Made by a program: the position numbers and the translations under genes. Of a DNA stretch of 64,000 nt, positions 1-64,000 are shown in pieces. Below the pieces are notes generated by a model that was not told where the DNA came from, searched no databases, and was given only the letters and a program-made list of their open reading frames with translations. How positions within the stretch are numbered: position 1 is the first letter of the stretch; each line of letters opens with the position of its first letter. This stretch comes from Pyrobaculum sp. 3827-6 (GTDB taxonomy: Archaea; Thermoproteota; Thermoprotei; Thermoproteales; Thermoproteaceae), in assembly GCF_025641885.1 (NCBI RefSeq), contig NZ_JAOTQN010000003.1, positions 1 through 64,000 of the forward strand. Reading direction: 5' to 3'.

Positions 1-57
1 AACCCGCTGGTAGGACATGTCTATCGAGAAGAGGGGCTAATCCCCACCCCCGGCCGC

Positions 58-320
58 GCCGTTCCTCACAAGACGGGAGACTCTGCGTAGAGACGGCGGG
101 TGAGAACGCGGCGCAGCGGAGCCGGACGCCGCTTCCTCACAAGGCGGAGAACCCGCCTCAGACACGGCGTATGAGGAACGCCGCGCTGTACTTCTAACGC
201 CGTTCCTCAAAAAGCGGGAGTCTAGGCGTGGGGGCGGCGGGTGAGGAACGGCGTATTGCAGTCGACACGCCGTTCTCACAAACCGAAAAATTCGGTGAAT
301 TAACGGCACGTGAGAACTAG
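58..320. repeat. Four tandem palindromic repeat units, period 69-71 bp
   Basis: Units begin at 58, 127, 196 and 267. Each has a left arm close to GCCGTTCCTCAC and a right arm close to GTGAGGAACGGC, separated by about 30-35 bases, so each unit (58-113, 127-185, 196-254, 267-320) can fold on itself. The arms co-vary: in unit 3 both carry the longer CCT/AGG form, in unit 4 both carry the shorter form (GTTCTCAC with GTGAGAAC). Units 2 and 4 hold an extra inner hairpin (143-157 and 282-296). The last unit overlaps the 3' end of the RadA-like gene. An origin, a partition site for the ParA-like proteins encoded upstream, or a set of RNA hairpins are all possible. No protein-coding gene is credible here. 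Confidence 0.85.
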
Positions 321-1249
321 TATAGGCCGTCATCTCGAATCTCGTAGCGAATCTCGACAGTAGGCGCCATGCCGGGGACGTCCAGCGGAATCATCACACC
401 CTCAGCCTTCTGCTTGTTAGGCCTCCTCATGAGAAACAACGCGTGGACACCGTGCAATAAGACGTTGCCGCCGGCAGGCCTCTTGCTACTGAAGAAGTCC
501 GGCACGTCGATAACCTGGTCCGTCAGTATGGACAGAGTGCCGTAGACGGCGGCCATCCTCCTCAGAATGTCAAGGAAGTAGGCCAGCAGCTGCTGACGGG
601 CGGCCAGCCTCTCACGCCCCCTAAACTGGGCGCGCAGGGCGTGAGACACCATGGAATCCACAACGACAACGTCGACGCCCCTCAGCGACAGCAGAACCTC
701 CTTCAAATCGATGGGATCTATCACCTGGGTGATGTGTAGCCTCTCCGACAGGCTAGTCAAGTCGGAGCCGAACCTCTTGGCGACTCTCTCGAATAGGGAG
801 AGGTTCAGCGCCCCCTCCGTGTCTATGTACACCACGCGCTTGCCGGCGACGGCCGCCAGCACCGACGCCTGAATTGCGAACATGGACTTCCCCGCCCCGT
901 ACTCCCCGGCCAGTCCGTAGATGTAGCCGAAGCGCAAGCCACCCCACGGCACTTTTTCATCAAATTCGCTCACATGCGTCTTCAACACCTCGACAGCGGC
1001 GTAGGACTTAACGGCATCCGCCACAGGCAGAACCCTGGCGCCGATGCCCGCCGCTCTCCTAACCGCGGCGAGTACCTCCTCGGCCTTCTCTAGGTCGTCC
1101 TCTAGCTCGAGGAGCTGGGCCAGCTCCACCACGTTCTTCACTGCGAGGTGCCTCAAGCCGCCCAGCTCCGTGCAGAGCTTGACCACGTCCTCCCTCCTCG
1201 GCCCTCTGTACTGGAGACAGTCCTCGGGAGCCTCCGCCTTCTTAGGCAT
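317..1249 (-). CDS. RadA/Rad51-like recombinase paralog
   Basis: A 310-residue RecA-fold ATPase. Walker A is GEYGAGKS (residues 115-122), the DTEG strand follows at about 143, and Walker B is VDVVVVDS (192-199). After it comes the RadA-type stretch with GRERLAARQQ and then the GGNVLLH segment that in RadA follows loop L2. The N-terminal 70 residues resemble the helix-hairpin-helix domain of RadA. The length fits RadA (about 320), but it is divergent and lies in an island, so it is more likely a paralog than the housekeeping recombinase. It is the last gene of the overlapping H-to-A operon (8-nt overlap with the gene upstream), two genes downstream of a SWIM protein. Family assignment is firm; the role in strand exchange or its control is inferred. 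Confidence 0.85.
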   Translation of the reverse strand: MPKKAEAPEDCLQYRGPRREDVVKLCTELGGLRHLAVKNVVELAQLLELEDDLEKAEEVLAAVRRAAGIGARVLPVADAVKSYAAVEVLKTHVSEFDEKVPWGGLRFGYIYGLAGEYGAGKSMFAIQASVLAAVAGKRVVYIDTEGALNLSLFERVAKRFGSDLTSLSERLHITQVIDPIDLKEVLLSLRGVDVVVVDSMVSHALRAQFRGRERLAARQQLLAYFLDILRRMAAVYGTLSILTDQVIDVPDFFSSKRPAGGNVLLHGVHALFLMRRPNKQKAEGVMIPLDVPGMAPTVEIRYEIRDDGLY

Positions 1250-1505
1250 TGCCTTTCTTCACCTCCTCTTGGAAAAACTTTACAAACTCGGCCCACTCCT
1301 CCTCTGTGAAGAAAGCCGCCTCCAGCTCTCTCGCCAGGGACTCGTCTCCGACGACTACTAGGAAGCTCCTGCCGACGTGGCTGAGAAGCTCCTCCCTCGA
1401 CCCTACGCAGACGACTTGGGGGTGCTCGACACAGCCGCCGTAGACGGCCATCATGCCGTAGAAGGGCATGTGCCGGAATAAATCTTTCATCGCCTCACTC
1501 TCCAA
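1242..1505 (-). CDS. Small uncharacterised island protein (87 aa)
   Basis: I do not recognise the family. The protein is short with an acidic C-terminal half (FTEEEWAEFVKFFQEEV) and an alternating strand/helix pattern in the middle (PQVVCVGSREELL, SFLVVVGDE). It overlaps the genes on both sides by 8 and 19 nt in the same direction, which supports it being a real member of the operon and probably translationally coupled. Confidence 0.6.
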   Translation of the reverse strand: MESEAMKDLFRHMPFYGMMAVYGGCVEHPQVVCVGSREELLSHVGRSFLVVVGDESLARELEAAFFTEEEWAEFVKFFQEEVKKGNA

Positions 1506-1894
1506 AACCTCCCACCTCTAAACAGAAGGACGGCGCACCTCTTAGCTACCGCAACGGCGTCGTAGTCCCTTGTAATGACGGCGCATCCAGCCCCGCACTC
1601 AGCCTCGCACAGCTCCGCGGCGTAGAGCTCCGCTGGCTTCTGCTCGGAGAGGCGGCAGTCCAGCCCATAGCGCCTGCACATCTCCAAGTAGCGCCTAGCG
1701 AGAGGCATGTGGATCTCGCTCCAGGCGTCCACCACAAACACCGCCTCCACACCAGCCTCCGCGGCAGATCTAAACAACTCCTCCGGATCGCTGAGGGCGG
1801 CCGCTATGGAGAAGACGTCTACGTAGAGCCTCCGGTAGTTGGCCGGCGAGTCTGGCTTAAGCTCGAATACGCCCTTCCTAGTCCTTACCCTCAT
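1487..1894 (-). CDS. PIN/NYN-like protein, possible nuclease
   Basis: 135 residues with an alternating strand-helix layout. Acidic residues sit where PIN and NYN nucleases keep theirs: RLYVDVFS near residue 25, VFVVDAWSE near 55, then KPAELYAAELCEAECG and AVITRDYDAVAVAKR near 107-117, the typical TxDxD-like turn of FEN1/NYN-type folds. Four cysteines cluster near residues 96-105. It overlaps the SWIM gene by 17 nt. The fold call is by eye and nuclease activity is inferred. Confidence 0.5.
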   Translation of the reverse strand: MRVRTRKGVFELKPDSPANYRRLYVDVFSIAAALSDPEELFRSAAEAGVEAVFVVDAWSEIHMPLARRYLEMCRRYGLDCRLSEQKPAELYAAELCEAECGAGCAVITRDYDAVAVAKRCAVLLFRGGRFWRVRR

Positions 1895-2462
1895 GGAATT
1901 TTGCGACGAGGAACTTCGCCACGGCGAGGGGCACCCCCTCCCCCTCTGCCTCGTAGACGACGTAGCCGCCGCACCTCACGGCGACGTGTCTCTGCCTAGA
2001 CACCACAAGCACTCTGAAACGCGGCGAGGCGAAAAATGTAAGGTCTACCTTCTCCACAGCAGGCTTGACGTACACCTCGCCGTTCGCCGATATGCGCCCC
2101 CGGCACTCCACCACAGCCTCGGCCACGTACACCACGCCTCTCTCAGCCTTCTCCAAGGCCTTCTTGTACCTGCGGAAGAGCATGACAGCCGCCACGTGTG
2201 TGCATATGTCTTTTCTACGCCTCACCCCAAACTGTGTGTAGTAGCAGGTGCAGAGCCAGCGCTTTTCAGCCTCCGACCACCAGACCTGGTACAGCGGCTT
2301 CCAGTCGCCAAGCTCACGCCTCCCCTCCACCACGTAGAGGTCCTCCCTCACCTCCTTGACATCACCGAGCCTTAGGAGGGCCCTCTTAATCCAGCTCCTC
2401 GACTTGCCGGGGAAGTCTGCCCTAAGCGCCTCCACAGCCCTACGCAGTGGGTCTCTCTGCAT
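1878..2462 (-). CDS. SWIM zinc-finger protein
   Basis: 194 residues. The SWIM signature CxCx(n)CxH is complete: C71, C73, C87 and H89 (CTC, then ICTH), preceded by a strand ending in KRWL as in other SWIM proteins. The first 45 residues look like a helical, possibly winged-helix, DNA-binding segment. SWIM domains bind DNA or proteins, and in eukaryotes the SWIM protein Shu2/SWS1 works with Rad51 paralogs. Here a RadA paralog lies two genes downstream in the same overlapping operon, so a recombination-mediator role is a reasonable inference. Confidence 0.8.
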   Translation of the reverse strand: MQRDPLRRAVEALRADFPGKSRSWIKRALLRLGDVKEVREDLYVVEGRRELGDWKPLYQVWWSEAEKRWLCTCYYTQFGVRRRKDICTHVAAVMLFRRYKKALEKAERGVVYVAEAVVECRGRISANGEVYVKPAVEKVDLTFFASPRFRVLVVSRQRHVAVRCGGYVVYEAEGEGVPLAVAKFLVAKFHEGKD

Positions 2463-3357
2463 AGGGAGGCACTGTGATGCGGAACTGGGCCCAGGTCCCG
2501 CGTAGAGGCAACAGCTTGGAGAGGGCCTCTGCCGAGCGGAGAGAGGCGGCTCTCACTGTGACAAACGCCTCAGAGGGCTGGAGGGGCGTTGTTTTAGACT
2601 CGTCTAGGTCCCAGTCGGGGAACCTAATCACCATCTTGACGTAGCCTAGGTGCCTCTGGAATTCTCTATAGGAGTGCGACACTAGGATGAAGAAGCGGCC
2701 GCGGCTTCTCCCAGTCCTCAGGTGGTCGGTGAGGAGGGAGTACCTCGATGTGAAGGCTAGGAAGCGGTGTGCCTCGTCTACTACGTAGATGACGTTCTTC
2801 ACGTCGCGCGTAAGCTCTAGATGCGCCAGCACGTAGGCCAGCCTCCCCACTCTATCCAGTCCCGAGACGTCGACGCAGGTCGAGGCTCCATGCCGGATAG
2901 GCACGTCAGTCTTCTCGAACTGAGGGCCGTCGAAGTGGACTAGACGCCTACGCAGGGCGTAGGCTGTGTCCATCTCGTGCGGCTCCGCGGCGTTCAGAAC
3001 CTCGCGCCTAACCTGCGAGAGGGTGTGTGCGCCTTTCTCAACCGTTCTGTGTAGAAGCTCGGCCATCGCGGGAGTCAGCAGATAGGGATACTCGCCGTAC
3101 GTGGCCGCGAGGCTCTCCTCCAAAATCTCCACGACGCGCGGAGTGGGGAGGTCGAGGGGGTTCACCGAGTACCGAGCGGCGTAGTTGCAGTTTTTGAAGT
3201 CGCCGGCGGTGTCGTAAACCACCACGGCGTAGTCGCTGGGGACCTCGCGGAGAGACCACTTGACGAAAGAAGTCTTGCCAGTGCCGGGGAGCCCCGTGAT
3301 TAGCGCATTCCCCTCAACGGCCGTCACAAGCCTGAAGAGCTGGGTGTAGAGAGTCAT
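2440..3357 (-). CDS. HerA/VirD4-like P-loop ATPase
   Basis: 305-residue AAA-type pump or helicase. Walker A is GLPGTGKT (residues 22-29) and Walker B is NVIYVVDEAHRF (about 188-199). A sensor-like LVSHSYREFQ follows, an arrangement typical of HerA, FtsK and VirD4 ATPases. DHLRTGRSRGRFFILVSHS resembles the 'trgGRk.g..ii.vtq' segment of this superfamily. No transmembrane segment is evident. It overlaps the SWIM gene by 23 nt. It could move or unwind DNA for repair or for transfer. Confidence 0.75.
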   Translation of the reverse strand: MTLYTQLFRLVTAVEGNALITGLPGTGKTSFVKWSLREVPSDYAVVVYDTAGDFKNCNYAARYSVNPLDLPTPRVVEILEESLAATYGEYPYLLTPAMAELLHRTVEKGAHTLSQVRREVLNAAEPHEMDTAYALRRRLVHFDGPQFEKTDVPIRHGASTCVDVSGLDRVGRLAYVLAHLELTRDVKNVIYVVDEAHRFLAFTSRYSLLTDHLRTGRSRGRFFILVSHSYREFQRHLGYVKMVIRFPDWDLDESKTTPLQPSEAFVTVRAASLRSAEALSKLLPLRGTWAQFRITVPPYAERPTA

Positions 3358-4130
3358 ACGCCCAGCGCCCTAATCCCCAGGTCTGTAAGCCTCACCGTGA
3401 GGGTGAGGGCGTCCAGCCTCACTAAACCCAGCTGAGAGGCTTTGACAACGGCTTGGCCGAACTTCTCCTGGGCGTACTTCAGCGATAGGAAGCCCCCGGC
3501 CTCCCATAGAGTGCGGAGTAGCTCCTTGACGTCGGGGTCCTCCACCTCGGTAATAGGCGGAGGCGTGTAGGGGCGGCACAGCCTACCGCCAGCCCAGGCC
3601 TTCTTCATCGCCAACCCCTCGTACGACAAGCCCTGGACAGCGAGAACAACCCTATCGGCGACAGCCGCCCTGGGGTCGTAGACAGAGGTGTAGACGCGCA
3701 GAGTGCCAGACAGGGGCTTAGCCATGGCAAGAAGGTCTGTATACATAGGCCAGGCGTCTGTATACACCTCAACAGCCCATCCCCCGCCGTATTTTGAATC
3801 TAGGTGGTGGGCTAGGGCGAGGCCCATCGCCAATAGGACGGGGTCGACGGGAGGCGCCTTGCACTGGAAGACGCCTTCCCCCACCTCCAGCTGGGAGTAG
3901 TCCACGTAGCGGAAGAGGGCGCATAGAGGGGCGTTGCACTGGGCCAGCTCGGCGGTGTGCCTCGGGTAGAGGGGAGGGTTGTTATTCCTAAGGAAGACTG
4001 TTGTAAAGACAAGAGAGCCCTCCGGCGTAAGCTCGAAGCCGAGGCCGGTTGTCTTCTCCGAGGGGCAGAAGGTGTACCTTATTTTCGCCTCAGGAGGCTC
4101 TGCAAGGCCGCCTATTACAATCTCCAGCAT
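3354..4130 (-). CDS. Uncharacterised protein with C-terminal winged helix
   Basis: The reading frame is open as far as 4310, but the ATG at 4130 is the better start: it forms a TGATG overlap with the stop of the gene upstream and avoids a 180-nt overlap. That gives 258 residues. The last 60 residues read as a winged helix (DVKELLRTLWEAGGFLS, then LTLTVRLTDLGIRAL). The middle part is mixed alpha/beta and unassigned. It sits between the Pro-rich protein and the HerA-like ATPase in the same operon. Confidence 0.65.
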   Translation of the reverse strand: MLEIVIGGLAEPPEAKIRYTFCPSEKTTGLGFELTPEGSLVFTTVFLRNNNPPLYPRHTAELAQCNAPLCALFRYVDYSQLEVGEGVFQCKAPPVDPVLLAMGLALAHHLDSKYGGGWAVEVYTDAWPMYTDLLAMAKPLSGTLRVYTSVYDPRAAVADRVVLAVQGLSYEGLAMKKAWAGGRLCRPYTPPPITEVEDPDVKELLRTLWEAGGFLSLKYAQEKFGQAVVKASQLGLVRLDALTLTVRLTDLGIRALGV

Positions 4131-4915
4131 CAGCAAGTTAACTGGATGGGTATCCCCACTAATTGTAGTAGCTGGTTTGCGTAGTGCGAGAAGACGGGGC
4201 AGCCCTTGTTGAAAAACTCCACTGCGAATTTCGGCTTCTTCCCTTCGTCTAGCCGTATGACGGCGAGTCTGGCGGGGGAGGCGTTTACCACGTAGCCCTC
4301 GTAGCGCCATATGGAGTACAGCTCCTCCCGCTTTGGTGGCCTAACCACGGCGCGGCGGTCGCAACCCAGCACAAGGGCGTATCCCCCCGACCTAAACAAC
4401 TGGGCGATGTGCTCGATGGAGCCCCTAAGTATGAAGCCGTAGGCACACAGCTGTTTATCCACACCGCCAGCGATGTAGAAGCGGTAGTCAGGCTCAGTCC
4501 ACCTATCCGCCCTCTTCACCCTCCTCAGCAGGTAGACCTCCTGCGGCGATTTAATAACGGCGACGTCTCCCAGCCTCACATACGGCTCGTTGACCGGCAT
4601 CCAGTAGACCGAGAGGAAAAACACCCTCTGCCGAATAGGCAAAACCCAGCCGGGCTCCACGGGAGGCGGGGGCGGCGCGTACTGCGCAGGCACGGGCTCA
4701 GGTGCGTCCGCCTCGAAGCCGGCGGGAGGCTCCCTGGGCGCTGGGGCCGGGCTTGTCGGCGTCTGCGGGCGGGAGCCGTCTCCGCCGAGTATCCTCCGCA
4801 GATACTCGGCCATGTCCACGGTGCCGGTGCCGCGCGCCGTCTCTTCTCTGGCCAGGGTCTGCGTCTCGCCGCAGAGGTCTGGCCTCCTCACGCAGATCTC
4901 CCTCGGATCGGTCAT
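4130..4915 (-). CDS. Uncharacterised protein with Pro-rich linker
   Basis: 261 residues. An N-terminal segment of about 45 residues is followed by a Pro/Ala-rich stretch (about 50-92, including APPPPPVEPG) and a globular C-terminal domain. The linker suggests two tethered domains. There is no signal peptide or membrane segment. It overlaps the downstream gene by one base (TGATG) and the membrane-protein gene upstream by 4 nt, so it is probably made together with both. Family not recognised. Confidence 0.6.
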   Translation of the reverse strand: MTDPREICVRRPDLCGETQTLAREETARGTGTVDMAEYLRRILGGDGSRPQTPTSPAPAPREPPAGFEADAPEPVPAQYAPPPPPVEPGWVLPIRQRVFFLSVYWMPVNEPYVRLGDVAVIKSPQEVYLLRRVKRADRWTEPDYRFYIAGGVDKQLCAYGFILRGSIEHIAQLFRSGGYALVLGCDRRAVVRPPKREELYSIWRYEGYVVNASPARLAVIRLDEGKKPKFAVEFFNKGCPVFSHYANQLLQLVGIPIQLTC

Positions 4916-5310
4916 AGCGGCGGCGGGGGTCTTGTCATGTTGTACAGCTTGGCCACTTCGTAGAGTAGATTAAACAACGTGGAGTGCCAGTTTATGAGCA
5001 TTAGGTAGGCCACGACTAGGTAGATAGCCGTGGCGTATGCAACAGCCTTAACTAGGCTCTGCGCCTTTCCCATCTTGTAGAGAAAGACTAGAATCATTAC
5101 AATTCCCACCGCAACGGCGGCCCACCTGACGGCGCCTTCGTAGACGTGTAAATTCTCATTTCCAACCACGAAGAGGTGCAGAGCAAACAGCAACAGCACG
5201 GGCATGGAGTAGATAACGCCGAATCCAAAGCCGAGGAACAGCGTCTCGAAGCCAGACCAGAGGACGCCCAGCGCCTTCATAAACCCGCTCGGCCCGTTTT
5301 TCCGCGGCAT
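4912..5310 (-). CDS. Four-helix membrane protein, first gene of the RadA/SWIM operon
   Basis: About 132 residues with four hydrophobic segments: around GFETLFLGFGFGVIYSMPVL, the adjacent LLLFALHLFVV, WAAVAVGIVMILVFLY and AVAYATAIYLVVAYLMLI. The ATG at 5310 is preferred over one 9 nt upstream because an AAGGTTTTT box lies at the right distance for leaderless transcription. In archaeal DNA-transfer systems (Ced/Ted) small multi-helix membrane proteins accompany a HerA-like ATPase. The gene next door encodes such an ATPase, but I cannot show homology. Confidence 0.65.
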   Translation of the reverse strand: MPRKNGPSGFMKALGVLWSGFETLFLGFGFGVIYSMPVLLLFALHLFVVGNENLHVYEGAVRWAAVAVGIVMILVFLYKMGKAQSLVKAVAYATAIYLVVAYLMLINWHSTLFNLLYEVAKLYNMTRPPPPL

Positions 5311-5328
5311 GTCCAACACACGCCCGGA

Positions 5329-5346
5329 GGCGGAAAAACCTTACCC
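5329..5346 (-). promoter_or_regulatory. Promoter of the H-to-A operon
   Basis: Minus strand reads GGTAAGGTTTTTCCGCC, with the T run about 24-26 bp from the ATG at 5310. The same box precedes other units of the island. Confidence 0.55.
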
Positions 5347-5388
5347 CCCACACACGCCCAGCCGGCGGCGTCTACGCCCCCGGCGCCC

Positions 5389-7365
5389 TCACGCCTTCAG
5401 CCGCAGATCGAGGGGTATCTTCATGTAGTACTTCATGCCGCGTGTGCCCACGATGAGCACCCCCATCGAGTAGGGCCTCTTCTCCAGCGCCGTGGACTCC
5501 CTCGGCGTCACTGACGTCTGTAGGTAGTTCTCATCCGTCTTGGTAAGCCTCAGCTCTGCCACGGTGTCAGCCAGGTAGATGTAGTTGCCTGAAAACACCA
5601 CCACAAAAGCGGCGTTCTTCAACACCTTGCGGGGAATGTCGTCGTGCGCCTGCACGATTAGCCATATGGAGAAGCCCCACTTCCTCCCACCCAAGGCGTA
5701 GGTCTTCACCTTGCGAAGCGCCGTAGATTCGATCTCCCCCAGCGCGTTTATCGCCACTGTGGAGCCCACCAAACGAGCCTCGTCCACTATAACGACTGTC
5801 CTCAGCTTTTCGTATCTCTGACCCGCGAGGAGGGCGTAGTGGTATATCAAGAGGAGGGAGAGGTAGAAGGCCAGCATCTCCTCGTCCTCGGCCACGGCGT
5901 CCATGGCGTAAACCACGTGGCCGCCCCCCACATCCACAAACTCAGACGGGTACAGCCTAGCCAACGTGGCGGCCACATCCACCTCGCCACCCTCACCCCT
6001 CACCACCTCCACACTAAACTCCTCCAAGAGGCGTCTGAAGTACTTGTTGCGGGATAGGGAGAGGACGCCTTTGGGTAGCTCCCTCGGCACGTCCACTACC
6101 CTGGCGCCGAGTAGCTTCGCCAGCTGTCTGTAGTCTCCGTGGGGGTCGATGACGACGAGGTCTACGCCCAGCTCGGCCAGCTTCAGGGCCCAAGTCCCAA
6201 CTGTCCACGACTTGCCGGTGCCAGAGGCGCCTATTATGACGGCGTGCGCCGTGGGCAGTGCGTCTATGTCTATGCCGACGGGCCGGCCGAATCTGTCGAA
6301 GCCAAGCTCAAGCCTCCTACCCACAGCCATGGTGGAGCCGCCGTAGAACACCGGGAACCTAGCCAAGTCGTGTGAAAGCGCCTTGACGCCATTCCTCAGC
6401 GTCCAGAAGTCGTACGCCGCGATCCAGTCCTGCGTCATGTAGATAGAGTGGAGGTCTTTGCTACCAAATGGGTAGATCTTGACGGGCCTCTCGTTGTACC
6501 TAGCCATCCTGTCTATGAACTCCGACAGCTCTCTGATCCTAATAAGGCGCTTGCCTGTATCGCGGCCTTCATAAGCCTTGACGAACTTCTTCTGCACCTC
6601 CCCCGGGCTCCAGTCTGTAAAGGCCACGGCCCACTTAGACATGTCGGCGAACGCCGTGGCCTCCGCCGACGCCATTGTCTCCAACATGTCCCTAGAAGCG
6701 GGTAACGCCGAGGCTCTGGACATATGGGAGAGGGTGGCTATGAGGAGGGGCTCCCGGTGCCACCTCCTAACCCGTCTGTATACAAACAGCCACAGCGGTA
6801 TCACCAGCAGAAACCAGCCGCTGGACGCGAGGGCCAGTAGGAAGAACGCCAGGGAGGTGGCGTAGGGCCAGGGTGCTGGGGGTTTCTGGGAGCTGGATAC
6901 CCAGGGCCTCACCCTCCTCAACACGAAGTACTCCCCCAGCACCTGCTCCACCTGCCTCACGCGGTCCGGCGCGAGGCGCCTGGCGGTGTACCGTATGTAC
7001 TTCATCTCCCCGACGACGAAGTAGGTCACCCACTCCCAGCTCTTAAGCGAAAGCTTTGAGTAGAGCTCGTGGAGGCGTGGAGCCGCCTCTATGCCGTACA
7101 CCGACAGCACCGGCTCAGCCGCCCAGAACACGTGGTACAGCCTGCGGCGGGGGTCGAAAGCCGCCTTGACGCCCGGCTCCTCGTAGAGCACTCTCACAGG
7201 CTCCAGAGGGGCGATCCGCGTGTATATCCACACAAGCACCTCCTCACCCCAGGCCAGTATTGGAAAAACCGCCAGCAGAGCAAGCGGGGGGTAGGCCTTG
7301 GCTAGTATAGCAATGGCCAGAAGCGACAAGCCGAATAACGCAAGTGTCTTGTCGTAGTAGTTCAT
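5389..7365 (-). CDS. Membrane-anchored HerA/VirB4-like ATPase
   Basis: 658 residues. Two hydrophobic hairpins lie at about 8-40 and 169-196. The motor domain has Walker A IIGASGTGKSW (about 377-387), the HerA-typical DPHGDY (407-412), Walker B VVIVDEARLV (524-533) and the following SIWLIVQAHDDIP segment. Membrane anchoring plus a HerA/VirB4 motor is the architecture of archaeal DNA-transfer ATPases (CedB/TedB) and of conjugation ATPases. It ends the N-to-I unit. A DNA pump at the membrane is inferred; chromosome-partition or virion-packaging roles are alternatives. Confidence 0.8.
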   Translation of the reverse strand: MNYYDKTLALFGLSLLAIAILAKAYPPLALLAVFPILAWGEEVLVWIYTRIAPLEPVRVLYEEPGVKAAFDPRRRLYHVFWAAEPVLSVYGIEAAPRLHELYSKLSLKSWEWVTYFVVGEMKYIRYTARRLAPDRVRQVEQVLGEYFVLRRVRPWVSSSQKPPAPWPYATSLAFFLLALASSGWFLLVIPLWLFVYRRVRRWHREPLLIATLSHMSRASALPASRDMLETMASAEATAFADMSKWAVAFTDWSPGEVQKKFVKAYEGRDTGKRLIRIRELSEFIDRMARYNERPVKIYPFGSKDLHSIYMTQDWIAAYDFWTLRNGVKALSHDLARFPVFYGGSTMAVGRRLELGFDRFGRPVGIDIDALPTAHAVIIGASGTGKSWTVGTWALKLAELGVDLVVIDPHGDYRQLAKLLGARVVDVPRELPKGVLSLSRNKYFRRLLEEFSVEVVRGEGGEVDVAATLARLYPSEFVDVGGGHVVYAMDAVAEDEEMLAFYLSLLLIYHYALLAGQRYEKLRTVVIVDEARLVGSTVAINALGEIESTALRKVKTYALGGRKWGFSIWLIVQAHDDIPRKVLKNAAFVVVFSGNYIYLADTVAELRLTKTDENYLQTSVTPRESTALEKRPYSMGVLIVGTRGMKYYMKIPLDLRLKA

Positions 7366-7746
7366 GGCCTAGCCGCCTCCTCCGCCTCTTTGTACTGGCC
7401 GCGCCACAGCAGATCGACAACTTTGGCTATGTCGGCGCCGGTCCAGGCGGCTTTGAATATAATGTCGCGGCTTCTCTCGTCGTCCCAAAGCGCGACGAGC
7501 TTCCGGTAGCAGTCAAACACGTCGGGACACGTCGTCGCCAGGTCGTACAGCTCCGGGAACATAGGCTCCACCCCCAGCTCCCTCCAGAGAGTGGCGAGAT
7601 CCACCACGCGGGGGCGCCGGCTCCACCCCCAGCTCCCTCCAGAGAGTGGCGAGATCCACCACGCGGGGGCGCCACTCCGGAGGCGGAGGCGGCACCTCCC
7701 TCCTCACCGGCTCTCTGCTTAGCAGAGTCTTAAGCTCCTCAGTCAT
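7362..7746 (-). pseudogene. Small island protein interrupted by a 55-bp tandem duplication
   Basis: The 5' part (from 7746) and the 3' part (to 7362) lie in different frames. They join into one protein of about 109 residues if one copy of the 55-bp tandem repeat at 7564-7673 is removed. The restored product matches the C-terminal part of the neighbouring gene at 7743-8156 (shared ELGVEP..PELYD, then a Cys-flanked CY motif and an EA-rich end). A GTG at 7607 could restart translation of the 3' part (81 residues). It may be a recent mutation, a reversible phase switch or an assembly error. Confidence 0.7.
7564..7673. repeat. Perfect 55-bp tandem duplication
   Basis: Copy 1 is 7564-7618 and copy 2 is 7619-7673, identical by eye. 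As 55 is not a multiple of three, the duplication shifts the reading frame of the gene it sits in. Both copies encode RVVDLATLWRELGVEP in their own frame. Confidence 0.9.
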
Positions 7747-8156
7747 GGCTCCACCAGCTTCTTAGCCTCGTCTATTCTGCCCTCTAGTATCAGTTTTGCA
7801 ACGTGTTCCGTATCCAGCCCAGCCACGGCGGCTTCAAACAGCAGCCACTTGTGCGGCGTCTCCCAGACGTCGATGAACATGGCGTAGCACCTCTGCCAGT
7901 CTCTACAAGTCTTAACAGCCATGTCGTACAGCTCCGGGTAGAGGGGCTCCACCCCCAGCTCCCTCATAGCCCTCTCCAGCGGAATGGTCCTGGGCTTCCA
8001 CTTCTCCGGCGGAGGCTCCGGAATTCTAACCCTCTCCTCCGGCCTGAATTTCGAAGCCTCCTCCCTCTGCCTCTTCAGCAACTCCATAAGCTCCTCCCGC
8101 GGCGTCTTCGGCCTCTCGGCCTTCTTCTTCTCCCTCGCCATCTTCATAGTATCCAC
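7743..8156 (-). CDS. Uncharacterised island protein, paralog of the interrupted neighbour
   Basis: 137 residues. The first half is highly charged (KKKAERPKTPREELMELLKR) and probably helical; the second half is a compact helical domain shared with the next gene (RELGVEPLYPELYD, CRDWQRCYAMF, ILEGRIDEAKKL). Two copies side by side indicate a tandem gene duplication. It overlaps the P-loop gene upstream by 13 nt. In-frame ATGs at 8147 and 8141 are alternative starts. Function unknown. Confidence 0.65.
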   Translation of the reverse strand: MDTMKMAREKKKAERPKTPREELMELLKRQREEASKFRPEERVRIPEPPPEKWKPRTIPLERAMRELGVEPLYPELYDMAVKTCRDWQRCYAMFIDVWETPHKWLLFEAAVAGLDTEHVAKLILEGRIDEAKKLVEP

Positions 8157-8962
8157 TGGACTATCTGCTTCAGCATTTTGCCCATCCTCCTTCTGAACCG
8201 CGTCAGCTCTGCGGCTAGGAGGGGGTGGAGGCCTTCGCGCATGTACCAGCTTATCTCGCGTATATGCGGTATCCAGCCTCTCACCCAGGCGGAGAGGGTG
8301 CCGGCCTTGTTTACAACGATGTAGTAGCCCCGCCTCTCCAGCGACTCCACGTCTATTCGCCGCAGGTCTGTGGGCTCCAACACGGCGATGTATTTGTCTG
8401 CCGGCGGTATTTCGTAAATCGCCGAGGTGTCCACGACGGCGTACCTAGCCTTCATCTGCAGAGCCTCGGCCGGCTCCGCGGCGAGTGGGACTAGCCCCTT
8501 CAAGAGCCGGGCACCAGTCTTGTCGGGCGTCGCGTCTATGAAGACGGTCTTCCCCGGCGCCGCCCAGTGCAGGTAGAGGGCGAGGGAGGTGGCGAGGAAG
8601 GTCTTTCCCGCGCCCAGGGGCCCTATCACCCCCACTGTTTTGAGAGTCATGGGGGTTCTAGACAGGTTGGGGGGGAAAAACCTTGTCAGGTACCTCTCCA
8701 CTTCTTCCAGCGCCTCGCCTACCAACCTGCCGTAGTCTGTAAGGACGTAGACGCCTTCCAGCGCCGCGGCTTCGCGTCTCACTAGCTGTGGCCATACCCT
8801 CCAGTCGTAGTGGAGGCCGGCGCATCTAACGGCCTCTCTAGCCAGGGCCTCTAGCTCACCCGCCGCGGCCGGCCCCCTCATCAACCTCCTAATCAGCTTG
8901 TAGCGGATAAGCTCCCCCACCGGCGTGTAGACCTCAGCCCACCCAGCGGCGCACACAGTCAA
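8144..8962 (-). CDS. ParA/MinD-like P-loop ATPase with N-terminal wHTH-like extension
   Basis: 272 residues. Residues 1-104 look like a winged-helix region (VYVLTDYGRLVGEALEEVERY). From M105 the ATPase domain starts at once: MTLKTVGVIGPLGAGKTFLA with Walker A GPLGAGKT, then VFIDATPDKTGARLL and YAVVDTSAIYE. This resembles ParA/MinD/CpaE-type ATPases but is short. A promoter-like box sits exactly 26 bp before the codon for M105 (8650), so a 168-residue ATPase-only form may also be made. It belongs to the N-to-I unit. Confidence 0.65.
   Translation of the reverse strand: MTVCAAGWAEVYTPVGELIRYKLIRRLMRGPAAAGELEALAREAVRCAGLHYDWRVWPQLVRREAAALEGVYVLTDYGRLVGEALEEVERYLTRFFPPNLSRTPMTLKTVGVIGPLGAGKTFLATSLALYLHWAAPGKTVFIDATPDKTGARLLKGLVPLAAEPAEALQMKARYAVVDTSAIYEIPPADKYIAVLEPTDLRRIDVESLERRGYYIVVNKAGTLSAWVRGWIPHIREISWYMREGLHPLLAAELTRFRRRMGKMLKQIVQWIL
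8671..8687 (-). promoter_or_regulatory. Promoter-like box inside the P-loop ATPase gene
   Basis: The 17-mer GGGGGAAAAACCTTGTC (plus strand) is identical to the one at 9634-9650. On the minus strand its AAGGTTTTT lies 26 bp before the ATG at 8650, the spacing of a leaderless archaeal promoter. Confidence 0.45.
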
Positions 8963-9375
8963 GCCCCACGCGGCCTCCTAGCCAGAAGGCCGGCCAGCCT
9001 CCTCGCCGCGTTTACAAACGCCGAGGGGATAGACCAAGCAGCGGGCAAAGCCGCGTGTATAGACGCCGCGCCTCTCCTAAGCGCCACCACGTCCAGCGCC
9101 TCCGCCGCCGTGTAGCCCTGCTTCACAAGCCTAGCCACCTCCCCCGCCAGCTTGGCGAGGCGCCTCTTGTTTGTATTAGCCAAGAGGCGCCACTCCTCCT
9201 CCCCCAGCCACACGCCGTGGCTGGCGGCGTTTAACACGGCTTTGAGCATCTCCCTCTCAGAGACCCCCAGCGCCTCCGCCTGCCGGCAGATCCACTGCGC
9301 GGTGGTGGCTGTGAGGCCTCTCCTCAGCGCCGCGTTCAAAATGCGGCAGTCCGGCCCGCTGTCGCGGCGGCGCAT
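8959..9375 (-). CDS. Uncharacterised basic helical island protein
   Basis: 138 residues, Ala/Arg/Leu-rich and almost all helical; ends in a basic tail (AARRLAGLLARRPRGA). No known motif. It starts one base after the stop of the small gene upstream and overlaps the P-loop gene by 4 nt, so it belongs to the same unit. Nucleic-acid binding would suit its charge but is only a guess. Confidence 0.55.
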   Translation of the reverse strand: MRRRDSGPDCRILNAALRRGLTATTAQWICRQAEALGVSEREMLKAVLNAASHGVWLGEEEWRLLANTNKRRLAKLAGEVARLVKQGYTAAEALDVVALRRGAASIHAALPAAWSIPSAFVNAARRLAGLLARRPRGA

Positions 9376-9376
9376 G

Positions 9377-9616
9377 TCACTTCTTTGTGAGTAGAATCAA
9401 CGCGAACTTGACGTATGGGTCTGACACACTTGAAAGTATCTTCACAGCGTAGTCCTGTGGTATACAACTCACTATCCTCACTGCCAAATCCTCAGGCATG
9501 GAGGCAATTGCTCTGACCAGAAGCTCCACCCAGTTCTCGGAGGGCGTCTGCTGGCCCTCCGCCTTAACCTGTTGCGAGTCCTGGGGCTGTCCCCTTAAGA
9601 CACCTAGGTTTAGCAT
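9377..9616 (-). CDS. Small uncharacterised protein, first gene of the N-to-I unit
   Basis: 79 residues. A Gln/Ser-rich N-terminus is followed by two helical hairpins with a repeated pattern (MPEDLAVRIVSCIPQDYAV, then KILSSVSDPYVKFALILL). The ATG at 9616 is supported by a promoter-like box 26 bp upstream. Family not recognised. Confidence 0.6.
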   Translation of the reverse strand: MLNLGVLRGQPQDSQQVKAEGQQTPSENWVELLVRAIASMPEDLAVRIVSCIPQDYAVKILSSVSDPYVKFALILLTKK

Positions 9617-9633
9617 GTGCGTTGTGGAGAGGA

Positions 9634-9650
9634 GGGGGAAAAACCTTGTC
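9634..9650 (-). promoter_or_regulatory. Promoter of the N-to-I unit
   Basis: GGGGGAAAAACCTTGTC on the plus strand; the minus-strand AAGGTTTTT core lies about 26 bp from the ATG at 9616. Identical over 17 bp to the box at 8671-8687. Confidence 0.55.
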
Positions 9651-9651
9651 T

Positions 9652-10350
9652 TTAGCTCTTTATCTTGGTGAGGAGCTCCTCTACGCTCCTCCGGTTTTCT
9701 CTATCGCGCAGAATCGCCGCCGCGACGGCGTCTGCGTGGTACTGCCGTATGTGGCCGACGTGTCTCAGCACGTAGGGGGTTATGCGCCTCGCCTGCAACA
9801 TCTCTGCCTTGTCTACCTGGTTGATGACTAGGGCGGAGGCGTATGAGGTGTATCTGTTGTACTGCTCAGCCTTGACGTCCGAAACCTTCGACAACATGCG
9901 GCCGTCTCCCACGAAGACGGTGAAGAGGCCGAGCTTCTGGAGGCTCTCCAGAAGCTCCGTCCTCAGCGCCGGGGTGGTGTCGATGACGACGGTGTCTACT
10001 GGTAGCTTCGTCTTGTCGACGAACTGGGGGAGGTACTCGACCCACTCCAAAAGCGCAAGCTCAAGCTCCTTCACAACAGACTGATCCTTCTGGTAAAGCT
10101 CAACGGCGTCGTAGCCGGGGAGCACGTACAGCGTGGGGTTTACCTGGTGCAAATACGGCTGTCCCCTCATAAAGGGCGCGACCCAGCCGGGCCTCCTGGG
10201 GACTCTGAAGAGTTGGCTCAGCTCGGCCTTCTCCCAGTCTGCGTCTATGACGAGGGTGAAGCCCTTGGCTATTGACATCACGGTGGCTAGGGTGGTCTTC
10301 CCCACTCCGCCGTCGAGGGAGTATATGGCCACTGTCTTTATGGTTCTCAT
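9652..10350 (-). CDS. ParA/MinD-family partition ATPase
   Basis: 232 residues. Deviant Walker A SLDGGVGKTTLA (about 11-22), FTLVIDADWEKAELSQLF as the switch I/A' segment, and Walker B VDTVVIDTTPALR (about 118). The first Lys of the classic KGGxGKT is replaced by Asp here. ALVINQVDKAEM corresponds to the base-recognition strand. Such ATPases position plasmids, chromosomes or membrane machines. It has its own promoter-like box and lies next to many small genes, any of which could be the partner DNA-binding protein. Confidence 0.8.
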   Translation of the reverse strand: MRTIKTVAIYSLDGGVGKTTLATVMSIAKGFTLVIDADWEKAELSQLFRVPRRPGWVAPFMRGQPYLHQVNPTLYVLPGYDAVELYQKDQSVVKELELALLEWVEYLPQFVDKTKLPVDTVVIDTTPALRTELLESLQKLGLFTVFVGDGRMLSKVSDVKAEQYNRYTSYASALVINQVDKAEMLQARRITPYVLRHVGHIRQYHADAVAAAILRDRENRRSVEELLTKIKS

Positions 10351-10370
10351 GGGCTGGGCTCTACCTCTCT

Positions 10371-10381
10371 GGATAAAGCTT
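10371..10381 (-). promoter_or_regulatory. Promoter of the ParA-like gene
   Basis: Minus strand AAGCTTTATCC, centred about 26 bp before the ATG at 10350 in a 60-bp gap with no coding sequence. Confidence 0.45.
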
Positions 10382-10411
10382 CCGCCAGGGCCTTGGCTGG
10401 GCGGGCCATGG

Positions 10412-10699
10412 CTACCGCCGCTCTCTAGCCGCCAGCTCTAGGGCTTTTAGCTTGAGGTGTAGCCCGTATACCAGCGGCCCCGCCTCAGCCCGGGCCTCTC
10501 TCCACACCGCTTTTTTAAAGGGGGTGTCCCCCAGCCCCGAGGCGGCTAGCCACTGGTGGAAGCCTCTGTAAGGCCCCTCTCCAGTTCTCAAAACCACCTC
10601 GACAGCCTCCTCCCAGTGGGGGCTTTTCTCAGCCCTCTCCGCCAGCTCCCTCACCTTCTCGCAGACGAGGTTTATCAACAGCCTCTCCACCTCACTCAT
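10412..10699 (-). CDS. Small helical island protein (95 aa)
   Basis: Mostly helical and charged (CEKVRELAERAEKSPHWEEA), with a central GPYRGFHQWLAASGLGDTPF segment and a Lys/Arg/Leu-rich end. Overlaps the gene upstream by 4 nt; last gene of the T-to-P unit. Family not recognised. Confidence 0.55.
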   Translation of the reverse strand: MSEVERLLINLVCEKVRELAERAEKSPHWEEAVEVVLRTGEGPYRGFHQWLAASGLGDTPFKKAVWREARAEAGPLVYGLHLKLKALELAARERR

Positions 10700-11046
10700 A
10701 GCCCGAGGGCCCTCCTTATCTCTCTCAACACCTGTATCTTAAAGGCTTTGTTTACCAGAGGCAACAGCTTAGCCACGGCGTTGTGTTTATACGCCGAGGG
10801 GCCCAGCTCTCTCTGCAGAAGCGCGAGGATGGGGGCGTGCGCCGGCCCTAGGCCGAGCCTCTCAGCCACAAGCGGCACCTCCTCCCCCGGGTGCCTAACC
10901 ACAGCCTCCAGCACCTGCAGAGCCCGGCAGCCAGGCCCCCTCCACCTCCTCCCGGCGCATATCTGGTAGTAGACGCCGAGGCTCAGCGCCTTTTCCAAAT
11001 CTCTACAAATCACGTCAATCACGGCCCTCTGGGCGTGTAGACGCAT
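10696..11046 (-). CDS. Small helical island protein (116 aa)
   Basis: Arg/Leu/Ala-rich. The middle (CRALQVLEAVVRHPGEEVP, then VAERLGLGPAHAPILALL) resembles a helix-turn-helix arrangement, so DNA binding is possible. Overlaps the gene upstream by 32 nt with this ATG; a later start would shorten the overlap. Family not recognised. Confidence 0.5.
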   Translation of the reverse strand: MRLHAQRAVIDVICRDLEKALSLGVYYQICAGRRWRGPGCRALQVLEAVVRHPGEEVPLVAERLGLGPAHAPILALLQRELGPSAYKHNAVAKLLPLVNKAFKIQVLREIRRALGL

Positions 11047-11434
11047 AAACCTTCTCTCTTATCCTAGCCTCCTGCCACGGGGGGAGCAGGTCGAACATGT
11101 AGAAAGGCATGGGCATCCCGGAGGCCTCCGCCCTCACCCGCTCGGCGAGGTAGGCGGCGCAGAACTGGCGGAGGGCCAGCTCCCTGGGCACAGCCATGTA
11201 GAATCTGAGGGGGCCGGCGACTACGTCGTAGAATACTGCAAACAGCTTTTCATTTACGCCGATTAAATCCGCCAAGTCGCTGGAGCCCATGAAGACGTAG
11301 CCCCCCTCCCCCCTCGCCACCTCTGTAAATAAACAAGCCGCTAGACAGACGCTGGGTAGCGGCTTTAGAAACTTCTCGCCGCGGCATTTTTTACACACCT
11401 CCTCCACCTCCTCCAGTCTACAACAGATCTGCAC
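11015..11434 (-). CDS. Cys-containing uncharacterised protein (139 aa)
   Basis: The N-terminus carries CC at residues 4-5 and CKKC at about 14-17, a possible metal knuckle, followed by a helical body (SSDLADLIGVNEKLFAVFYD). The arrangement is faintly like a zinc ribbon plus cyclin-type helices of TFB but too short to claim. Overlaps the genes on both sides; part of the T-to-P unit. Confidence 0.5.
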   Translation of the reverse strand: MQICCRLEEVEEVCKKCRGEKFLKPLPSVCLAACLFTEVARGEGGYVFMGSSDLADLIGVNEKLFAVFYDVVAGPLRFYMAVPRELALRQFCAAYLAERVRAEASGMPMPFYMFDLLPPWQEARIREKVYASTRPEGRD

Positions 11435-11780
11435 CGCGTAGCTTCTCTAAATGTTTTAAATATATCCACACCGACCTGGCCACGAGCTGGTGGTATGAGA
11501 TGTGGCCGCCGCCGGTTAGCCGCGCGGCGGCTCTGAGCAACAGCTCCCGGGCCTTGTCCTTCTGATACCCCTCGAAGGGTAGCTCGGCCTTCACCGGGTA
11601 GGACCACCTCACCACAGCCCCCCTCTCGTTCAGCGTCACGGCGAGAGCCGCGGCGCAGAGCAGGGGGTTCTCCACCAGAAACTCAAATTTTCTACACCGG
11701 CACCACAGCCGCGCCAGCTCCTCCACTGCCTTCTCCACGCCGGGTATCGAAAGGGCTCTGGGGGACGGGGAGCAGGTCAC
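11418..11780 (-). CDS. Uncharacterised island protein (120 aa)
   Basis: Helical, with a CRCRKFEF segment near residue 27 and a basic C-terminal half (ISYHQLVARSVWIYLKHLEK). Overlaps the gene upstream by 4 nt and the one downstream by 17 nt. Family not recognised. Confidence 0.5.
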   Translation of the reverse strand: MTCSPSPRALSIPGVEKAVEELARLWCRCRKFEFLVENPLLCAAALAVTLNERGAVVRWSYPVKAELPFEGYQKDKARELLLRAAARLTGGGHISYHQLVARSVWIYLKHLEKLRGADLL

Positions 11781-12454
11781 GCCTTGAGCAAATCAGCCAC
11801 CAGCCTCTCCACAACGCCCCTCTCCACATCCCACATCTTGATAATAATCTCGGCGATTTCCAACAGCCTCGGGCTGTCTCTCAGACGGGCGCACACGGCG
11901 TCGAGTCTCTCCGCGGTGCCGGGCCTCTCCGCGGCGCGGCCCGCCCTCTTCCCAACGCCAGCCTCCAAGCCCGGCCCGCGTTCTATCTGCAGAGCCGAGT
12001 CCTCCTCCTGCCAGCCCGCTACGAACTTTCTGCGGATGTCCTCCCAAATGTCCAGCTCTATACCCAGACTAGAGAGTTTTTTTCTCAGCATATTCACAGC
12101 CTCTCTTCTCAAGGCTAGGGGTTTTGTAAAGAAGTAGTAGTGGAGGATGTGGGAGGCCTTTATGTACATCGTCTTTTTATCTCTGTACATAAACACCAGC
12201 GTGTAGAGCGTAGCCGGCGACTCAGCCGCCACGGCCTCCTCGCCGTCTGTCAACACGACGCTGATTTCAAGCCCAATCCCCAGCTTCTCCAGGTGGTATT
12301 TAATGGCCTCGTAGTCGATTATGTAGGGGAGCCACTTCGGCGCGTCGGCGGCTTCGTAAGTTAGGTATATTGTAGGAACGTTAAGTTTATATAGACCGCG
12401 GAATACCTTAACTGTGGCGTCTTCCAGCTCTATGACCTCTAACAGCGATGACAT
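11777..12454 (-). CDS. Uncharacterised protein, first gene of the T-to-P unit
   Basis: 225 residues. A mixed alpha/beta N-terminal half (VPTIYLTYEAADAPKWLPYI) is followed by a Gly/Arg/Glu-rich linker near 155-180 and a C-terminal helical segment (LLEIAEIIIKMWDVERGVVE). The ATG at 12454 lies inside the left arm of a 12-bp inverted repeat and has a TATA-like AACTTTTGG 26 bp upstream, so the start and its control site overlap. Function unknown. Confidence 0.6.
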   Translation of the reverse strand: MSSLLEVIELEDATVKVFRGLYKLNVPTIYLTYEAADAPKWLPYIIDYEAIKYHLEKLGIGLEISVVLTDGEEAVAAESPATLYTLVFMYRDKKTMYIKASHILHYYFFTKPLALRREAVNMLRKKLSSLGIELDIWEDIRRKFVAGWQEEDSALQIERGPGLEAGVGKRAGRAAERPGTAERLDAVCARLRDSPRLLEIAEIIIKMWDVERGVVERLVADLLKA

Positions 12455-12521
12455 ATGTTAAGAAGAGCCCCGATATGTCCAAAAGTTATCATTTGGACAA
12501 ATCACCGCGCTTCTTAACATA
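12454..12521 (-). promoter_or_regulatory. Nested inverted repeats over the promoter and start of the T-to-P unit
   Basis: Outer arms TATGTTAAGAAG (12454-12465) and CTTCTTAACATA (12510-12521) are perfectly complementary. Inner arms TGTCCAAA (12476-12483) and TTTGGACA (12492-12499) are too. The inner arm overlaps the TATA-like AACTTTTGG (12479-12487); the outer arm contains the start codon at 12452-12454. It can serve as an operator, or as a hairpin in read-through RNA from the upstream gene that hides the start codon. Confidence 0.7.
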
Positions 12522-13154
12522 GGTAAAGCCGACTTTTAATGTAGTTCTACCGAGGAAGGAGTCCACCGACGCCACGGCTTTATTTCTAGCCCAGTAGACG
12601 AGAGAGGCCAGGCCGTGTAGCCTCCTGCCTCTGTAGGTGCAGGAGGCGAGTGTTTCCGGCGGCGGGAGGTCTGAGAAGAGGCGCTCAACAACCTCCACCG
12701 GCTTTTCGTACAGCTTAAGCATCCGCCTCTTGTTTAGGTAATCCCACAGCTCCACCCCGCGGGCCTCCGCCCTCTTGGTTAAGCTGTAGCACCTAGCTAC
12801 ATATCTCCAGCCTCTGTGTAGACTCATGAGAAACACCGCCGGCGACGCCTCGCAACGCTCCTCAAGTACGCAACCAGCCGGCGGCGTGAGCCAGCGCTCC
12901 GCCGCCGGGGTTAGGCGGTCGCTGGCGAAGTCCTCCCACCACCCCCGCCACGGGCCGGCGAACACCGCCCCTCTAAACGCCGTGTGGAGGACGTGGGGGT
13001 TCCGGTAAGCCGTCTCGTAGGCGCCCTCCCCCGTCAGCCCGCCGAAGTATCTATCTAGGTACTCACAAACCCCACCCAGCAGTTGGCATACCAGCTCAAA
13101 GTCTCTGTAGTGGAGTAGGGCGGTGGGCGGGAGCCTAGGCGTGAAGACCACCAC
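12489..13154 (-). CDS. Uncharacterised protein, first gene of the island
   Basis: The frame is open to 13223 (244 residues), but the GTG at 13154 is preferred: an AAGGTTTTTA box lies 22-31 bp upstream, giving 221 residues. The protein is rich in Trp, Tyr and Arg (RGAVFAGPWRGWWEDFASD; CYSLTKRAEARGVELWDYL). No family recognised. Its stop codon lies within the inner palindrome that controls the next unit. Confidence 0.55.
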   Translation of the reverse strand: MVVFTPRLPPTALLHYRDFELVCQLLGGVCEYLDRYFGGLTGEGAYETAYRNPHVLHTAFRGAVFAGPWRGWWEDFASDRLTPAAERWLTPPAGCVLEERCEASPAVFLMSLHRGWRYVARCYSLTKRAEARGVELWDYLNKRRMLKLYEKPVEVVERLFSDLPPPETLASCTYRGRRLHGLASLVYWARNKAVASVDSFLGRTTLKVGFTYVKKRGDLSK

Positions 13155-13175
13155 GCAGAGACCCCCTAGACCCCA

Positions 13176-13185
13176 TAAAAACCTT
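13176..13185 (-). promoter_or_regulatory. Promoter of the first island gene
   Basis: Minus strand AAGGTTTTTA, 22 bp from the GTG at 13154 to its near edge; same class as the boxes at 5334, 8676 and 9639. Confidence 0.5.
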
Positions 13186-13886
13186 TCCTCGGCGAAGATA
13201 CCAGACCCCCTATACAAAAACAAAAACCATTAAGGCGCTCGCTTTAAGTCAGTCAAAAGGAAAAAATATATAGATAGAAGTTTTGGCCAACTAGAGTCTA
13301 TATATCGATAATATCTGTAAATTGAGGGTACTGTTTTAAAGCCGGTGTATCCATAGACCCCGCCGAAACTTCCAGAAAACTCCCCCCCCGTATATAAAGA
13401 TATGTAGCGGTGTTTTGCGCCCCGGGGCCCGCCTCCATTTTCCAACACGGCGGCGGGCGCCGGGGGCTCTGCTGAATGTAAACGGGGTAGCACGTCCCCC
13501 TCCCCTTTTCATCTCTCAACTGCTCGCCGGGTGTTTTTTCGCCGGATGTAAACAGGGCAGTCTCGGCGGGTGGCTAAAACGCCTCCCTAAGCGCCGCCGC
13601 CTTCAGAGTCCTAAAGGCCCCGGCCGCCTTCATCTTACTGCCCTCCGCTTGAAATCAAGCCGTCCAGGGCCCTGTAATCAAAAGATAGTTGAAACAGCGG
13701 CGGCGGGAAAGAAAACCGAAGCCGGGCCCGGGGCTCCGCATATTCTTTTCTATACTCTTCCTGACAGAAGGAAAGGGGGGTAATGTAAATTGCTTGAGAT
13801 ATGTAGCGTCTTTGAGCCGGAGGGGCGGCGATCGGCAGATGAGAGCGACGCAGTGAAGTCCACAACATGCACCGGGAATTGCGGTG
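13186..13886. other. 700-bp noncoding stretch between the island and the carotenoid operon
   Basis: Several frames are open but none looks like a protein (Arg/Pro-rich, no start signals). The stretch holds an AT-rich part (13260-13330), a diverged direct repeat GATGTAAAC near 13473-13489 and 13546-13562, the palindromes GCTTGAAATCAAGC (13647-13660) and CAGGGCCCTG (13665-13674), and one CRISPR-like repeat at 13671-13695. Confidence 0.5.
13671..13695. repeat. Single CRISPR-like repeat unit
   Basis: 25 bp ending in AAAAGATAGTTGAAAC. From memory this closely resembles a repeat type found in Pyrobaculum and Thermoproteus CRISPR arrays. I find no second copy in the window, so this is not an array. 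It directly follows two palindromes. Confidence 0.4.
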
Positions 13887-14891
13887 TTAAGAGCTACGGG
13901 CCGCTGGGTTGAAATGTATTGGGAGTTTTAAAAATTTTTCCGCGACGCGTTGCGGAGGCGTCTCTGTGTTGCGCTCTTTTTGTGGGGTGGTGGCGAGCTT
14001 TATCTTGTGTCCCCGCCGCTCTACTTCTTTGGTGAAGAATGCCAGCGCCGTCGCGGCTAGGGTGTATAGGTAGGCCACCACTGCCGCGGGTATGTAGATG
14101 GGCGGGGCTGGGGCGCCTAGGGCTTTTCTGCGTATGTAGCCGGCGGCGGCGTATATGAGGAGTGTCTGGGGGTAGATGGCCCAGGTTGCCAGCCATATGG
14201 CGGTGGCGGCTAGGCCTATCTTGACCGCCGGCGGGCCAAGCTTTGCGGCTGTGGCGTACTGCCTCAGGAGCCATTTGAAGAGGGGGCGGGGGCTGTCTGC
14301 GGGCGGCGGGCTTATGAGCTTTAGGTATGTGAATCGTATCGGGACGCGCAGGGCCTTGGCCCTGGCCGTGGCGTACATGTCGTCGCTCACGGCGCCGGAG
14401 GCGCCCCGCAGCACCTTCGCGAGGACGTCTCTTCTGCCGGCGAGTGCCCCTCCCCAGATGAATCTGTACAGCCCCATCAAGACGTATCCGAAGTCGCTGG
14501 CGGCCGCGGCTACCCACCCCCAGAAGCTCCTCCCCACGACGACGCGGTAGCTCGTGGCCACGCCGTCGCTCCCCGCCGCCGCGGCTAGGCGCTCGGCGTC
14601 TTCCGGCGTGAAGTACACGTCTGAGTCGAAGAGGGCTACGTATTCGCACCGGGCGTTGTTCACAGCGTACTCCACGGCGGCGGCCTTCCCCGCGGCCGGC
14701 GTCTTGACGCAGTTGGCTTCTCTGCAGTCGTCGTCTGGGTCCCTCACCACCACGGCGTATCTAGAGGTGTGGCTGAGGGGCTCGTCGCGGCCTCGCGCGG
14801 GTATGTAGACGCAGGTGGGGACGCGGGCCCGGACCCTCCGGATGTTACGCACCTCGGCGAGTAGGGGGGCGGCTACAAGTAGCCACTCCAT
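13887..14891 (-). CDS. GT2-type membrane glycosyltransferase of the carotenoid operon
   Basis: 334 residues. The GT-A core shows ALFDSDVYFTPEDAE (the DxD metal site, about 98-112), then the acceptor-side SDD at about 192 (GAVSDDMYATARAKA). Two or three hydrophobic segments follow (IGLAATAIWLATWAIYPQTL; IYIPAAVVAYLYTLAATALA). It overlaps the prenyltransferase gene by 19 nt and ends the crt operon, so glycosylation of a carotenoid end group is the likely role. Modification of another lipid is an alternative. Confidence 0.7.
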   Translation of the reverse strand: MEWLLVAAPLLAEVRNIRRVRARVPTCVYIPARGRDEPLSHTSRYAVVVRDPDDDCREANCVKTPAAGKAAAVEYAVNNARCEYVALFDSDVYFTPEDAERLAAAAGSDGVATSYRVVVGRSFWGWVAAAASDFGYVLMGLYRFIWGGALAGRRDVLAKVLRGASGAVSDDMYATARAKALRVPIRFTYLKLISPPPADSPRPLFKWLLRQYATAAKLGPPAVKIGLAATAIWLATWAIYPQTLLIYAAAGYIRRKALGAPAPPIYIPAAVVAYLYTLAATALAFFTKEVERRGHKIKLATTPQKERNTETPPQRVAEKFLKLPIHFNPAARSS

Positions 14892-15715
14892 ATGTGTCTA
14901 GTGGCGTAGAGGAAGGCCAGGGCGCCCATCGCGGCGTTTATGGCGGGGAAGCGCCAGTACCATGTGGGGACTAGGTGGGGCCTCAGCGCTAGGTACAGCG
15001 CGGTGGCTGGGTAGAGGAGTGACGGGGCTAAGAGGGGGTCGCGGGCGGTTAGGATGAGGGCCGTGGCGAGCCAGTTTGCGGCGACGAATATCATCGTCCT
15101 CCGGGGGCCTAGCGCCACCGCCACCGTCTTGACGCCGGCTTTTCTGTCTGCCTCTATGTCGGGTACTGCGGAGAGGGCGTGCATCCCGGCGGTCCACGCC
15201 ACGCCGGCGGCCCACACCCACGGCGGCGGCAGGCGGCTGGAGGATAGGTAGTAGCCCAGGGCCGCCGGCACGATGTACAGCCAGTTGCTGTAGGAGTCTA
15301 GGAGCGGCCGGGCCTTGAGGCGGAGGGGCGGGGCGCTGTAGGCGGTGGAGAGGGCTAGGTACAGCGCGACGAGGGCGGCCGCCGTGGGGTCCAGCGCTAG
15401 GGGCGCGGCGGCTAGGGCAGAGGCGGCGGCTGAGGCGGCTAGGAGCCTCGTGGCGCCGGCCGCGGCGCGCTCGGGGCCTGCCTTCTTGGGGTTTAGGAGG
15501 TCTGTGTCGAGGTCGAAGAGGTCGTTGACGCCGTATAGGTATATGTTGGCGAATAGGAGGAAGTACAGCATGCCGTATATGAACTTGGGCTCGGCGAATT
15601 GGCTGGGGGCGGCCGCCCCCGCGCCGTAGCCCACCAGGAAGGGGCCTGCTGTGTAGAGCCAGAAGCGGGGGCGGCTGTGGATGAGGAGTCTGTGGAGGGC
15701 GCCGCGGAGGCTCAT
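14873..15715 (-). CDS. UbiA-family prenyltransferase, possible lycopene elongase
   Basis: 280 residues, about eight hydrophobic helices. Both Asp-rich motifs of the family are present: NDLFDLDTDLLNPKK (about 64-78) and the second, DIEADRKAGVKT (about 187). UbiA enzymes move prenyl groups to membrane acceptors. Between crtB and a glycosyltransferase the closest precedent is the lycopene elongase of C50 carotenoid makers. No lycopene cyclase is seen here, which fits an acyclic product. DGGGP synthase is the main alternative. Confidence 0.7.
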   Translation of the reverse strand: MSLRGALHRLLIHSRPRFWLYTAGPFLVGYGAGAAAPSQFAEPKFIYGMLYFLLFANIYLYGVNDLFDLDTDLLNPKKAGPERAAAGATRLLAASAAASALAAAPLALDPTAAALVALYLALSTAYSAPPLRLKARPLLDSYSNWLYIVPAALGYYLSSSRLPPPWVWAAGVAWTAGMHALSAVPDIEADRKAGVKTVAVALGPRRTMIFVAANWLATALILTARDPLLAPSLLYPATALYLALRPHLVPTWYWRFPAINAAMGALAFLYATRHIWSGYL

Positions 15716-16509
15716 ATCGACGCCACGTTTTTTACGTAAAGCAGCACCACCTCGCCGAAGCGGGGCCTCACCTTATGGCTCAGCACGGAGAGGGGCCTCC
15801 GCCATATCAACATGGCGGTCCTCTTGTAGAGGTCGGAGGCCGTCTTTATCGCCGGGAGCAACCTCCGGGGGATGTACCTGTAGCCCTCCTCGGCGGCTTT
15901 CTGGATGTGTAGGTACCTCGCCAGCTCGTACCTCACGACTTGGGCGAACTCCTCGGTGGGGCCGACGCCCCTCGCCCCGAACCTCTCCATGTCCTCCGCG
16001 GGTATGTAGACGCGGCCTAGGGCTAGGTCCTCCCCGACGTCTCTAATCATGTTTATGAGCTGGTAGGCCCTCCCCAGCAGTCTGGCGTATGGATAGGAGG
16101 CTGGGGGCAGGCCTAGTATCTTGGCCATGAAGAGCCCTATGACCTCCGCCGAGCCGTATATGTAGCGGAGCAACTCGCCGAAGGTCGCATACCTCTTCTT
16201 GTGGAGGTCCATCTCCATGGACTCCAGAAAGGCCTCTATCCACCTCCTCTCGAACCCCCTCCGCCTAGCCAGCTCCGCGAAGTCGCCGATGACCGGCGGG
16301 GCGGCGGCGCCGTCCAGCGACCTCTCCGTGAGCCTCCACGCGCGGTAGAAGTCCTCCACGAGGGGCTCCGGCCTGTCCACCAGGTCGTCTACGTACCTCA
16401 CGAAGGAGTAGAGCACAGCCACCTCGTCCCTGACTGGGCGGGGGAAGAGGACGCTGGAGTAGAAGAAGTTGCGGCCTTTTCTAAAGAAGGCGTAGTGGAG
16501 GCTAGACAT
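15712..16509 (-). CDS. crtB: Phytoene synthase
   Basis: 265 residues of the trans-isoprenyl diphosphate head-to-head synthase family. The two Asp-rich motifs are seen: RYVDDLVDRPE near residue 37 and NMIRDVGEDLALGRVYIP near 153. The N-terminus HYAFFRKGRNFFYSS matches the substrate-binding start of phytoene/squalene synthases. It overlaps crtI by 8 nt and the UbiA gene by 4 nt, so it is the second gene of the operon. Condensation of two GGPP to phytoene is the expected reaction; squalene synthesis is less likely beside crtI. Confidence 0.85.
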   Translation of the reverse strand: MSSLHYAFFRKGRNFFYSSVLFPRPVRDEVAVLYSFVRYVDDLVDRPEPLVEDFYRAWRLTERSLDGAAAPPVIGDFAELARRRGFERRWIEAFLESMEMDLHKKRYATFGELLRYIYGSAEVIGLFMAKILGLPPASYPYARLLGRAYQLINMIRDVGEDLALGRVYIPAEDMERFGARGVGPTEEFAQVVRYELARYLHIQKAAEEGYRYIPRRLLPAIKTASDLYKRTAMLIWRRPLSVLSHKVRPRFGEVVLLYVKNVASI

Positions 16510-17896
16510 AGTACCTGGCGAGTATGTACGCAGAGGCTAGGACCGACGGGACTCCTATGCCGGGGTGTGTGTACTGCCCCACGTAGTAGAGCCCCTCCAC
16601 CCTCCTGCTCTTCATCAGGGGCCTGCCCAGCGCCGTCTGCCGAAGCGTGTGCCTCGGCCCGAGGGCCGTGCAGAGGTACGCGCCGTGGCGGTCGCAGAAG
16701 AATCTGCTGGGGTACTCCACCAGCGTCTTCACCTCGCCGCCGACGGCCATGGAGGCGAGCTTCTCGGCGAGGCCTCTCGGCCAGTAGCTAACTCCGGGGG
16801 GCGACGGGACTAGGAGAAACATGCTTGACCTCCCCGGCGGGGCCCAGCCGTCCTCAACCGCCGTGGGTATGTGTACGTAGAAAGAGGGCGCGTCGGGCAT
16901 GCCGCCCCGGCCCACCAAGGCGTTGAGGTGCTCCTCCCAGCTGGAGATGTAGACCACGTGGGGCGGCCCCTCCCACCTGCCGCCCGCCAGCACCGCCATA
17001 TACGCCGAGGGGGCCATCCTAAGCCCGCGCCAGTAGGACTCGTCGTACGACCTGAAGCGGGGCGGGAGCATGTCCTCCACTAGCTTGTAGTCGGCGTTGG
17101 CCACCACCACGTCAGCCTTGAGGAAGCCCGCCTGCGTGTGGACCCCCAGCACCCTCCCCGACCCAACCTCGATCCTCTTAGCCGCCGTGCAGGTCTTGAA
17201 CTGGGCCCCGTGGCGAGCCCCCAGCTCGGCGAGGTTCTCCGCTACGGCGCCGAAGCCGCCCCTCGGCGCCTTGACCCCCCTGACGAACACGGAGTAGTTA
17301 AGCAACAGGCCGTAGAGGGCGGGGAGCTCCCACGGAGGGCTACCCACGAACATCCCGTCGTACTCCAGCAACCGCCTAATCAGCGGGTGCCTAAACCGGG
17401 CCTCGACGTAGCTACCGAAGCTACGGAGGTACCTAGCCAGCCCGGGGCCAGCCTTGGCCGCCGACAGGAGGTCCAGCCAGCTGTCGTACTTCTTGAAGAG
17501 CATGTTGTCCACCACGGCTCTGTAGAGCCGGGCCGCCTCCCTCATCATCTCCACGAACTTGTCCCCCGCGCCGCGCTCCAGCTCCTCTAGGCGCTGAGGC
17601 AGGTCGCGGCCCACCTCCAGCCTCCCGTAGCGCCCGTCGACGAAGACCATGCTGGGCTCGAGGTCGACGACTTGATAACGGCGGCCGCCGAGCTCCTGGA
17701 ACACCTTGTCTATGACGTCGTCCATTAGGTACCACGTGGGGCCTATCTCTGCCTTGTATCCGCCGACCTCCACAGACGCGGACCTGCCCCCCAGCCGGCA
17801 CCCCCTCTCCACCAAAACCACGTCGTAGCCCTTCTTAGCCAAGAAAGCGGCAGAGGCCAGCCCCCCGAAGCCGCCTCCTATAACCACGGCTCTCAT
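16502..17896 (-). CDS. crtI: CrtI-type phytoene desaturase
   Basis: 464 residues from the ATG at 17896. The reading frame extends 21 nt further to a TTG, but the ATG directly begins the FAD-binding motif MRAVVIGGGFGGLASAAFLA. The C-terminal family signature is near GLYYVGQYTHPGIGVPSVL. Such enzymes introduce conjugated double bonds to give neurosporene, lycopene or similar. First gene of the crt operon, transcribed divergently from the regulator at 18005. Confidence 0.85.
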   Translation of the reverse strand: MRAVVIGGGFGGLASAAFLAKKGYDVVLVERGCRLGGRSASVEVGGYKAEIGPTWYLMDDVIDKVFQELGGRRYQVVDLEPSMVFVDGRYGRLEVGRDLPQRLEELERGAGDKFVEMMREAARLYRAVVDNMLFKKYDSWLDLLSAAKAGPGLARYLRSFGSYVEARFRHPLIRRLLEYDGMFVGSPPWELPALYGLLLNYSVFVRGVKAPRGGFGAVAENLAELGARHGAQFKTCTAAKRIEVGSGRVLGVHTQAGFLKADVVVANADYKLVEDMLPPRFRSYDESYWRGLRMAPSAYMAVLAGGRWEGPPHVVYISSWEEHLNALVGRGGMPDAPSFYVHIPTAVEDGWAPPGRSSMFLLVPSPPGVSYWPRGLAEKLASMAVGGEVKTLVEYPSRFFCDRHGAYLCTALGPRHTLRQTALGRPLMKSRRVEGLYYVGQYTHPGIGVPSVLASAYILARYYV

Positions 17897-17929
17897 GGAG
17901 GGGAGGCCGACTACCAACTAAATCACCTA

Positions 17930-17990
17930 GTCAAATAAACTATTACGCGGTGAAGCCCCAGCCGACTTGGGGAAACTATTTAAAGCACCG
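17930..17990. promoter_or_regulatory. Divergent promoter region between crtI and the two-HTH regulator
   Basis: Plus strand: ACTATTTAAAGC (17976-17987) is a TATA box about 26 bp before the ATG at 18005. Minus strand: an AGTTTATTT box (17934-17942) serves crtI. Between them lies CCCCAN7TGGGG-like symmetry (17956-17972), and AAACTATT occurs twice (17937-17944, 17973-17980). The regulator may bind here to control both sides. Confidence 0.5.
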
Positions 17991-18004
17991 ACGCGGGGGC
18001 TGAC

Positions 18005-18754
18005 ATGGAGTATTTGACGTACGAGGAGAGGAGCATCCTCACCATGTTGGTGACGGAGAGCTGGGCCAGCCCCAGCTCCATAGCGAAGAGGCTCGGCGTG
18101 TCCCGGCAGCTGGCCTGGTACACGCTTAGGAGGCTGAGGGAGGCTGGGGTCGTAGGCGACCCCATGCTCTACGTCAGGCCAGACCACGCCGGGCTGCACT
18201 ACGCCTTTTTCCAAAGCGAGAGGGAGCCCGAGGACTACACAGTCCTGAAGTTCGAGACCCTTGAGGGCACCTACATCTTCGCCGTGCCGTTTAGAACTGA
18301 GGAGGAGCTGAGAAGCCTCAGGGAGAGGTACGGGAGGCCGTGGTTCGTCCCCAGCCTGAAGCCCAAGCCGCTCACCGAGCTACAGAGGAGGACCCTCAGA
18401 CTCCTTCTGAAAAACCCCCTGATCTCCTCCGCCGAGCTGGCGAGGGAGCTGGACCTCCCACGCACCAAGGCGCGTAAGCTCGTGTCGTGGGCCCGGAGAA
18501 ATGTGAACTTCACCTACTGGGTTGATTTGAGGAGGGCTGGGATCGCGGCTTTGGCTGTCAAGACGGAGGCCCCCCTCGGCGCGTACGCCGCGCACAAGTT
18601 TTTCAAATGCTTCGCATACGCCACAGGCTTCTACGCAGTAGCCTTTCCAGATCTCGGCAGGGCCGCGGAATTCGTGCGGAAGCTGAAGGCCGAGGATCCC
18701 AAGGCCAGAATCAACGTTGTGGTGGGATACGAGCTAAGGCCGCCCGAACTGTAA
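18005..18754 (+). CDS. Two-HTH transcription regulator, copy 1
   Basis: 249 residues. The N-terminal winged helix is of MarR/Lrp style (SPSSIAKRLGVSRQLAWYTL, then LREAGVVG). A middle domain (FFQSEREPEDYTVLKFETL), a second HTH (SSAELARELDLPRTKARKLV) and a C-terminal alpha/beta domain follow. It is leaderless and divergent from crtI, so control of carotenoid synthesis is likely. A close paralog lies at 33972; two blocks are nearly identical in DNA while the rest has diverged. Confidence 0.75.
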   Translation: MEYLTYEERSILTMLVTESWASPSSIAKRLGVSRQLAWYTLRRLREAGVVGDPMLYVRPDHAGLHYAFFQSEREPEDYTVLKFETLEGTYIFAVPFRTEEELRSLRERYGRPWFVPSLKPKPLTELQRRTLRLLLKNPLISSAELARELDLPRTKARKLVSWARRNVNFTYWVDLRRAGIAALAVKTEAPLGAYAAHKFFKCFAYATGFYAVAFPDLGRAAEFVRKLKAEDPKARINVVVGYELRPPEL

Positions 18755-18823
18755 AACCTATTCACTAGTGGCAGTTAGCTACGGCGGTGGACAAATGAGT
18801 TAAATTTCGTCCGATCTTTTGAT

Positions 18824-19259
18824 GTGCGAATCGCCTTGTCGCTTAGGTATTTCGGACCTGTGGCTTCGGCGGACATCTCGGTTAGGCCGTTGACGATATT
18901 CATCGGCCCAAACGGCTCGGGCAAGTCGTACACGGCAATGGCGCTGTACGCCTTTATCACGGGTTTAGTCAAAGCGGAATGTGGCCGGACGTTATATGCG
19001 CCATGTAGCGTCGGGTCGTGGGTGGGATGCTTGGGTTGGTGAACAAAGGACTTTAGCTACTCAGATCCTAGAGGGTGAATTTGCAAGAATCTTTGGGACT
19101 GGGTTAGAAGAGTTGACCACTAAGGGCGCGTCCCAGAGGCTTAAGACAGGGCCCGAGGGGATCCCCGACGACGAGTTCGCAAAGGTGTACGAGGAGCTCT
19201 ACCGCGAGCATATAGACCTCCTCTATGCCTACAGTGAAGATTGGAAGCTACAAAGTTAA
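18824..19259 (+). pseudogene. AAA (OLD/SMC-like) ATPase remnant with frameshift
   Basis: The first part starts LRYFGPVASADISVRPLT and has Walker A IGPNGSGKSY, as in archaeal ABC-type AAA proteins; it runs into a stop near 19042. The next part, in another frame from about 19000, continues with TQILEGEFARIFGTGLEELT, which fits the segment that follows the ATPase N-lobe in this family. The rest of the gene (Walker B and signature) is missing. A TATA-like box at about 18798 still precedes it. A decayed gene next to a tRNA suggests past insertion and loss. Confidence 0.65.
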
Positions 19260-19695
19260 ACCCCCCAGAGGGGGGAGGTGCATAGCCAATTCACTGCCGG
19301 GTGGCGCGCCGGCTAGAGGCCTCAGCCCAGAAGTCGAGTTGCGGTGTGTCAGTAGGTGTGGAGAGCTCTTTAATAATAGAGGTTACCGGAGTTCCCGAGA
19401 TTAGAGATGTGGATAAGGCCTCCACGTCGGCGGGTGTGCGGATAGTGCACCACGGAGGCGGCGTGGGGGGCGAGGTGTTGAGACATGCCCGTAGAATGGG
19501 GGTCCTACTGGTAAACTGTAGCGTAAGCGGCTTGCTCTACCTCGAGGCCGTGTTGCGCACCACCTCCCCAGCATCTACAACAAATCTATCTAACGTCACT
19601 ACGCAGAACGCGGCGCCTCGGCCCACCCCAATTCGCCAGGCACAAGTTTCAGTGTCGGCAAAAACTTTTAAACACCGTAATTCAGCGTAGACGGG
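19260..19695. other. Noncoding or decayed sequence before tRNA-Arg
   Basis: A perfect hairpin CCCCCCAGAGGGGGG (19261-19275) follows the ATPase remnant. One frame is open for 129 codons (19301-19690), but it has no recognisable motif and a low-complexity end; I treat it as decayed sequence. Confidence 0.4.
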
Positions 19696-19787
19696 GGGCC
19701 CGTAGCTCAGCCTGGATAGAGCGGCGGCCTTCTAAGCTCGGCGAAGAGAGCCGTAGGTCGTGGGTTCAAATCCCATCGGGCCCGCCA
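19696..19787 (+). tRNA. tRNA-Arg(UCU) with an intron of about 14 nt
   Basis: Acceptor GGGCCCG (19696-19702) pairs with CGGGCCC (19777-19783), discriminator G, encoded CCA (19785-19787). D stem GCTC/GAGC, anticodon stem GCGGC/GCCGT, loop CTTCTAA with anticodon TCT at 19731-19733, T arm GTGGG-TTCAAAT-CCCAT. Extra bases at about 19735-19748 separate the loop from the 3' anticodon strand: an intron at the usual archaeal position 37/38. Confidence 0.9.
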
Positions 19788-20284
19788 GTATTCTCATGTG
19801 TATTTGGGGGTGGTGTGCTTGCTGTGTCTGTTCGTCGACACGGCGAGTACTGTGTGAGTTTCTCGACATGTGGAAAAAAGATTTACGAGACGCAGCGCCT
19901 GTGGGCGTAGCTTAAATGGATAATCAAGTCAAATGGCGCTATGTCAAGACTCCTCTGGCCTCTGTAGTAAAGCGTGTTAATTTCTACGTCTGAGTACTCG
20001 ACAGCACCGGGGCTGAGTATCGAACCTATGACTACTGGGAATTCGAGCAGATCTCCCAGCGCATATGCCGCGGCGTCTGTGGTAGATGCAAGGCGGGAAT
20101 CCCACATGCCACTTGCGAGGCGCTTTCCGTGGGTGCGCCGGCGGTGCCGCCTCTGCCGCCGTCGTGACAAGGGATTACGAAGCTGTTTGTGCTGTGAAAA
20201 ACTGCGCCGTCTTACTACTTAAAGGCGGGGGGCTTGGCGTGTTCACCGCAGTAAAACTTAAATAAGGTTGACTCTAGCCAACAC
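19788..20284. other. Sequence without a clear gene after tRNA-Arg
   Basis: A minus-strand frame at 19883-20170 (95 codons) contains a plausible core (MWDSRLASTTDAAAYALGDL, VVIGSILSPGAVEY), but its N-terminal end is an Arg-rich artefact and no family is recognised; it may be a gene fragment. No copy of the tRNA 3' end that would mark an attachment site is visible. A TATA-like AAAACTTAAATAAGG at about 20253 leads to the next small gene. Confidence 0.35.
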
Positions 20285-20485
20285 GTGTCTGTGTTTGCCG
20301 CTGTGGCGTTGCCGGTTGCCGCCGTGGCTGGGCCTGATCCTCTAAGCGGCGTTGATGTGTGTAGGGAGGCTGTTAACTACGCTGGGGGCCGCACGACGCC
20401 TCGGGGTAGGATCGCGGCTCTTTGCCACCACGGCGTTTTGGAGACTGCGGAGCCGCCGACGTCTTCACACGGCGCCGCGACATGA
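20285..20485 (+). CDS. Possible small leader protein (66 aa)
   Basis: A GTG start lies about 26 bp after a TATA-like box, and the stop overlaps the next ATG as ATGA (20482-20485), as in coupled gene pairs. The N-terminus is hydrophobic (FAAVALPVAAVAG). There is no family match, and the surroundings are decayed, so it may be a remnant. Confidence 0.35.
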   Translation: MSVFAAVALPVAAVAGPDPLSGVDVCREAVNYAGGRTTPRGRIAALCHHGVLETAEPPTSSHGAAT

Positions 20486-21162
20486 GAATAAAAAAGTTGG
20501 TAGTCACCGCGGTTGTGGTAATTCTTTTTTCGTTTCTTGTGTTTTATCTATATCTCTCGTGGGGGTGCACCCTGGGGGTTGACGTCAAGTGTTTCGACAC
20601 CACCCCCGGCGGGGGTGTGGTGTGGTCCCCGTGTAGCTACGACGGCGACGTAAAAATCGAGCCTGAAATTCCGCTCAACTGGGGAGGGCGGTTTAAATGT
20701 GTAGCGGCCGGGAAGGCAGGGAATAAGACATACGCAGTTTTCACAAGAGAGGTTGGCCTAATTATGCTAAATGACTCGCCGTTTTCTGAAAGAGATACTG
20801 TTAGGTGTTACTGCGCGAGGCACTTCTGTATAACCGTCGCCGTGCCGGCGGCGATAGGACTTGCCAGCGCCGTGTTGGTGGTTGACGTGGACAGCGGCGT
20901 GGGCTATCTGGGAATTAAGAGGAGTCTCCACGAGGTGGTGGAGAACGGCACGGAGCTATTCACGTTTCTACATTACTCACACGTGGTTTTTGGAAACGAC
21001 GGCGTATATCTAGCGTTGAGAGACGTCTGGGTCGTCAAGGAGATTGCTGGTGACCACATTACCAACTGTTTCTACGTCGTAAAAGTCCGTCTGGATAGGG
21101 AGAGGCTGAAGCTGGGGAGGCCGCTTTACAACACCACTGGGAGCTTCCTAAAGATATCCTAG
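20482..21162 (+). CDS. Uncharacterised signal-anchored extracytoplasmic protein
   Basis: 226 residues from the ATG at 20482, chosen because it begins a typical signal anchor: basic MRIKK, then about 20 hydrophobic residues (LVVTAVVVILFSFLVFYLYL). The exterior part holds several cysteines (WGCTLGVDVKCFDT, RCYCARHFC), which could form disulfides. No family recognised. Confidence 0.55.
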   Translation: MRIKKLVVTAVVVILFSFLVFYLYLSWGCTLGVDVKCFDTTPGGGVVWSPCSYDGDVKIEPEIPLNWGGRFKCVAAGKAGNKTYAVFTREVGLIMLNDSPFSERDTVRCYCARHFCITVAVPAAIGLASAVLVVDVDSGVGYLGIKRSLHEVVENGTELFTFLHYSHVVFGNDGVYLALRDVWVVKEIAGDHITNCFYVVKVRLDRERLKLGRPLYNTTGSFLKIS

Positions 21163-21451
21163 GTGAGGCGTGGCGGCAGTGGGGGAAGGGTGGCGAGGGC
21201 GCCTAGTGGATTTCTCCCGCTGGACAAACGACGACAGTGACACATGCAGAGAGGGACGAGGTGGTTGGCCCGTGTGCAGAGCGGGTGCACAGTGTTGGGT
21301 GTAGAGAGCGTGGCTGAGCTGTTTGAAGTTTTTGTAATAATGTCGTCTCCGTGGGCTAAGATATACGGATGTCTCGGGCCCTTTTGGCGGGTGCTTGGCG
21401 CCGGCGTCAACGTCGCTGTTGTTTATGGCCTCTTAGGGCCTGCCGGCTCCC

Positions 21452-22426
21452 CTAGCGCTTGATGTGTACTATCTCCACGCCGTATGGCTTGAGGTATTGG
21501 GCGTAGCGCTCCGCCTCGAGGGGCCACCTGGCCACTGCGACGATCTTGGCGCCTCTGTACTTAGCCAGCATTTTGTGGCCCACGGCCTCGGGGACTGGGG
21601 CGTAGACCACCGAGCCGTCTATATATACTCCGAATTCTCTGTCTAGTGTGCCCCCGGGGGCCCGGCCCTTCTCAGCCTCTATTATGGCCTCCCGCGCCGC
21701 CTCCCTCAAGAGGGGGTTTACGCGCCTCCCGTTGAAGACGCCGGGTAGCTCCGCCGGCTGGCCTAGCAACGCCTCGTGGGGGATTACGGGGACGTCTCTA
21801 AAGACGTCTGCTCTAAACGCGGCGTAGCCCCGGGGGTTGTGGAACAGCTTGCCCACGAAGTCTCTCAGCAACTTGGAGGCCTCGTCGCTCTGCCTAAGCT
21901 CCACGGCGTTTGCCACCACGCCGAGGGCCTTCCCCAGCCAGCGGGGTGTGCACAGCATCTTCTTCTCCAGTACCGAGTCCCAGGTCTCGAAGAGTAGCCC
22001 CATTTTCCTATAGTTCTCAATATCCACGCCGAGGAGCCCGGCGATCTCGGCCAGCTCCTCCGCCTCCCGGCACGCCGCTAGGCTGGAGAAGCTCTGCATC
22101 TCGGGGTATAGGAACTTGGCGAAGTAGGCGGCGGCTTCCCACGCCTCGGGGCTGGATTTCAACACCTCCGCGGCGAGCTCCCGGTAGGCCGCCTCGGCGA
22201 ATTTCTCGTCCCCCGCCAGCTTGTTCAACACCTCCGCCAGGACCTCCCTCTCTAGGCTCCTCACCGCGTTGTCCACATAGCGCCCCACCTCCGGGGGGTC
22301 GCCTCTCCGCTCTGCCTCCGCCGCGGGGTCGCCCCCCTCGAATGCCACCAGTACGTAGTAGGCCAGCCGGGGGAAGTGGAAGAGGAGGTTTCTAAGGCCG
22401 GCTGTCTTTATGTTAGAGGGTAGCAT
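21452..22426 (-). CDS. Uncharacterised helical protein (324 aa)
   Basis: Mostly helical, Ala/Glu/Leu-rich. The last 35 residues form an alpha/beta unit (GAKIVAVARWPLEAERYAQY, then VEIVHI). The Cys pair and Trp-rich middle are not diagnostic. It overlaps the gene upstream by 14 nt; the two share the divergent promoter with torD, which hints at a link to the respiratory genes. Family not recognised. Confidence 0.55.
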   Translation of the reverse strand: MLPSNIKTAGLRNLLFHFPRLAYYVLVAFEGGDPAAEAERRGDPPEVGRYVDNAVRSLEREVLAEVLNKLAGDEKFAEAAYRELAAEVLKSSPEAWEAAAYFAKFLYPEMQSFSSLAACREAEELAEIAGLLGVDIENYRKMGLLFETWDSVLEKKMLCTPRWLGKALGVVANAVELRQSDEASKLLRDFVGKLFHNPRGYAAFRADVFRDVPVIPHEALLGQPAELPGVFNGRRVNPLLREAAREAIIEAEKGRAPGGTLDREFGVYIDGSVVYAPVPEAVGHKMLAKYRGAKIVAVARWPLEAERYAQYLKPYGVEIVHIKR

Positions 22427-23123
22427 TAAGCCTCTCCAGGGCCTTTTTTACAAACGGGCAGTTATCCACCTCGACGTGGCCGCATCCGGGATGTGCCGGG
22501 CACCTGGCGGCGATTAAATCCAGCCACGCGCCTCTCCTCCTGACCAACAGCCTAACGCCGTCCACCGGCGCGAGGTAGGGGTCGAGTATTTTGACGTGTG
22601 TGGGGTACGCCAGCCTCAGCACCTCTCCGGGCACGCCCAGGCTGTTTTCAAGGCTTTTGAAGCTGCCTCTTATGAAGGAGGCTACGTACATGGCGGCGCC
22701 CCACGCCGGGCAGATGTATGCCTGGGTGATGTCGAATTCTAGCCTCTTGAGAGCCGCGCCGACCAGCACTAGATATGCCATGAGGCTTTCATCGCTGATC
22801 TCCTCGATGTTCCAAATCTTCTTGACGTGGCGGAGCGCGTCGAGCTCGCCGTGGTATATCAACGTTAGTGGGGCCTTTACAGTGGCGGCGCAACCCCCCT
22901 CGTCGCAGATCACCAGCCTCCGCCTGCGGAGGCTCTTCACCGCCTTGTACACAGTGCTTAGCTGGTGCGGCGACTTGACATATACTTCGTATGTTTTCAG
23001 CTTTCTTGGGTAGTTTTCACTGTATATCCTCACCACGTCTCTTGAGGTATCAGTAATATGTGGAACAAGAACTCTCCAATAGAGTTTAAAATATGTATAG
23101 AGTTGGTCAAGGGATTTATCCAT
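22413..23123 (-). CDS. Uncharacterised protein with possible wHTH and Cys cluster
   Basis: 236 residues. Residues 48-75 (SPHQLSTVYKAVKSLRRRRL) look like a winged helix. The C-terminal end carries CPAHPGCGHVEVDNCPFV, four Cys/His that may bind metal. The leaderless ATG at 23123 fits the TATA box at 23141-23155. Divergent from torD. It could be a regulator of the respiratory cluster. Confidence 0.5.
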   Translation of the reverse strand: MDKSLDQLYTYFKLYWRVLVPHITDTSRDVVRIYSENYPRKLKTYEVYVKSPHQLSTVYKAVKSLRRRRLVICDEGGCAATVKAPLTLIYHGELDALRHVKKIWNIEEISDESLMAYLVLVGAALKRLEFDITQAYICPAWGAAMYVASFIRGSFKSLENSLGVPGEVLRLAYPTHVKILDPYLAPVDGVRLLVRRRGAWLDLIAARCPAHPGCGHVEVDNCPFVKKALERLNATL

Positions 23124-23140
23124 GTATTATCGTGAATGTT

Positions 23141-23157
23141 CTATTTATATAAATTAT
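23141..23157. promoter_or_regulatory. Shared divergent TATA element
   Basis: CTATTTATATAAATT is nearly symmetrical and can place transcription starts near 23123 on the minus strand and near 23180 on the plus strand. It rules out translation of torD from the ATG at 23136, which lies upstream of the box. Confidence 0.55.
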
Positions 23158-23207
23158 TACACCGTCCCGGTATAACGAAATATAAATACGCAGAGCCGTA
23201 TCTCTCC

Positions 23208-23744
23208 GTGTTGCTTTCTCCCCTCTACCGCTTCGTCTCCTATCTCCTGATTAAGGAGCTGGAGCCGGACGACTTGCCCAAGGTGAGGCACGTGGTGGAC
23301 AACCTCCCCGAGCCCTACCGGGGGGATATGCTTTCTGAACTCGACAGAGGCGATGCCTATCTAAGGCTTAGGGTTGACTTCACAAAGACGCTTCTCATGT
23401 ACGTCCACCCCTACGAGTCTGTATTTGTGGATCCCAGCGGCCTTATGTGTACAGACGTGTCTGCTGAGGTGTTGAGGTACTACGCCAAATTCGGCTACGA
23501 GCCAGACCTAAGGTCGGCTAGGGTGAGGTGCGGAGACCACCTGGGGCTGGAGCTCTTGTTCGCGGCTAGTCTAATGGAGGAGGGGAGGGGGGAGGCCGCC
23601 GCCGACTTCTTCGAGAGGCATCTGGGGAGGTGGGGCCCGCTGGCCGGCTTTTCAATCTACAAGTCGGCGGCGACCAGCTTCTACAAATCGCTGGGGATGC
23701 TGGTGGCCGAGTTAATAGCCGAGGGGTATGAAAATCTACGCTGA
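23208..23744 (+). CDS. TorD/DmsD-family chaperone for the molybdoenzyme
   Basis: 178 residues from the GTG at 23208. The frame opens at 23136, but the promoter lies inside that stretch and the family homology starts at LLSPLYRFVSYLL. The hallmark segment is RCGDHLGLELLFAASLMEEG, followed by FFERHLGRWGPLAGFSI as in TorD proteins. These chaperones bind the Tat signal of DMSO-reductase-family enzymes and hold export until cofactor is inserted. The client is probably the oxidoreductase at 28432. Overlaps the ferredoxin gene by 17 nt. Confidence 0.75.
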   Translation: MLLSPLYRFVSYLLIKELEPDDLPKVRHVVDNLPEPYRGDMLSELDRGDAYLRLRVDFTKTLLMYVHPYESVFVDPSGLMCTDVSAEVLRYYAKFGYEPDLRSARVRCGDHLGLELLFAASLMEEGRGEAAADFFERHLGRWGPLAGFSIYKSAATSFYKSLGMLVAELIAEGYENLR

Positions 23745-24570
23745 CTTCTCCCGCTGCGTCAGGTCCTTCTGGAAAGCCAGCAACTGCTCGAAGTGCGTAG
23801 AGGCGTGTCCCGCCGGCGCCTTGCACATCGGCGACGGCCGGGTGGAGGTGGCGGAGGATCTCTGCGTGGGGTGCGGCATATGCATAGGCGCGTGCCCCAC
23901 CGGCGTCTACACGCCGGCGGAGGAGATTGGGCCGAGAATTAGCTGTAGAGAGGGGGGCCCCTGCATACACGCGCTGAGGTTTGAGGACTATGTCAAGCTG
24001 GTGGAGAAGTACGGCGAGGTGGAGGTAGACGCGCGGTGCGACGACTGTAAGCTGAGGGACGCCGGCGGCGGCTGGAGGGCCCTAGAGGAGGCTCTGAAGG
24101 CAGGCCTCAAGGTGAAGGTGGTCCGGGGGAGGGGAGGCGACGTGAGCAGGAGGCTTCTCTTTAGGCGGGCCGCGGCTGGGGAGCCGTTGATAAAGGCCGT
24201 TAGGGGGCCGCCGAGGCGGTTTGAATACAGCAGGCCCCTCGGCACCGAGGGCCTCCGCCCCGTGGTGGACGCGGACCGCTGCGTCTTGTGCGGGGTGTGC
24301 GCCGGCGTCTGCCCCACGGAGGCGGTGAAGGTGGATGAGGAGAGCGGCTTGGTTACCGTAGACGGTGGGAGGTGTGTGGAGTGCGGCGTCTGTGTCGAGG
24401 CCTGCGACGTGGGGGCTCTGAGGCTGGAGAGGGGGGAGGTTGACGTGGAGCACTACCTCGTGGAGGTTGTGCAGTGCCCCAACTGCGGCACGGTATATGC
24501 AAAAAACCGGGGGGAGTGCCCCGTCTGCGGCTTCACCACCAAGTTGATAAAGGAGCTCTATGGCCTGTAG
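23728..24570 (+). CDS. Multi-cluster ferredoxin with C-terminal zinc ribbon
   Basis: 280 residues. Two ferredoxin pairs are visible: CSKCVEACPAGAL with CVGCGICIGACPTGVY (about 20-65), and CVLCGVCAGVCPTEAV with CVECGVCVEACDVGAL (about 185-230). The C-terminus adds CPNCGTVYAKNRGECPVCGF, a zinc ribbon. There are no membrane segments, so it is a cytoplasmic electron carrier. It sits in the operon with torD, suggesting electron supply to, or maturation of, the oxidoreductase. Confidence 0.75.
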   Translation: MKIYADFSRCVRSFWKASNCSKCVEACPAGALHIGDGRVEVAEDLCVGCGICIGACPTGVYTPAEEIGPRISCREGGPCIHALRFEDYVKLVEKYGEVEVDARCDDCKLRDAGGGWRALEEALKAGLKVKVVRGRGGDVSRRLLFRRAAAGEPLIKAVRGPPRRFEYSRPLGTEGLRPVVDADRCVLCGVCAGVCPTEAVKVDEESGLVTVDGGRCVECGVCVEACDVGALRLERGEVDVEHYLVEVVQCPNCGTVYAKNRGECPVCGFTTKLIKELYGL

Positions 24571-26320
24571 CTACTTTCCCAGGTCAATAGACCGGGTGGT
24601 TATCTCGGCTCTAGAGGCTAGGAGGCCCGGGGTGTTGCTGGGGGTCCGGGGGTCCGGCGTCTCTACGACTTTGAAAAGGGCGGCGTCGATCGCCGGCGTG
24701 CCTCTCGGCAGGGGGGACTGCCGGGAGTTTAGAGCGGTGGAGGTGGACATAGGCGAGGTGGCCGAGGCGGCTGGTTGCAACTGGTACCTCGCGGCCACGG
24801 GGTCGCTGGAGGAGGTGCTTAGGCTTATGGACGAGGTGGAGGCCTTGGTCATGCCGCCTCTCACCGTCGGGGAGCTGGGGGACTTCCTCGCAACATTTAG
24901 CCAAGCCGCCGAGAGGGGAGTCCTCGAGAGGCTTCTGTACGTAACCGGGGGGTTCCCCGGCGCAGTGTGTAGAGCTTTGGAGGAGCTCAACTACCCGGGG
25001 AAAATCACCGCGGAGCACGTGGAGGGTCTCTCCCTGAAGCCGGCTTGGTTTATTGAATTCGTCGAGAGGTACGGGAGAAGGTTTCTGCGAGACGCGGTGT
25101 TGGCGTACGTCACTGAGGAGGAGGCGAAGGAGCTTGGGGTGGAGCCCGCCCTCTGGCACGACCGGAGAGGCGGCAGACTGGCGCTTAAGTTGCCGTGGCT
25201 CCAGTTCTTCGCGGTGCACCACGACCCCAAGTACGCGGTTGAGGTGCTGGAGAGGGCTGTGGAGGCCGTGAAGGACCCGGGCCGCCTCTTGTACTACTAC
25301 GCCCTACTGTGGCGCCTCGGCGTAGACAGATACGTGGAGCGGTCGGCGCGGTTGGTAGACGCCATCTACAGCCTCCCGCCCCCGGCCGCCGCGGAGCTAG
25401 GCAACTACTTCCTGGAAGTGGCCCCGAGAGTGGGCAAGGAGGCGGAGGCGAAGGCTATACACGCCCTCTCCCTAGCCCTGAGGGGGCTGGAGTACAGGGT
25501 GGAGGACGTGGTGTATCTCGCCCAGAGGGCGGCGCGGCTGGCGCCGAGGCGGGAGGCCTACGACGCCGTCTACAACCTGGGGGTGCTTCTGCTCTCCTCC
25601 GGGAGGCTTAGGGAGGCGGAGGCCGTGCTGGCCACCGCGGAGGACCTCCTCTTCAAGGCTGGGAACGACGAGGAGTGGCTGAGGGCTAAGAGAGTTCTAC
25701 ACCTCTTGATGGCGTATAGAGAGGCGCTTCTAGGCAACTGGAGAGAGGTGGCGCGCCTACTTGAGGACGAGCTCTCTACTCTAAAGTTTGTTACAGACTA
25801 CTCAAGCCTCGTGAGGCGCAACCTCGGGTGGGCCTACATAATGCTGGGGAGGTACAGCGACGCCAGGCACATCCTCAGGAGGACATCTGGCTTCCAGAAG
25901 TGGGCTCTCCTCTTCCTAAAGACTAGAAACCTCGCCAAGTTTAGAGAAAAGGCGAGAGCCGCAGGTCAAGACCTCTTGGCGGCGCTCGCGGGGGTGGCGC
26001 TCGGCCTCGACGTGGCGGAGGAGGTTGAGAAGCTAGACCTGAGGCCGGAGTTGAAAGAGCTGATCCTAGCAGTTTTGAGGCAAGACCAGCGGCGGCTGGC
26101 GGCGGTTGCGGCGAAGATAGATCCAATGGATAAGCTCTTTATCCTGTACTACGCCGTGGAGGCCTACCTCCAGGCGGCGGCTGGCGGGGACCGCAGGGAG
26201 ATCGCCCAGTTCTTAACCCGCCTAAGAAGCCTCGCGGCGGAGGCGGGGATGCCGGGGGCGGCTCCCTACATAAAGCCGGATAGGAAGGCGCTAGCGAGAC
26301 TTGTGGTTTTCTTCCTTTAG
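24560..26320 (+). CDS. TPR-repeat protein with degenerate P-loop NTPase domain
   Basis: 586 residues. The N-terminal 150 residues look like an AAA/STAND fold, but the P-loop reads LLGVRGSGVSTTL: the catalytic Lys is replaced by Val, so ATP hydrolysis is doubtful. The remainder is a run of TPR-like helical pairs (for example YDAVYNLGVLLLSSGRLREA and LVRRNLGWAYIMLGRYSDA). Overlaps the ferredoxin by 11 nt. Likely a scaffold or regulator for the respiratory operon. Confidence 0.65.
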   Translation: MACSYFPRSIDRVVISALEARRPGVLLGVRGSGVSTTLKRAASIAGVPLGRGDCREFRAVEVDIGEVAEAAGCNWYLAATGSLEEVLRLMDEVEALVMPPLTVGELGDFLATFSQAAERGVLERLLYVTGGFPGAVCRALEELNYPGKITAEHVEGLSLKPAWFIEFVERYGRRFLRDAVLAYVTEEEAKELGVEPALWHDRRGGRLALKLPWLQFFAVHHDPKYAVEVLERAVEAVKDPGRLLYYYALLWRLGVDRYVERSARLVDAIYSLPPPAAAELGNYFLEVAPRVGKEAEAKAIHALSLALRGLEYRVEDVVYLAQRAARLAPRREAYDAVYNLGVLLLSSGRLREAEAVLATAEDLLFKAGNDEEWLRAKRVLHLLMAYREALLGNWREVARLLEDELSTLKFVTDYSSLVRRNLGWAYIMLGRYSDARHILRRTSGFQKWALLFLKTRNLAKFREKARAAGQDLLAALAGVALGLDVAEEVEKLDLRPELKELILAVLRQDQRRLAAVAAKIDPMDKLFILYYAVEAYLQAAAGGDRREIAQFLTRLRSLAAEAGMPGAAPYIKPDRKALARLVVFFL

Positions 26321-26695
26321 CTTCTGGAATTTTCTATACATGGCGAGGACCTCCTCCACCCTCCTCCTGAAGTCCCGCGCCCGTTCTAGACTCCAGCTCA
26401 GCATTTTATACATCCCGGGGTACGTCGAAGTCAATGCCTCCACCTCCTTCACGTGCCTCTCCACCACGGCGAGGAGTTCTTTTAGAAACTCCTCCAGCTT
26501 GTCGCTGTCAAACGCGGTTTTCAGCACCTCTTCAAAAAACCACTGCCTCTCGTTGCGGGGCACGGCGGCGACGCCCAACTTCTCCGCAATCTCCAGGACC
26601 TGGGGGACGGAGATGAAGAAGCCCACCTTAGCCGGCGTGGCCATGGTTCTAGCCAGCTGCCGCAGAGCAACCAACACGCCGTATCCACTTGACAT
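26291..26695 (-). CDS. Uncharacterised helical protein, convergent with the TPR gene
   Basis: 134 residues from the ATG at 26695, chosen because GGGGGAGAT, a Shine-Dalgarno sequence, lies 7 nt upstream; the frame also opens at 26731. Long helices (RHVKEVEALTSTYPGMYKML; RRVEEVLAMYRKFQKLKEE) dominate. It overlaps the 3' end of the TPR gene by 30 nt on the opposite strand, an unusual arrangement. Could be another accessory or regulatory factor. Confidence 0.55.
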   Translation of the reverse strand: MSSGYGVLVALRQLARTMATPAKVGFFISVPQVLEIAEKLGVAAVPRNERQWFFEEVLKTAFDSDKLEEFLKELLAVVERHVKEVEALTSTYPGMYKMLSWSLERARDFRRRVEEVLAMYRKFQKLKEENHKSR

Positions 26696-26814
26696 TAATC
26701 TAATCTCCCCCTGTGTATACCTTATATCCATATATAGCGATATATTATAATTTTTAAATATTCATTACACCACCTAAGTGTAAAAGGGATTTAAGACAAG
26801 GCGTACACCTCTCC

Positions 26815-27702
26815 ATGCCTAAACTCGCAATGGCGACAATAGAGGACTTGTGTATGCTCTGCTGGGCCTGTGTCGCCGCGTGTAAGCAGGAGTTCGACGT
26901 CCCGCTGGGGAAGTGGCGTCTATTCATAACCGAGTACTACACCGGGGAGTACCCCAACGTGGAGGGGTACATACTCCACCTGCCTCAGTGCAACCACTGC
27001 GAAAACGCGCCCTGTGTCAACTCGTGCCCCACCGGCGCCTTGAGGCACAACCCCGAGACCGGCGTAGTCCAGCTGGACAAAGACCTATGTATCGGTTGCC
27101 GCGCGTGCACCAGGGCGTGTCCCTACAACGCCGTCTACATGGACCCCAGGACAAACAAGGCGGATAAGTGCACCTTCTGCGAACACCTCGTGTACTCAGG
27201 CCTCCTCCCCGCCTGCGTCGCGGCGTGCCCCACGGGGGCGAGGGTATTCGGCGACCTTGACGACCCCAACTCCCTCATCGGGCGCCTATATAGGGAGGGC
27301 AAGATAAAGCCTGTGGGGAAGGTGGCCGAGGTTGTGAAGCCGCGCCTATTCTTCGCCCCCTTCGGCTCCATGAGGCCTATAAACACAGACGCCGGCGCCT
27401 TCAAGAAGCAGATAACCGGCGACAAGGCCAACCAGCTCCTCGTGGATAGGAAGGTGGAGATGACCAGCTGGAACCCCAACGCAGACCCCGCGCTCCAGCC
27501 CGGGGCGCTGGCCGAGTGGAGTCCGGAGCCCAACGCCATCGGCCTCTGGAAAGAGTTCACGCCCACCAAGAGCCCAGAGGTGGCCGAGCTCAGCAACGTT
27601 GTGAGGGACACTAGGCAACTCCTCGTGTACGCCGCCGTTGCGCTGTTGGTAATAGCCGGCGCGGGCGCCGTCTGGACAGGTCTAATAAAGCCGGCGCATT
27701 AG
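26815..27702 (+). CDS. Iron-sulfur subunit of the molybdopterin oxidoreductase
   Basis: 295 residues, DmsB/PsrB/TtrB type. Sixteen Cys form four [4Fe-4S] sites: C13-C23, C59-C71 (CNHCENAPC), C92-C102 and C119-C138. A hydrophobic helix near 268-290 (LLVYAAVALLVIAGAGAVW) anchors the C-terminus. No signal peptide is seen, so it probably crosses with the Tat-borne catalytic subunit. It carries electrons between the cytochrome b and the molybdenum site. First gene of the structural operon, with a TATA-like region at about 26780. Confidence 0.85.
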   Translation: MPKLAMATIEDLCMLCWACVAACKQEFDVPLGKWRLFITEYYTGEYPNVEGYILHLPQCNHCENAPCVNSCPTGALRHNPETGVVQLDKDLCIGCRACTRACPYNAVYMDPRTNKADKCTFCEHLVYSGLLPACVAACPTGARVFGDLDDPNSLIGRLYREGKIKPVGKVAEVVKPRLFFAPFGSMRPINTDAGAFKKQITGDKANQLLVDRKVEMTSWNPNADPALQPGALAEWSPEPNAIGLWKEFTPTKSPEVAELSNVVRDTRQLLVYAAVALLVIAGAGAVWTGLIKPAH

Positions 27703-27706
27703 GGCT

Positions 27707-28435
27707 ATGCCCGCACCACCTCTCTACAAAACCGAGGGCGGCAAGGAGTACATACTGCGTTTCAAACCGGCCACACAGCTGGCGCACTGGTTCCTACTAA
27801 TAGGCATGACGATATCATTTCTGACGGGCTTGCCAATGTTCTTCAAATTCGGCGAGAAAAACATATTCGACGGGCTGGGCCTGGCGCTGGGCCTACCCAC
27901 AAACCCGTCAACTGGACAGCTCATCAGCATACTCCACGACTGGGTCGGCCCCGTGCTGATGTTAATAGGCGTCTTGATAGTGCTAGCCGCCTCCGATAAA
28001 AAGTCCGGACTTAGGGAAATTTCAAAGATAGGAGAGACCGTGAAGGTCTTCACCGAGGTAGCTAGGTATAGGTTCGGCGCGCGGAAGGACTACCCGCCGA
28101 CGCCGTTCTACCACCCACTACAGGTATTGTGGGTGTGGGGAGTTATAGTCGGCCTTCTGTTGTTAGGGATTTCGGGGCTTTTCCTCGTCTTGGAGAAGTG
28201 GTTCTACATGCAGATTCTGCCGCCGTGGTGGCGGGGCTTCATGTCAATACTCCACATGACCGGCGCCTTCATATTCTTCGTCGCCTTGCCTATGCACTTC
28301 CTCATGGGGATATTTCCCAGTAACTGGCCTATGCTCAAGTCGCAACTCCTGCTCAAGGGCTACGTGGAGAAGGAGTGGTGGATGGCGCACCACAAGGCGT
28401 ATGCAGAAGAGGTTTTGAAGAGGGGGAGGCCATGA
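27707..28435 (+). CDS. Cytochrome b membrane subunit
   Basis: 242 residues with four transmembrane helices and candidate haem ligands: H in TQLAHWFLL (helix 1), LHDWVG (helix 2), LHMTGAFIFF (helix 3/4) and LPMHFLMG. This layout matches the formate dehydrogenase gamma/NarI-like cytochromes. It would exchange electrons with the quinone pool. Five bases separate it from the FeS gene, and it overlaps the catalytic gene by 4 nt (ATGA), consistent with a 1:1:1 complex. Confidence 0.8.
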   Translation: MPAPPLYKTEGGKEYILRFKPATQLAHWFLLIGMTISFLTGLPMFFKFGEKNIFDGLGLALGLPTNPSTGQLISILHDWVGPVLMLIGVLIVLAASDKKSGLREISKIGETVKVFTEVARYRFGARKDYPPTPFYHPLQVLWVWGVIVGLLLLGISGLFLVLEKWFYMQILPPWWRGFMSILHMTGAFIFFVALPMHFLMGIFPSNWPMLKSQLLLKGYVEKEWWMAHHKAYAEEVLKRGRP

Positions 28436-31400
28436 CGGTGCAGATAACCCGCAGGAACTTCCTCAAGGCCGCCGCCGCGGCAACTGCCGTCGGGCTGTCG
28501 CTAAGCGTCTTCGCCAGAGCCCAGTACCTCTACCCCGAGGTGGAGAAGGACCAAAACTGGTGGAGCGGCCAGACGGGGCGCTTCGGCAACTACGCTACAC
28601 TGTACAGGGTCCCGCCTACTGGTAAAATCGTGGAGACAGGCGGCTCGCTGGAGCTCAGCACGCCGGAGGGGCTGAAGGCGGTTAAGCTGAAGTGGTGGGA
28701 GAACTGGATCGACTGGAGGGAATACGACGCAAAGGCTTGGCCCAAGCCGCGGGAGAGGAGGTACTTCATAGCCACCGGAGGCGTATGCGGCGGCTGTGAG
28801 GTCTCTTGCCACTTCGTGGTGTGGATCGACAAGGAGACTAAGCTCGCCAGAAAGGTCATGGTAAACCCGCTTAATAAGAGCAACTGGGGCCTCTGTGTGA
28901 GAGGCCAGAGCGCCGCCGCCGCCGCGGCCCACCCAGACAGGATTGTTTACATCTTAAGCAAAATCGACCCCAGGACAGGTCAGAGAGTCGGCGCGCGCGG
29001 CGACGACAACTTCGTCCGCGTCTCATACGACGACTCCCTCGAGATTGTGGCCAGCCAATACGCCAAGGCCTTCTACGAGTACTTCGTCGAGGGCAACGTC
29101 ATCGGCTCTATGAGGCTTCACTGGCACGAGGGGAGGCCTCTCCAGACGGGCTTCTTCACTCACCACCCGTGGACTAAGGACTGGGAGCAACAACACTCAT
29201 TTGGAAGCCACACCAACCTCTGCTCCTCCGGGGCGAGGCTCGGGAACAACCTGTGGATCGCCATGGACCGCAACTCGCCCGACTACTACAACGCGAAGAC
29301 AGTGGTGCAACACGGCATGGGCCACCTAGGCGACGCGTCCCACTTCCTCATGTCACACGGTCCGAGGCTCGCCGTAGCTAGGTTCAAGGGGGCGAAGGTC
29401 ATATCGGTGAGGGAGAAGTACTTCCACACAGAGCTACTGGCGGATTACTGGGTCACGCCGTGGCCCGGCACCGAGGCGTGGCTGTGGGCCGCCGTTGCCA
29501 ACGTCTTGATCAACGAGCTTAACGCCGTCGATTGGGAGTTTGTGAGGAAGTGGTGGAACTGGGACTGGTTCCTGAGAGACAGGAAGCTCCTCGACTACCT
29601 GTATAGGAGTGGCTACATCAAGACGCCGCCGCCTGAGGACATATACGGCGTCACCGACGACGGCGTCATCTACATTAAAGACTACAACAAGGCGTGGAGC
29701 TACTTCCAGCAGTTTCTTAAGGAGTACTTCTCCAACTTTACCCCGGAGTACGCGGCTTGGGTAACTAGGCTAAACGCCAGGACGCCACCTCCCGACCCGA
29801 TAACGCCGGAGGAGGTTCAGAAAGCCGCCGCGCTGATTAGAGCCACAGCCAAGGAGGTGGCGGCGGCCGGCAAGGCGCTGTCTATAAACCAGTGGCGCGG
29901 GCCAGGGCAGACATACGGCGGGTGGATGCTGGCTAGGATGTTCTTCCTCTTAATCGCCTTGACCGGCGCCGTCGGCACCGTGGGCGGCACCGGCGCGGCG
30001 TCTTGGCACAACACCGACTTCGTCTACTACTGGTGGCAGGGGACCCTCGCCGCGCAGGTCTTGAAGAGGAAGTTGGAGGGCCCCGCCGTTTGGAATATCA
30101 ACATGATCGCGCCTGAGGAAAGCGCCTTCGGGAACTACGACCCCACCAACACCATACCCTTCAGAATGTACGACCCCGAGTGGCAGAACTACTGGAGGCG
30201 CCTCGGATTCGCGGTGCCAGATAGGATATACGTATGGATCTGGCGCGTGGTGAATCCGCCAGCCGCCTACCAGGCGGGTGCCCAGTGGGTGAGGTTCTTC
30301 GCAAATCCTGACAAGGTCGAGCTGGGGGTGCACATGACGCAGTTCTGGAACGAGTCTTGCTACTTCTCCGACCTCTGCATCTCGGAGGGCCACTGGTTCG
30401 AGAGGCACGACCCGCAGCCAGCTGCGCCCGGCATATACGCGCCTGATAGGTGGTTCAGCGTTAGGTGGCCGTCGTATGTAATATTCCTGATGCGCACCGG
30501 CTGGACTCCTAGGGATCTCCACAGAGCTACTCTGGAGGCCCATCAGTACATCGGCCTGGGCGACGTGATTTCGCCTGAGGAGTGGTATATGGAGATGGCT
30601 TGGAGGGCCGTGGCCAAGACGGTTCTAATGGCGAAGAAAAACGGCAAGCCTGTGGACGACTTGTTGAAGGATAAGGAGGTGGACTACCTCGGCCTAAAGG
30701 TGAAGATTCCCAGCCTCGCCGACAGGCTGGCGTTTCTAATAGACGCCAACAGGGGGAAGAGGTACGCCGCGCAGCTAGGCGTCGACCCGGCCCAGCTACC
30801 GGAGAGGCTCATTAGGGATCTGTACGAGGGGAGGATTACATATGAGCAGTTTGTAAACGACGTCAGAAAGCAGGTTCTGCCAACTATGTGGGATCTGTAT
30901 AACTGGGCTGTGTATGCCTACTCGCCGAGTGTTGTGAAGTTCTCGAAGGACCAGGGCCTCGAGCCTGTGGAGGCCCTTGAGCTGTACCAATTTGCAATCC
31001 ACGATACCAACGTCTACGCCGACAAGACCTACCTGAGGAAGATACCGAGAGAGCAGGTGGCTAGGGTAGACCCAATTACAAAGCTGGCCTACGACTCCGC
31101 CGGCGGCATCATTGGCGTCGAGATAGATGGCGAGGTGTACCTAGGCTTCAACGTATTGGGCACAGTTACCCATACGCTGAAGCTTGAGTGGTACAGCCCC
31201 GCCATGGCTGAGCAGGAGCTGAGAGAGGTTTCGATACCCATCATACCGCTTGAGGCAGATTTGAAGAAGGCAATGCAGGGCGACGCCGCCGCTGTTCAGA
31301 AGCTGATAAATATGAAGCTTCACTACGTCATACCTATCCACGACTTCTGGGGCAGGATACCCGGCCTCACCACTGGAATCGACGTAAAGAAGGGCGAGTT

Positions 31401-32394
31401 CGATTTCGTGGCGAATTCACGCTTCCTGTACCAGGGCGAGAATACGAGAGTGCAACAGATGTGGTACAGCTTCGAGCTGTGGCCCTCGCTGTACCTGTGG
31501 GTCAACCCGGTGGACGCCCAGTTGCTAGGCCTAAAAACTGGCGACGCCGTTAGGGTTAGACTTTTGATCCAGGCGCTAAACGACTTGGAGGTGGGTAGCT
31601 TCGTGACGAAGGTCTGGGTCACGCCTAGGGTGAGGGAGGGCGTCGTCGTGTTGCTCCACGGCGCGTATAGGTGGAGGCCTAAGTGGTGGGACTACGGCAA
31701 GGTGCTGAACACCGCCGGCTCGTACCCCACCTCAGCCGTGTTCCAGACGGTCGACATATCGGTGGACGGGGCGCCGCTCGTCGACAAGATCAAGGCGGGG
31801 GACTTCAATTGGAAGAAGCTGAAGTGGACAAAGGTGGCAGACCCGGCTCCGGTGGCTGAGGAGGAGCTGGCAAACAAAGTCGCCATTACCAAGCTGTATA
31901 GGGAGAGGGGCATGCCGTATTGGGACTTGGCCAAGTTTGTCTGGTGGAAGGAGACCGGCACCACATACGACTTCGTACTGCCGCAGACCAACGACCCCAT
32001 CGCCTGGACAAATCTGTGGCACTTCAAGGTTAGGATTGAGAAGGCCGATCCCAAGGAGTACGGCTCTATGGAGTTCGACTACGAGGCGGCTAAGATGGCC
32101 TTCGACTTCTTCTACAAGCTACTGACTCACGGAAGCGACGGCGAGCTGTCTAGGACTATATACAGCTTCTGGAAGCAGAGGTGGGGCCTCGACCTGAAGT
32201 TCCCGAGGATACTTGGCATAATCACCGGCGAGGTGCTGTGTCCAAACAAGAAGCCCGGGGCGCCGGGTTGCGCGAGGCCGGATCTCATCGGCATGAGGAG
32301 GACGTTCCTATGGGCACTTGGGATAGGGCCTAAGCCCGCTAAGTCGGCGTACTACTGGCCGCCGAAGGTGCCCGACTTGAGAAAACTTCCGTGA
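28432..32394 (+). CDS. Catalytic molybdopterin oxidoreductase, DMSO-reductase family
   Basis: 1320 residues from the ATG at 28432; that start exposes a twin-arginine signal (TRRNFLKAAAAATAVG). The frame opens 57 nt earlier without a signal. The [4Fe-4S] site is C119, C122, C126 and C155 (CGGCEVSC, then WGLCVRG). NLCSSG near C263 is the likely Mo ligand. The molybdopterin-binding C-terminal domain starts near WYSFELWPSLYLWVNP. The size and Cys ligand suit tetrathionate, polysulfide/thiosulfate, arsenate or selenate reductases; substrate cannot be told. Extracytoplasmic. Confidence 0.85.
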   Translation: MTVQITRRNFLKAAAAATAVGLSLSVFARAQYLYPEVEKDQNWWSGQTGRFGNYATLYRVPPTGKIVETGGSLELSTPEGLKAVKLKWWENWIDWREYDAKAWPKPRERRYFIATGGVCGGCEVSCHFVVWIDKETKLARKVMVNPLNKSNWGLCVRGQSAAAAAAHPDRIVYILSKIDPRTGQRVGARGDDNFVRVSYDDSLEIVASQYAKAFYEYFVEGNVIGSMRLHWHEGRPLQTGFFTHHPWTKDWEQQHSFGSHTNLCSSGARLGNNLWIAMDRNSPDYYNAKTVVQHGMGHLGDASHFLMSHGPRLAVARFKGAKVISVREKYFHTELLADYWVTPWPGTEAWLWAAVANVLINELNAVDWEFVRKWWNWDWFLRDRKLLDYLYRSGYIKTPPPEDIYGVTDDGVIYIKDYNKAWSYFQQFLKEYFSNFTPEYAAWVTRLNARTPPPDPITPEEVQKAAALIRATAKEVAAAGKALSINQWRGPGQTYGGWMLARMFFLLIALTGAVGTVGGTGAASWHNTDFVYYWWQGTLAAQVLKRKLEGPAVWNINMIAPEESAFGNYDPTNTIPFRMYDPEWQNYWRRLGFAVPDRIYVWIWRVVNPPAAYQAGAQWVRFFANPDKVELGVHMTQFWNESCYFSDLCISEGHWFERHDPQPAAPGIYAPDRWFSVRWPSYVIFLMRTGWTPRDLHRATLEAHQYIGLGDVISPEEWYMEMAWRAVAKTVLMAKKNGKPVDDLLKDKEVDYLGLKVKIPSLADRLAFLIDANRGKRYAAQLGVDPAQLPERLIRDLYEGRITYEQFVNDVRKQVLPTMWDLYNWAVYAYSPSVVKFSKDQGLEPVEALELYQFAIHDTNVYADKTYLRKIPREQVARVDPITKLAYDSAGGIIGVEIDGEVYLGFNVLGTVTHTLKLEWYSPAMAEQELREVSIPIIPLEADLKKAMQGDAAAVQKLINMKLHYVIPIHDFWGRIPGLTTGIDVKKGEFDFVANSRFLYQGENTRVQQMWYSFELWPSLYLWVNPVDAQLLGLKTGDAVRVRLLIQALNDLEVGSFVTKVWVTPRVREGVVVLLHGAYRWRPKWWDYGKVLNTAGSYPTSAVFQTVDISVDGAPLVDKIKAGDFNWKKLKWTKVADPAPVAEEELANKVAITKLYRERGMPYWDLAKFVWWKETGTTYDFVLPQTNDPIAWTNLWHFKVRIEKADPKEYGSMEFDYEAAKMAFDFFYKLLTHGSDGELSRTIYSFWKQRWGLDLKFPRILGIITGEVLCPNKKPGAPGCARPDLIGMRRTFLWALGIGPKPAKSAYYWPPKVPDLRKLP

Positions 32395-32957
32395 TCTACG
32401 TCTACAGCGTTCCAAAAACCCACTTTTTCCTCCCCTCCCTCCTCCCCAGGGGGGTTTCCCTACTCCTCCCCCTACCCCGTTGCGACCTCCTTCTCCTCCA
32501 CGCCTACGGCCGCCTCTCCAAGTCGGAGTTGCTGGCGAAGCTGGGGCTGAGCGACGGGTTTTACATGCGCCGGCGCCAGCTAATCGCGCTCCTCCCCACC
32601 CTGTCGAAGCTGTACCACGTGCGTTGCTACGCAGAGCTTGAAGAGGAGAGGGCGAGGGAGCGCCTCTTCTACGAAGCGGCCAAGGCGGTGTATACCCAGT
32701 TCTACCACGGCGCCGCGGCGGAGGTGCGCGTCGACATCGGCAAGACATGTCCAGAGGGGGGAGTGGTAGTTGTGGATAACTACATCGACTACGTGAGGAT
32801 GAGGAGTTGCGGCGACTGGGTCTACCTAGCTGAGCCGAGGCCCACACCTGTAGAAGAATATCTACTGTCCGGGAGGCTTGACGTAGACAAGTATTTAAAA
32901 TTCCTACACATAGTATATGCAAGGGGGTATGAGGAGGCCGTCTCGTCTCTTTACTAG
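32391..32957 (+). CDS. Uncharacterised accessory protein of the oxidoreductase operon
   Basis: 188 residues. The GTG start overlaps the TGA of the catalytic gene (GTGA), which implies coupled translation. Mixed alpha/beta with no metal motif or membrane helix; LFYEAAKAVYTQFYHGAAAE is helical. By position it may be a second assembly factor. Family not recognised. Confidence 0.6.
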   Translation: MIYVYSVPKTHFFLPSLLPRGVSLLLPLPRCDLLLLHAYGRLSKSELLAKLGLSDGFYMRRRQLIALLPTLSKLYHVRCYAELEEERARERLFYEAAKAVYTQFYHGAAAEVRVDIGKTCPEGGVVVVDNYIDYVRMRSCGDWVYLAEPRPTPVEEYLLSGRLDVDKYLKFLHIVYARGYEEAVSSLY

Positions 32958-33333
32958 AAAAGTTGCGAGGATTGACCCATCCCGCTGTAGGAGATGCAAC
33001 CTCTGTGTGAAGTCGTGTCCAGTGGGCGCACTCAAGCCCCCCGCCGTCGCCACCTCTCTATGTGTGGGATGCGGAATCTGCACATACTCGTGCCCCCTCG
33101 GCGCCATTTCAATCCACACAGTTGCGAGCAGGGGGGCTCTAGCCGCCGTTCTGCTAATCCTGCTAATTGCAGGCGGCTCTCTATACCTCGCAGTATCTAC
33201 CCCCAGCTACTACGCCAACGAAGCGACTACAATAAACTTCACCACGACGCTCGTCACGCCCACCTTCACGCCCATCAACGCCACCATGCCCACCGGAGAG
33301 GGGGCGGCGGGCGCAGGATCTGGATTTGGCTAA
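32917..33333 (+). CDS. Membrane-anchored 2[4Fe-4S] ferredoxin
   Basis: 138 residues. Two ferredoxin motifs lie at about 24-65: CRRCNLCVKSCPVGAL and CVGCGICTYSCPLGAI. One transmembrane helix follows (LAAVLLILLIAGGSLYLAV), then a Thr-rich tail. A second ATG at 32929 is possible. Overlaps the accessory gene by 41 nt. It likely links the cytoplasmic electron pool to the membrane complex. Confidence 0.75.
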   Translation: MQGGMRRPSRLFTRKVARIDPSRCRRCNLCVKSCPVGALKPPAVATSLCVGCGICTYSCPLGAISIHTVASRGALAAVLLILLIAGGSLYLAVSTPSYYANEATTINFTTTLVTPTFTPINATMPTGEGAAGAGSGFG

Positions 33334-33529
33334 GCCCCGACGCCGCCGCCCAATTCCGAGGAGGTGCCCCAGCGCGCCGTGAGGCGCCTTATTTTTGAGG
33401 CGTCGACCGCAACGTCGACGACGTAGGAGCAGTATCTGAGCACCAGACCCACATGTGATCGTCGGAAAACGGAGGTGTCCTACCAGCCAGCGTAATCTCT
33501 TGGGGAGGGGTTGCCGGCGTTTTTGAGCG

Positions 33530-33880
33530 TTATGAGGAGACTTCGTAGTTGTGCTCCTCTCCGTATAACACGATCTTGACGTGTCTCCACCTGGTCTGCA
33601 CTAGGCGCCTGGGCCGTAGCACCACGGTGTAGCTACCGTCGGGGTTTTGTCTGTAGGACTCCACAGCCCATTCCTCCCCGGCGCAGTCAGAGTACATGTA
33701 GGCAAAGTCCTCGAAGTAGTCGTAGGTGCCGCAGGTGTAGCACATATTCCCCGAAAACCTAGCCACTAGCCGCTCCGGCCCCCGCTCCACCACCTCAACC
33801 ACAGCCTCAGCCCCGAAGACGGCTCTAAACCTCCCCAGCGCCTCCTCGACGCAGTCCACGCACAGAGAGCCAATCCACAT
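33530..33880 (-). CDS. Cys-rich uncharacterised protein (116 aa)
   Basis: Begins CVDCVEEALGRF near residue 7; a second pair CYTCGTYDYFED and a lone Cys (YSDCAGEEW) follow. This could be a zinc site. The N-terminal MWIGSLCVDCVEEA could place it at the membrane face. Single gene between the respiratory operon and the regulator; family not recognised. Confidence 0.5.
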   Translation of the reverse strand: MWIGSLCVDCVEEALGRFRAVFGAEAVVEVVERGPERLVARFSGNMCYTCGTYDYFEDFAYMYSDCAGEEWAVESYRQNPDGSYTVVLRPRRLVQTRWRHVKIVLYGEEHNYEVSS

Positions 33881-33971
33881 TTTAAGTATTACCCGCCGCG
33901 GCGCCGCCAGCCCCGGCGTCTGTAAAATAGCATTTCACCAACTGGTATATAGGGAATTCCCCCTATCCTCA

Positions 33972-34757
33972 ATGGAGGGTTGGGTAGATGGGGGTGGGTT
34001 TAGACGGGTCGAGTCGCTTACCTACGAGGAGAGGACAATCTTGACTCTCCTGGTGACTAGTAGCAGGGTGAACATCAGCCAGATCGCCAGGAGGCTTGGG
34101 GTTTCGCGTCAGCTTGTCTGGTACACCTTGAGGAGGCTGAGGGAGAGGGGCCTAGTGGGGCCTCCGCTTGTATACGTGAGGCCCGACGTCGTGGGGCTAT
34201 ACTACGCCTTTTTCCAAAGCGAGAGGGAGCCCGAGGACTACACAGTCCTGAAGTTCGAGACCCTGGAGGGCACCTACATCTTCGCCGTGCCCTTCCACAG
34301 CTTCGACGAGCTTGAGCTCCTCGCCAAGAAGTACGGAAAGCCCTGGTTCGTCCCCCGCCTAACGCCCAGGAGCCTCACGCCCCTGCAGCGTGAGGCCCTG
34401 CGCAGATACGCGGCTAGGCCCGACTTCACCTCTGTAGACATCGCAGAGGAGCTCAACCTCCCCAAAACCAAAGCCAAGAACCTGGCCCGGTGGGTTAGGC
34501 AAAACGTCAACGTCACCTACTGGGTTGATTTGAGGAGGGCTGGTATCGCGGCTTTGGCTGTCAAGACGGAGGCCCCCCTCGGCGCGTACGCCTCGCACAA
34601 GTTTTTCAAATGCTTTGCATACGCCACAGGCTTCTACGCAGTAGCCTTCCCAGATCTTGGCACGGCCGCGGAATTCGTCAGAAAAATAAGGTCGGCAGAC
34701 CCCGACGCACAGATACACCTACTCGTCAACTACGAATTACGGCCCCCGCGTATCTAG
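33972..34757 (+). CDS. Two-HTH transcription regulator, copy 2
   Basis: 261 residues, same architecture as the regulator at 18005: N-terminal wHTH (NISQIARRLGVSRQLVWYTL), a middle domain, a second HTH (SVDIAEELNLPKTKAKNLAR) and a C-terminal domain. It has 12 extra N-terminal residues before SLTYEERTIL. Leaderless, with a TATA at 33940-33950. The blocks 34201-34291 and 34513-34678 are almost identical in DNA to copy 1. It stands beside the respiratory and HEPN-MNT genes; targets unknown. Confidence 0.75.
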   Translation: MEGWVDGGGFRRVESLTYEERTILTLLVTSSRVNISQIARRLGVSRQLVWYTLRRLRERGLVGPPLVYVRPDVVGLYYAFFQSEREPEDYTVLKFETLEGTYIFAVPFHSFDELELLAKKYGKPWFVPRLTPRSLTPLQREALRRYAARPDFTSVDIAEELNLPKTKAKNLARWVRQNVNVTYWVDLRRAGIAALAVKTEAPLGAYASHKFFKCFAYATGFYAVAFPDLGTAAEFVRKIRSADPDAQIHLLVNYELRPPRI

Positions 34758-34807
34758 CGCCGCGCTTCACGGCGCCCTAGTTTAAAAACCACGACTCTCA
34801 CTAAGCC

Positions 34808-35149
34808 GTGAGTTTTCTTCTAGAGAATTCGAGATCTTTCTGGAAAGCCGCCGGGGCGATGCTGGAGATGGGGGAGTACAATCTGGTGCTTTTCCACCTA
34901 GAGCAGGCCCTACAGCTCTGCCTTAAGTACAAGCTCTACGAGAAGTACGGCGACTTTCCAAAAACCCACAGTCTTAAACAGCTGTTGGCAGAACTCGGCG
35001 CAGAGGTTGAAATAGACCCCCTAGTGATTGACCTTTTGGAAGACGCATACATAGGGTCGCGCTACATTCCGGTGAGATACTCCAGGGAAAGCGCCCACCG
35101 GGCGTATCGAGAGGTGGAGAGGGCGCTCCGCGCGCTGTTATGTCTCTAG
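34808..35149 (+). CDS. HEPN-domain toxin of a HEPN-MNT pair
   Basis: 113 residues, all helical. Starts like other HEPN proteins (SRSFWKAAGAMLEMGEYNLV; FHLEQALQLCLKYKLY). The catalytic Rx4-6H motif is intact as RYSRESAH (about 92-99). HEPN toxins cleave RNA. It overlaps the MNT gene by 10 nt, the typical pair arrangement. A GTG start follows a TATA-like TTTAAAAACC. Confidence 0.8.
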   Translation: MSFLLENSRSFWKAAGAMLEMGEYNLVLFHLEQALQLCLKYKLYEKYGDFPKTHSLKQLLAELGAEVEIDPLVIDLLEDAYIGSRYIPVRYSRESAHRAYREVERALRALLCL

Positions 35150-35478
35150 GGCTATACAGGCGGCTCTGGGAGAGGAGGGCCGAGGAGCTCCGCAATCTCT
35201 GGGCCACGTTGGAGAGGCTCAGAGCTAGGGCACGGGAGCTGGACCCCGGGGCCCAGGTCTATGTCTTTGGTAGCTTCGCCAGAGGGACCCACCGCCCGGA
35301 CAGCGACGTGGATGTGCTTGTAGTCACCAGTCTTGCAGAGACCGAGGAGGGGCGCCTCCTCGTCAGAGCCGAGCTCGGGAGGATTCTGAGCCCCTACTCC
35401 CCAATCGAGCTACACATAGCCACGCCGGAGCAGTTCGCGTGGTATCTCCAATTTCTGGACGTCTACGTAGAGGTGTAG
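35140..35478 (+). CDS. MNT-family nucleotidyltransferase antitoxin
   Basis: 112 residues. The nucleotidyltransferase signature GSFARGTHRPDSDVDVLV is complete (GSx9DxD). Preceding helix is coiled-coil-like (LRNLWATLERLRARARELD). MNT antitoxins add AMP to their HEPN toxin. With the gene upstream it forms a two-gene toxin-antitoxin module. Confidence 0.85.
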   Translation: MSLGLYRRLWERRAEELRNLWATLERLRARARELDPGAQVYVFGSFARGTHRPDSDVDVLVVTSLAETEEGRLLVRAELGRILSPYSPIELHIATPEQFAWYLQFLDVYVEV

Positions 35479-35539
35479 TGGGGCCTCGCTCACGGCGCTG
35501 TTCTTAAAAATATTTTTATACTCCGGCGCAGAGCTTCTC

Positions 35540-35929
35540 ATGGATATATCAGAGATCGTAGGCACAGTTGCAAAAAGTGTAGATCCCATCGCGGTAATTC
35601 AAGCTCTGGCTAAGGAGAAAAAGCTCGACAAAGACGATATCCAGATTCTACTACTCACCTCAATGCTTGAACATCTCAAAGCTATGAATACAAGACTTGA
35701 AAACTTGGCGTCTAGCGTTGGAAACATTGAGACAGAGTTGAAGAATCTTAGAAATGAGGTGGCGGCCCTAAGAGAGGACGTGAGGAATATGCATAGAGAC
35801 ATGAGAGATAGGCTAGACTTGATTAGCAACCAGCTGAGAGTGTTGAATACCAACATCGCCTCTACATATGAGCTGACCTCAAAGGTTGTGTCGGTGTTGA
35901 TGTCCAAGGGCCTCCCGGTGGCGCCGTAG
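35540..35929 (+). CDS. Coiled-coil protein (129 aa)
   Basis: Residues 45-110 form a regular heptad coiled coil (NIETELKNLRNEVAALRED, MHRDMRDRLDLISNQLRVL). N- and C-terminal parts are helical. More Asn, Ile and A/T-ending codons than its neighbours, which suggests transfer. TATA-like TATTTTTATAC at about 35510. Function unknown. Confidence 0.65.
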   Translation: MDISEIVGTVAKSVDPIAVIQALAKEKKLDKDDIQILLLTSMLEHLKAMNTRLENLASSVGNIETELKNLRNEVAALREDVRNMHRDMRDRLDLISNQLRVLNTNIASTYELTSKVVSVLMSKGLPVAP

Positions 35930-35932
35930 TTG

Positions 35933-36100
35933 CGGTTTTAACATACGGCGGGTTCACGCCGATGTTTCTACTCTCCTGCATTAACACTCCACGAGACAGT
36001 TGAAATATTGTCTGTTAATGGCGCGTTTCAACACACGCCGGGGTTTCACGCAGTGTTAGCTTGGGCAAACTAACACACTTTACTAACATCAAATCTATAT
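35933..36100. repeat. Diverged repeats and TAACA motifs in a 270-bp noncoding stretch
   Basis: Two related segments of about 36 bp (near 35933-35967 and 36024-36061) both run TTT-AACA-nACG-CGG-TTCACG-TGTT with differences. The motif TAACA/TGTTA recurs at least six times in both directions between 35938 and 36091. AT-rich. No gene is seen from 35930 to 36200. Confidence 0.5.
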
Positions 36101-36200
36101 CGATATAAGTCAACAGGACGTGGTTCCCCCGGATACCTGGCCATTAGGATATCTAAAACTCTTTTGAATTTGATAATATTTGTACAACATAGTGTTTTGT

Positions 36201-36593
36201 CTACTGTTGTTGATGTTCTTTTTTATCTAGTTCATTAGTTGTATTATTTGTTTGTTCTTTATTTGTTTTATTTTCATTTTCAGTGTTTTTTGGCTGTTGT
36301 GACATTTCTATTAGTGTTTCCACTAGCTTCTTCCCCTTCTCTGTGATTCTGAGGTACGTCTTTATGTCCAGCCGCCTTCTCTGCACCAGTCCGTATTTCT
36401 CCAGTTTCACGGCGAAGGTGTAGAAGGTGGGGTTTACAAAGCCGTAGGGCAACGCGTCTACGGCGTCTATCCATTTTATATGTTTGTTCGCGAAGTATAT
36501 CATGGCCAGGACCCGAAGGCCTTCACATCTCACCGTCTTTAGAAAGTCGTCAATCTGCTGGATAATCTTTATCTCGTTCTCCAAATCATCCAT
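36201..36593 (-). CDS. Winged-helix protein with Asn/Gln/Lys-rich tail
   Basis: 130 residues. Residues 1-95 form a wHTH of PadR/MarR style (CEGLRVLAMIYFANKHIKW, FAVKLEKYGLVQRRR, YLRITEKGKKLVE). The last 33 residues are a polar low-complexity tail with many Asn, Thr, Gln and Lys. The tail's codons are A/T-rich, unlike the surroundings. A TATA-like GCTATAATAG (36610-36620) precedes the ATG by 26 bp. It could bind the repeats downstream of its own gene. Confidence 0.7.
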   Translation of the reverse strand: MDDLENEIKIIQQIDDFLKTVRCEGLRVLAMIYFANKHIKWIDAVDALPYGFVNPTFYTFAVKLEKYGLVQRRRLDIKTYLRITEKGKKLVETLIEMSQQPKNTENENKTNKEQTNNTTNELDKKEHQQQ

Positions 36594-36625
36594 GAAGTAA
36601 AAAAGATGTCTCTATTATAGCTTGA

Positions 36626-36778
36626 TTAGAGCTTGACTACCTCGGCAAGTAAGTTGGCGAGGTGAGGGGCGTTGCGTCGTAGTTTCTCGTAGGCTGTTGA
36701 CACGTCGTCGTCTGGAGCGACTCCGTATCGGGTCAGCATGTATGCGTGCGGCCCCAGAACGTCTCTCACCATCGCCAT
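36626..36778 (-). CDS. Small protein family member, copy 1 (50 aa)
   Basis: The frame is open to 36844, but a TTTTTTAAAATG box at about 36796-36807 points to a leaderless start at the ATG 36778 (or 36772). The product contains MVRDVLG, LTRYGVAPDDD and APHLANLL. It aligns without gaps to the 53-residue product at 48493-48654 with 26 of 48 identical positions counted by eye. A conserved stand-alone mini-protein; function unknown. Confidence 0.65.
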   Translation of the reverse strand: MAMVRDVLGPHAYMLTRYGVAPDDDVSTAYEKLRRNAPHLANLLAEVVKL

Positions 36779-36837
36779 GTCCGCGGCGTGTATCCATTTT
36801 AAAAAATGTTCCGTAGCGGTTTGGGAGGTACAATGCT

Positions 36838-37374
36838 TCACCACTTGTGGGGCTCCGCCTCCCCCAGCGCCGCCGTCTTCAGCCTCTCTAGCCCGCCTAC
36901 GGCTTTTATAACAGCCGCCACAGACCTCGGGACCAGCTCCTCCCAGCGGGGGTCGCCCCTCAGCATGAGCTCCCTCACTCTTGTGGAGCTGTAGATCTCC
37001 CTCTGGTACATGGGTTGCTGCTTGACTTCATACCCCGCCTCTCTGAATAGGAGCGCCACGTAGGGGTTCCCTGTGTACACCACGTGGAAGGGAGGCGCCA
37101 GAGACTTCACACGGCCCAGCCACTCTAGGTTGTTCTCCACGTTTGGCACCGGTATTACCACCACGCGGGAGAGGTCCACGCCGCCCTCGCGGAGTGCCTC
37201 CCGGAGCATCCAGATCCTCTCCCCCGCCGTGAAGGGGTCCTTCAAAATGTAGTTAAACTGGGCAGACCCGATGACCACAACCACCTCGTCCACCTCCCTA
37301 AGGATCTCCCTTATGGCGTGGACGTGGCCCCAGTGCGGCGGCTGGAACCTACCTGGGAACAAGCCGCGGCGCAT
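36838..37374 (-). CDS. nadM: Nicotinamide-nucleotide adenylyltransferase, archaeal type
   Basis: 178 residues, usual length. The nucleotidylyltransferase signature is GRFQPPHWGHVHAI at the N-terminus, and the C-terminal ISSTxxR-type motif appears as YSSTRVRELM. Catalyses ATP + NMN to NAD. Divergent from panD-like gene; monocistronic, ending 60 bp before the small gene at 36778. Confidence 0.9.
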   Translation of the reverse strand: MRRGLFPGRFQPPHWGHVHAIREILREVDEVVVVIGSAQFNYILKDPFTAGERIWMLREALREGGVDLSRVVVIPVPNVENNLEWLGRVKSLAPPFHVVYTGNPYVALLFREAGYEVKQQPMYQREIYSSTRVRELMLRGDPRWEELVPRSVAAVIKAVGGLERLKTAALGEAEPHKW

Positions 37375-37447
37375 GTCACACGCGGCGCCTCCCTATTTAT
37401 CTATCTCCGCCAGGTGGATGTTTATATACACGCGGCCCCGCCTCGCC

Positions 37448-37798
37448 ATGCCGGTTCTCCTGAGGAGTAAGGCGCATGGGCTTGTGGTCACTCGTAAGAA
37501 TCTGAACTACGAGGGGTCTCTCACCCTGGGGGTGGATATCATGAGGGCCGCGGGGTTCCACCGCCTTGAGAGAGTGGAGGTTTACAACGTGACTAACGGG
37601 GCTAGGTTCTCCACTTACCTACTGGAGGGGCCCGAGGGTGTCGTGGAGCTTAACGGCGCGGCGGCGAGGCTTGGGGAGGTCGGCGATGTGATTATCGTCA
37701 CGAGCTACGAATGTGTACAGGATGTGTCTAGCCACGTGGCTACGGTGGCTATCTTTAGGGGGAATAAGCTGGTGGAGGTGCGGCGTGTCAAAGCGTGA
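37448..37798 (+). CDS. panD: Aspartate 1-decarboxylase-like protein
   Basis: 116 residues from the ATG at 37448, placed 26 bp after TTTATATA (37421-37428). The PanD landmarks are present: NLNYEGSLTLG, where Gly-Ser is the self-cleavage site that makes the pyruvoyl cofactor, then VYNVTNGARFSTYLL and ELNGAAARLGEVGDVIIV. PanD makes beta-alanine for coenzyme A. Typical in bacteria, uncommon in archaea. Overlaps the 3' end of pheS by 11 nt. Confidence 0.85.
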   Translation: MPVLLRSKAHGLVVTRKNLNYEGSLTLGVDIMRAAGFHRLERVEVYNVTNGARFSTYLLEGPEGVVELNGAAARLGEVGDVIIVTSYECVQDVSSHVATVAIFRGNKLVEVRRVKA

Positions 37799-39266
37799 AG
37801 CGGACGCCTGAGGCCCCCGTGGAGGTCTTGTATCTTGTCCACCTGGCGTAGTACTCCAACAGCTTCTCTGGGTCTTTTGTAAAGAGGTCTCTTATGTCGT
37901 CTATGCCGAGTAGTATCATGGCGATTCTGTCGAGGCCCCAGCCCCACGCCAGCACTCTGCTCTTCTTGACGCCTAGGGGCTCGGTGACTTCTGGCCGGAA
38001 GACGCCGGCGCCTCCGAACTCCACCCAGCCCAGCCTCGGGTGCTCTGCGTAGACCTCCACGGAGGGGGAGGTGAAGGGGAAGTAGGCGGGTCTGAACCTC
38101 ACCCTGGCCATCCCCAGGGCTTTGGCTATCTGCTCCAGCTGGCCTAGCAGGTGTTTGAAGGTGAGGCCGGGCCCCACGACGATGCCGTCTAGCTGGTGGA
38201 ACTCCATGCTGTGCTTCGGGTCGAGCTTCTCCGGCCTGAAGACTCTCCCAATTGTAAACACCTTGTACTCGCCTTCGCCCCTCTCCGCCAGTGCCCTAAT
38301 GGTCGTCGCCGTTGTCTGAGTCCTCAGAACTGGGTTAAGCGCCTTGGCTCTGTCCCACCTGTAGCGCCACTTCTCCTCGTGGACTCTCCCCACGGCCTCC
38401 AGGAGGTGCTCCGGCACGTGCTCCACCGGGCCTCCCCACTGTACGTAGAATGTGTCGTGCACCTCCCTCGCCGGGTGGTCCTGCGCCTGGAACAGGGCGT
38501 CGAAGTTCCAGAACTCCACCTCCAGCACCGGGCCCCTCACCTCTTCGAACCCCAGCCCCACCATCACCTCCCTAACGTAGTCGAGAAACTCGTTGAAGAA
38601 GTGGGGCACCGGGGCTGGGTACTCGGGGGGCTCAACGCCTAGGTCAAACGGCTTGAGCACGTACGTACGCCACCTCCCGGTGGCGATATCCTCGGAACTT
38701 AATGCAGTGACGAAATCAAAAATCTGTATGTACTCTTTGAATTCTATTACCTTTACCTTTTTTACATAGATTTTTGTTCTTTCTCTTCTCTCTACCAATT
38801 TCCTTTTGATGAATTCCTCTATGTACTCTCGCGGGGCGTTATCTAGCGACTTAAGCGCATTTTGCTTTTTTTCAAGTGTATCTATGATACGGGTGTACGT
38901 CTCTCTGTCAAGCTCTATGACGCCTCCGCGCGGCCTCACGCCGTATTTTGCTAAATTAGCCAGAGCTATCTGAGCCTCGGGGCCCCTCGGCACTGTAGCC
39001 ACGCACCTATCTCCACTGCACTCCGCAGATTTTAGAAGCTTGTACTCCGGGAGGCCCTCTACAGCTCTCACACGGCCTTCGTCTGTCAACACATACGCAA
39101 CTTCAGTCTCCTTTTTTACATCTAGAAGTCCCTTGGCGCGGCCCTCCTCGACGTAGCGCATGAGGCTCTCCGGGGGCACCCCCAGCTCAGCCGCTATGTC
39201 GTCTAGGAGGCGCCAGTCCTCAGCGCGTTTTATAATTTCGTAAAGAGTAGGCGGTAAAACGAGCAT
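37788..39266 (-). CDS. pheS: Phenylalanyl-tRNA synthetase alpha subunit
   Basis: 492 residues, archaeal/eukaryotic length. The N-terminal 90 residues contain winged-helix domains (LLDDIAAELGVPPESLMRYV). Class II core: motif 2 near VFRPEKLDPKHSMEFHQLDG, motif 3 near AWGWGLDRIAMILLGIDDIR, and LRTQTTATTIRAL. Charges tRNA-Phe with PheT, which is not in the window. TATA-like CTTAAAGAC 26 bp before the ATG. Confidence 0.95.
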   Translation of the reverse strand: MLVLPPTLYEIIKRAEDWRLLDDIAAELGVPPESLMRYVEEGRAKGLLDVKKETEVAYVLTDEGRVRAVEGLPEYKLLKSAECSGDRCVATVPRGPEAQIALANLAKYGVRPRGGVIELDRETYTRIIDTLEKKQNALKSLDNAPREYIEEFIKRKLVERRERTKIYVKKVKVIEFKEYIQIFDFVTALSSEDIATGRWRTYVLKPFDLGVEPPEYPAPVPHFFNEFLDYVREVMVGLGFEEVRGPVLEVEFWNFDALFQAQDHPAREVHDTFYVQWGGPVEHVPEHLLEAVGRVHEEKWRYRWDRAKALNPVLRTQTTATTIRALAERGEGEYKVFTIGRVFRPEKLDPKHSMEFHQLDGIVVGPGLTFKHLLGQLEQIAKALGMARVRFRPAYFPFTSPSVEVYAEHPRLGWVEFGGAGVFRPEVTEPLGVKKSRVLAWGWGLDRIAMILLGIDDIRDLFTKDPEKLLEYYARWTRYKTSTGASGVRFTL

Positions 39267-39297
39267 GTGGTCTAAAAATCTTGTCTTTAAGTATGTA

Positions 39298-39528
39298 CTA
39301 CCTGCCCCTAATGAGGGAGATGGGGATCTCCTCTTCTTTCTCCTCCTCCTTGGGTATCTTGGCTTTGAAAACCTCTTTGTACAGCAAGTCGCGGAGGGCT
39401 GCCCTAATGGCCTCGCTACGGTTGGGGAAGATCCCCCTCCTCACAAGCTCGTCGAGCTCCTCCAGCATCTTTTTAGGGACGTGCACCGAGATCAGCGACA
39501 TCTTGTCTTGATTCTTGCTCCTCGGCAT
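39298..39528 (-). CDS. Ribbon-helix-helix (CopG-type) DNA-binding protein
   Basis: 76 residues. The strand-helix-helix core is SLISVHVPKKMLEELDELVR followed by FPNRSEAIRAALRDLL. A charged tail (PKEEEKEEEIPISLIRGR) follows. Similar to the protein at 49987. These are dimeric repressors, often self-regulating. Upstream of pheS by 31 bp but with its own TATA region. Confidence 0.8.
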   Translation of the reverse strand: MPRSKNQDKMSLISVHVPKKMLEELDELVRRGIFPNRSEAIRAALRDLLYKEVFKAKIPKEEEKEEEIPISLIRGR

Positions 39529-39582
39529 GTCTAGTGGAGATACCTGCGTTAATAAAGGTCATCTCCAGGTAATACCGCTGTA

Positions 39583-39900
39583 CTATTCCTGCGTCTTGGG
39601 TTTGGCGGTGGAGAGGGCTTTTATGAGCTGTTCCAACACCTTGTACTTGGGCAGTGTGGAGAGCTTCTTGGCGAGCCTCCTCAGCCTCTCGGCGTCTCCC
39701 GCCGTGATCGCCTTGGGCCGCCCCTCGTTGTCGTAGGCGTACCACTTCCCCTTCTCGTATATATACCCCACGTCGCCCATGTACACCTCGGCGTAGAGCC
39801 CTCTTCTCTTCGACTCGGCGAATACAACGATGTCGTCTATTTCAAGCTCCATATAGGTGTTGCGGAGGACCATGCGGAGAAACGGAGCCCTGAGCCTCAC
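39583..39900 (-). CDS. Uncharacterised protein (105 aa)
   Basis: GTG start 26 bp after CTTTTTAAAATTG. A beta-rich N-terminal half (YMELEIDDIVVFAESKRRG, GYIYEKGKWYAYDNEGRP) and a helical end (GDAERLRRLAKKLSTL). Family not recognised. Confidence 0.6.
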   Translation of the reverse strand: MRLRAPFLRMVLRNTYMELEIDDIVVFAESKRRGLYAEVYMGDVGYIYEKGKWYAYDNEGRPKAITAGDAERLRRLAKKLSTLPKYKVLEQLIKALSTAKPKTQE

Positions 39901-39937
39901 GGTAGCACAGAGGTTGGCAATTTTAAAAAGGTAACTG

Positions 39938-41059
39938 TCAAGAGGACTCGAGAGGCTGGCCTACGCCGACGGTGTTGCCCACCCCGATGACAAGTACGGA
40001 CTCCCCCGGCGCCACGTTGCTGGAGATAAACTCCAGCACCCTCTTAGTAGTGTGGTTGACTGCGTTGTATATCTCGCTTGTCATGGTGGTGAGCGCCTCG
40101 GACTGCCTCATCTTTATGAGAAAGGCGTACAGCGGCACGCCGTACTTCGTGGCGTACGACTCTATGTTGAACTTCTCCACGCCGACGCCGCCCATGGCCA
40201 TCCCGATGCCCTCCGCCACTTCGCCGGTCTTTTCCCCCTCCAGTCTCAACGCGGCGTCTATACTCACTATGTACTTCGGCTTGGCGCCCAGCTTCTGGAA
40301 TACGTACTCCACAGCCTCGTCGAGGCGGCCCACTGTGCTACCCGGCCCCCGGGCCTTGATCACGTAGAGGCGCCTGCCGTCGTACATGCACTCAGCCACC
40401 ACCGTGTCTTTGACGTCGTTGTGGTACACAGGTGCCCCGCACTGGTTGAGTATGTTGTAGGCCACGAGGGGCCCCGCGCTGTCTCCAATGGGGACCCCCT
40501 TTATGAAAGAGGTTACGGCTTCGTTGACTGTGTCTGTGAGCTCCTTGAGTAGCGGAAGCAACATGGTTAGCTGTATGACTAGGTAAAAGGCTTTGTACTT
40601 CCTGGCGGTTTTGTAGTAGTGGTCAACCACCTTGTATATGAAGTTCATGTATCTCAACGCCTCGACGGCGGTTGCCAGGTTCTTGACAACGACGCCGTCC
40701 TCCACGAGCCTTCTGATCTCGCCCTCGTAGGTCTCTACATATGTGTTCAGTATGTGTTTGTACTTCGGCACGATGCCGTAGGGATCTAGAGAGGTGGGCT
40801 CAATCACGGCGAAGTCCACCATCCTCTTCAGCGTCGACTCGAGCTCAGATCTCTGCACCTCCCTCCGCTTGAACTTGTCCAACGCGTTGAGCACGTTGGC
40901 GGAGGCCGCGTTTAGCAACTGGCCGAGGTAGGAGAGGAAGCCGCTTACCTGGCTGAGGTACCTATACATCTGCAGATCCTGTAGCATGAAGATGAGGGCG
41001 AACCACACCAGTATCGATATCAGGTACCACATCGGGTCGTATGTAGTCTGTGTATACAT
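39938..41059 (-). CDS. Conserved archaeal membrane protein, DUF1512-like
   Basis: 373 residues. One N-terminal transmembrane helix (WYLISILVWFALIFML), a helical middle and a C-terminal alpha/beta domain with AGPLVAYNILNQCG, VIKARGPGSTVG, IVSIDAALRLEGEKTG and VLVIGVGNTVGVG, a small-molecule or nucleotide-like site. I recall this pattern from DUF1512 of Crenarchaeota. Leaderless start (TATA at 41080-41090). Function unknown; cytoplasmic domain tethered to the membrane. Confidence 0.65.
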   Translation of the reverse strand: MYTQTTYDPMWYLISILVWFALIFMLQDLQMYRYLSQVSGFLSYLGQLLNAASANVLNALDKFKRREVQRSELESTLKRMVDFAVIEPTSLDPYGIVPKYKHILNTYVETYEGEIRRLVEDGVVVKNLATAVEALRYMNFIYKVVDHYYKTARKYKAFYLVIQLTMLLPLLKELTDTVNEAVTSFIKGVPIGDSAGPLVAYNILNQCGAPVYHNDVKDTVVAECMYDGRRLYVIKARGPGSTVGRLDEAVEYVFQKLGAKPKYIVSIDAALRLEGEKTGEVAEGIGMAMGGVGVEKFNIESYATKYGVPLYAFLIKMRQSEALTTMTSEIYNAVNHTTKRVLEFISSNVAPGESVLVIGVGNTVGVGQPLESS

Positions 41060-41168
41060 TAAACGCCCCGTATTATAGACATATAAAAGTTAATCAGTGA
41101 TCGAAGGCTCTATCACCTCTCAGGCTCATCCCCTCATCACGGTGTAGAAGGCGACCGGGGTTTTAAGC

Positions 41169-42671
41169 TTATACCTCCACCACGTCTCTGCCGCCCCTCT
41201 CCTCTTTCTTCTCTTCACGCCTGCCCCTCATCCCCACCGCCGCGACGGCGCCCACCGCCCCCGCCGCCACGAACATCTTGACAAAACTTTCAAGGGTGAG
41301 CGTAGGCAACTTAACCACCGGCCGCACGCTTACCAGGTACTTAACTCCGTTGATCTCGACGGCCACGGGATCCGCCAGCGGAATTATCTTGGCGGCGCCG
41401 CGCTCGCCGTAGAACTTCAAACCACCGACGTACACGGCGAAGCGGTCAATAGGCGACCCCAGCACGTCGACCACCCTCATCTCTCTGTAGAGAGAAGATG
41501 CGTTTATGACTAACCTGGGGGCGGCCCTCACGACGTATTCAGCCACGACGGAGCCGTTGAGAAGGAGCCTCACTGTGACGTTTGTCCCAAGCCTGGCAAC
41601 CTCCGGAGCCACCGTTGCGTTGAAGCCTTGGACGTCGAGCACAACCCTCGGCTTCACGAGGTCTGTGTAGGCCTCTACGGCGCCCTCCCTCACCTCCGCG
41701 GGGTATTTATAAACGACGTCGCCGACCTTCACGTATACGTAGTAGGTAGGCCCCTCGACTATGCACATAGCCACAGGCAAGCCGTCTTCCGTAGATACGG
41801 CGTATACGGGTAGGTCCTGGCCGTCGACCGTCTTGGCGGTGGCCCCCTTGAAGAGCCACGTCTTGACGGCCGTGGGGAGGTGGTAGAAGTTGAGGACGTA
41901 CTCCTCGCCCGTGGTCAGCTTGACATATATCTGCAGCGGCCTCTCCACCGGGTTGTACACCAGCGCCGTCCCGTTGCACTGGCCAACCACGGGGAGGGCG
42001 ATCTGCTCCACGACCACACGGGGCCTCCCAACCGCCGCTGTCTGGTTGGGGGAGAACATTAGGTTGAAGTCGGGCGTCCACGGCTTGACGCCATCTACCC
42101 TCACGCCAGCCGTGGGGATCACGAAGTAGTAATCCGCCTTTGTGTCCGAGAGGCTGATGTAGGTTATGTTGGCTATGCCGTATGCCGAGATCTTGGCGGT
42201 GGAGTACACCACGTATTCCTCCATATAGACCCCCAGGGACTGTGTTGACCACACCTTGAAGTAAAAGTCGCCTTCCACTTGTGGAGGTGTGAAGGACTTC
42301 ACCCTGAGGATCGCCGTGCCGTTTACCTCAAGCGGCACGCCTTGGTATACGTAGACCGAGTCCTCCCCCTTCACTGTGACCGGCACCACGGGCCCGAGGC
42401 TCCTCCACCTCTCTACCTTAACTGTGAGGAAGTCTCCACAGACGCGTCCATTTACAAACTTGGGCGTTGGGTACGGCTGAAACGTGGGCTTGGTCAAGGC
42501 GCCTGTGTTAGACACGGCGTGTACCGAGGCTATGCCCCACGGCGAGAGGTGATCGACGTAGGCCGTGAAGTTGGCGCATCCGCCTAGGGGCGCCGTGTAG
42601 ATAAATGGTATGGAGGTAATGGGGACTGTGAGCACGGTGGCGTTTATGACGAGGATCAAGAGGCCGTACAT
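41169..42671 (-). CDS. Large surface protein with C-terminal membrane anchor
   Basis: 500 residues. Hydrophobic N-terminus (LLILVINATVLTVPITSIPF) acts as a signal. The long body is Val/Thr/Tyr-rich and beta-sandwich-like with many N-x-S/T sites. The C-terminus has a transmembrane helix (MFVAAGAVGAVAAVG) and a charged tail. Topology of an S-layer-associated or pseudomurein-like surface protein. TATA at 42693-42702. Confidence 0.7.
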   Translation of the reverse strand: MYGLLILVINATVLTVPITSIPFIYTAPLGGCANFTAYVDHLSPWGIASVHAVSNTGALTKPTFQPYPTPKFVNGRVCGDFLTVKVERWRSLGPVVPVTVKGEDSVYVYQGVPLEVNGTAILRVKSFTPPQVEGDFYFKVWSTQSLGVYMEEYVVYSTAKISAYGIANITYISLSDTKADYYFVIPTAGVRVDGVKPWTPDFNLMFSPNQTAAVGRPRVVVEQIALPVVGQCNGTALVYNPVERPLQIYVKLTTGEEYVLNFYHLPTAVKTWLFKGATAKTVDGQDLPVYAVSTEDGLPVAMCIVEGPTYYVYVKVGDVVYKYPAEVREGAVEAYTDLVKPRVVLDVQGFNATVAPEVARLGTNVTVRLLLNGSVVAEYVVRAAPRLVINASSLYREMRVVDVLGSPIDRFAVYVGGLKFYGERGAAKIIPLADPVAVEINGVKYLVSVRPVVKLPTLTLESFVKMFVAAGAVGAVAAVGMRGRREEKKEERGGRDVVEV

Positions 42672-42751
42672 GTAGTACAGCGCCGGCGCGGTTATATAGT
42701 CATTGGTGACTTTAAACGCTAACTCTTAAATAGGTTTCCGAAGTCTACGCC

Positions 42752-43048
42752 GTGAGGTGGTCCCTCTATGCAGTTTTGTACCTAATCGGAGTCTTGACGC
42801 TGGGTCTGTTGCTGATGGGGGCTGAGCAGATGGTGGCCGCGGCTCTAGACATCGTATTTCTCGTAATTGCGGTAGTCCTCTTTAGACTCGCGCTTAAGGA
42901 CGTGTCGGCGGCGCTGGACATCTCGACGGAGGACAGAGAGAGGGCTGAGCTGAGGATGGTGCAGGCTCTGCTCATCGTCACCTTCGTCATCTCGGCGTCT
43001 GTGCTGGGCTACAGCTTTCTAAAGGCAGTATTCCCCTTTGTGCCTTAG
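42752..43048 (+). CDS. Small three-helix membrane protein
   Basis: 98 residues, GTG start 26 bp after ACTCTTAAATAGG. Three hydrophobic helices (LYLIGVLTLGLLLMG, ALDIVFLVIAVVLFRLAL, LLIVTFVISASVLGYSF) with a charged loop (DISTEDRERAELRM). Overlaps the 3' end of the coiled-coil gene by 4 nt on the opposite strand. Function unknown. Confidence 0.65.
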   Translation: MRWSLYAVLYLIGVLTLGLLLMGAEQMVAAALDIVFLVIAVVLFRLALKDVSAALDISTEDRERAELRMVQALLIVTFVISASVLGYSFLKAVFPFVP

Positions 43049-44268
43049 CGCCGCTCCTCCAGCTTACTCCGGCACTCCTCCAACTGGGCCTTTAGCTGGG
43101 CCAGCATCGCCTCTCTCAAGAGGAGGCTTCTGTAAAACGCCAGGGTCTCGCGTTCCTGCTCCAGAAGCCTCCTCTCCCACTCGTTTAGCCTCTGCTCCTC
43201 CTCTATAAGCCTCTTGGCGAACCTCCCGAGGTTGTCCAACAGCTCCACCTCCTTTGTCCTCACAGCCTCTTCCAGCCTCCTGAGCTCCTCCTGTTTCTTA
43301 CCCACTGCGTCTTCAATCATCTTGTACTTCCCCACCAACTCCTCCAGCTCCTGGCGCCTCTTCTCAAGAGCCGCCTGTACCTCCTCCAGCTCCTTTTCCT
43401 TCTTGGCCAGCTCAGCCAGCCTCTTCTCCACCTCGGCGGCCTGGGCGAGGAGGGACTTGGCGCGCTCCTCCTGCTCAGCCAGCTGCCTCTGCCTAACCGC
43501 CAGCTCCTGCTCAAGCTTCTTAAGCTCAAACTCCTTCTTCAGAAGCTCCTCTCTAAACTGCCTCAGCTGCTCGTCCCTCTCCTCCAGCTCCCGCATGCGG
43601 GCTGTCAGCAGAGCCAGGGCTTTCTTAGCCTCCTCCAGCGAGGTCTTCGTGGGGTCGGACAGCTCGGCTACCTTCTTCACGTTTTCCATCATGAGGGCGA
43701 GCTCCCCCTCCCTCCTCTTCAACGCCTCCTCCCTAGTCCTCAGCTCCGCCTCTTTGTAGGCGAGTTGCCTCATCTTAGCCTCGTATTCCTGGAGCCTCGT
43801 GTTGAAGTCTTTCATCAATTCCAGCATGGCGGAGGCCACGGTGCGTATCTGCTCGCTCTGCGCCTTGAGGGCGTTTATCTCCTCAGCCAAGCTCTGCACC
43901 CTCCCCGCCACTGCGTCGAGCTTCTCAGCCACAGAGATGAATTGATTAGTGGCGTCCGTCACTGCCTTTGCAGAAGCGGAAAGCCGCTCAGCCACAGCTG
44001 AGAGCTCCCCCAGCCTATCCGCCGAGGCGTTTATCTGCCCGACCAACCTGTTGAGCTGGGAAGTGGCCTCCACCAAGTCCTTCGACACCCTGCTCAGGAG
44101 GGCCCCAAGGCCCTCCACAGATTTCTTCAGGTCGAGGGAACTTGCCTTAACCTCAGCCACCACCTCGCTCCTGACCTCCTCCAGCCGCTTGGAGAGAGCC
44201 GCGACGTCTGAGCTAAGCTTTACCAACGCCTCGTCTACCTTCTTACCCGCGTCCTCCCTCCTAAACAC
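43045..44268 (-). CDS. Long coiled-coil protein
   Basis: 407 residues, nearly all coiled coil (for example LRQFREELLKKEFELKKLEQ and VEKRLAELAKKEKELEEVQA). No ATPase head or membrane helix, so not an SMC. The N-terminal 130 residues resemble methyl-accepting-type helices (VTDATNQFISVAEKLDAVAG). GTG start after GTTTATATATC. A structural or membrane-associated filament is conceivable. Confidence 0.7.
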   Translation of the reverse strand: MFRREDAGKKVDEALVKLSSDVAALSKRLEEVRSEVVAEVKASSLDLKKSVEGLGALLSRVSKDLVEATSQLNRLVGQINASADRLGELSAVAERLSASAKAVTDATNQFISVAEKLDAVAGRVQSLAEEINALKAQSEQIRTVASAMLELMKDFNTRLQEYEAKMRQLAYKEAELRTREEALKRREGELALMMENVKKVAELSDPTKTSLEEAKKALALLTARMRELEERDEQLRQFREELLKKEFELKKLEQELAVRQRQLAEQEERAKSLLAQAAEVEKRLAELAKKEKELEEVQAALEKRRQELEELVGKYKMIEDAVGKKQEELRRLEEAVRTKEVELLDNLGRFAKRLIEEEQRLNEWERRLLEQERETLAFYRSLLLREAMLAQLKAQLEECRSKLEERR

Positions 44269-44472
44269 AGTTTTCCACAGACCCAGAGATATATAAACAT
44301 CTCGCGTGCATACACCAGTATATACTTGCTAACTTTCAGCAAAGCGGCGCAGTGTTTAATAACACGCGGAGCGCCCTCCCGTCGTACCTGCGCCAAGCTG
44401 GATGCGGCAAACACCTGCGGGTGGTGATGTGCAACGGGCGACAGATTTACTGGGTAGTCGTGGCTTGTGTAG

Positions 44473-44820
44473 TTACTGAGTGGCTCTTTTCAAGATGTCT
44501 TGCAGTGCCATGAGTCTCTCTAGCAGTGCCATGCACGCCTCGTCTCTCTTCGCCCGGTCCTCCCCCACCGCCGTCCTTACGAGGCTGGCGTTCTCGACGA
44601 CAGAGAGGGCGGCTGAGTTCAGCTTCTCCACGGCCTCCCGCACCGCGTCTAGCACCGCCTCGATGTTGGCAGGTTGTTGTTGCTGCGGCTGGGGTGGCTG
44701 CGCCACCTTCTTAGAGAGCTCGGCGACTTCTCTCTGCAACTTCGCCACCTCCTTCTTCAGCTCCCTCAGCTCTGCTAGTATCTCCACGACGTAGTCTGGG
44801 TAGGCGAAGTCGTCAGCCAT
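44473..44820 (-). CDS. Coiled-coil protein with Gln/Pro linker (115 aa)
   Basis: The ATG at 44820 (MADDFAYPDYVVEIL) is preferred; earlier starts would run through the divergent gene. An N-terminal coiled coil (LRELKKEVAKLQREVAELSK), then a QPPQPQQQQP linker, then a helical domain. Poly-Gln is rare in hyperthermophiles. Divergent from the acyltransferase. Function unknown. Confidence 0.6.
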   Translation of the reverse strand: MADDFAYPDYVVEILAELRELKKEVAKLQREVAELSKKVAQPPQPQQQQPANIEAVLDAVREAVEKLNSAALSVVENASLVRTAVGEDRAKRDEACMALLERLMALQDILKRATQ

Positions 44821-44868
44821 GCCACCCACGGTGCCATAGTTTATATAGCTAACGTACGGCCGTGCCCC

Positions 44869-45552
44869 ATGGGATTCGTGTCCCGAAAGGCCACTATCCA
44901 GGCCCGCTACGTCTCGCCAGAGGCGTATATATATGGACCCACCGTGGTGGGGAGGGACAGCTTTATAGACGCCGCTGTGATAGGCTACCCAACACGCCAG
45001 AAGATACTCAAGGGCTTCTCCTCCCCCGACGAGGTCAGCGAGGGGGCCAGAATCGGCGAGTCCGTAATCATTAGGAGCGGCGCCGTGATCTACGAAAATG
45101 TGGAGATTGGAGATGGGTGCGAGTTCGGCCACAATGTGCTGGTTAGGGAGCTGTCCAGGATTGGGAGGGGGGTGAGGATCGGCACGCAGGCCATAATCGA
45201 GCGTGAGGTTAAGATCGGGGATAGGGCGTGGATCCAGTCCATGGTCTACATCCCCAACGGCACGGTGATAGAGGAAGACGTCTTCATCGGCCCCAACGCC
45301 GTTATAACAAACGACAAGTACCCCCCAAGCAAGAGGCTGGCCCCGGTTGTCATAAGGAGGGGGGCTGTGATCGGCGCCAACTCCACCCTAGTCGCTGGCG
45401 TGGAGATAGGCGAGGGCGCGGTGGTGGCCGCCGGCGCCGTGGTCACGAGAGACGTGCCCCCCGGCGTAGTGGTAGCAGGCGTGCCGGCCCGGGTGGTGGG
45501 GAAAGCCGAGGAGTACCTAAGGAGGAGGAGCATCTACGAACAAAGCCAGTGA
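44869..45552 (+). CDS. Left-handed beta-helix (hexapeptide-repeat) acyltransferase
   Basis: 227 residues with about 20 hexapeptide repeats of type [LIV]GxxxxIG (VIGAN, VEIGEGAVVAAGAVVTRDVP). The conserved catalytic-loop end GVPARVVGK closes the domain. Probably an acetyltransferase on a sugar or amino acid, of the WbbJ/LacA type. TATA at 44838-44850. Confidence 0.85.
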   Translation: MGFVSRKATIQARYVSPEAYIYGPTVVGRDSFIDAAVIGYPTRQKILKGFSSPDEVSEGARIGESVIIRSGAVIYENVEIGDGCEFGHNVLVRELSRIGRGVRIGTQAIIEREVKIGDRAWIQSMVYIPNGTVIEEDVFIGPNAVITNDKYPPSKRLAPVVIRRGAVIGANSTLVAGVEIGEGAVVAAGAVVTRDVPPGVVVAGVPARVVGKAEEYLRRRSIYEQSQ

Positions 45553-45575
45553 CCCAGCGGCTTCTCCAGCCCTGG

Positions 45576-46526
45576 TTAGCCTAGCTCTTCTGCAAGCGCC
45601 ACTATTAGCTCCACTGTGTTTCTCAGATCTTCCCTGTGGGCCATCTCAACTGGTGAGTGTGAGTACTTGGTGAGTATGCCAATTGCGACAGAGGGGATGC
45701 CCGAGACGAAGAAGGCCGCCGCGTCCGTCCCCCCTCCGCCGGAGCCGATCTGTATAGGTATCCCGCGCCTCTTGGCCACCTCCAGCACCTTCTTGGCTAG
45801 CTTGTTGTTGAACGCGCCGTAGTTGTCGAATATTCTCAACACGGGGCCGTTCCCCGGCTTGACGCCCCCAGTCCAGTTGGGGTGGCAACAGGCGGTGGTG
45901 TCCACCACAACGGCGTATTTCACGTCTAGGTTTTTAGAAACGGCTCTGGCCCCCATCAGCCCCACCTCCTCCTGCACAGTCCATATAAAAGTCGCCGGGG
46001 CGCCCCTTCTGTACGCCTCGAGAAGCGCCCAGCAACCCGCCCTGTCGTCAAGCGCGGTGGCGGAGACATACCTCCCCATCTCGACATACCGCCGCGAAAA
46101 TGCGGCGGGGGTCATGGGGGCGATGCCCATGGCCTCCGCCTCCTGCCGGCTGGAGGCCCCCACGTCTATGTAGAGGTCTTGCCAAGTCACCTGCTGTTGC
46201 TGTTGTTGGAAGTGCGGCGGCGCCACTCCGATCACCCCCTCCACCCGGAAGCCGTCGCCGTAGAGGACCACCGAGGAGCCGGGGAGGATTTTGTCGTCGA
46301 CTCCGCCCACCTTCCTAAACCTCAGCCTCCCATCCTCCTCTATGTTAGTCACGAGGAGCCCGATCTCGTCCATGTGCGCTACGAAAGCCACCTTAGATCT
46401 CCCCCGCAGGGTGACGTTGCCAAATTCGTCGACTTCGGCCCCGCCCGCGATGTTTAGAATTCTCTGCCTCACCTCGTCCTCGAAGCCGGATACCCCCAGC
46501 GCCTTGGTAAGAGCTTCCAATTCCAT
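45576..46526 (-). CDS. M42-family aminopeptidase
   Basis: 316 residues. Metal ligands appear in order: VAFVAHMDEIG, ALDDRAGCWAL (bridging Asp), WTVQEEVGLMGA (Glu pair), AVVVDTTACCHPN, and HSPVEMAHREDL near the end. These form self-compartmentalising TET peptidases that clear peptides. An unusual HFQQQQQQVTW run of six Gln sits in the middle domain. Confidence 0.9.
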   Translation of the reverse strand: MELEALTKALGVSGFEDEVRQRILNIAGGAEVDEFGNVTLRGRSKVAFVAHMDEIGLLVTNIEEDGRLRFRKVGGVDDKILPGSSVVLYGDGFRVEGVIGVAPPHFQQQQQQVTWQDLYIDVGASSRQEAEAMGIAPMTPAAFSRRYVEMGRYVSATALDDRAGCWALLEAYRRGAPATFIWTVQEEVGLMGARAVSKNLDVKYAVVVDTTACCHPNWTGGVKPGNGPVLRIFDNYGAFNNKLAKKVLEVAKRRGIPIQIGSGGGGTDAAAFFVSGIPSVAIGILTKYSHSPVEMAHREDLRNTVELIVALAEELG

Positions 46527-46588
46527 GTATCTCCAAAATGTCTAGCTATTATACATTTTTTGTTATATATCCCCGTGGCTACAGTCAC

Positions 46589-47269
46589 GTGCCTTACCAC
46601 ATCCGCGCGGAGCGTGGGGATGTGGCCCCCGTGGTTATAGGCGTGGGGGACCCCGCCAGGGCTAGGCTATTCGCGTCTCTAATGGAGGAGGCGAGACTAG
46701 TCAACGAGCATAGATACCCAGTCTACACCGGCCGCGTCAAGGGGAAGAGGATAACAGTGGCCGCCCACGGCATAGGCGGCCCCTCCGCCGCCATAGCCCT
46801 GGAGGAGTTGAGAATGCTCGGCATGGAGATCTTCGTGAGGATAGGCACCGCGGGCTCCTTCGGCGGGTTGGAGGTGGGCGACGTCTTGGTGGCGGCCGCC
46901 GCCGCGGCGCCCGCCGGCGGGGTGCTGGGGGCCTACTTCCCCGGCTACAGCCCTCCCCTGGCCGCGGATCCCCACCTCACTGTGAGGCTGGCCCAGTCCC
47001 TCAGGGCGCCGGTCGGCTACGTGGTCTCCAGCGACGCCTTCTACGCAGAGGACCCCCACTTTGTAGAATACTGGCGGGCCCGGGGGGCCGCCGCGGTGGA
47101 GATGGAATGCGCCACGGCGATGGCGCTTGGGTGGCTTCGGGGGTTTAAAACGGGGTGTGTCCTTGTTATTTCGAATGTGGTGGGGAGGCACGACGTGGTG
47201 GATCTATCGGCGAGGTTTAGAGATGTGTTTCTCAAGGTAGTTGAGGCTCTTGACATCACTACTCAGTAG
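46589..47269 (+). CDS. Purine/uridine nucleoside phosphorylase
   Basis: 226 residues from the GTG at 46589: this starts PYHIRAERGDVAPVVIGVGD, the usual family start, and lies about 22 bp after TATATATCC. The frame opens at 46538. Further signatures: IRIGTAGSFGGLEVGDVL, the AAVEMECATAMAL purine/uridine contact, and DAFYAEDP. Cleaves nucleosides with phosphate in salvage. Substrate not fixed by sequence. Confidence 0.85.
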   Translation: MPYHIRAERGDVAPVVIGVGDPARARLFASLMEEARLVNEHRYPVYTGRVKGKRITVAAHGIGGPSAAIALEELRMLGMEIFVRIGTAGSFGGLEVGDVLVAAAAAAPAGGVLGAYFPGYSPPLAADPHLTVRLAQSLRAPVGYVVSSDAFYAEDPHFVEYWRARGAAAVEMECATAMALGWLRGFKTGCVLVISNVVGRHDVVDLSARFRDVFLKVVEALDITTQ

Positions 47270-47540
47270 CGACGGCCCTTCTCATCTCTTCCAGATACTC
47301 TACGTAGTCTATTAAACATTTCTCACATAGGGCGAGCTCTACGCGGTCGCCGATGCGCAGGTAGCCGAGGTTTTGGTGTGTGAGGCGTGTGTTGCACATA
47401 TCGCATCTAACCCCCACCGCGGTGAGGAATATTTTCAGTTCGGTTTCGTCCACCTCGCTGTACCGTACTTCGCCGCTTTTTAAGACCCGTTTTTTCCTGT
47501 TTTTCAAAAGTTTTAGTGAACTCTCTCTCAGTGTCTTCAC
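47259..47540 (-). CDS. Zinc-binding small protein (93 aa)
   Basis: CDMC (about 47) and CEKC (about 73) form a possible treble-clef or zinc-ribbon site. The N-terminus is basic (SLKLLKNRKKRVLKSG). Overlaps the 3' end of the phosphorylase gene by 11 nt on the other strand. Function unknown; nucleic-acid binding plausible. Confidence 0.65.
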   Translation of the reverse strand: MKTLRESSLKLLKNRKKRVLKSGEVRYSEVDETELKIFLTAVGVRCDMCNTRLTHQNLGYLRIGDRVELALCEKCLIDYVEYLEEMRRAVATE

Positions 47541-47599
47541 ATTACTATATACGGGTTTAAAAGAGACTTAAGGCTAATAACCCTTACCAATTCTACGCA

Positions 47600-48445
47600 G
47601 TGCTCTACGTCTCGCTGGTGAAGTACCTAGGAGCCATCGCGGCGGGCTACGCGCTAGGCAAGGCGCTTAGGAGACGCCCGCCGCCGTGGTTATTCACGGC
47701 AGTCGTCACTGTGCTGGTTTTCTTCGTGGCGGCCAACGCCTCAGAGGTTGTGTTGAGAAATGTGGGGGGGTTCCTGTTCGTGTCTTCCATATACGCCCTG
47801 GCTCTGGTGCTGGCCTCTGCTACGCTGGGCTCGGCACTCGACAGAGGCGGCGCCGCCAGCTCCGCCCAGAGGCCGGCCATCACGCTCTACGTCGTCTTCG
47901 CCCTAGCCGCCGGCTTCGCCGCAGGCTCCGTGGCGAAGCTTGACTACTCATCTGCGGTTGACCCCCTCCTTATTGTATTGCTGTTGGCTGCGGGCGCCGA
48001 CATGGCGGGGGTGGGGGTCAGGTTTGAGATATCTATGCTGGCGGCCCCGGCGATTTCCCTCGCGGCTACCGCCGTGGTTGCGCCGTTATTCACACTGTTG
48101 TTCAACATCACGCCGGCCGTGGCCTTCGGCATGGGGTGGTACAGCTTCACCGGGCCCTACCTGGCGGCGGCGGGAGACGCCGCGGGAGGCGCCTACGGGT
48201 TGCTGGTCAACTTCCTCCGCGAACAGCTCACCTTCGTACTGGCCCCCCTGCTGGCTAGGCGGTTTGGCAAAGTCGGCGTCTTGGCAATGGGGGGCGCCAC
48301 CACAATGGACAACACGCTACCGCTGTACACAGCGCTTTACGGATCCTCCTTTTCTATATACGCATTTGCCAACGGCGTGGTGCTAACCGTGCTGGTTCCC
48401 ATAATCGTACCATTAATACATCAAATCTACACTAACATTGTATAA
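47600..48445 (+). CDS. lysO: LysO-family (DUF340) membrane exporter
   Basis: 281 residues, about eight transmembrane helices. LVKYLGAIAAGYALGKAL and GWYSFTGPYLAAAGDAAGGA match the family's conserved regions, and DNTLPLYTALYG closes the core. Bacterial LysO exports lysine. GTG start at 47600. Confidence 0.75.
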   Translation: MLYVSLVKYLGAIAAGYALGKALRRRPPPWLFTAVVTVLVFFVAANASEVVLRNVGGFLFVSSIYALALVLASATLGSALDRGGAASSAQRPAITLYVVFALAAGFAAGSVAKLDYSSAVDPLLIVLLLAAGADMAGVGVRFEISMLAAPAISLAATAVVAPLFTLLFNITPAVAFGMGWYSFTGPYLAAAGDAAGGAYGLLVNFLREQLTFVLAPLLARRFGKVGVLAMGGATTMDNTLPLYTALYGSSFSIYAFANGVVLTVLVPIIVPLIHQIYTNIV

Positions 48446-48492
48446 AGAGGAGTATAACGGTAAGAAATTTAATAAATGATATCAACACTTCA

Positions 48493-48654
48493 ATGACTAG
48501 AGTCAGAGATTTGCTAGGGATCTCCGCGGCGTCGTTATTGAGGTATGGGGTAAAGCCTGACGACGACATACTCTACGCAATTAAGATACTGGAGAGCCGG
48601 GCGCCCCACGTGGCTATGCTTTTGAAAACCGTAGTAGGTGAGCGCGCCTCCTAG
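48493..48654 (+). CDS. Small protein family member, copy 2 (53 aa)
   Basis: Starts ATG at 48493; AATTTAATAAAT (48466-48477) upstream is a suitably placed TATA. Product contains VRDLLG, LLRYGVKPDDD and APHVAMLL. It aligns without gaps to the product at 36626-36778. It overlaps the ubiX stop by 4 nt on the opposite strand. Function unknown. Confidence 0.7.
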   Translation: MTRVRDLLGISAASLLRYGVKPDDDILYAIKILESRAPHVAMLLKTVVGERAS

Positions 48655-49205
48655 GCCCTCCACCTGGGGGTGTAGTTGTGTCTAATCCCGAGCTGATCAA
48701 GTACCCTTCCGGCAAACGTAGTGACTAGCTCGTCTATGGTTTTAGGTCTCGTGTAGAAGCCAGGCGCCGCGGGCATCACGACGGCGCCCGCCATGGTGAC
48801 CAGCTCCATGTTTCTAATGTGGACCAGCGACAGGGGGCTCTCCCTAATTACGAGAACCACCCTCCTCCTCTCCTTCAGCCCCACCTCAGCGGCTCTTACG
48901 ATGAGATTCAGCGAGAGGCCGTTCGCAATTGCCGCCAGGGTCTTGGTAGAGCACGGCACCACCGCCACCGCGTCAATGGGGTAGCTACCCGACGCCGGCG
49001 GAGCTGATAGATCCGCCTCGTCCCACACATAGTCGGCCATGGACTTCACATACTCGGCGTCGAGATCCGTCTCGAGCTTCAGCACCTTCTCAGCCGTCTT
49101 CGACATGGAGAGGTGAACCTCCACACCCGACTTCTTCAACAGCTCCAGCACCTTGACGCCGTAGATCACGCCAGAGGCCCCGGTGATGCCCAGGAAAACC
49201 CTCAT
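48651..49205 (-). CDS. ubiX: Flavin prenyltransferase
   Basis: 184 residues from the ATG at 49205 (MRVFLGITGASGVIYG, FMN-binding start); seven residues more upstream are possible. Further family motifs: VVPCSTKTLAAIANG, NLIVRAAEVGLKERRRVVLV, RESPLSLVHIRNM. Makes prenyl-FMN for UbiD-type decarboxylases. Follows directly on the gene upstream. Confidence 0.9.
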   Translation of the reverse strand: MRVFLGITGASGVIYGVKVLELLKKSGVEVHLSMSKTAEKVLKLETDLDAEYVKSMADYVWDEADLSAPPASGSYPIDAVAVVPCSTKTLAAIANGLSLNLIVRAAEVGLKERRRVVLVIRESPLSLVHIRNMELVTMAGAVVMPAAPGFYTRPKTIDELVTTFAGRVLDQLGIRHNYTPRWRA

Positions 49206-49206
49206 C

Positions 49207-49923
49207 CTAGATGTATATGTAGACATCGTTGTCTATGAGGACCCCGTCCTCCACCTCCCTGCCGCCGTGCAGTAAGTAAATTGACTTCTTCTTCACTTTG
49301 ACAGGCGGCCGCTCCACCGGCGGTAGCGCCGCGGCTCTCTTCAAGACGTCAGCCACGTGGCGGGCGAGGAGGCCGAATTCCCGGGGCTCCGGCGGGATTT
49401 TGAAGACCAACCCGTGGCTGTACTTAAGGGTAAATGCCCCCTCCGGCGTGTGGGGCGACGGCGTAATTTTCCTAGCTGGCAACGTCTGGGCCGCGGCCTC
49501 GGTGGTGGCCGCCGCCTCGTACTCCCTCCCGCCGAGGAAGACGGCAACCACCCTAGGCCTCGACTTGTGGTAAAACTCCGTCACGCCCCGCGCCGCCTCT
49601 GTCTTTAGCTCTAGAAAGTCGAAGTAGGGATCGGCCCCCTCTCTGCCTATGGGCACCCCCTGGAAGGCGCGCTCGTTTACCACTGGGGCGGCGGCGGTGG
49701 GCGGCATATCCACAACCCCCCTCTTCCAGAGGTATACCAGGAGTGAGAGGAAGTTGACAGCGGGCCAGTCCTCTGAGTGAAAGCCGGAGAGGGCCAGTAC
49801 GGCCTCGCCGCCTTGGCCGTACACCACCGGGCCTCCTCCCAGCAATGTGGACAGCAGGGAACGTACATACCTGACGCAGGTGGAGCCCGACGACAGGGCT
49901 TTGTAAGGGTGGAGGTAGTACAT
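49207..49923 (-). CDS. Uncharacterised protein upstream of ubiX
   Basis: 238 residues. Alpha/beta with GGGPVVYGQGGEAVLALSG, SRPRVVAVFLGGREYEAA and a C-terminal hairpin (LIDNDVYIYI). One base separates its stop from the ubiX start, so the two are co-translated; it may act with UbiX/UbiD chemistry. Family not recognised. Confidence 0.6.
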   Translation of the reverse strand: MYYLHPYKALSSGSTCVRYVRSLLSTLLGGGPVVYGQGGEAVLALSGFHSEDWPAVNFLSLLVYLWKRGVVDMPPTAAAPVVNERAFQGVPIGREGADPYFDFLELKTEAARGVTEFYHKSRPRVVAVFLGGREYEAAATTEAAAQTLPARKITPSPHTPEGAFTLKYSHGLVFKIPPEPREFGLLARHVADVLKRAAALPPVERPPVKVKKKSIYLLHGGREVEDGVLIDNDVYIYI

Positions 49924-49986
49924 TGGCGTGGAGATAGAGCCCTCTATAAAAACGTGAAGTATATATCACCAACTCTCCACGTTTAT

Positions 49987-50202
49987 ATGCCTCGAAGGAA
50001 GAGCAAGGTGCCGCTGGAGAGGGTATCCCTGAGGCTACCCTCCGAGTTGATAATGAGGATAGACCGCCTGGTGGAGAAAGGTCTTTTCAAGAGCCGTAGC
50101 CAGCTGGTGAAGCACGCCTTAAGAGAAATGCTGAAGGAGCCGAGGTTCCAAGAGGTGATAAACGAAAAAGAGGACGACTTCCCCACTCTGAGAGGCAGAT
50201 AA
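49987..50202 (+). CDS. Ribbon-helix-helix (CopG-type) DNA-binding protein
   Basis: 71 residues. ERVSLRLPSELIMRIDRLVE, then FKSRSQLVKHALREML, a clear RHH core; acidic tail ending TLRGR. The ATG at 49987 is 26 bp after AGTATATATC. Paralog of the protein at 39298. Confidence 0.8.
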   Translation: MPRRKSKVPLERVSLRLPSELIMRIDRLVEKGLFKSRSQLVKHALREMLKEPRFQEVINEKEDDFPTLRGR

Positions 50203-50227
50203 AATAAATAAGGAAGTGCACAAGACC

Positions 50228-50286
50228 ACCCATTGATGAAGGCAGGTGTGTGGCGAGTCGTGAGCGGTGGTGACAACACTGAATAA
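50228..50286 (+). ncRNA. Candidate C/D box sRNA
   Basis: A box C-like TTGATGA (50233-50239) and a box D CTGA (50279-50282) are about 40 nt apart, with D'/C'-like GCGA and GTCGTGA between, spaced like archaeal C/D guides. The site lies in a gap between genes. Box C deviates at its first base. No target checked. Confidence 0.35.
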
Positions 50287-50328
50287 AAACTCCCCCTGCG
50301 CCGTAGGGACCTGACTTGAGCAACGGCG

Positions 50329-50937
50329 TCAAGGCACTTCAATATTTGCGTGTCTCTTGGCTAGCTCCGCCTCGTTTTTCCCCAGCCGCTTCATGAGGTC
50401 GGCAATTACGGCGTCTAGCACAACCATGGCGGTGTCTTCGAAAAGGGTGCCTAGGGGGGACAGCGGCTCGTGTATGCCCAGTATCTGGCGTGCGAAGTAG
50501 TCGTCCATCGAAGCCACCTTAGTCCTGCCCGGGACAAACACCACGATGTCCGCCAGCTTGCCGAGGGGCGAGTCGGGGTACGTAGTGATGGCCGCCACCT
50601 TGGCCTTCATCTTCTTCGCCGCCTCAGCCGCGGCGACGACTATCTGGGTGGTGCCGCTTCCCGAAATCGCCACCACCATATCACCCTCCTCCACCGATGG
50701 GGTAATCGTCTCCCCCAGCACGTAGGACCTCGCCCCTAGGTGTCTAAGCCTCATGGCGAAGGCCCTACCCACCAGCCCGCTCCTCCCCACGCCCACGACT
50801 AGAATCTTCTTGTTGAGCCTATACAATTCTTCTATTGTTTTTATAAATGTCTCAATTGCATCTAGATTTAGCTTATCTAGCGACTGAAGTATAAAATTCG
50901 CAATTTCTAAATATGCCTGTTTAAAGTATTTAGTCAC
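50329..50937 (-). CDS. hxlB: 6-phospho-3-hexuloisomerase (SIS domain)
   Basis: 202 residues, usual size. ILVVGVGRSGLVGRAFAMRL and VVAISGSGTTQIVVAAAEAA are the SIS phosphosugar motifs; GTLFEDTAMVVLDAVI is the C-terminal signature of hexulose phosphate isomerase with its catalytic Glu. Archaea use it with HPS to make ribulose 5-phosphate. HPS is not in the window. Confidence 0.85.
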   Translation of the reverse strand: MTKYFKQAYLEIANFILQSLDKLNLDAIETFIKTIEELYRLNKKILVVGVGRSGLVGRAFAMRLRHLGARSYVLGETITPSVEEGDMVVAISGSGTTQIVVAAAEAAKKMKAKVAAITTYPDSPLGKLADIVVFVPGRTKVASMDDYFARQILGIHEPLSPLGTLFEDTAMVVLDAVIADLMKRLGKNEAELAKRHANIEVP

Positions 50938-50965
50938 GAATCTTGAAAAAAGTTAATTTATAAAT

Positions 50966-51343
50966 TTATTCTCTATACATCGACCTATCTCCAAAGAAGA
51001 CCTCTAGCCGCCTGGGCTTTAGCTGAGATACTATGTAGTCAAACGCGGCCTTAGGGTCCGTGTGGTCGCCACAGGTATATACATCAACCGTCGCGAAGCC
51101 GTGCTCAGGCCACGTGTGTATAGATATGTGGCTCTCCGCCACCACCGCAAAGACAGTGAGCCCGCCGTTGGGCCCAAATCTATATGAACCTATTGAAAGC
51201 AACATTGCATTAGCCACCTTCACAGCCTCTTTTACAATTGTAATCAGCGCCGCCTCGTCGCCAAGCACGTGAGAGTCGCATCCATACAGGTTGCCATACA
51301 CATGCCTCCCCACTACTACCCTACCCCCCACGCCCCCCGCCAT
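50966..51343 (-). CDS. speD: S-adenosylmethionine decarboxylase proenzyme
   Basis: 125 residues from the ATG at 51343, 26 bp after TTTTTAAATTGC. The self-processing site is ESHISIHTWPE: cleavage before Ser gives the pyruvoyl group; the Cys-containing VYTCGDHTDP follows. Supplies aminopropyl groups for polyamines. Confidence 0.92.
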   Translation of the reverse strand: MAGGVGGRVVVGRHVYGNLYGCDSHVLGDEAALITIVKEAVKVANAMLLSIGSYRFGPNGGLTVFAVVAESHISIHTWPEHGFATVDVYTCGDHTDPKAAFDYIVSQLKPRRLEVFFGDRSMYRE

Positions 51344-51588
51344 GAAACTCCCCGTACCACGCAATTTAAAAATTTAACCCCCAAAAACCCTTATACTACA
51401 CGTTAGTACCTGCATACACCATACTTGTAAAATCAAAAAGAAACCCAACAAGAAAATAAAGAAGACACGCCATCCCCCCTTGAGAAATACTTTCAGGTAA
51501 CCGGCACCCCAACACTAATTACTTTAAAAACTTAACTCGTCTAGACGAATTGCGAGTAGAAAAACTGGAGAGGATTAAAAAGGAAAAT

Positions 51589-51684
51589 TTACCACTCTTC
51601 CTCTTCTTCCCACTCCTCTTCAAACTCCTCCCACAGCTCCTCTTCCTCCTCCCACTCCTCCTCTTCTCTGTACCAAATCGGCAT
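51589..51684 (-). CDS. 31-residue Glu/Trp-rich peptide
   Basis: ATG (51684) to TAA encodes MPIWYR followed by blocks of Glu broken by Trp. Glu makes 19 of 31 residues; Trp is at 4, 11, 18, 25 and 31, that is every seven residues for four turns. Only one basic residue. A TATA-like TTTATAAATA (51702-51713) and a GGGGGG precede the ATG. It probably forms an acidic amphipathic helix with a Trp stripe. It lies upstream of speD on the same strand, 245 bp away. No known family recognised. Confidence 0.6.
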   Translation of the reverse strand: MPIWYREEEEWEEEEELWEEFEEEWEEEEEW

Positions 51685-51699
51685 AGACCCCCCGAAAAG

Positions 51700-51716
51700 C
51701 TCTATTTATAAATTTA
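51700..51716. promoter_or_regulatory. Bidirectional TATA element
   Basis: CTATTTATAAATTTAG can position starts at 51684 (minus, Glu/Trp peptide) and 51732 (plus) in both cases about 26 bp away. Confidence 0.55.
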
Positions 51717-51731
51717 GCCTTCGAGGCGCTT

Positions 51732-52295
51732 GTGGCGAGGAGGGCCTATGTACAAGGCTTGGCCCAGCGGCGGGTAAAGTACCGATTCGACATAGACCCG
51801 CCGGCCCCCATCAGGCAGTGGGTCTCTGAAAACTTGGAGAGGGTGGGGCACTTGTTGGAGGGCGAGTGGGGCGGCGTCTTCTGCCCCTCGGCGTCGCTCC
51901 CGGGGCTGGGTCTTTTGCTGATCGAGTGGATGGGGGGCCACCTGGCGGCGGATGTGTCTATCTGCGCCCCCGTGTCGCACCCCGCGCCGCCGCAGTTTGT
52001 ATACGACGTGCCGGTTAGGCGCGTTGACATATGCGTAGAGCCTATCGCCCCCGTCGGGGGGGCGGTTGAATACGTAAAAGTATGTACCCCCGCCGTGAAG
52101 ATGCTGGGCAGGGTCACGCTCCGGAGGAGCTTCGGGGTTGTGAAGTATAGGGGGTTGCTGTTCGCCACCGAGGTTAGATACGGCGCCGACCAGCGGGGCG
52201 GGGTCTGCCTGGAGATCGCCCGCTACAGCTGCGCCCAGCACGACGCGTGGGACGCCGTGAGGAAGTTAAAAACAATCCTCAGCTCCAGGTATTGA
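51732..52295 (+). CDS. Uncharacterised protein (187 aa)
   Basis: GTG start 26 bp after the shared TATA. Alpha/beta protein with several cysteines (GVFCPSASLPG, DVSICAPVSH, RYSCAQHDAW). The start RVKYRFDIDPPAPIRQWVSE is helical. Coupled (TGATG) to the zinc-ribbon gene downstream. Family not recognised. Confidence 0.65.
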   Translation: MARRAYVQGLAQRRVKYRFDIDPPAPIRQWVSENLERVGHLLEGEWGGVFCPSASLPGLGLLLIEWMGGHLAADVSICAPVSHPAPPQFVYDVPVRRVDICVEPIAPVGGAVEYVKVCTPAVKMLGRVTLRRSFGVVKYRGLLFATEVRYGADQRGGVCLEIARYSCAQHDAWDAVRKLKTILSSRY

Positions 52296-52480
52296 TGAGG
52301 TACGTGGCCGTCGTGTGCCCCAGGTGCGGCAAGGCGAGCGCCGCCAGGTTGGACGCGAAGAGGCACCAGTGCCCCTACTGCGGCTACGTGATGCAGGTGG
52401 AAAGCGCGTCTATCATCGCCGTGGGAAGCGCCAGAGCCGTGAGGGAGGCGGTTGTTAGACACAACACGCAAATAGGCTAA
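52295..52480 (+). CDS. Two-knuckle zinc-ribbon protein, DUF1922-like
   Basis: 61 residues from the ATG at 52295, overlapping the upstream stop as TGATG. CPRCG and CPYCG form one zinc site; a hydrophobic strand and a helix follow (SASIIAVGSARAVREAVV). Matches the small archaeal DUF1922 type. Probably RNA or protein binding. Confidence 0.75.
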   Translation: MRYVAVVCPRCGKASAARLDAKRHQCPYCGYVMQVESASIIAVGSARAVREAVVRHNTQIG

Positions 52481-52529
52481 GGCAGTTAGTGAATAACATT
52501 ATATAATTTCCAAGACCTACACCTCGCCA

Positions 52530-55160
52530 ATGCATGTAGAGAAGTTCGCCTTGGGGGGAACTACGTATAGGTACTTCCCGCTTAAGGCGCTTGAGAGGGA
52601 GGGATACGACGTGGCTCGCCTCCCCTACTCCATACGCGTCCTTCTAGAAAACGTCATGCGCAACCTCGACGGGCGCGACGTCACGAGAGAGCACTTGGAG
52701 AGGCTTGCCAGGTGGAATCCCAAGGCGCCTGAGGGGGAGGTGGCTATCAAGATCTCTAGGGTGGTTATGCAGGACTACACCGGCGTCCCCGCCGTGGTTG
52801 ACCTCGCCACTATGCGGGACATAGCTGTGAAGATGGGCAAAGACCCCTCTCTTGTGAATCCGCAGGTCCCGGTGGACCTCATAATTGACCACTCTGTCCA
52901 GGTGGACTTCTGGGGGTCGCGCGAGGCGCTTAGGAGAAACCTCGAGCTCGAAATAACCCGCAACAGGGAGAGGTACCGCTTCCTAAAGTGGGCCCAGCAG
53001 GCCTTTAGAAACCTCAGAATCTTCCCGCCGGGCACGGGCATAATACACCAGGTAAATCTGGAGTACCTGGCTAGGGTAGTGATGACCGACGGCGACTTGG
53101 CGTATTTCGAGACGCTGGTCGGCATGGACAGCCACACCACGATGATCAACGGCCTCGGCGTCGTGGGGTGGGGAGTGGGCGGGGTAGAGGCCGAGGCGGC
53201 GATGCTGGGGGAGCCCATCACGATTAGGGTGCCGAGGGTGGTGGGGGTCCACCTATACGGCGAGCCGAGGCCCGGCGTCACGGCAACAGACATCGTGCTG
53301 GCCGTGACGGAGTTCCTACGTAAGGTGAATGTAGTAGACGCCTTCGTTGAGTTCTTCGGCGAGGGGGTGAGGAAGCTCTCCGTCCCCGACCGCGCCACTA
53401 TAGCCAACATGGCGCCGGAGTACGGCTCCACCACCGGCCTGTTCCCCGTCGACGAAAACACCCTCTCGTATCTAAGGGCAACCGGCAGGCCGGAGGACCT
53501 CGTCGCGTTGGTTAAGAGGTACTACGAGCTCCAGGGCGTCTTCGGCGGAGTGGAGGGCGCCGAGTACAGCCAGGTGGTGGAATTCGACCTATCCACGGTC
53601 GAGAGGAACGTGGCGGGCCCCACCCTCCCGTGGCAGAGGAGGAGCCTCGCCGAGGCGCCCAAGAGCTTCCTCGCATTCCTCCAGGAGAGAAAGAAGAGGA
53701 CGCAGAGGAAGGCCGTGGAGATTGAGATAGACGGTAGACGTGTCGAGTTCGGAGATGGAGACGTGGCCATCGCCGCGATAACCAGCTGCACCAACACCAG
53801 CAACCCATACCTCCTAGCCGCCGCGGGCCTCGTGGCCAAGAAAGCCTACGAACTCGGCATAAGGCCGCCCCCATACGTGAAGACCAGCTTCGCGCCGGGC
53901 TCCAGAGCCGTTGCGGAGCTGTTGGAGAGAAGCGGGTTGCAGAAATACCTAGACGAGCTGGGCTTCCAAGTCGTCGCCTTTGGGTGTACCACGTGTATTG
54001 GGAACTCCGGCCCCCTGCCCGAGCCCGTGGCCAAGGCGATCAGGGAGCACGACATACTCGCCGCGGCGGTGCTGTCGGGCAATAGGAACTTCGAGGCGAG
54101 GGTGCATCCAGACATCCGCGCCGCGTATCTCGCCTCGCCCCCGCTGGTGGTGGCCTACGCCCTTGCAGGCACGGTGTTGAAAAACCTGGAGTCGGAGCCG
54201 CTTGTCCACGGCAGAGGGGGCAGGCCCGTGTATTTAAGAGATCTCTGGCCCACCCCCGAGGAGGTGAATAGAGTGGTGGAGGAGTGGCTAGACCCCAAGA
54301 TGTATGTCGAAAAGTACAGCAAAGCTGGCGAGCTAGTTCCCGAGTGGCGGGCTCTGGAGGCGCCAAGCGGCCTCCTCTACAAGTGGGACCCGGGCGACAC
54401 CTATATACAGCCGTCTCCCCTCTTTGAGGGCGAGGTAAAGGTCGGTGACATAAAGGGGGCAAGGCCGCTGTTGGTGCTTGGCGACAGCATTACGACGGAC
54501 CACATATCGCCGGCGGGCAACATAACGCCTGACAACCCAGCGGGGCAGTACCTCATGTCCCTCGGCGTAAAGCCATCGGAGTTTAACACCTTCGGCGCCA
54601 GGAGGGGCAACTGGCATGTCATGGTACGGGGCACCTTCTCCAGCAAAGGCTACAAGAACAAGATTGGAAACCTAGACGGCGGCCTCACCATCAAGTTCCC
54701 AGAGGGGAAGGTCATGACCGTCTTCGAGGCGGCAGAGGCGTACAAAAAAGAGGGGACGCCCCTAGTCGTCCTGGCTGGGAAAAACTACGGCGCGGGGTCG
54801 AGCAGAGACTGGGCCGCCAAGGGCCCCAAGCTACTGGGCGTCAAGGCTGTGATAGCCGAGAGCTTCGAGAGAATCCACAGATCCAACCTAACCATGGTCG
54901 GCATAGTACCCATACAGCTACCCCAAGGCGTAACTGTCGACAGCCTCGGCCTAGACGGCTCAGAGACCATAGACGTGGTGGGGCTCTCCGAGGGCCTGGC
55001 GCCTGGCAAGGAGGTTACGTTGAGAATCCACCGGAGGGACGGCCGCGTAGACGAGGTAAAGGCTAGGCTGGCGGTGTACACCTGGGCAGAGGTGGAGTAT
55101 ATTAAGCACGGCGGCATACTGCCCTACGTCCTTCAGAAGCTGTTACAAAAGAGTAAATAG
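52530..55160 (+). CDS. acnA: Aconitate hydratase (AcnA/IRP type)
   Basis: 876 residues. [4Fe-4S] ligands: AITSCTNTSNP for the first Cys and FGCTTCIGNSG for the last two; substrate motifs LGDSITTDHISPAG and AGKNYGAGSSRDWAAKG. HTTMINGLGVVGWGVGG is the N-terminal domain signature. Citrate to isocitrate in the TCA cycle. TATA at about 52497. Confidence 0.95.
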   Translation: MHVEKFALGGTTYRYFPLKALEREGYDVARLPYSIRVLLENVMRNLDGRDVTREHLERLARWNPKAPEGEVAIKISRVVMQDYTGVPAVVDLATMRDIAVKMGKDPSLVNPQVPVDLIIDHSVQVDFWGSREALRRNLELEITRNRERYRFLKWAQQAFRNLRIFPPGTGIIHQVNLEYLARVVMTDGDLAYFETLVGMDSHTTMINGLGVVGWGVGGVEAEAAMLGEPITIRVPRVVGVHLYGEPRPGVTATDIVLAVTEFLRKVNVVDAFVEFFGEGVRKLSVPDRATIANMAPEYGSTTGLFPVDENTLSYLRATGRPEDLVALVKRYYELQGVFGGVEGAEYSQVVEFDLSTVERNVAGPTLPWQRRSLAEAPKSFLAFLQERKKRTQRKAVEIEIDGRRVEFGDGDVAIAAITSCTNTSNPYLLAAAGLVAKKAYELGIRPPPYVKTSFAPGSRAVAELLERSGLQKYLDELGFQVVAFGCTTCIGNSGPLPEPVAKAIREHDILAAAVLSGNRNFEARVHPDIRAAYLASPPLVVAYALAGTVLKNLESEPLVHGRGGRPVYLRDLWPTPEEVNRVVEEWLDPKMYVEKYSKAGELVPEWRALEAPSGLLYKWDPGDTYIQPSPLFEGEVKVGDIKGARPLLVLGDSITTDHISPAGNITPDNPAGQYLMSLGVKPSEFNTFGARRGNWHVMVRGTFSSKGYKNKIGNLDGGLTIKFPEGKVMTVFEAAEAYKKEGTPLVVLAGKNYGAGSSRDWAAKGPKLLGVKAVIAESFERIHRSNLTMVGIVPIQLPQGVTVDSLGLDGSETIDVVGLSEGLAPGKEVTLRIHRRDGRVDEVKARLAVYTWAEVEYIKHGGILPYVLQKLLQKSK

Positions 55161-55186
55161 TTTTAAACCCCGTTCTGACAGAGTAC

Positions 55187-55525
55187 ATGCGTAAACTACT
55201 CGCATACCTACTTCTGCTCCTGGCAACGGGCTACGTCGGCATAAACTTCGTTGGACTGCCCCCCCTACTCGTAGCCGAAAACTTAGCACTAGCCGCGACG
55301 TACGCCGCTCTGAGCGCGGCCCTCCTCCGTGGAGGAGGTAGAAAAATCCTCGGCGTTGTTCTTCTGGTCGCCTCGTTCAACGCCGGGAGAGTCTCCAGAA
55401 CCGTGTGGTCGCCTGTCACGGGATTCGGCGGCCTCGCTGTGGAGCACATCCCGCTCCTCCTCTACCTAGTGGCCGTCTCTATACTCGCCCTAATACCCCT
55501 CGTCAGAGAGGGGAGTAGTTTTTAA
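55187..55525 (+). CDS. Small membrane protein (112 aa)
   Basis: Four hydrophobic segments ([72 protein letters not shown]). No motif. Between acnA and tpiA, with its own TATA. Function unknown. Confidence 0.65.
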
Positions 55526-55548
55526 AAAGAGGCCGTGCGGCGTCGGAT

Positions 55549-56223
55549 ATGAAGTTCCCCATCTTAATCATAAACTTCAAGGCATATAAAGAGGCCGCCG
55601 GGTCCAGGGCTGTGGAGATAGCGAAAGCCGCCGAGAGAGTTGCAAAGGAACTGGGGGTAAACATAGCCGTGGCTCCAAGCCACTTCGAGCTCGCCCTAGT
55701 CGCCCAGTCGGTGGAAATTCCGGTCTACGCCCAGGGCGCCGACATCGAGGGCGCCGGCGCCTACACAGCCCATACGGCGCTTGAAAACATCAAGGAGGTG
55801 GGGGCCTCAGGTGTTATTCTCAACCACAGCGAGGCCCCCCTCCGCCTAAACGACCTAGGCAGATTCATCCCCAGGGCGAGGGCCCTGGGGCTCGACGTGG
55901 TGACGTGCGCCCCCGACCCGAGGACCAGCCTCGCCGCGGCCGCCCTGGGGCCCAGCGCGGTGGCGGTGGAGCCGCCGGAGCTAATAGGCACCGGCAGGGC
56001 GGTCTCTAAATACAAGCCAGAAGCCGTCGTGGAGACTGTGCAACTGGTGGGCAGGCACTTCCCCGACGTCGCCGTCATCACAGGCGCCGGCATTGAAAGC
56101 GGGGAGGACGTGGAGGCCGCGCTGAGGCTGGGCACCAGGGGGGTGTTGCTGGCGAGCGCCGCGGTCAAGGCAAAAGACCACTACCAGAAAATAATGGAGC
56201 TGGCGAAGCCCCTGGTGAGGTAG
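55549..56223 (+). CDS. tpiA: Triose-phosphate isomerase, archaeal type
   Basis: 224 residues, the short archaeal length. NFKAYKEA (N, K), [14 protein letters not shown] (catalytic His), [15 protein letters not shown] (catalytic Glu and flexible loop), [20 protein letters not shown] (phosphate site). Glycolysis/gluconeogenesis. TATA at 55513-55527. Confidence 0.95.
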
Positions 56224-56300
56224 TCGCGGCGGGGCCGCCTTTGAGTGTCCGCCGCTCATGAGCCCCCGCTCCGGGGGTCAGACCCACACTACGCCCCTCC

Positions 56301-56579
56301 TTATAAGGTTTTTACGTAGTCGACCCAGAGCTCGAGATCCCGTATATCTATCCGGCGGCGGGCGCCGCCCTCCTCCTCTACATAGGCGTCGGTAAGCCTC
56401 ACCACGTCGCCCTCGACGACGCCCCTCACCACGATGCGCCGCCTCTCGCTACCCACCTCTGGGTTCGACGCCGCCTCCCCCACCGTGGGCGTGGTGAAGT
56501 ACAGCTCCACGTCGCGCCCCTTGACAACCACGTCGTAGCCCCAGTCGCGGAGTTTTTCCAGTTTCTCCAGAGGAACCAT
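56301..56579 (-). CDS. Small beta-rich protein (92 aa)
   Basis: Start at the ATG 56579, 26 bp after AAATTTATAGTG; the frame extends 39 nt more. Sequence alternates strands (YDVVVKGRDVELYFTTPTV; RRIVVRGVVEGDVVRLTDA), an OB- or SH3-like barrel in appearance. Divergent from 56645. Family not recognised. Confidence 0.6.
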   Translation of the reverse strand: MVPLEKLEKLRDWGYDVVVKGRDVELYFTTPTVGEAASNPEVGSERRRIVVRGVVEGDVVRLTDAYVEEEGGARRRIDIRDLELWVDYVKTL

Positions 56580-56644
56580 AGATATCGAATTCACTATAAA
56601 TTTTTGGCTAATGCACATATATTAACGCGGACTTCGGACCAGCT

Positions 56645-56998
56645 ATGCTCCCACCGTCAGTGCTGAGACAGCTATATGTCCAGGGGAGTCTCACAAACAC
56701 GCCAGAGGGAGCTACCTTTAAGTTGAGGAACTCCCTGGCGCCGGCTACAGTAATTGGGCTAGACATCGCCATAGACGGCCAGAAGGTGCCCGCCGAGAAA
56801 ATCGCGGTTATCGCCGGAGGCCAGAAGAGAGCCGCCCAGGAGCTGGCTACGGCTGGCTACAAGTTCAACGTCAGAGACGAGGTCACCATCCTGCTACAAG
56901 GCCTCGTCCTTCAACCCGGCGCGCACAAAATCGACATAAAGGCGAAGACCAAGGAGTGGGGCGAGCTCGCCTTCGACGTCACCGACACGCCGAGATAG
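56645..56998 (+). CDS. Uncharacterised beta-sandwich-like protein (117 aa)
   Basis: SLTNTPEGATFKLRNSLAPA, VIGLDIAIDGQKVPAEKIAV and QPGAHKIDIKAKTKEWGELA resemble a single immunoglobulin-like sandwich. No signal peptide. It overlaps the gene on the other strand by 20 nt at the 3' end. I recall similar short proteins in archaea but cannot name the family. Confidence 0.6.
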   Translation: MLPPSVLRQLYVQGSLTNTPEGATFKLRNSLAPATVIGLDIAIDGQKVPAEKIAVIAGGQKRAAQELATAGYKFNVRDEVTILLQGLVLQPGAHKIDIKAKTKEWGELAFDVTDTPR

Positions 56999-57605
56999 CC
57001 CTAAACCTCTCCACAAAACCCTCCAGCGCCTTTTTCAACTCCCCAAGTTCTGGACGTAGCTCCGGCGCCGCCTGCGCCAGTAGCAACGCCCCGGCCAGAG
57101 TCCGCACTCCCGCCGACGCCACCTTCACCCCTCCCCACTCCACCACTACGCTACCAATAGCCATCGTCCTGCCCTTGTTCTCCGCGGCTACGATGGCGTC
57201 CGGATATGGATACGCCACGTAGGTAAGCGTCAACGAGTGGCCGATGTAGGGCATGTACACCCTCTTCACAAAACGCCTAACCGAGAAGGGCCCCACGCTG
57301 TCCACCAGCCTCCCCCACCTGGCGTTCGCAGAGTCGATAAACGCCACGTGGCTCCTCAGCCACTGGAAAAGCCCCGCACGGTCAGGGCCATACTCAACGC
57401 CGAGGACCCTCCCCACCTCCGAAGCAAACCAGTCGTAGAGCTCGACGTAGGGCCTAACGACGTCCGCCACATCCCCAACATCCACAACCCTCTCGTCGAA
57501 CGAATCGCCCACCCGGCCCACCGCAGTGACGACGCCCTCCCTCACGATAAGAGTCGCCTCCTGGAACTCCCTCCAGGTGCCGCAGAGGGGGACAACCAGC
57601 TCCAC
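56979..57605 (-). CDS. Uncharacterised protein divergent from rps6e
   Basis: 208 residues from the GTG at 57605, 26 bp after a TTTTTAAACA box; longer frames run through the rps6e gene. Features FDERVVDVGDVADVVRPYVE and WGGVKVASAGVRTLAGALLLAQ. No motif or membrane segment recognised. Confidence 0.6.
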   Translation of the reverse strand: MELVVPLCGTWREFQEATLIVREGVVTAVGRVGDSFDERVVDVGDVADVVRPYVELYDWFASEVGRVLGVEYGPDRAGLFQWLRSHVAFIDSANARWGRLVDSVGPFSVRRFVKRVYMPYIGHSLTLTYVAYPYPDAIVAAENKGRTMAIGSVVVEWGGVKVASAGVRTLAGALLLAQAAPELRPELGELKKALEGFVERFRAISACR

Positions 57606-57653
57606 ACCAGTATAAAGGAAAATGTTTAAAAATAGGTGGGTCCGACCCCCCAC

Positions 57654-58103
57654 ATGCCTACGTTTAAGCTCGTGCTTTCCGACCCCGTCTCTGGAAAGGC
57701 GAGGCAGTTCGAGATCAAGGACCCACTCGCCCAGAGGTTCGTAGGTCTCAAGATAGGCGACGAGATCGACGGCGTAGTTCTCAAAGACTTCATCGAGTTG
57801 CCAAAAGGCGCAAAAATCAGGATCACCGGCGGCAGCGGCGTGGAGGGCGCCCCCATGCACCCAGGCATCCCCGGCCCCGTGAAGAAGTACATCCTGGCAG
57901 ACAGCCCACCGGGGTACTGGCCCCCCAAGAAGGGCATGAAAAAGAAGAAGCTAGCCAGAGGCAACACCATCACAGACACAATAGTACAGATAAACGCCGT
58001 GGTGGTCTACCCAAAAGACTACTCCGGACCCCCCGCCATCCCCCTCGGGGCCAAGGAGCTAGAAAAGAAGAAGGAAAAAACCGAAGAAGCCGCCGCCCAG
58101 TAA
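57654..58103 (+). CDS. rps6e: Ribosomal protein eS6
   Basis: 149 residues from the ATG at 57654. SDPVSGKARQFEIKDPLAQR, FVGLKIGDEIDGVVL, IRITGGSGVEGAPMHPGIPG and the basic GMKKKKLARGNTI are eS6 signatures. Small-subunit protein. TATA TTTAAAAATAGG upstream. Confidence 0.95.
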   Translation: MPTFKLVLSDPVSGKARQFEIKDPLAQRFVGLKIGDEIDGVVLKDFIELPKGAKIRITGGSGVEGAPMHPGIPGPVKKYILADSPPGYWPPKKGMKKKKLARGNTITDTIVQINAVVVYPKDYSGPPAIPLGAKELEKKKEKTEEAAAQ

Positions 58104-58343
58104 CTACTTTACAATAGACTTGGCAATTATCAACGTAGTCGTACTCTTAATCTTCGGCAACTTCCTAATCTTCTCACTAATAAGCTTTCTCAAACTCTCC
58201 GCAGTATCCGTCGAAATCTTGACCACAAGGTCATACGGCCCATAGACAATCATCGCCTCCTTAACCTCAGGCATCTTAACCAACGCATCCATCACCTCGT
58301 CCTCCGCCCCAATCTCCGTATTTATGAACACAAATGCTTCTAC
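58104..58343 (-). CDS. Stand-alone Lrp/AsnC effector (RAM) domain protein
   Basis: 79 residues from the ATG at 58343 (MVEAFVFINTEIG), 26 bp after ATTTATAAG; the frame extends 45 nt more. Only the ligand-binding domain is present (MIVYGPYDLVVKISTDTAE, LPKIKSTTTLIIAKSIV); no HTH. Such proteins assemble into amino-acid-sensing rings and can pair with Lrp regulators. Confidence 0.85.
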   Translation of the reverse strand, partial: VEAFVFINTEIGAEDEVMDALVKMPEVKEAMIVYGPYDLVVKISTDTAESLRKLISEKIRKLPKIKSTTTLIIAKSIVK

Positions 58344-58485
58344 CATGAGGTTAACTAACCACGCTCTTATAAATATTACCCCCACCATTGAAAAAATACA
58401 AAGAGGTAAGCCTCTTCAAGACACGCCAAACAACCCCAGATCCAAGCTCTCTAAGCACGTAAGTAGAGCTATCAATAATAGAATT

Positions 58486-58614
58486 GTGGTGCGGGGGGTG
58501 GGAACCCCGGAGGGGGCTCGGCGGACGATGCGGTTATGAGCCGTAGGCGGGGTTCAGCCCCAGGGCGCTCTCCTGGCGTGCGAAAGCCGCGCCGTTGGCA
58601 CCTCCATGCACCAC
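58486..58614. ncRNA. Candidate structured RNA with closing helix
   Basis: Ends pair over 15 bp: GTGGTGC (58486-58492) with GCACCAC (58608-58614), continuing through GGGG/TCCA and GGTG/CACC with one bulge. Inside, GAACCCC (58502-58508) pairs with GGGGTTC (58549-58555) and encloses GGCTC/GAGCC (58515-58519/58538-58542); a CCAGG/CCTGG hairpin (58559-58563/58571-58575) and a GGCG/CGCC hairpin follow. Intergenic, GC-rich, no coding frame. Strand not decided. I cannot match it to RNase P, SRP or tRNA. Confidence 0.5.
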
Positions 58615-58721
58615 CCCGCCCGGCGCTTTTCCTCACCCGGCGGGGCTCCCGGCGCCCTTTGTAGATTTCGGCGCGCCGCCTCCGCCCGGCGTCTTTCAGC
58701 CGCTTTTCGGCGTCTACGGCG

Positions 58722-59102
58722 CTACATATCTTTGTGGAGTTTTAATGCTCCTCTTCTCTTCTTGAGTCCCAGCTTTCCCTCTCCCTCTACCACGGCTTTG
58801 TACATCAGGACTGCGGCTTTTAGAGAGGGGATTTGGCTGGTTGGCACAAGCCAGCCGCTGGCCAGCTTAACCACACCCACCACAAGGCCCCTATCCACGG
58901 CCCACCTCACCGCGCCGCGTGTCGCCCCTCTGCACGAGCCGGCGCCTCCGCAGATTTCATACTTCACCCTAAACGCAGAACCCCTAGGCGAAATCGAGGA
59001 AAGCCATTCCAGAAAGGCCTCTAGGTAGAGGCCGTAGCGCTGAGGCTTGGGAAGATCCCGAGCCCTGTTTATTTTAGCCACCGCCTTTATAAACCCGGCC
59101 AT
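58722..59102 (-). CDS. Uncharacterised basic protein (126 aa)
   Basis: Leaderless ATG at 59102, 26 bp after GTTTATAAATTC. Basic, with GATRGAVRWAVDRGLVVGVV and ASGWLVPTSQIPSLKAAVLM, which resemble a winged helix. Cys pair CGGAGSC. Possibly nucleic-acid binding. Confidence 0.6.
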   Translation of the reverse strand: MAGFIKAVAKINRARDLPKPQRYGLYLEAFLEWLSSISPRGSAFRVKYEICGGAGSCRGATRGAVRWAVDRGLVVGVVKLASGWLVPTSQIPSLKAAVLMYKAVVEGEGKLGLKKRRGALKLHKDM

Positions 59103-59408
59103 GACCTGAAGAAACTCTGGAATTTATAAACTTTTTCTTGAAAGCATTGAAAATATCACTTGATATTATGTACAGTTTGACAAATATCTAAAGGTTTTGG
59201 AAAAATCAACGGCGAAAAGCCGGTTGTTGCAAATCTGCCCCTGGCAACACGGCCTTTAGATACGCCTCTTCTACCTAGCGTACGGCCACCCGCCGCGCCC
59301 CACAACGCGGGTCCAACTTAAGCCGCTTTTTTCACCGCGGTTGCCCCACTCCTCTGGGCTCCGCAACCCGCTCCCGAATAAGCCACCCCGGAGGAGGCGC
59401 CGTGTTTC
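59103..59408. other. 300-bp intergenic stretch with an RNA-like hairpin
   Basis: AT-rich start, then a plus-strand TATA-like ATATCTAAAGG (59185-59195) followed about 25 bp later by GGCGAAAAGCC and the imperfect hairpin GCCGGTTGTTGC / GCAACACGGC (59219-59230, 59244-59253). May encode a small RNA. Nothing coding seen. Confidence 0.3.
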
Positions 59409-59672
59409 TCAGCTCTTCTCCACGGAGCCCCATCCCAGCGCGTTCCTTACGGCCACGCCGCCGGCTCTCTCCTCCACAGTCAGCACAATGTAGCACCTCT
59501 CTGAAATCAGGTGGATGTCCCTCCCATTTACGTAAGCCTCTCCCCCCAGCGTCTTTTTCAACGCAAGGGCCAGCTCAGCCGCGCCCCCCACGTCGGCGAC
59601 GATTACGCCGCCGCAGACCCACCTACACCCCTCCACACACCTACCCAACTCAGAAACAGACAACACCCTCAT
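59409..59672 (-). CDS. Uncharacterised protein (87 aa)
   Basis: Start at the ATG 59672 (MRVLSVSELGRCVEG) preferred over 59708. Alpha/beta: VIVADVGGAAELALALKKTL, DIHLISERCYIVLTVEER. Similar in size to the gene at 60215 with comparable Cys spacing, but I cannot prove a relation. Confidence 0.5.
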   Translation of the reverse strand: MRVLSVSELGRCVEGCRWVCGGVIVADVGGAAELALALKKTLGGEAYVNGRDIHLISERCYIVLTVEERAGGVAVRNALGWGSVEKS

Positions 59673-60214
59673 ACCCCACCCCCACGCCACACCCACAGCG
59701 CACCCCAAGCCTCCATACGCGCCGCGGCCCCGCCTTGCGGGGCACCCGCCATGGAAAAAACACTGGTTTTACCCACCCCCCTGTTTTTTGCCCAGCTCAT
59801 GCCCCCCTATGCGGAGGGCTTTAAAAACCTGTTGCAAAACCTACAAATATATACGGCGTACATATGTACAAATTCTACAGACAACCGTGATTTATTGAAA
59901 AACAGAAAGTCGGCAGAGGCCCCCGCCACCCTCAACTAACCCTCCGGCGCGGCGGCGCTGGTTATTCCAGCACCACGCCGACTGCGAAAAACGGCTCGGG
60001 AAATCCCAACGGGACGCAAGTCGCCTTGCGCAGGTCAAACGCCCCCGTGCCGGCCGAAGAGTTGGAGTTGACTAGGTATGTTAGGTGCGGCGGTGGAGGC
60101 CTGGCCTCCGCCCCTCAGTCTTCTAGCTACGGATCCTCCTCTCGGCGCCGGGGCGGCTTTACGTGTTTGTCTCTTCAGCTCTCGGCTGGGTGGGCAACCG
60201 CTGGGTGCCGGCTG
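59673..60214. other. 540-bp stretch without a convincing gene
   Basis: A perfect hairpin GCCCCGC-CTT-GCGGGGC lies at 59727-59743. One plus-strand frame from the ATG at 59751 gives 63 residues of mixed composition; I do not trust it. An AT-rich block (59820-59890) could hold a promoter. Rest GC-rich with no motif. Confidence 0.4.
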
Positions 60215-60442
60215 TCAGTTTAGTCCTTCTAGACAGCGCGCCTCGTCTTGGTGTTGGTAGTATTGGTGCAGAGCTTGGGGGGTTGGCAACAGCTTGGCTG
60301 CGCCTCCCCCGGCGCAGAAGATCTCAACTACGCCGTCCCAGAGACATGCCCTTGAGGCGCGGCAACCGGCCTCCCCCGCCTTAGCCAAGGCGCATTCCAG
60401 CAGAGAAAGGCCGCCGCAGTCCACCTCTACAAACTCGTCCAT
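60215..60442 (-). CDS. Cys-rich uncharacterised protein (75 aa)
   Basis: Start at the ATG 60442 (MDEFVEVDCGGLSLLECALA), about 28 bp after a TACTTAAAG box; the frame extends to 60469. Five Cys (for example EAGCRASRACLWD). Divergent from 60496. Family not recognised. Confidence 0.5.
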   Translation of the reverse strand: MDEFVEVDCGGLSLLECALAKAGEAGCRASRACLWDGVVEIFCAGGGAAKLLPTPQALHQYYQHQDEARCLEGLN

Positions 60443-60495
60443 GTAGTAGAGCCACACACCCCCAAACATCTTTAAGTATTAAATATTGAGGGGGT

Positions 60496-60723
60496 GTGGT
60501 GGAGAGAATAGGCCCATCCGCCTACCGCGTCAAAATAGGCGACAAGATCGCGGAGGTACACCTCTTCGAGGTAGGCGCCTTCATCGTGCTAGAAGACAAG
60601 ACAGTGATAGAGTACGACGGGGAGAGGATATACGTCGACGGGAAGCCGACAGAGGACCAGCAGATAAAAGCCCTGGTGGAGGCGGCGCTGGGGGCTGTGG
60701 GGGCGTATCCGCACGGAAACTAG
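60496..60723 (+). CDS. Uncharacterised small protein (75 aa)
   Basis: GTG start 26 bp after CTTTAAGTATTAAATATT. Beta-rich N-terminal part with repeated hairpins (KIGDKIAEVHLFEVGAFIVL, KTVIEYDGERIYVDGKP) and a helical end. Short gap to the zinc-ribbon gene. Function unknown. Confidence 0.65.
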   Translation: MVERIGPSAYRVKIGDKIAEVHLFEVGAFIVLEDKTVIEYDGERIYVDGKPTEDQQIKALVEAALGAVGAYPHGN

Positions 60724-60749
60724 CTGATGAAGTTTAATAAACAGGCGGA

Positions 60750-60938
60750 GTGAAGTATGTGAAGTGCCCCTACTGCGGCTCCACAAACGTGGAGGCGGTC
60801 AAGAGCTGGGACATGCCTAAGATGGGCTACCACGTCACCCACTACCGGTGCAAAACATGCGGCGGCCTCTTCAACCACTACACAGGCAGGGGAAGGGAGT
60901 TTATCCTAAGAGTAGGGCCTCGGGGGGTGAGGAGGTAA
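60750..60938 (+). CDS. Zinc-ribbon protein (62 aa)
   Basis: CPYCG (residues 6-10) and CKTCGG (34-39) with a helical/loop link, a typical zinc ribbon; Arg-rich end. GTG start after a TTTAATAAAC box. Possibly a transcription or translation auxiliary factor. Confidence 0.7.
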   Translation: MKYVKCPYCGSTNVEAVKSWDMPKMGYHVTHYRCKTCGGLFNHYTGRGREFILRVGPRGVRR

Positions 60939-61048
60939 GCGTGTTCACCACCAGCCTCGGTCAGTATCATTATACTATTACGTCCAGAGCGTGTCCTAAT
61001 ACCGTTAACGTGTGATGTAAGTTAAATTATAAAGTACTTAGGTCGTTG

Positions 61049-64000
61049 ATGTCCTCCACGCGTGAGGTTGCTGTTCAAGACAAACTCTACAAGCTGATCT
61101 ATGAGTCTATCCGAAACGCTAGGTTCGACGGGGTAGAGCTGACTATAGAGAGAGAGTACCCAGTTGGCGATAACAAGAGGGCTGATCTGGCGATCATTGA
61201 TAAAGAGACCAAAATGCCAATACTCATTATTGAGACAAAGAGGAAGTATGTAGAGGCTGGCACATTCAAGACGAACCCTAGGATACACCCGGTGAGTAGC
61301 TCTGTGCTCGGCCAAGCCCTCTGCTACGCCTATTTAATAAAGAGGGACCAGAAACTGCCGACGACGCCGCTATTCGCAACAGCAAATCCAGATGGCATAT
61401 TCCTATTCCGGCCAGTTGAGAAGCCCGAGAAGTTCATCGACATAAGGGCATGTGAGGAGTCCCGCTATGCGGACGTCCTCAAGCCAGGCGCGTTAAACGC
61501 CCTGGTAGACAGCTACAGGCTCGACATACTCAAGGTTAGGGAGGATGAAGTGCAGAAGATGCTTGAGACAAGCGTCAAGGTATGGAAAATGACCGTCAAT
61601 TTGCAACAAGTCCAAATAGGCTTAGACAATTGGTTCATCGAGTACCTCAGAATCAACTTCATAGACGCGTTGATGAACTACGGAGCCGCAGAGTACATGA
61701 GGGCTGAGCTGGAGACGAACAACAGGCAGAACAAATATTACGCCCTACTGGACAGGCTAGCCAGGGACAACGGCTACAAGAACGGGTTGGCGGACATTGT
61801 GGGCAGTAATTTGGAGAGGGTTGAGGACTTGGCTAGGATGATGCTTTACGTGCTCATGAACAAGATAATATTCTACAAAGTACTTGAGAAAAATTATCAA
61901 CTGCCGAAACTACCCGAGTGCAAGTCGCCAGCCAAGTACCTGAAGGATTTGAGAGAGCGGTTCGAGGACGCAATCGCCAAGACCAAGGACTTCGAGGCGG
62001 TGTTCATAACAGGCCTCTACGACGAGATTAGGCTACCCGGCGATCCAGCCATCTGCGACGTACTCAACGACTTTAACAAGCTCCTCGATGAGGTGGACAT
62101 ACTGCAGATCGGCGACGTAATTGGATACATCTACGAAAGGCTGATACCGGCCGAGGAGAGGCACAGACTCGGCCAGTTCTACACGCCCCCCGCCGTGGCC
62201 AAGCTGATAGCGAGGTGGACAATCAGGGACTCCAGCGACAAGGTGCTGGACCCGGGGACCGGGTCTGGCACCTTCCTCACAGAGGCATACGCGAGGCTTT
62301 ACCTCCTCAAGACGGGGAGGGATCTGCAGACGTCGAGGCCCTCGAAGGAGGTGCACGAGGCAATACTTAGCCAGCTTTATGGAATAGACATCAACGCATT
62401 TCCGCTACAGCTCACCGCAGTAAATCTCTCCATGAGAAACGTCAGGGCGCCTAGCACTCAGTTGAAACTTATCCACCAGGATTTTTTCGCCATCATGCCG
62501 AATCAACAGGTTTTGTTACCCTACAGGCTTGTCACAGCTAACAAAGTTGTTGACAAAAGCGAGGTGGTGCCCGGAGACTTCGACGCAGTTGTAGGCAATC
62601 CGCCCTACACGAGGTGGGTTGAGATACCCGATAGCACTCAAAACCTAATACTCAATACCCTCAGTAACGAGCTTCAGAGGTATGATTTAAGGCCGGATCC
62701 GCGCAGGGGAAGGGAGCCCGGCATCTACGTCTACTGGATTATGCACGCCACGAGGTTCCTTAAGGAAGGCGGCAGACTGGGGATGATAATCAGCAATATG
62801 TGGCTCCAGACGGACTACGGCGTCGAGTTCGGCAAATTCCTACTCGACAACTACAGGATAAGGGCTCTGATCGACGTCTCCTACAGGCTGTTCACCGCGC
62901 TGATATCCACGGTGATAGTCTTGGCCGAAAAGGACGCAAGCAGAAACAAGGACAACGAGGTGTTGCTGGCGAGGGTGCCGCCGATAGACAGCAAGCTAAG
63001 CGATAGAGACGTGGAGAACAAGCTCTCAGAAATCCTTGACTGCATAGGTAGCGCCGTGGACGAAGACAGCTACGAATTCAACAAGGAGAAGCTCAGGGAG
63101 TGTCAGAAGCTGGGCGTGCGGTACCACTTCATAAAGCAGTCAGAAATCCCAAGAGACAGAAAGTGGATAAGCCTCTTCTTCGGCGGTGTTGAGGATGTAG
63201 TCAACAAGCTGGAGGAGCTGGCCAGCGAGGGTAAGCTGATGATCAGGGCTGGCGAGTGGTTTAAGCCCAGTTATGGCAACGCTGTTTACTTATGTTTATC
63301 CAGCTGGGGAAAGGTAGGGGGCGTACGCAATTTAGGCGCCAAGGAGTTCTTCTACTTCAATGAGGATAAGGCCAAGAGGTGGGGGTTCACCCATATCTGC
63401 CATGAGGAGGACGTGAAGGGCCTCCACTGTTGCTTGGCGCCTGCGATAACTAGGTCTCAGTGGGTTAAGACCTTCATATTCTCTAGAGACGACTGGGAGA
63501 GGCTTAGACGCGAGGGTAAGGATGTATACCTATTCATGTGTCACGAGCCGAGTGACAAACTCTCGGAAAACGTGAGGGAGTACATAAAGTGGGGCGAAAG
63601 CGACGAGTGCAGGACGAGGATCAGCGGGACTAGGGGCGGCGGCCGGAGGTGTAGCGAGGCGGTGGCATGTGAAGCAAGACAGAAGGTTGGCAGTCCTTGG
63701 TTCTACGGCTGGTACGATCTAGGCGGCTACATACCCACGCCAATAATGGCTATAAGGCAGGCTGGATACCATCCACAGTTCTTTCTAGCAGAAATGTCTC
63801 TAGTTACTTATGACGCCATCATCACGTTCATACCCAGGGTCAGGGTTAAGGTCGGCAACTGGGTCTTCGATCCGGTTGAGTGGAATAAGAAATATGGCAA
63901 TATTATCGACGGCGTTAAGAGCGGCGTCGAGCTCGACGAGGCCGAGGTCAAGGCCCTGCTGGCCTACCTGAACTCGACGCTTAACTGGCTCTGGCTTGAG
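61049..64000 (+). CDS. Type IIG-like restriction-modification enzyme, 3' end beyond the window
   Basis: The frame is open from the ATG at 61049 to the window end (984 codons). TATA ATTATAAA (61026-61033) supports the start. The N-terminal 70 residues hold a PD-(D/E)XK-type site (KRADLAIID, PILIIETKRK). A helical region leads to the N6-adenine methyltransferase: HRLGQFYTPP, motif I VLDPGTGSGTF (about residue 398), motif IV VVGNPPYTRW (about 514), GGRLGMIISNMWLQTDYG. Beyond is a target-recognition-like region (ITRSQWVKTFIFSRDDWE). Codons are A/T-richer than neighbours, suggesting transfer. Self-contained cut-and-modify or a methylase of a larger defence locus. Confidence 0.85.
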   Translation, partial: MSSTREVAVQDKLYKLIYESIRNARFDGVELTIEREYPVGDNKRADLAIIDKETKMPILIIETKRKYVEAGTFKTNPRIHPVSSSVLGQALCYAYLIKRDQKLPTTPLFATANPDGIFLFRPVEKPEKFIDIRACEESRYADVLKPGALNALVDSYRLDILKVREDEVQKMLETSVKVWKMTVNLQQVQIGLDNWFIEYLRINFIDALMNYGAAEYMRAELETNNRQNKYYALLDRLARDNGYKNGLADIVGSNLERVEDLARMMLYVLMNKIIFYKVLEKNYQLPKLPECKSPAKYLKDLRERFEDAIAKTKDFEAVFITGLYDEIRLPGDPAICDVLNDFNKLLDEVDILQIGDVIGYIYERLIPAEERHRLGQFYTPPAVAKLIARWTIRDSSDKVLDPGTGSGTFLTEAYARLYLLKTGRDLQTSRPSKEVHEAILSQLYGIDINAFPLQLTAVNLSMRNVRAPSTQLKLIHQDFFAIMPNQQVLLPYRLVTANKVVDKSEVVPGDFDAVVGNPPYTRWVEIPDSTQNLILNTLSNELQRYDLRPDPRRGREPGIYVYWIMHATRFLKEGGRLGMIISNMWLQTDYGVEFGKFLLDNYRIRALIDVSYRLFTALISTVIVLAEKDASRNKDNEVLLARVPPIDSKLSDRDVENKLSEILDCIGSAVDEDSYEFNKEKLRECQKLGVRYHFIKQSEIPRDRKWISLFFGGVEDVVNKLEELASEGKLMIRAGEWFKPSYGNAVYLCLSSWGKVGGVRNLGAKEFFYFNEDKAKRWGFTHICHEEDVKGLHCCLAPAITRSQWVKTFIFSRDDWERLRREGKDVYLFMCHEPSDKLSENVREYIKWGESDECRTRISGTRGGGRRCSEAVACEARQKVGSPWFYGWYDLGGYIPTPIMAIRQAGYHPQFFLAEMSLVTYDAIITFIPRVRVKVGNWVFDPVEWNKKYGNIIDGVKSGVELDEAEVKALLAYLNSTLNWLWLE

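Follow-up and report, generated by a model that had tools for sequence, protein, structure and literature searches.

The gene cluster at positions 317-13154 of the 64,000-nt stretch analysed here ('the window'; contig C3 of Pyrobaculum sp. 3827-6, 1-64000) is, judging from its gene content and order, the upstream portion of a locus for Ted (Thermoproteales exchange of DNA). We consider it probable that this Ted locus forms the backbone of a mobile integrative island with several diverged members per chromosome, both here and in the nearest sequenced relative (G029). The machine is of a known type and what is new is its copy number and mobility, which speaks against regarding Ted in these organisms as one domesticated locus of the host. 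An initial annotation of the window had described a single-strand run of overlapping genes and pointed to DNA transfer by comparison with Ced and Ted; the gene run is borne out and recurs five times in the genome, and the comparison applies more literally than proposed. No pilin or channel had been seen because the contig ends just before those genes: the left edge of the window is a contig end that truncates the cluster, not an element boundary, and no island of this genome is contained on a single contig. The coding is genuine, since core genes compared between orthologous copies have dN/dS values of about 0.05-0.3, as expected under purifying selection.

In complete copies of the cluster the gene for an HTH protein comes next (L042:3714-4028, upstream of TedC), followed by those for the pilin TedC and the channel TedA and by that for a giant membrane protein with a PaRep2b-type C-terminus. 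Of the copies in this genome, C1 and C2 were seen to carry TedC, at L029:5305-5859 and on L042 (the contig of the window copy ends before that point); L029:5305-5859 matches the P. calidifontis Ted pilus (PDB 8DFT) at E=2e-10, and 8DFT is itself practically identical to the pilin of the locus that we took as P. calidifontis. TedA, a multi-TM protein, is encoded directly downstream of tedC in the same two copies and in all three G029 islands, and the giant protein beside it is 4,372-4,768 aa long. The order ParA-TedB-core-HerA-like-SWIM-TedC-TedA-giant is conserved across Ted loci; genes scattered in relatives would have spoken against the cluster as a unit, and the gene-order comparison instead found the order kept. 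In the Ced system of Sulfolobales and Aeropyrum, a VirB4-type motor, a VirB6-type channel and a VirB2-type pilin form the transfer unit, and the islands are alike in this arrangement; no Ced component was matched at the family level, the one CedD hit arising through the P-loop alone and far below cutoff. The likeness to Ted of P. calidifontis (PMC9905601) is closer, extending to a TedB-type ATPase, a TedC pilin of the 8DFT family, TedA, co-located ParA/MinD-type and HerA-like ATPase genes and the conserved order. In contrast to that locus, the islands here occur in several copies per genome, show presence/absence at defined sites and carry a variable upstream module and accessory cargo, while the giant PaRep2b-type protein by TedA and the periodic array by the RadA paralog are not part of the account of Ted in the available text of PMC9905601.

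Table 1. Features of the window copy of the Ted island and the empty site in the same window.
Feature	Coordinates	Strand	Basis or remark
Periodic inverted-repeat array	62..316	(-)	8 alternating half-sites TTCTCA/TGAGAA
Gene cluster (operon)	317-13154	(-)	~21 overlapping genes, single strand
RadA/Rad51 paralog, 310 aa	317..1249	(-)	Pfam Rad51 E=8e-21; NCBIfam RadA below equivalog cutoff
Small protein, 82 aa	1242..1490	(-)	In several copies
FEN1/PIN-fold core protein, predicted nuclease, 135 aa	1487..1894	(-)	Structure model and Foldseek
SWIM-type zinc-finger protein, core, 194 aa	1878..2462	(-)	Pfam SWIM E=0.002, below cutoff
Soluble HerA/VirD4-like P-loop ATPase, core, 305 aa	2440..3357	(-)	Pfam TrwB_AAD_bind
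Core Ted-island protein, 258 aa	3354..4130	(-)	9-sequence alignment, own genome to P. calidifontis
Core protein, low-complexity N-terminus, 261 aa	4130..4915	(-)	Copy comparison
Small multi-helix membrane protein, accessory, 135 aa	4912..5319	(-)	Only in window copy and C2 copy
TedB, membrane-anchored VirB4/HerA-type ATPase, 658 aa	5389..7365	(-)	Pfam DUF87 E=7e-13
Small core protein, frameshifted here	7362..7746	(-)	Intact 109-aa single ORF in C2 and C7 copies
Paralog of 7362-7746 gene, core, 134 aa	7743..8147	(-)	Copy comparison
Second ParA/VirC1-like P-loop protein, upstream of TedB	8144..8962	(-)	AAA_22 E=0.005, AAA_25 E=0.03
Small protein, 138 aa	8959..9375	(-)	Conserved among copies
Small protein, 79 aa	9377..9616	(-)	Conserved among copies
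ParA/MinD-like ATPase, 232 aa	9652..10350	(-)	AAA_31 E=7e-5; PHROG ParA E=2e-10
Variable module, six small genes (10412, 10696, 11015, 11418, 11777, 12489)	10412..13154	(-)	Copy comparison
Upstream/promoter region	13155..13413	(-)	Common to copies C2 and C5; homology stops abruptly at ~13413
Empty site	55517-55537	n/a	Occupied in G029 by a Ted island of 41.1 kb, immediately preceding a tpiA-like gene

Pfam supports both of the HerA-like motors that had been proposed for the cluster. TedB aligns over nearly its full length with the ATPase encoded upstream of TedC, in the orthologous position of the P. calidifontis Ted locus (31% identity, E=5e-73; family alignment of 13 members) and has PDB profile matches to HerA (9x1l, E=1e-14) and VirB4 (4ag5, E=5e-9). 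The soluble VirD4-like motor scores 22.3 bits against a TrwB_AAD_bind cutoff of 20.5, with five of nine orthologs matching the same family, and a PDB profile search returned no match for it. Two partition-type ATPases had also been called: the MinD-like protein is indeed ParA-like, and its companion upstream of TedB is a weaker, P-loop/ParA-like case, encoded by one ORF here and by two in some other copies; most of the Ted loci for which sequence upstream of TedB is available have an ortholog there. The recombinase paralog holds up as a Rad51/RadA paralog, found in nearly all Ted islands examined, its copies being 93-97% identical with dN/dS of 0.05-0.09. As for the proposed SWIM protein, the finger itself is a weak match and the ORF has orthologs across Ted islands, including that of P. 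calidifontis.

Among the remaining genes, the 135-aa core protein was modelled by AlphaFold at a pLDDT of 94.5, with FEN1 (5zof, E=5e-4), 4wa8 and GEN1 as best Foldseek matches and with D26, D56, D110 and D112 invariant; having both the fold and the acidic active-site residues of the FEN/XPG-PIN class, it is a predicted nuclease. The core protein next to the VirD4-like motor lies in an ORF of 3354-4310 whose N-terminal extension is not conserved, and its model (pLDDT 68) is too low in confidence for structure search. The accessory membrane protein has a dN/dS of 0.56, a value resting on little divergence, and the frameshift upstream of TedB is due to a stretch of about 53 bp that is duplicated exactly in tandem. 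Genes of the variable module are 27-52% identical to their C2/C5 counterparts where matched and are replaced in other copies; homology between copies extends upstream of the cluster to about 13413.

Counted by TedB copies, there are five Ted islands in Pyrobaculum sp. 3827-6 and three in G029, of ~33-42 kb where size is measurable, and a strong ortholog of TedB and the core proteins is absent from most Pyrobaculum genomes tested. Synonymous divergence between copies is mostly 0.2-0.9, against a baseline of 0.13 between the two genomes; because the former exceeds the latter we reject recent duplication within this genome, and by this measure the five islands diverged before Pyrobaculum sp. 3827-6 split from its nearest sequenced relative. 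Across contigs the five are predicted to join as C2-C1end, C5-C3end, C1start-C5start, C3start-C6start and C4-C7. Cargo includes a restriction enzyme with BrxL in the C1 island and HerA-NurA genes in some islands.

Some sites are occupied in one of the two genomes and empty in the other. Four of the five islands are absent from the syntenic site in G029, where islands C2/C1end, C5/C3end and C1/C5start face empty sites and the window copy faces a complex indel; reciprocally, one of the three G029 islands is absent from Pyrobaculum sp. 3827-6. Unoccupied chromosome is contiguous to within a few tens of bp at most (G029 positions 1824160, 70306 and 228713-228752, and the empty site in the window). 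Insertions fall at the 5' ends of genes, with one tRNA gene and two protein genes split and then restored on the far side. The promoter and 5' end of the target gene are imperfectly duplicated at three sites, with no clear duplication for the G029 B island. Every duplicated target has a diverged copy on its right-hand side, which would not be expected of a fresh target-site duplication. The targets differ (tRNA gene, protein genes), and we therefore reject the idea of one integrase acting at one att site. No integrase, transposase, relaxase or DDE, serine or HUH recombinase was recognised among the island genes scanned with Pfam, among which small unknown genes remain, and we know of no excised circular form of an island. 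The islands resemble integrative and conjugative elements in their VirB4-like and VirD4-like motors, chromosomal integration (including at a tRNA gene), cargo and several related elements per genome, but differ from them in having no recognised relaxase or tyrosine/serine integrase and in targets that vary between copies. Archaeal conjugative plasmids are likewise described as being without recognisable relaxases in the available text of PMC9905601.

Presence/absence alone could also stem from deletion in the relative, and the available text of PMC9905601 calls Ted domesticated and, by analogy with Ced, import-directed. Under such a reading the islands would be old chromosomal duplications, not self-moving, that the host keeps for DNA import, different copies having been lost in the relative. 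The dS between copies above strain divergence, the lack of an integrase or relaxase among the genes scanned and the presence of repeats that favour deletion are all in keeping with this. However, random deletions would have had to end exactly at both island edges to leave contiguous chromosome at four sites, the split and restored target genes look as they would after integration, and one site common to both genomes carries different Ted types; we therefore find the domesticated reading unlikely. The initial annotation had offered 'domesticated or of an unknown type'; instead the type is known and, with five diverged copies present or absent at defined sites, the islands behave as mobile. That the cluster might be an integrated element of some unrelated kind, whether plasmid, virus or defence island, seems highly improbable: the ParA-like genes and the restriction enzyme with BrxL would fit, but the Ted pilin and channel are present, megablast found no similar DNA in phage or plasmid collections, protein comparison with these collections gave short P-loop matches only, and no capsid or replication initiator occurs among the families found in island genes. 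The possibility that the cluster is a known plasmid or virus, which the initial annotation held would undo its proposal, is accordingly disfavoured.

It is possible, if doubtful as a full account, that the Ted machinery moves islands like any other chromosomal DNA: fragments imported from a donor with an island at the same site would recombine through homologous flanks without an integrase. The RadA, SWIM and FEN/PIN genes (and HerA-NurA in some islands) would suit such a process, as would right-hand junction flanks that first differ from the empty site and then regain about 97% identity to it, and the different Ted types at the shared site. Yet this explains neither how an island first reached each new site nor the duplicated 5' end of the target gene. 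We regard flank recombination as a mechanistic variant of the mobile-island explanation, and both may hold together.

The array next to the RadA paralog is a candidate cis-acting transfer or partition site. Its half-sites are strictly periodic (spacings of 38, 30, 39, 31, 39, 33 and 38 bp), a geometry that recurs in P. oguniense and G029, and GTTTACA arrays were noted as well; ten shuffles of the window yielded no such array, and a motif-free scan found no periodic array in the P. calidifontis locus or more distant loci. Whereas the genes present and their orthology, the number of copies, purifying selection, the array and the occupied and empty sites are observed, the following scheme for transfer direction, substrate, array role and integration chemistry is an inference. 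Specifically, the FEN/PIN nuclease, together with HerA-NurA in islands carrying them, would generate a single-stranded substrate; the ParA-like proteins and VirD4-like motor would pass it on to the pore and pilus made up of TedB, TedA and TedC; the array would tag the element for transfer or partition; and the island RadA paralog would aid recombination of the incoming strand into the chromosome at gene 5' ends. Tentatively, and as a bolder version of the mobile-island reading, Ted in Pyrobaculum might comprise relaxase-free, integrase-free conjugative islands rather than a domesticated import device; these would transfer ssDNA that the FEN/PIN nuclease produces, with a periodic inverted-repeat array as their dedicated origin, and would enter the chromosome at gene 5' ends by their own RadA, the giant PaRep2b-type protein being a constant part of the machine.

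This giant protein connects the islands to the PaREP2 regions of Pyrobaculum. In P. oguniense its C-terminus is PaRep2b (PF07775, E=4e-107), and the Ted locus lies inside the 485-530 kb region that is listed as paREP2 and reported absent from P. arsenaticum (PMC3558965); the available text of that study terms PaREP2b a putative transposon and does not tie paREP2 regions to DNA transfer. Scattered 0.2-4 kb repeats, found with the island tail, were considered as Ted-island relics with common transposon-like ends and rejected: their recurrent 1.2-kb unit is PaRep2b-type gene sequence that is also present in the C-terminal part of the giant protein, so they are not counted as proof of past insertions.

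Ted and Ced have been presented as a rare case of cells taming a conjugation machine. Five diverged Ted copies, at sites full in one strain and empty in a near relative, make it testable whether Ted is a host organ, a selfish element or both. The islands also offer candidates for missing pieces of archaeal conjugation, namely a FEN/PIN nuclease replacing the relaxase, an additional motor that is VirD4-like, an array acting in cis and, beside the channel, a giant protein, and through them the long-known PaREP2 repeats of Pyrobaculum would become linked to DNA transfer.

The initial annotation described 317-13154 as a single-strand run of overlapping, mostly unassigned genes with HerA-like, VirD4-like and ParA-like ATPases, a recombinase paralog and a SWIM protein, and this description is right, since the genes from 13154 down to 317, next to the contig end that forms the left edge of the window, overlap and all lie on the minus strand, and Pfam returns HerA, VirD4-like, ParA-like, Rad51 and SWIM assignments (see table). 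Sequence comparison identifies the cluster as a Ted (Thermoproteales exchange of DNA) locus, cut off before the pilin TedC by the contig end. With the 658-aa HerA-type ATPase as query against 45 genomes of the order, five full-length matches were found in the same genome (G000; contigs C1, C2, C3, C5 and C7), and three in its nearest sequenced relative (G029); several other genomes had one or two each. Around these matches the gene order is largely conserved: ParA-like, the paralog pair 7743/7362, ATPase, 4130, 3354, VirD4-like, SWIM, 1487 and RadA, followed, where loci continue, by TedC, the channel TedA and a very long ORF. The identification follows from this order, from pilin and TedB homology, and from TedC and TedA in the genome itself: the pilin of the locus used as P. 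calidifontis (G028) matches the whole chain of the Ted pilus structure (PDB 8DFT) with one difference, the ATPase upstream of it is a homolog of the window ATPase (31% identity, E=5e-73), TedC of the C1 copy likewise matches 8DFT (E=2e-10), and TedA is present in the C1 and C2 copies. The paper naming Ted puts the VirB4-like motor TedB upstream of TedC, a few genes away, and remarks on ParA-like and HerA-like neighbours (PMC9905601), and a profile search grouped TedB with HerA and VirB4 structures. In the window copy only, an exact tandem duplication of about 53 bp (7537-7640), either a recent mutation or an assembly error, shifts the reading frame of the core small gene 7362-7746; the C2 and C7 counterparts of this gene are single 109-aa ORFs.

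Features of the window cluster, island sites and associated elements (bare coordinates, window; C, contigs of G000; L, sub-stretches of the compared DNA in their own coordinates)
Feature	Location	Strand	Basis or counterpart
DUF87/HerA ATPase	5389-7365	-	Pfam
Second P-loop motor	2440-3357	-	Pfam TrwB/VirD4 match above gathering score
ParA-like ATPase	9652-10350	-	Pfam
Weaker P-loop protein	8144-8962	-	Pfam
Rad51-family protein	317-1249	-	Pfam
SWIM finger	1878-2462	-	Pfam, sub-threshold
Site 1	C2:222231 + C1:1406641		adjacent in G029 near 1824160
Site 2	C5:163160 + C3:191500		adjacent in G029 near 70306
Site 3	C1:33778 + C5:~7930-8240		adjacent in G029 near 228713-228752
Site 4	13890 + C6:20081		about 520 bp apart in G029, 2266697-2267219; complex
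STAND-like/TPR ORF	L030:2376-6461, L043:1253-5416, L083:4878-9017		
Copies of 58611-60921	C1:31578-33664, C4:177132-179446		first at left edge of C1 Ted island
Copies of 58611-60921, G029	247-249 kb, 2430-2432 kb		

A long ORF follows TedA in every examined locus extending that far, and encodes, where it can be followed, a giant protein of 4,372-4,768 aa (4,372 in P. oguniense, 4,594 and 4,642 in G029, at least 4,528 in G028 and at least 4,768 in another compared genome, G040), with transmembrane segments at the N-terminus, one more around residue 890 in the G029 proteins, and a very long tail rich in A/E/R/L. The C-terminus of the P. oguniense protein is PaRep2b (PF07775, E=4e-107). About 20 stand-alone PaRep2b-like genes, including fragments, are scattered over G000 and G029 (e.g. 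L116:4065-5809) and have sequence in common with the C-terminus of the giant protein; one has a LAGLIDADG-like domain match. In G029 island A the giant protein is split into two ORFs, and a CRISPR-like array of 13 regularly spaced repeats (L048:1512-2344) lies between TedA and the giant gene.

The contigs of G000 break at Ted islands, and G029, with syntenic flanks mostly 94-98% identical, served as a scaffold that resolved four island sites (see table), at none of which G029 has a Ted island. Conversely, a 41.1-kb island at G029 2309935-2351028 corresponds to an uninterrupted G000 chromosome at window 55517-55537. A fifth G000 island, at the end of C4, probably runs on into C7; its left flank is common to G029 island A, and the two islands are of different Ted types. 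The target of site 3 is a tRNA gene, of which the left flank keeps the first 13 nt while the right side carries a complete gene without the short insert of the relative's copy; the differing ARAGORN names (Pro-CGG vs Arg-TCG) are probably due to an intron. The promoter and first nucleotides of a protein gene are present twice at sites 1 and 2, the right-hand duplicate having diverged upstream of the start, and at G029 island B there is replacement on the promoter side only.

The islands are most likely an integrative, conjugative-type element. The main rival, a domesticated Ted system with differential loss, loses weight because each of G000 and G029 has clean empty sites where the other has an island and because target genes are split and then restored, a gain/loss reading drawn from presence and absence in these two genomes. 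For an integrative element, transfer would use the pore and pilus of Ted; among the island genes scanned, none was recognised as an integrase or relaxase, and thus an unrecognised recombinase or the island's own recombination proteins could integrate it. We infer each of transfer direction, substrate and mode of integration. Almost all loci have 1487-1894 as a core gene; its product has a predicted FEN1/PIN domain fold (pLDDT 94.5; best matches FEN1 and GEN1, E=5e-4 to 8e-4) and conserved acidic residues, and may be the missing nuclease.

In the interval separating the RadA paralog from the following gene, window 62-316 holds eight inverted half-sites with a repeated spacing near 38/31 bp, as in P. 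oguniense (38,31,38,31,38,31,38); the G029 island C array shares this geometry and is built from a different word (GTTTACA). No such array with at least four sites arose in 10 shuffles of the window, the window array folds better than 100/100 shuffles (z -4.7), and in the own-genome stretches examined all TTCTCA-type clusters lie within Ted islands. A candidate array-binding protein is the HTH protein whose gene lies immediately upstream of TedC. Just beyond the island's upstream edge, 13439-13591 carries a remnant GTTTACA-type array of two half-sites 70 bp apart, resembling G029 438898-439052 and perhaps left behind by an earlier Ted island.

Judged by substitution rates, the islands are diverged, functional members of one coexisting family, because dS between the window copy and the others is mostly 0.2-0.9 vs 0.13 for chromosome genes shared with G029, and core dN/dS is about 0.05-0.3; fresh duplication is rejected on the same dS values. 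The upstream module (10412-13154), where matched, is just 27-52% identical to its C2 and C5 counterparts and is replaced by other genes in others, and only the C3 and C2 copies encode the small membrane protein 4912-5319. Cargo includes a type IIG restriction ("restriction-methylation") enzyme adjoining BrxL near the left end of the C1 island (L043:5557-10706), and a HerA-like ATPase with NurA in G029 island B. At the upstream end of several islands lies a large ORF (~1,360-1,390 aa) matching STAND-like P-loop and TPR domains, accompanied by a divergent small gene. Elsewhere in the window, 58611-60921 is a dispersed segment of about 2.1 kb, its copies 88-91% identical. Directly beside the island, 13887-17896 is, assigned by eye, a prenyltransferase/phytoene-type (carotenoid) gene cluster; similar DNA is found in P. 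oguniense and another compared genome (G033), and is not present at the corresponding place in G029.

Among the Pyrobaculum genomes tested, strong homologs of the core protein 3354-4130 outside G000 and G029 were found only in P. oguniense and G028. In its listing of paREP2-associated regions, the P. oguniense study includes 485-530 kb, present in that species and missing in P. arsenaticum (about 96% nucleotide identity; PMC3558965). TedB of P. oguniense lies inside this region, at 509.6 kb, and Ted therefore appears to be polymorphic in another closely related pair as well.
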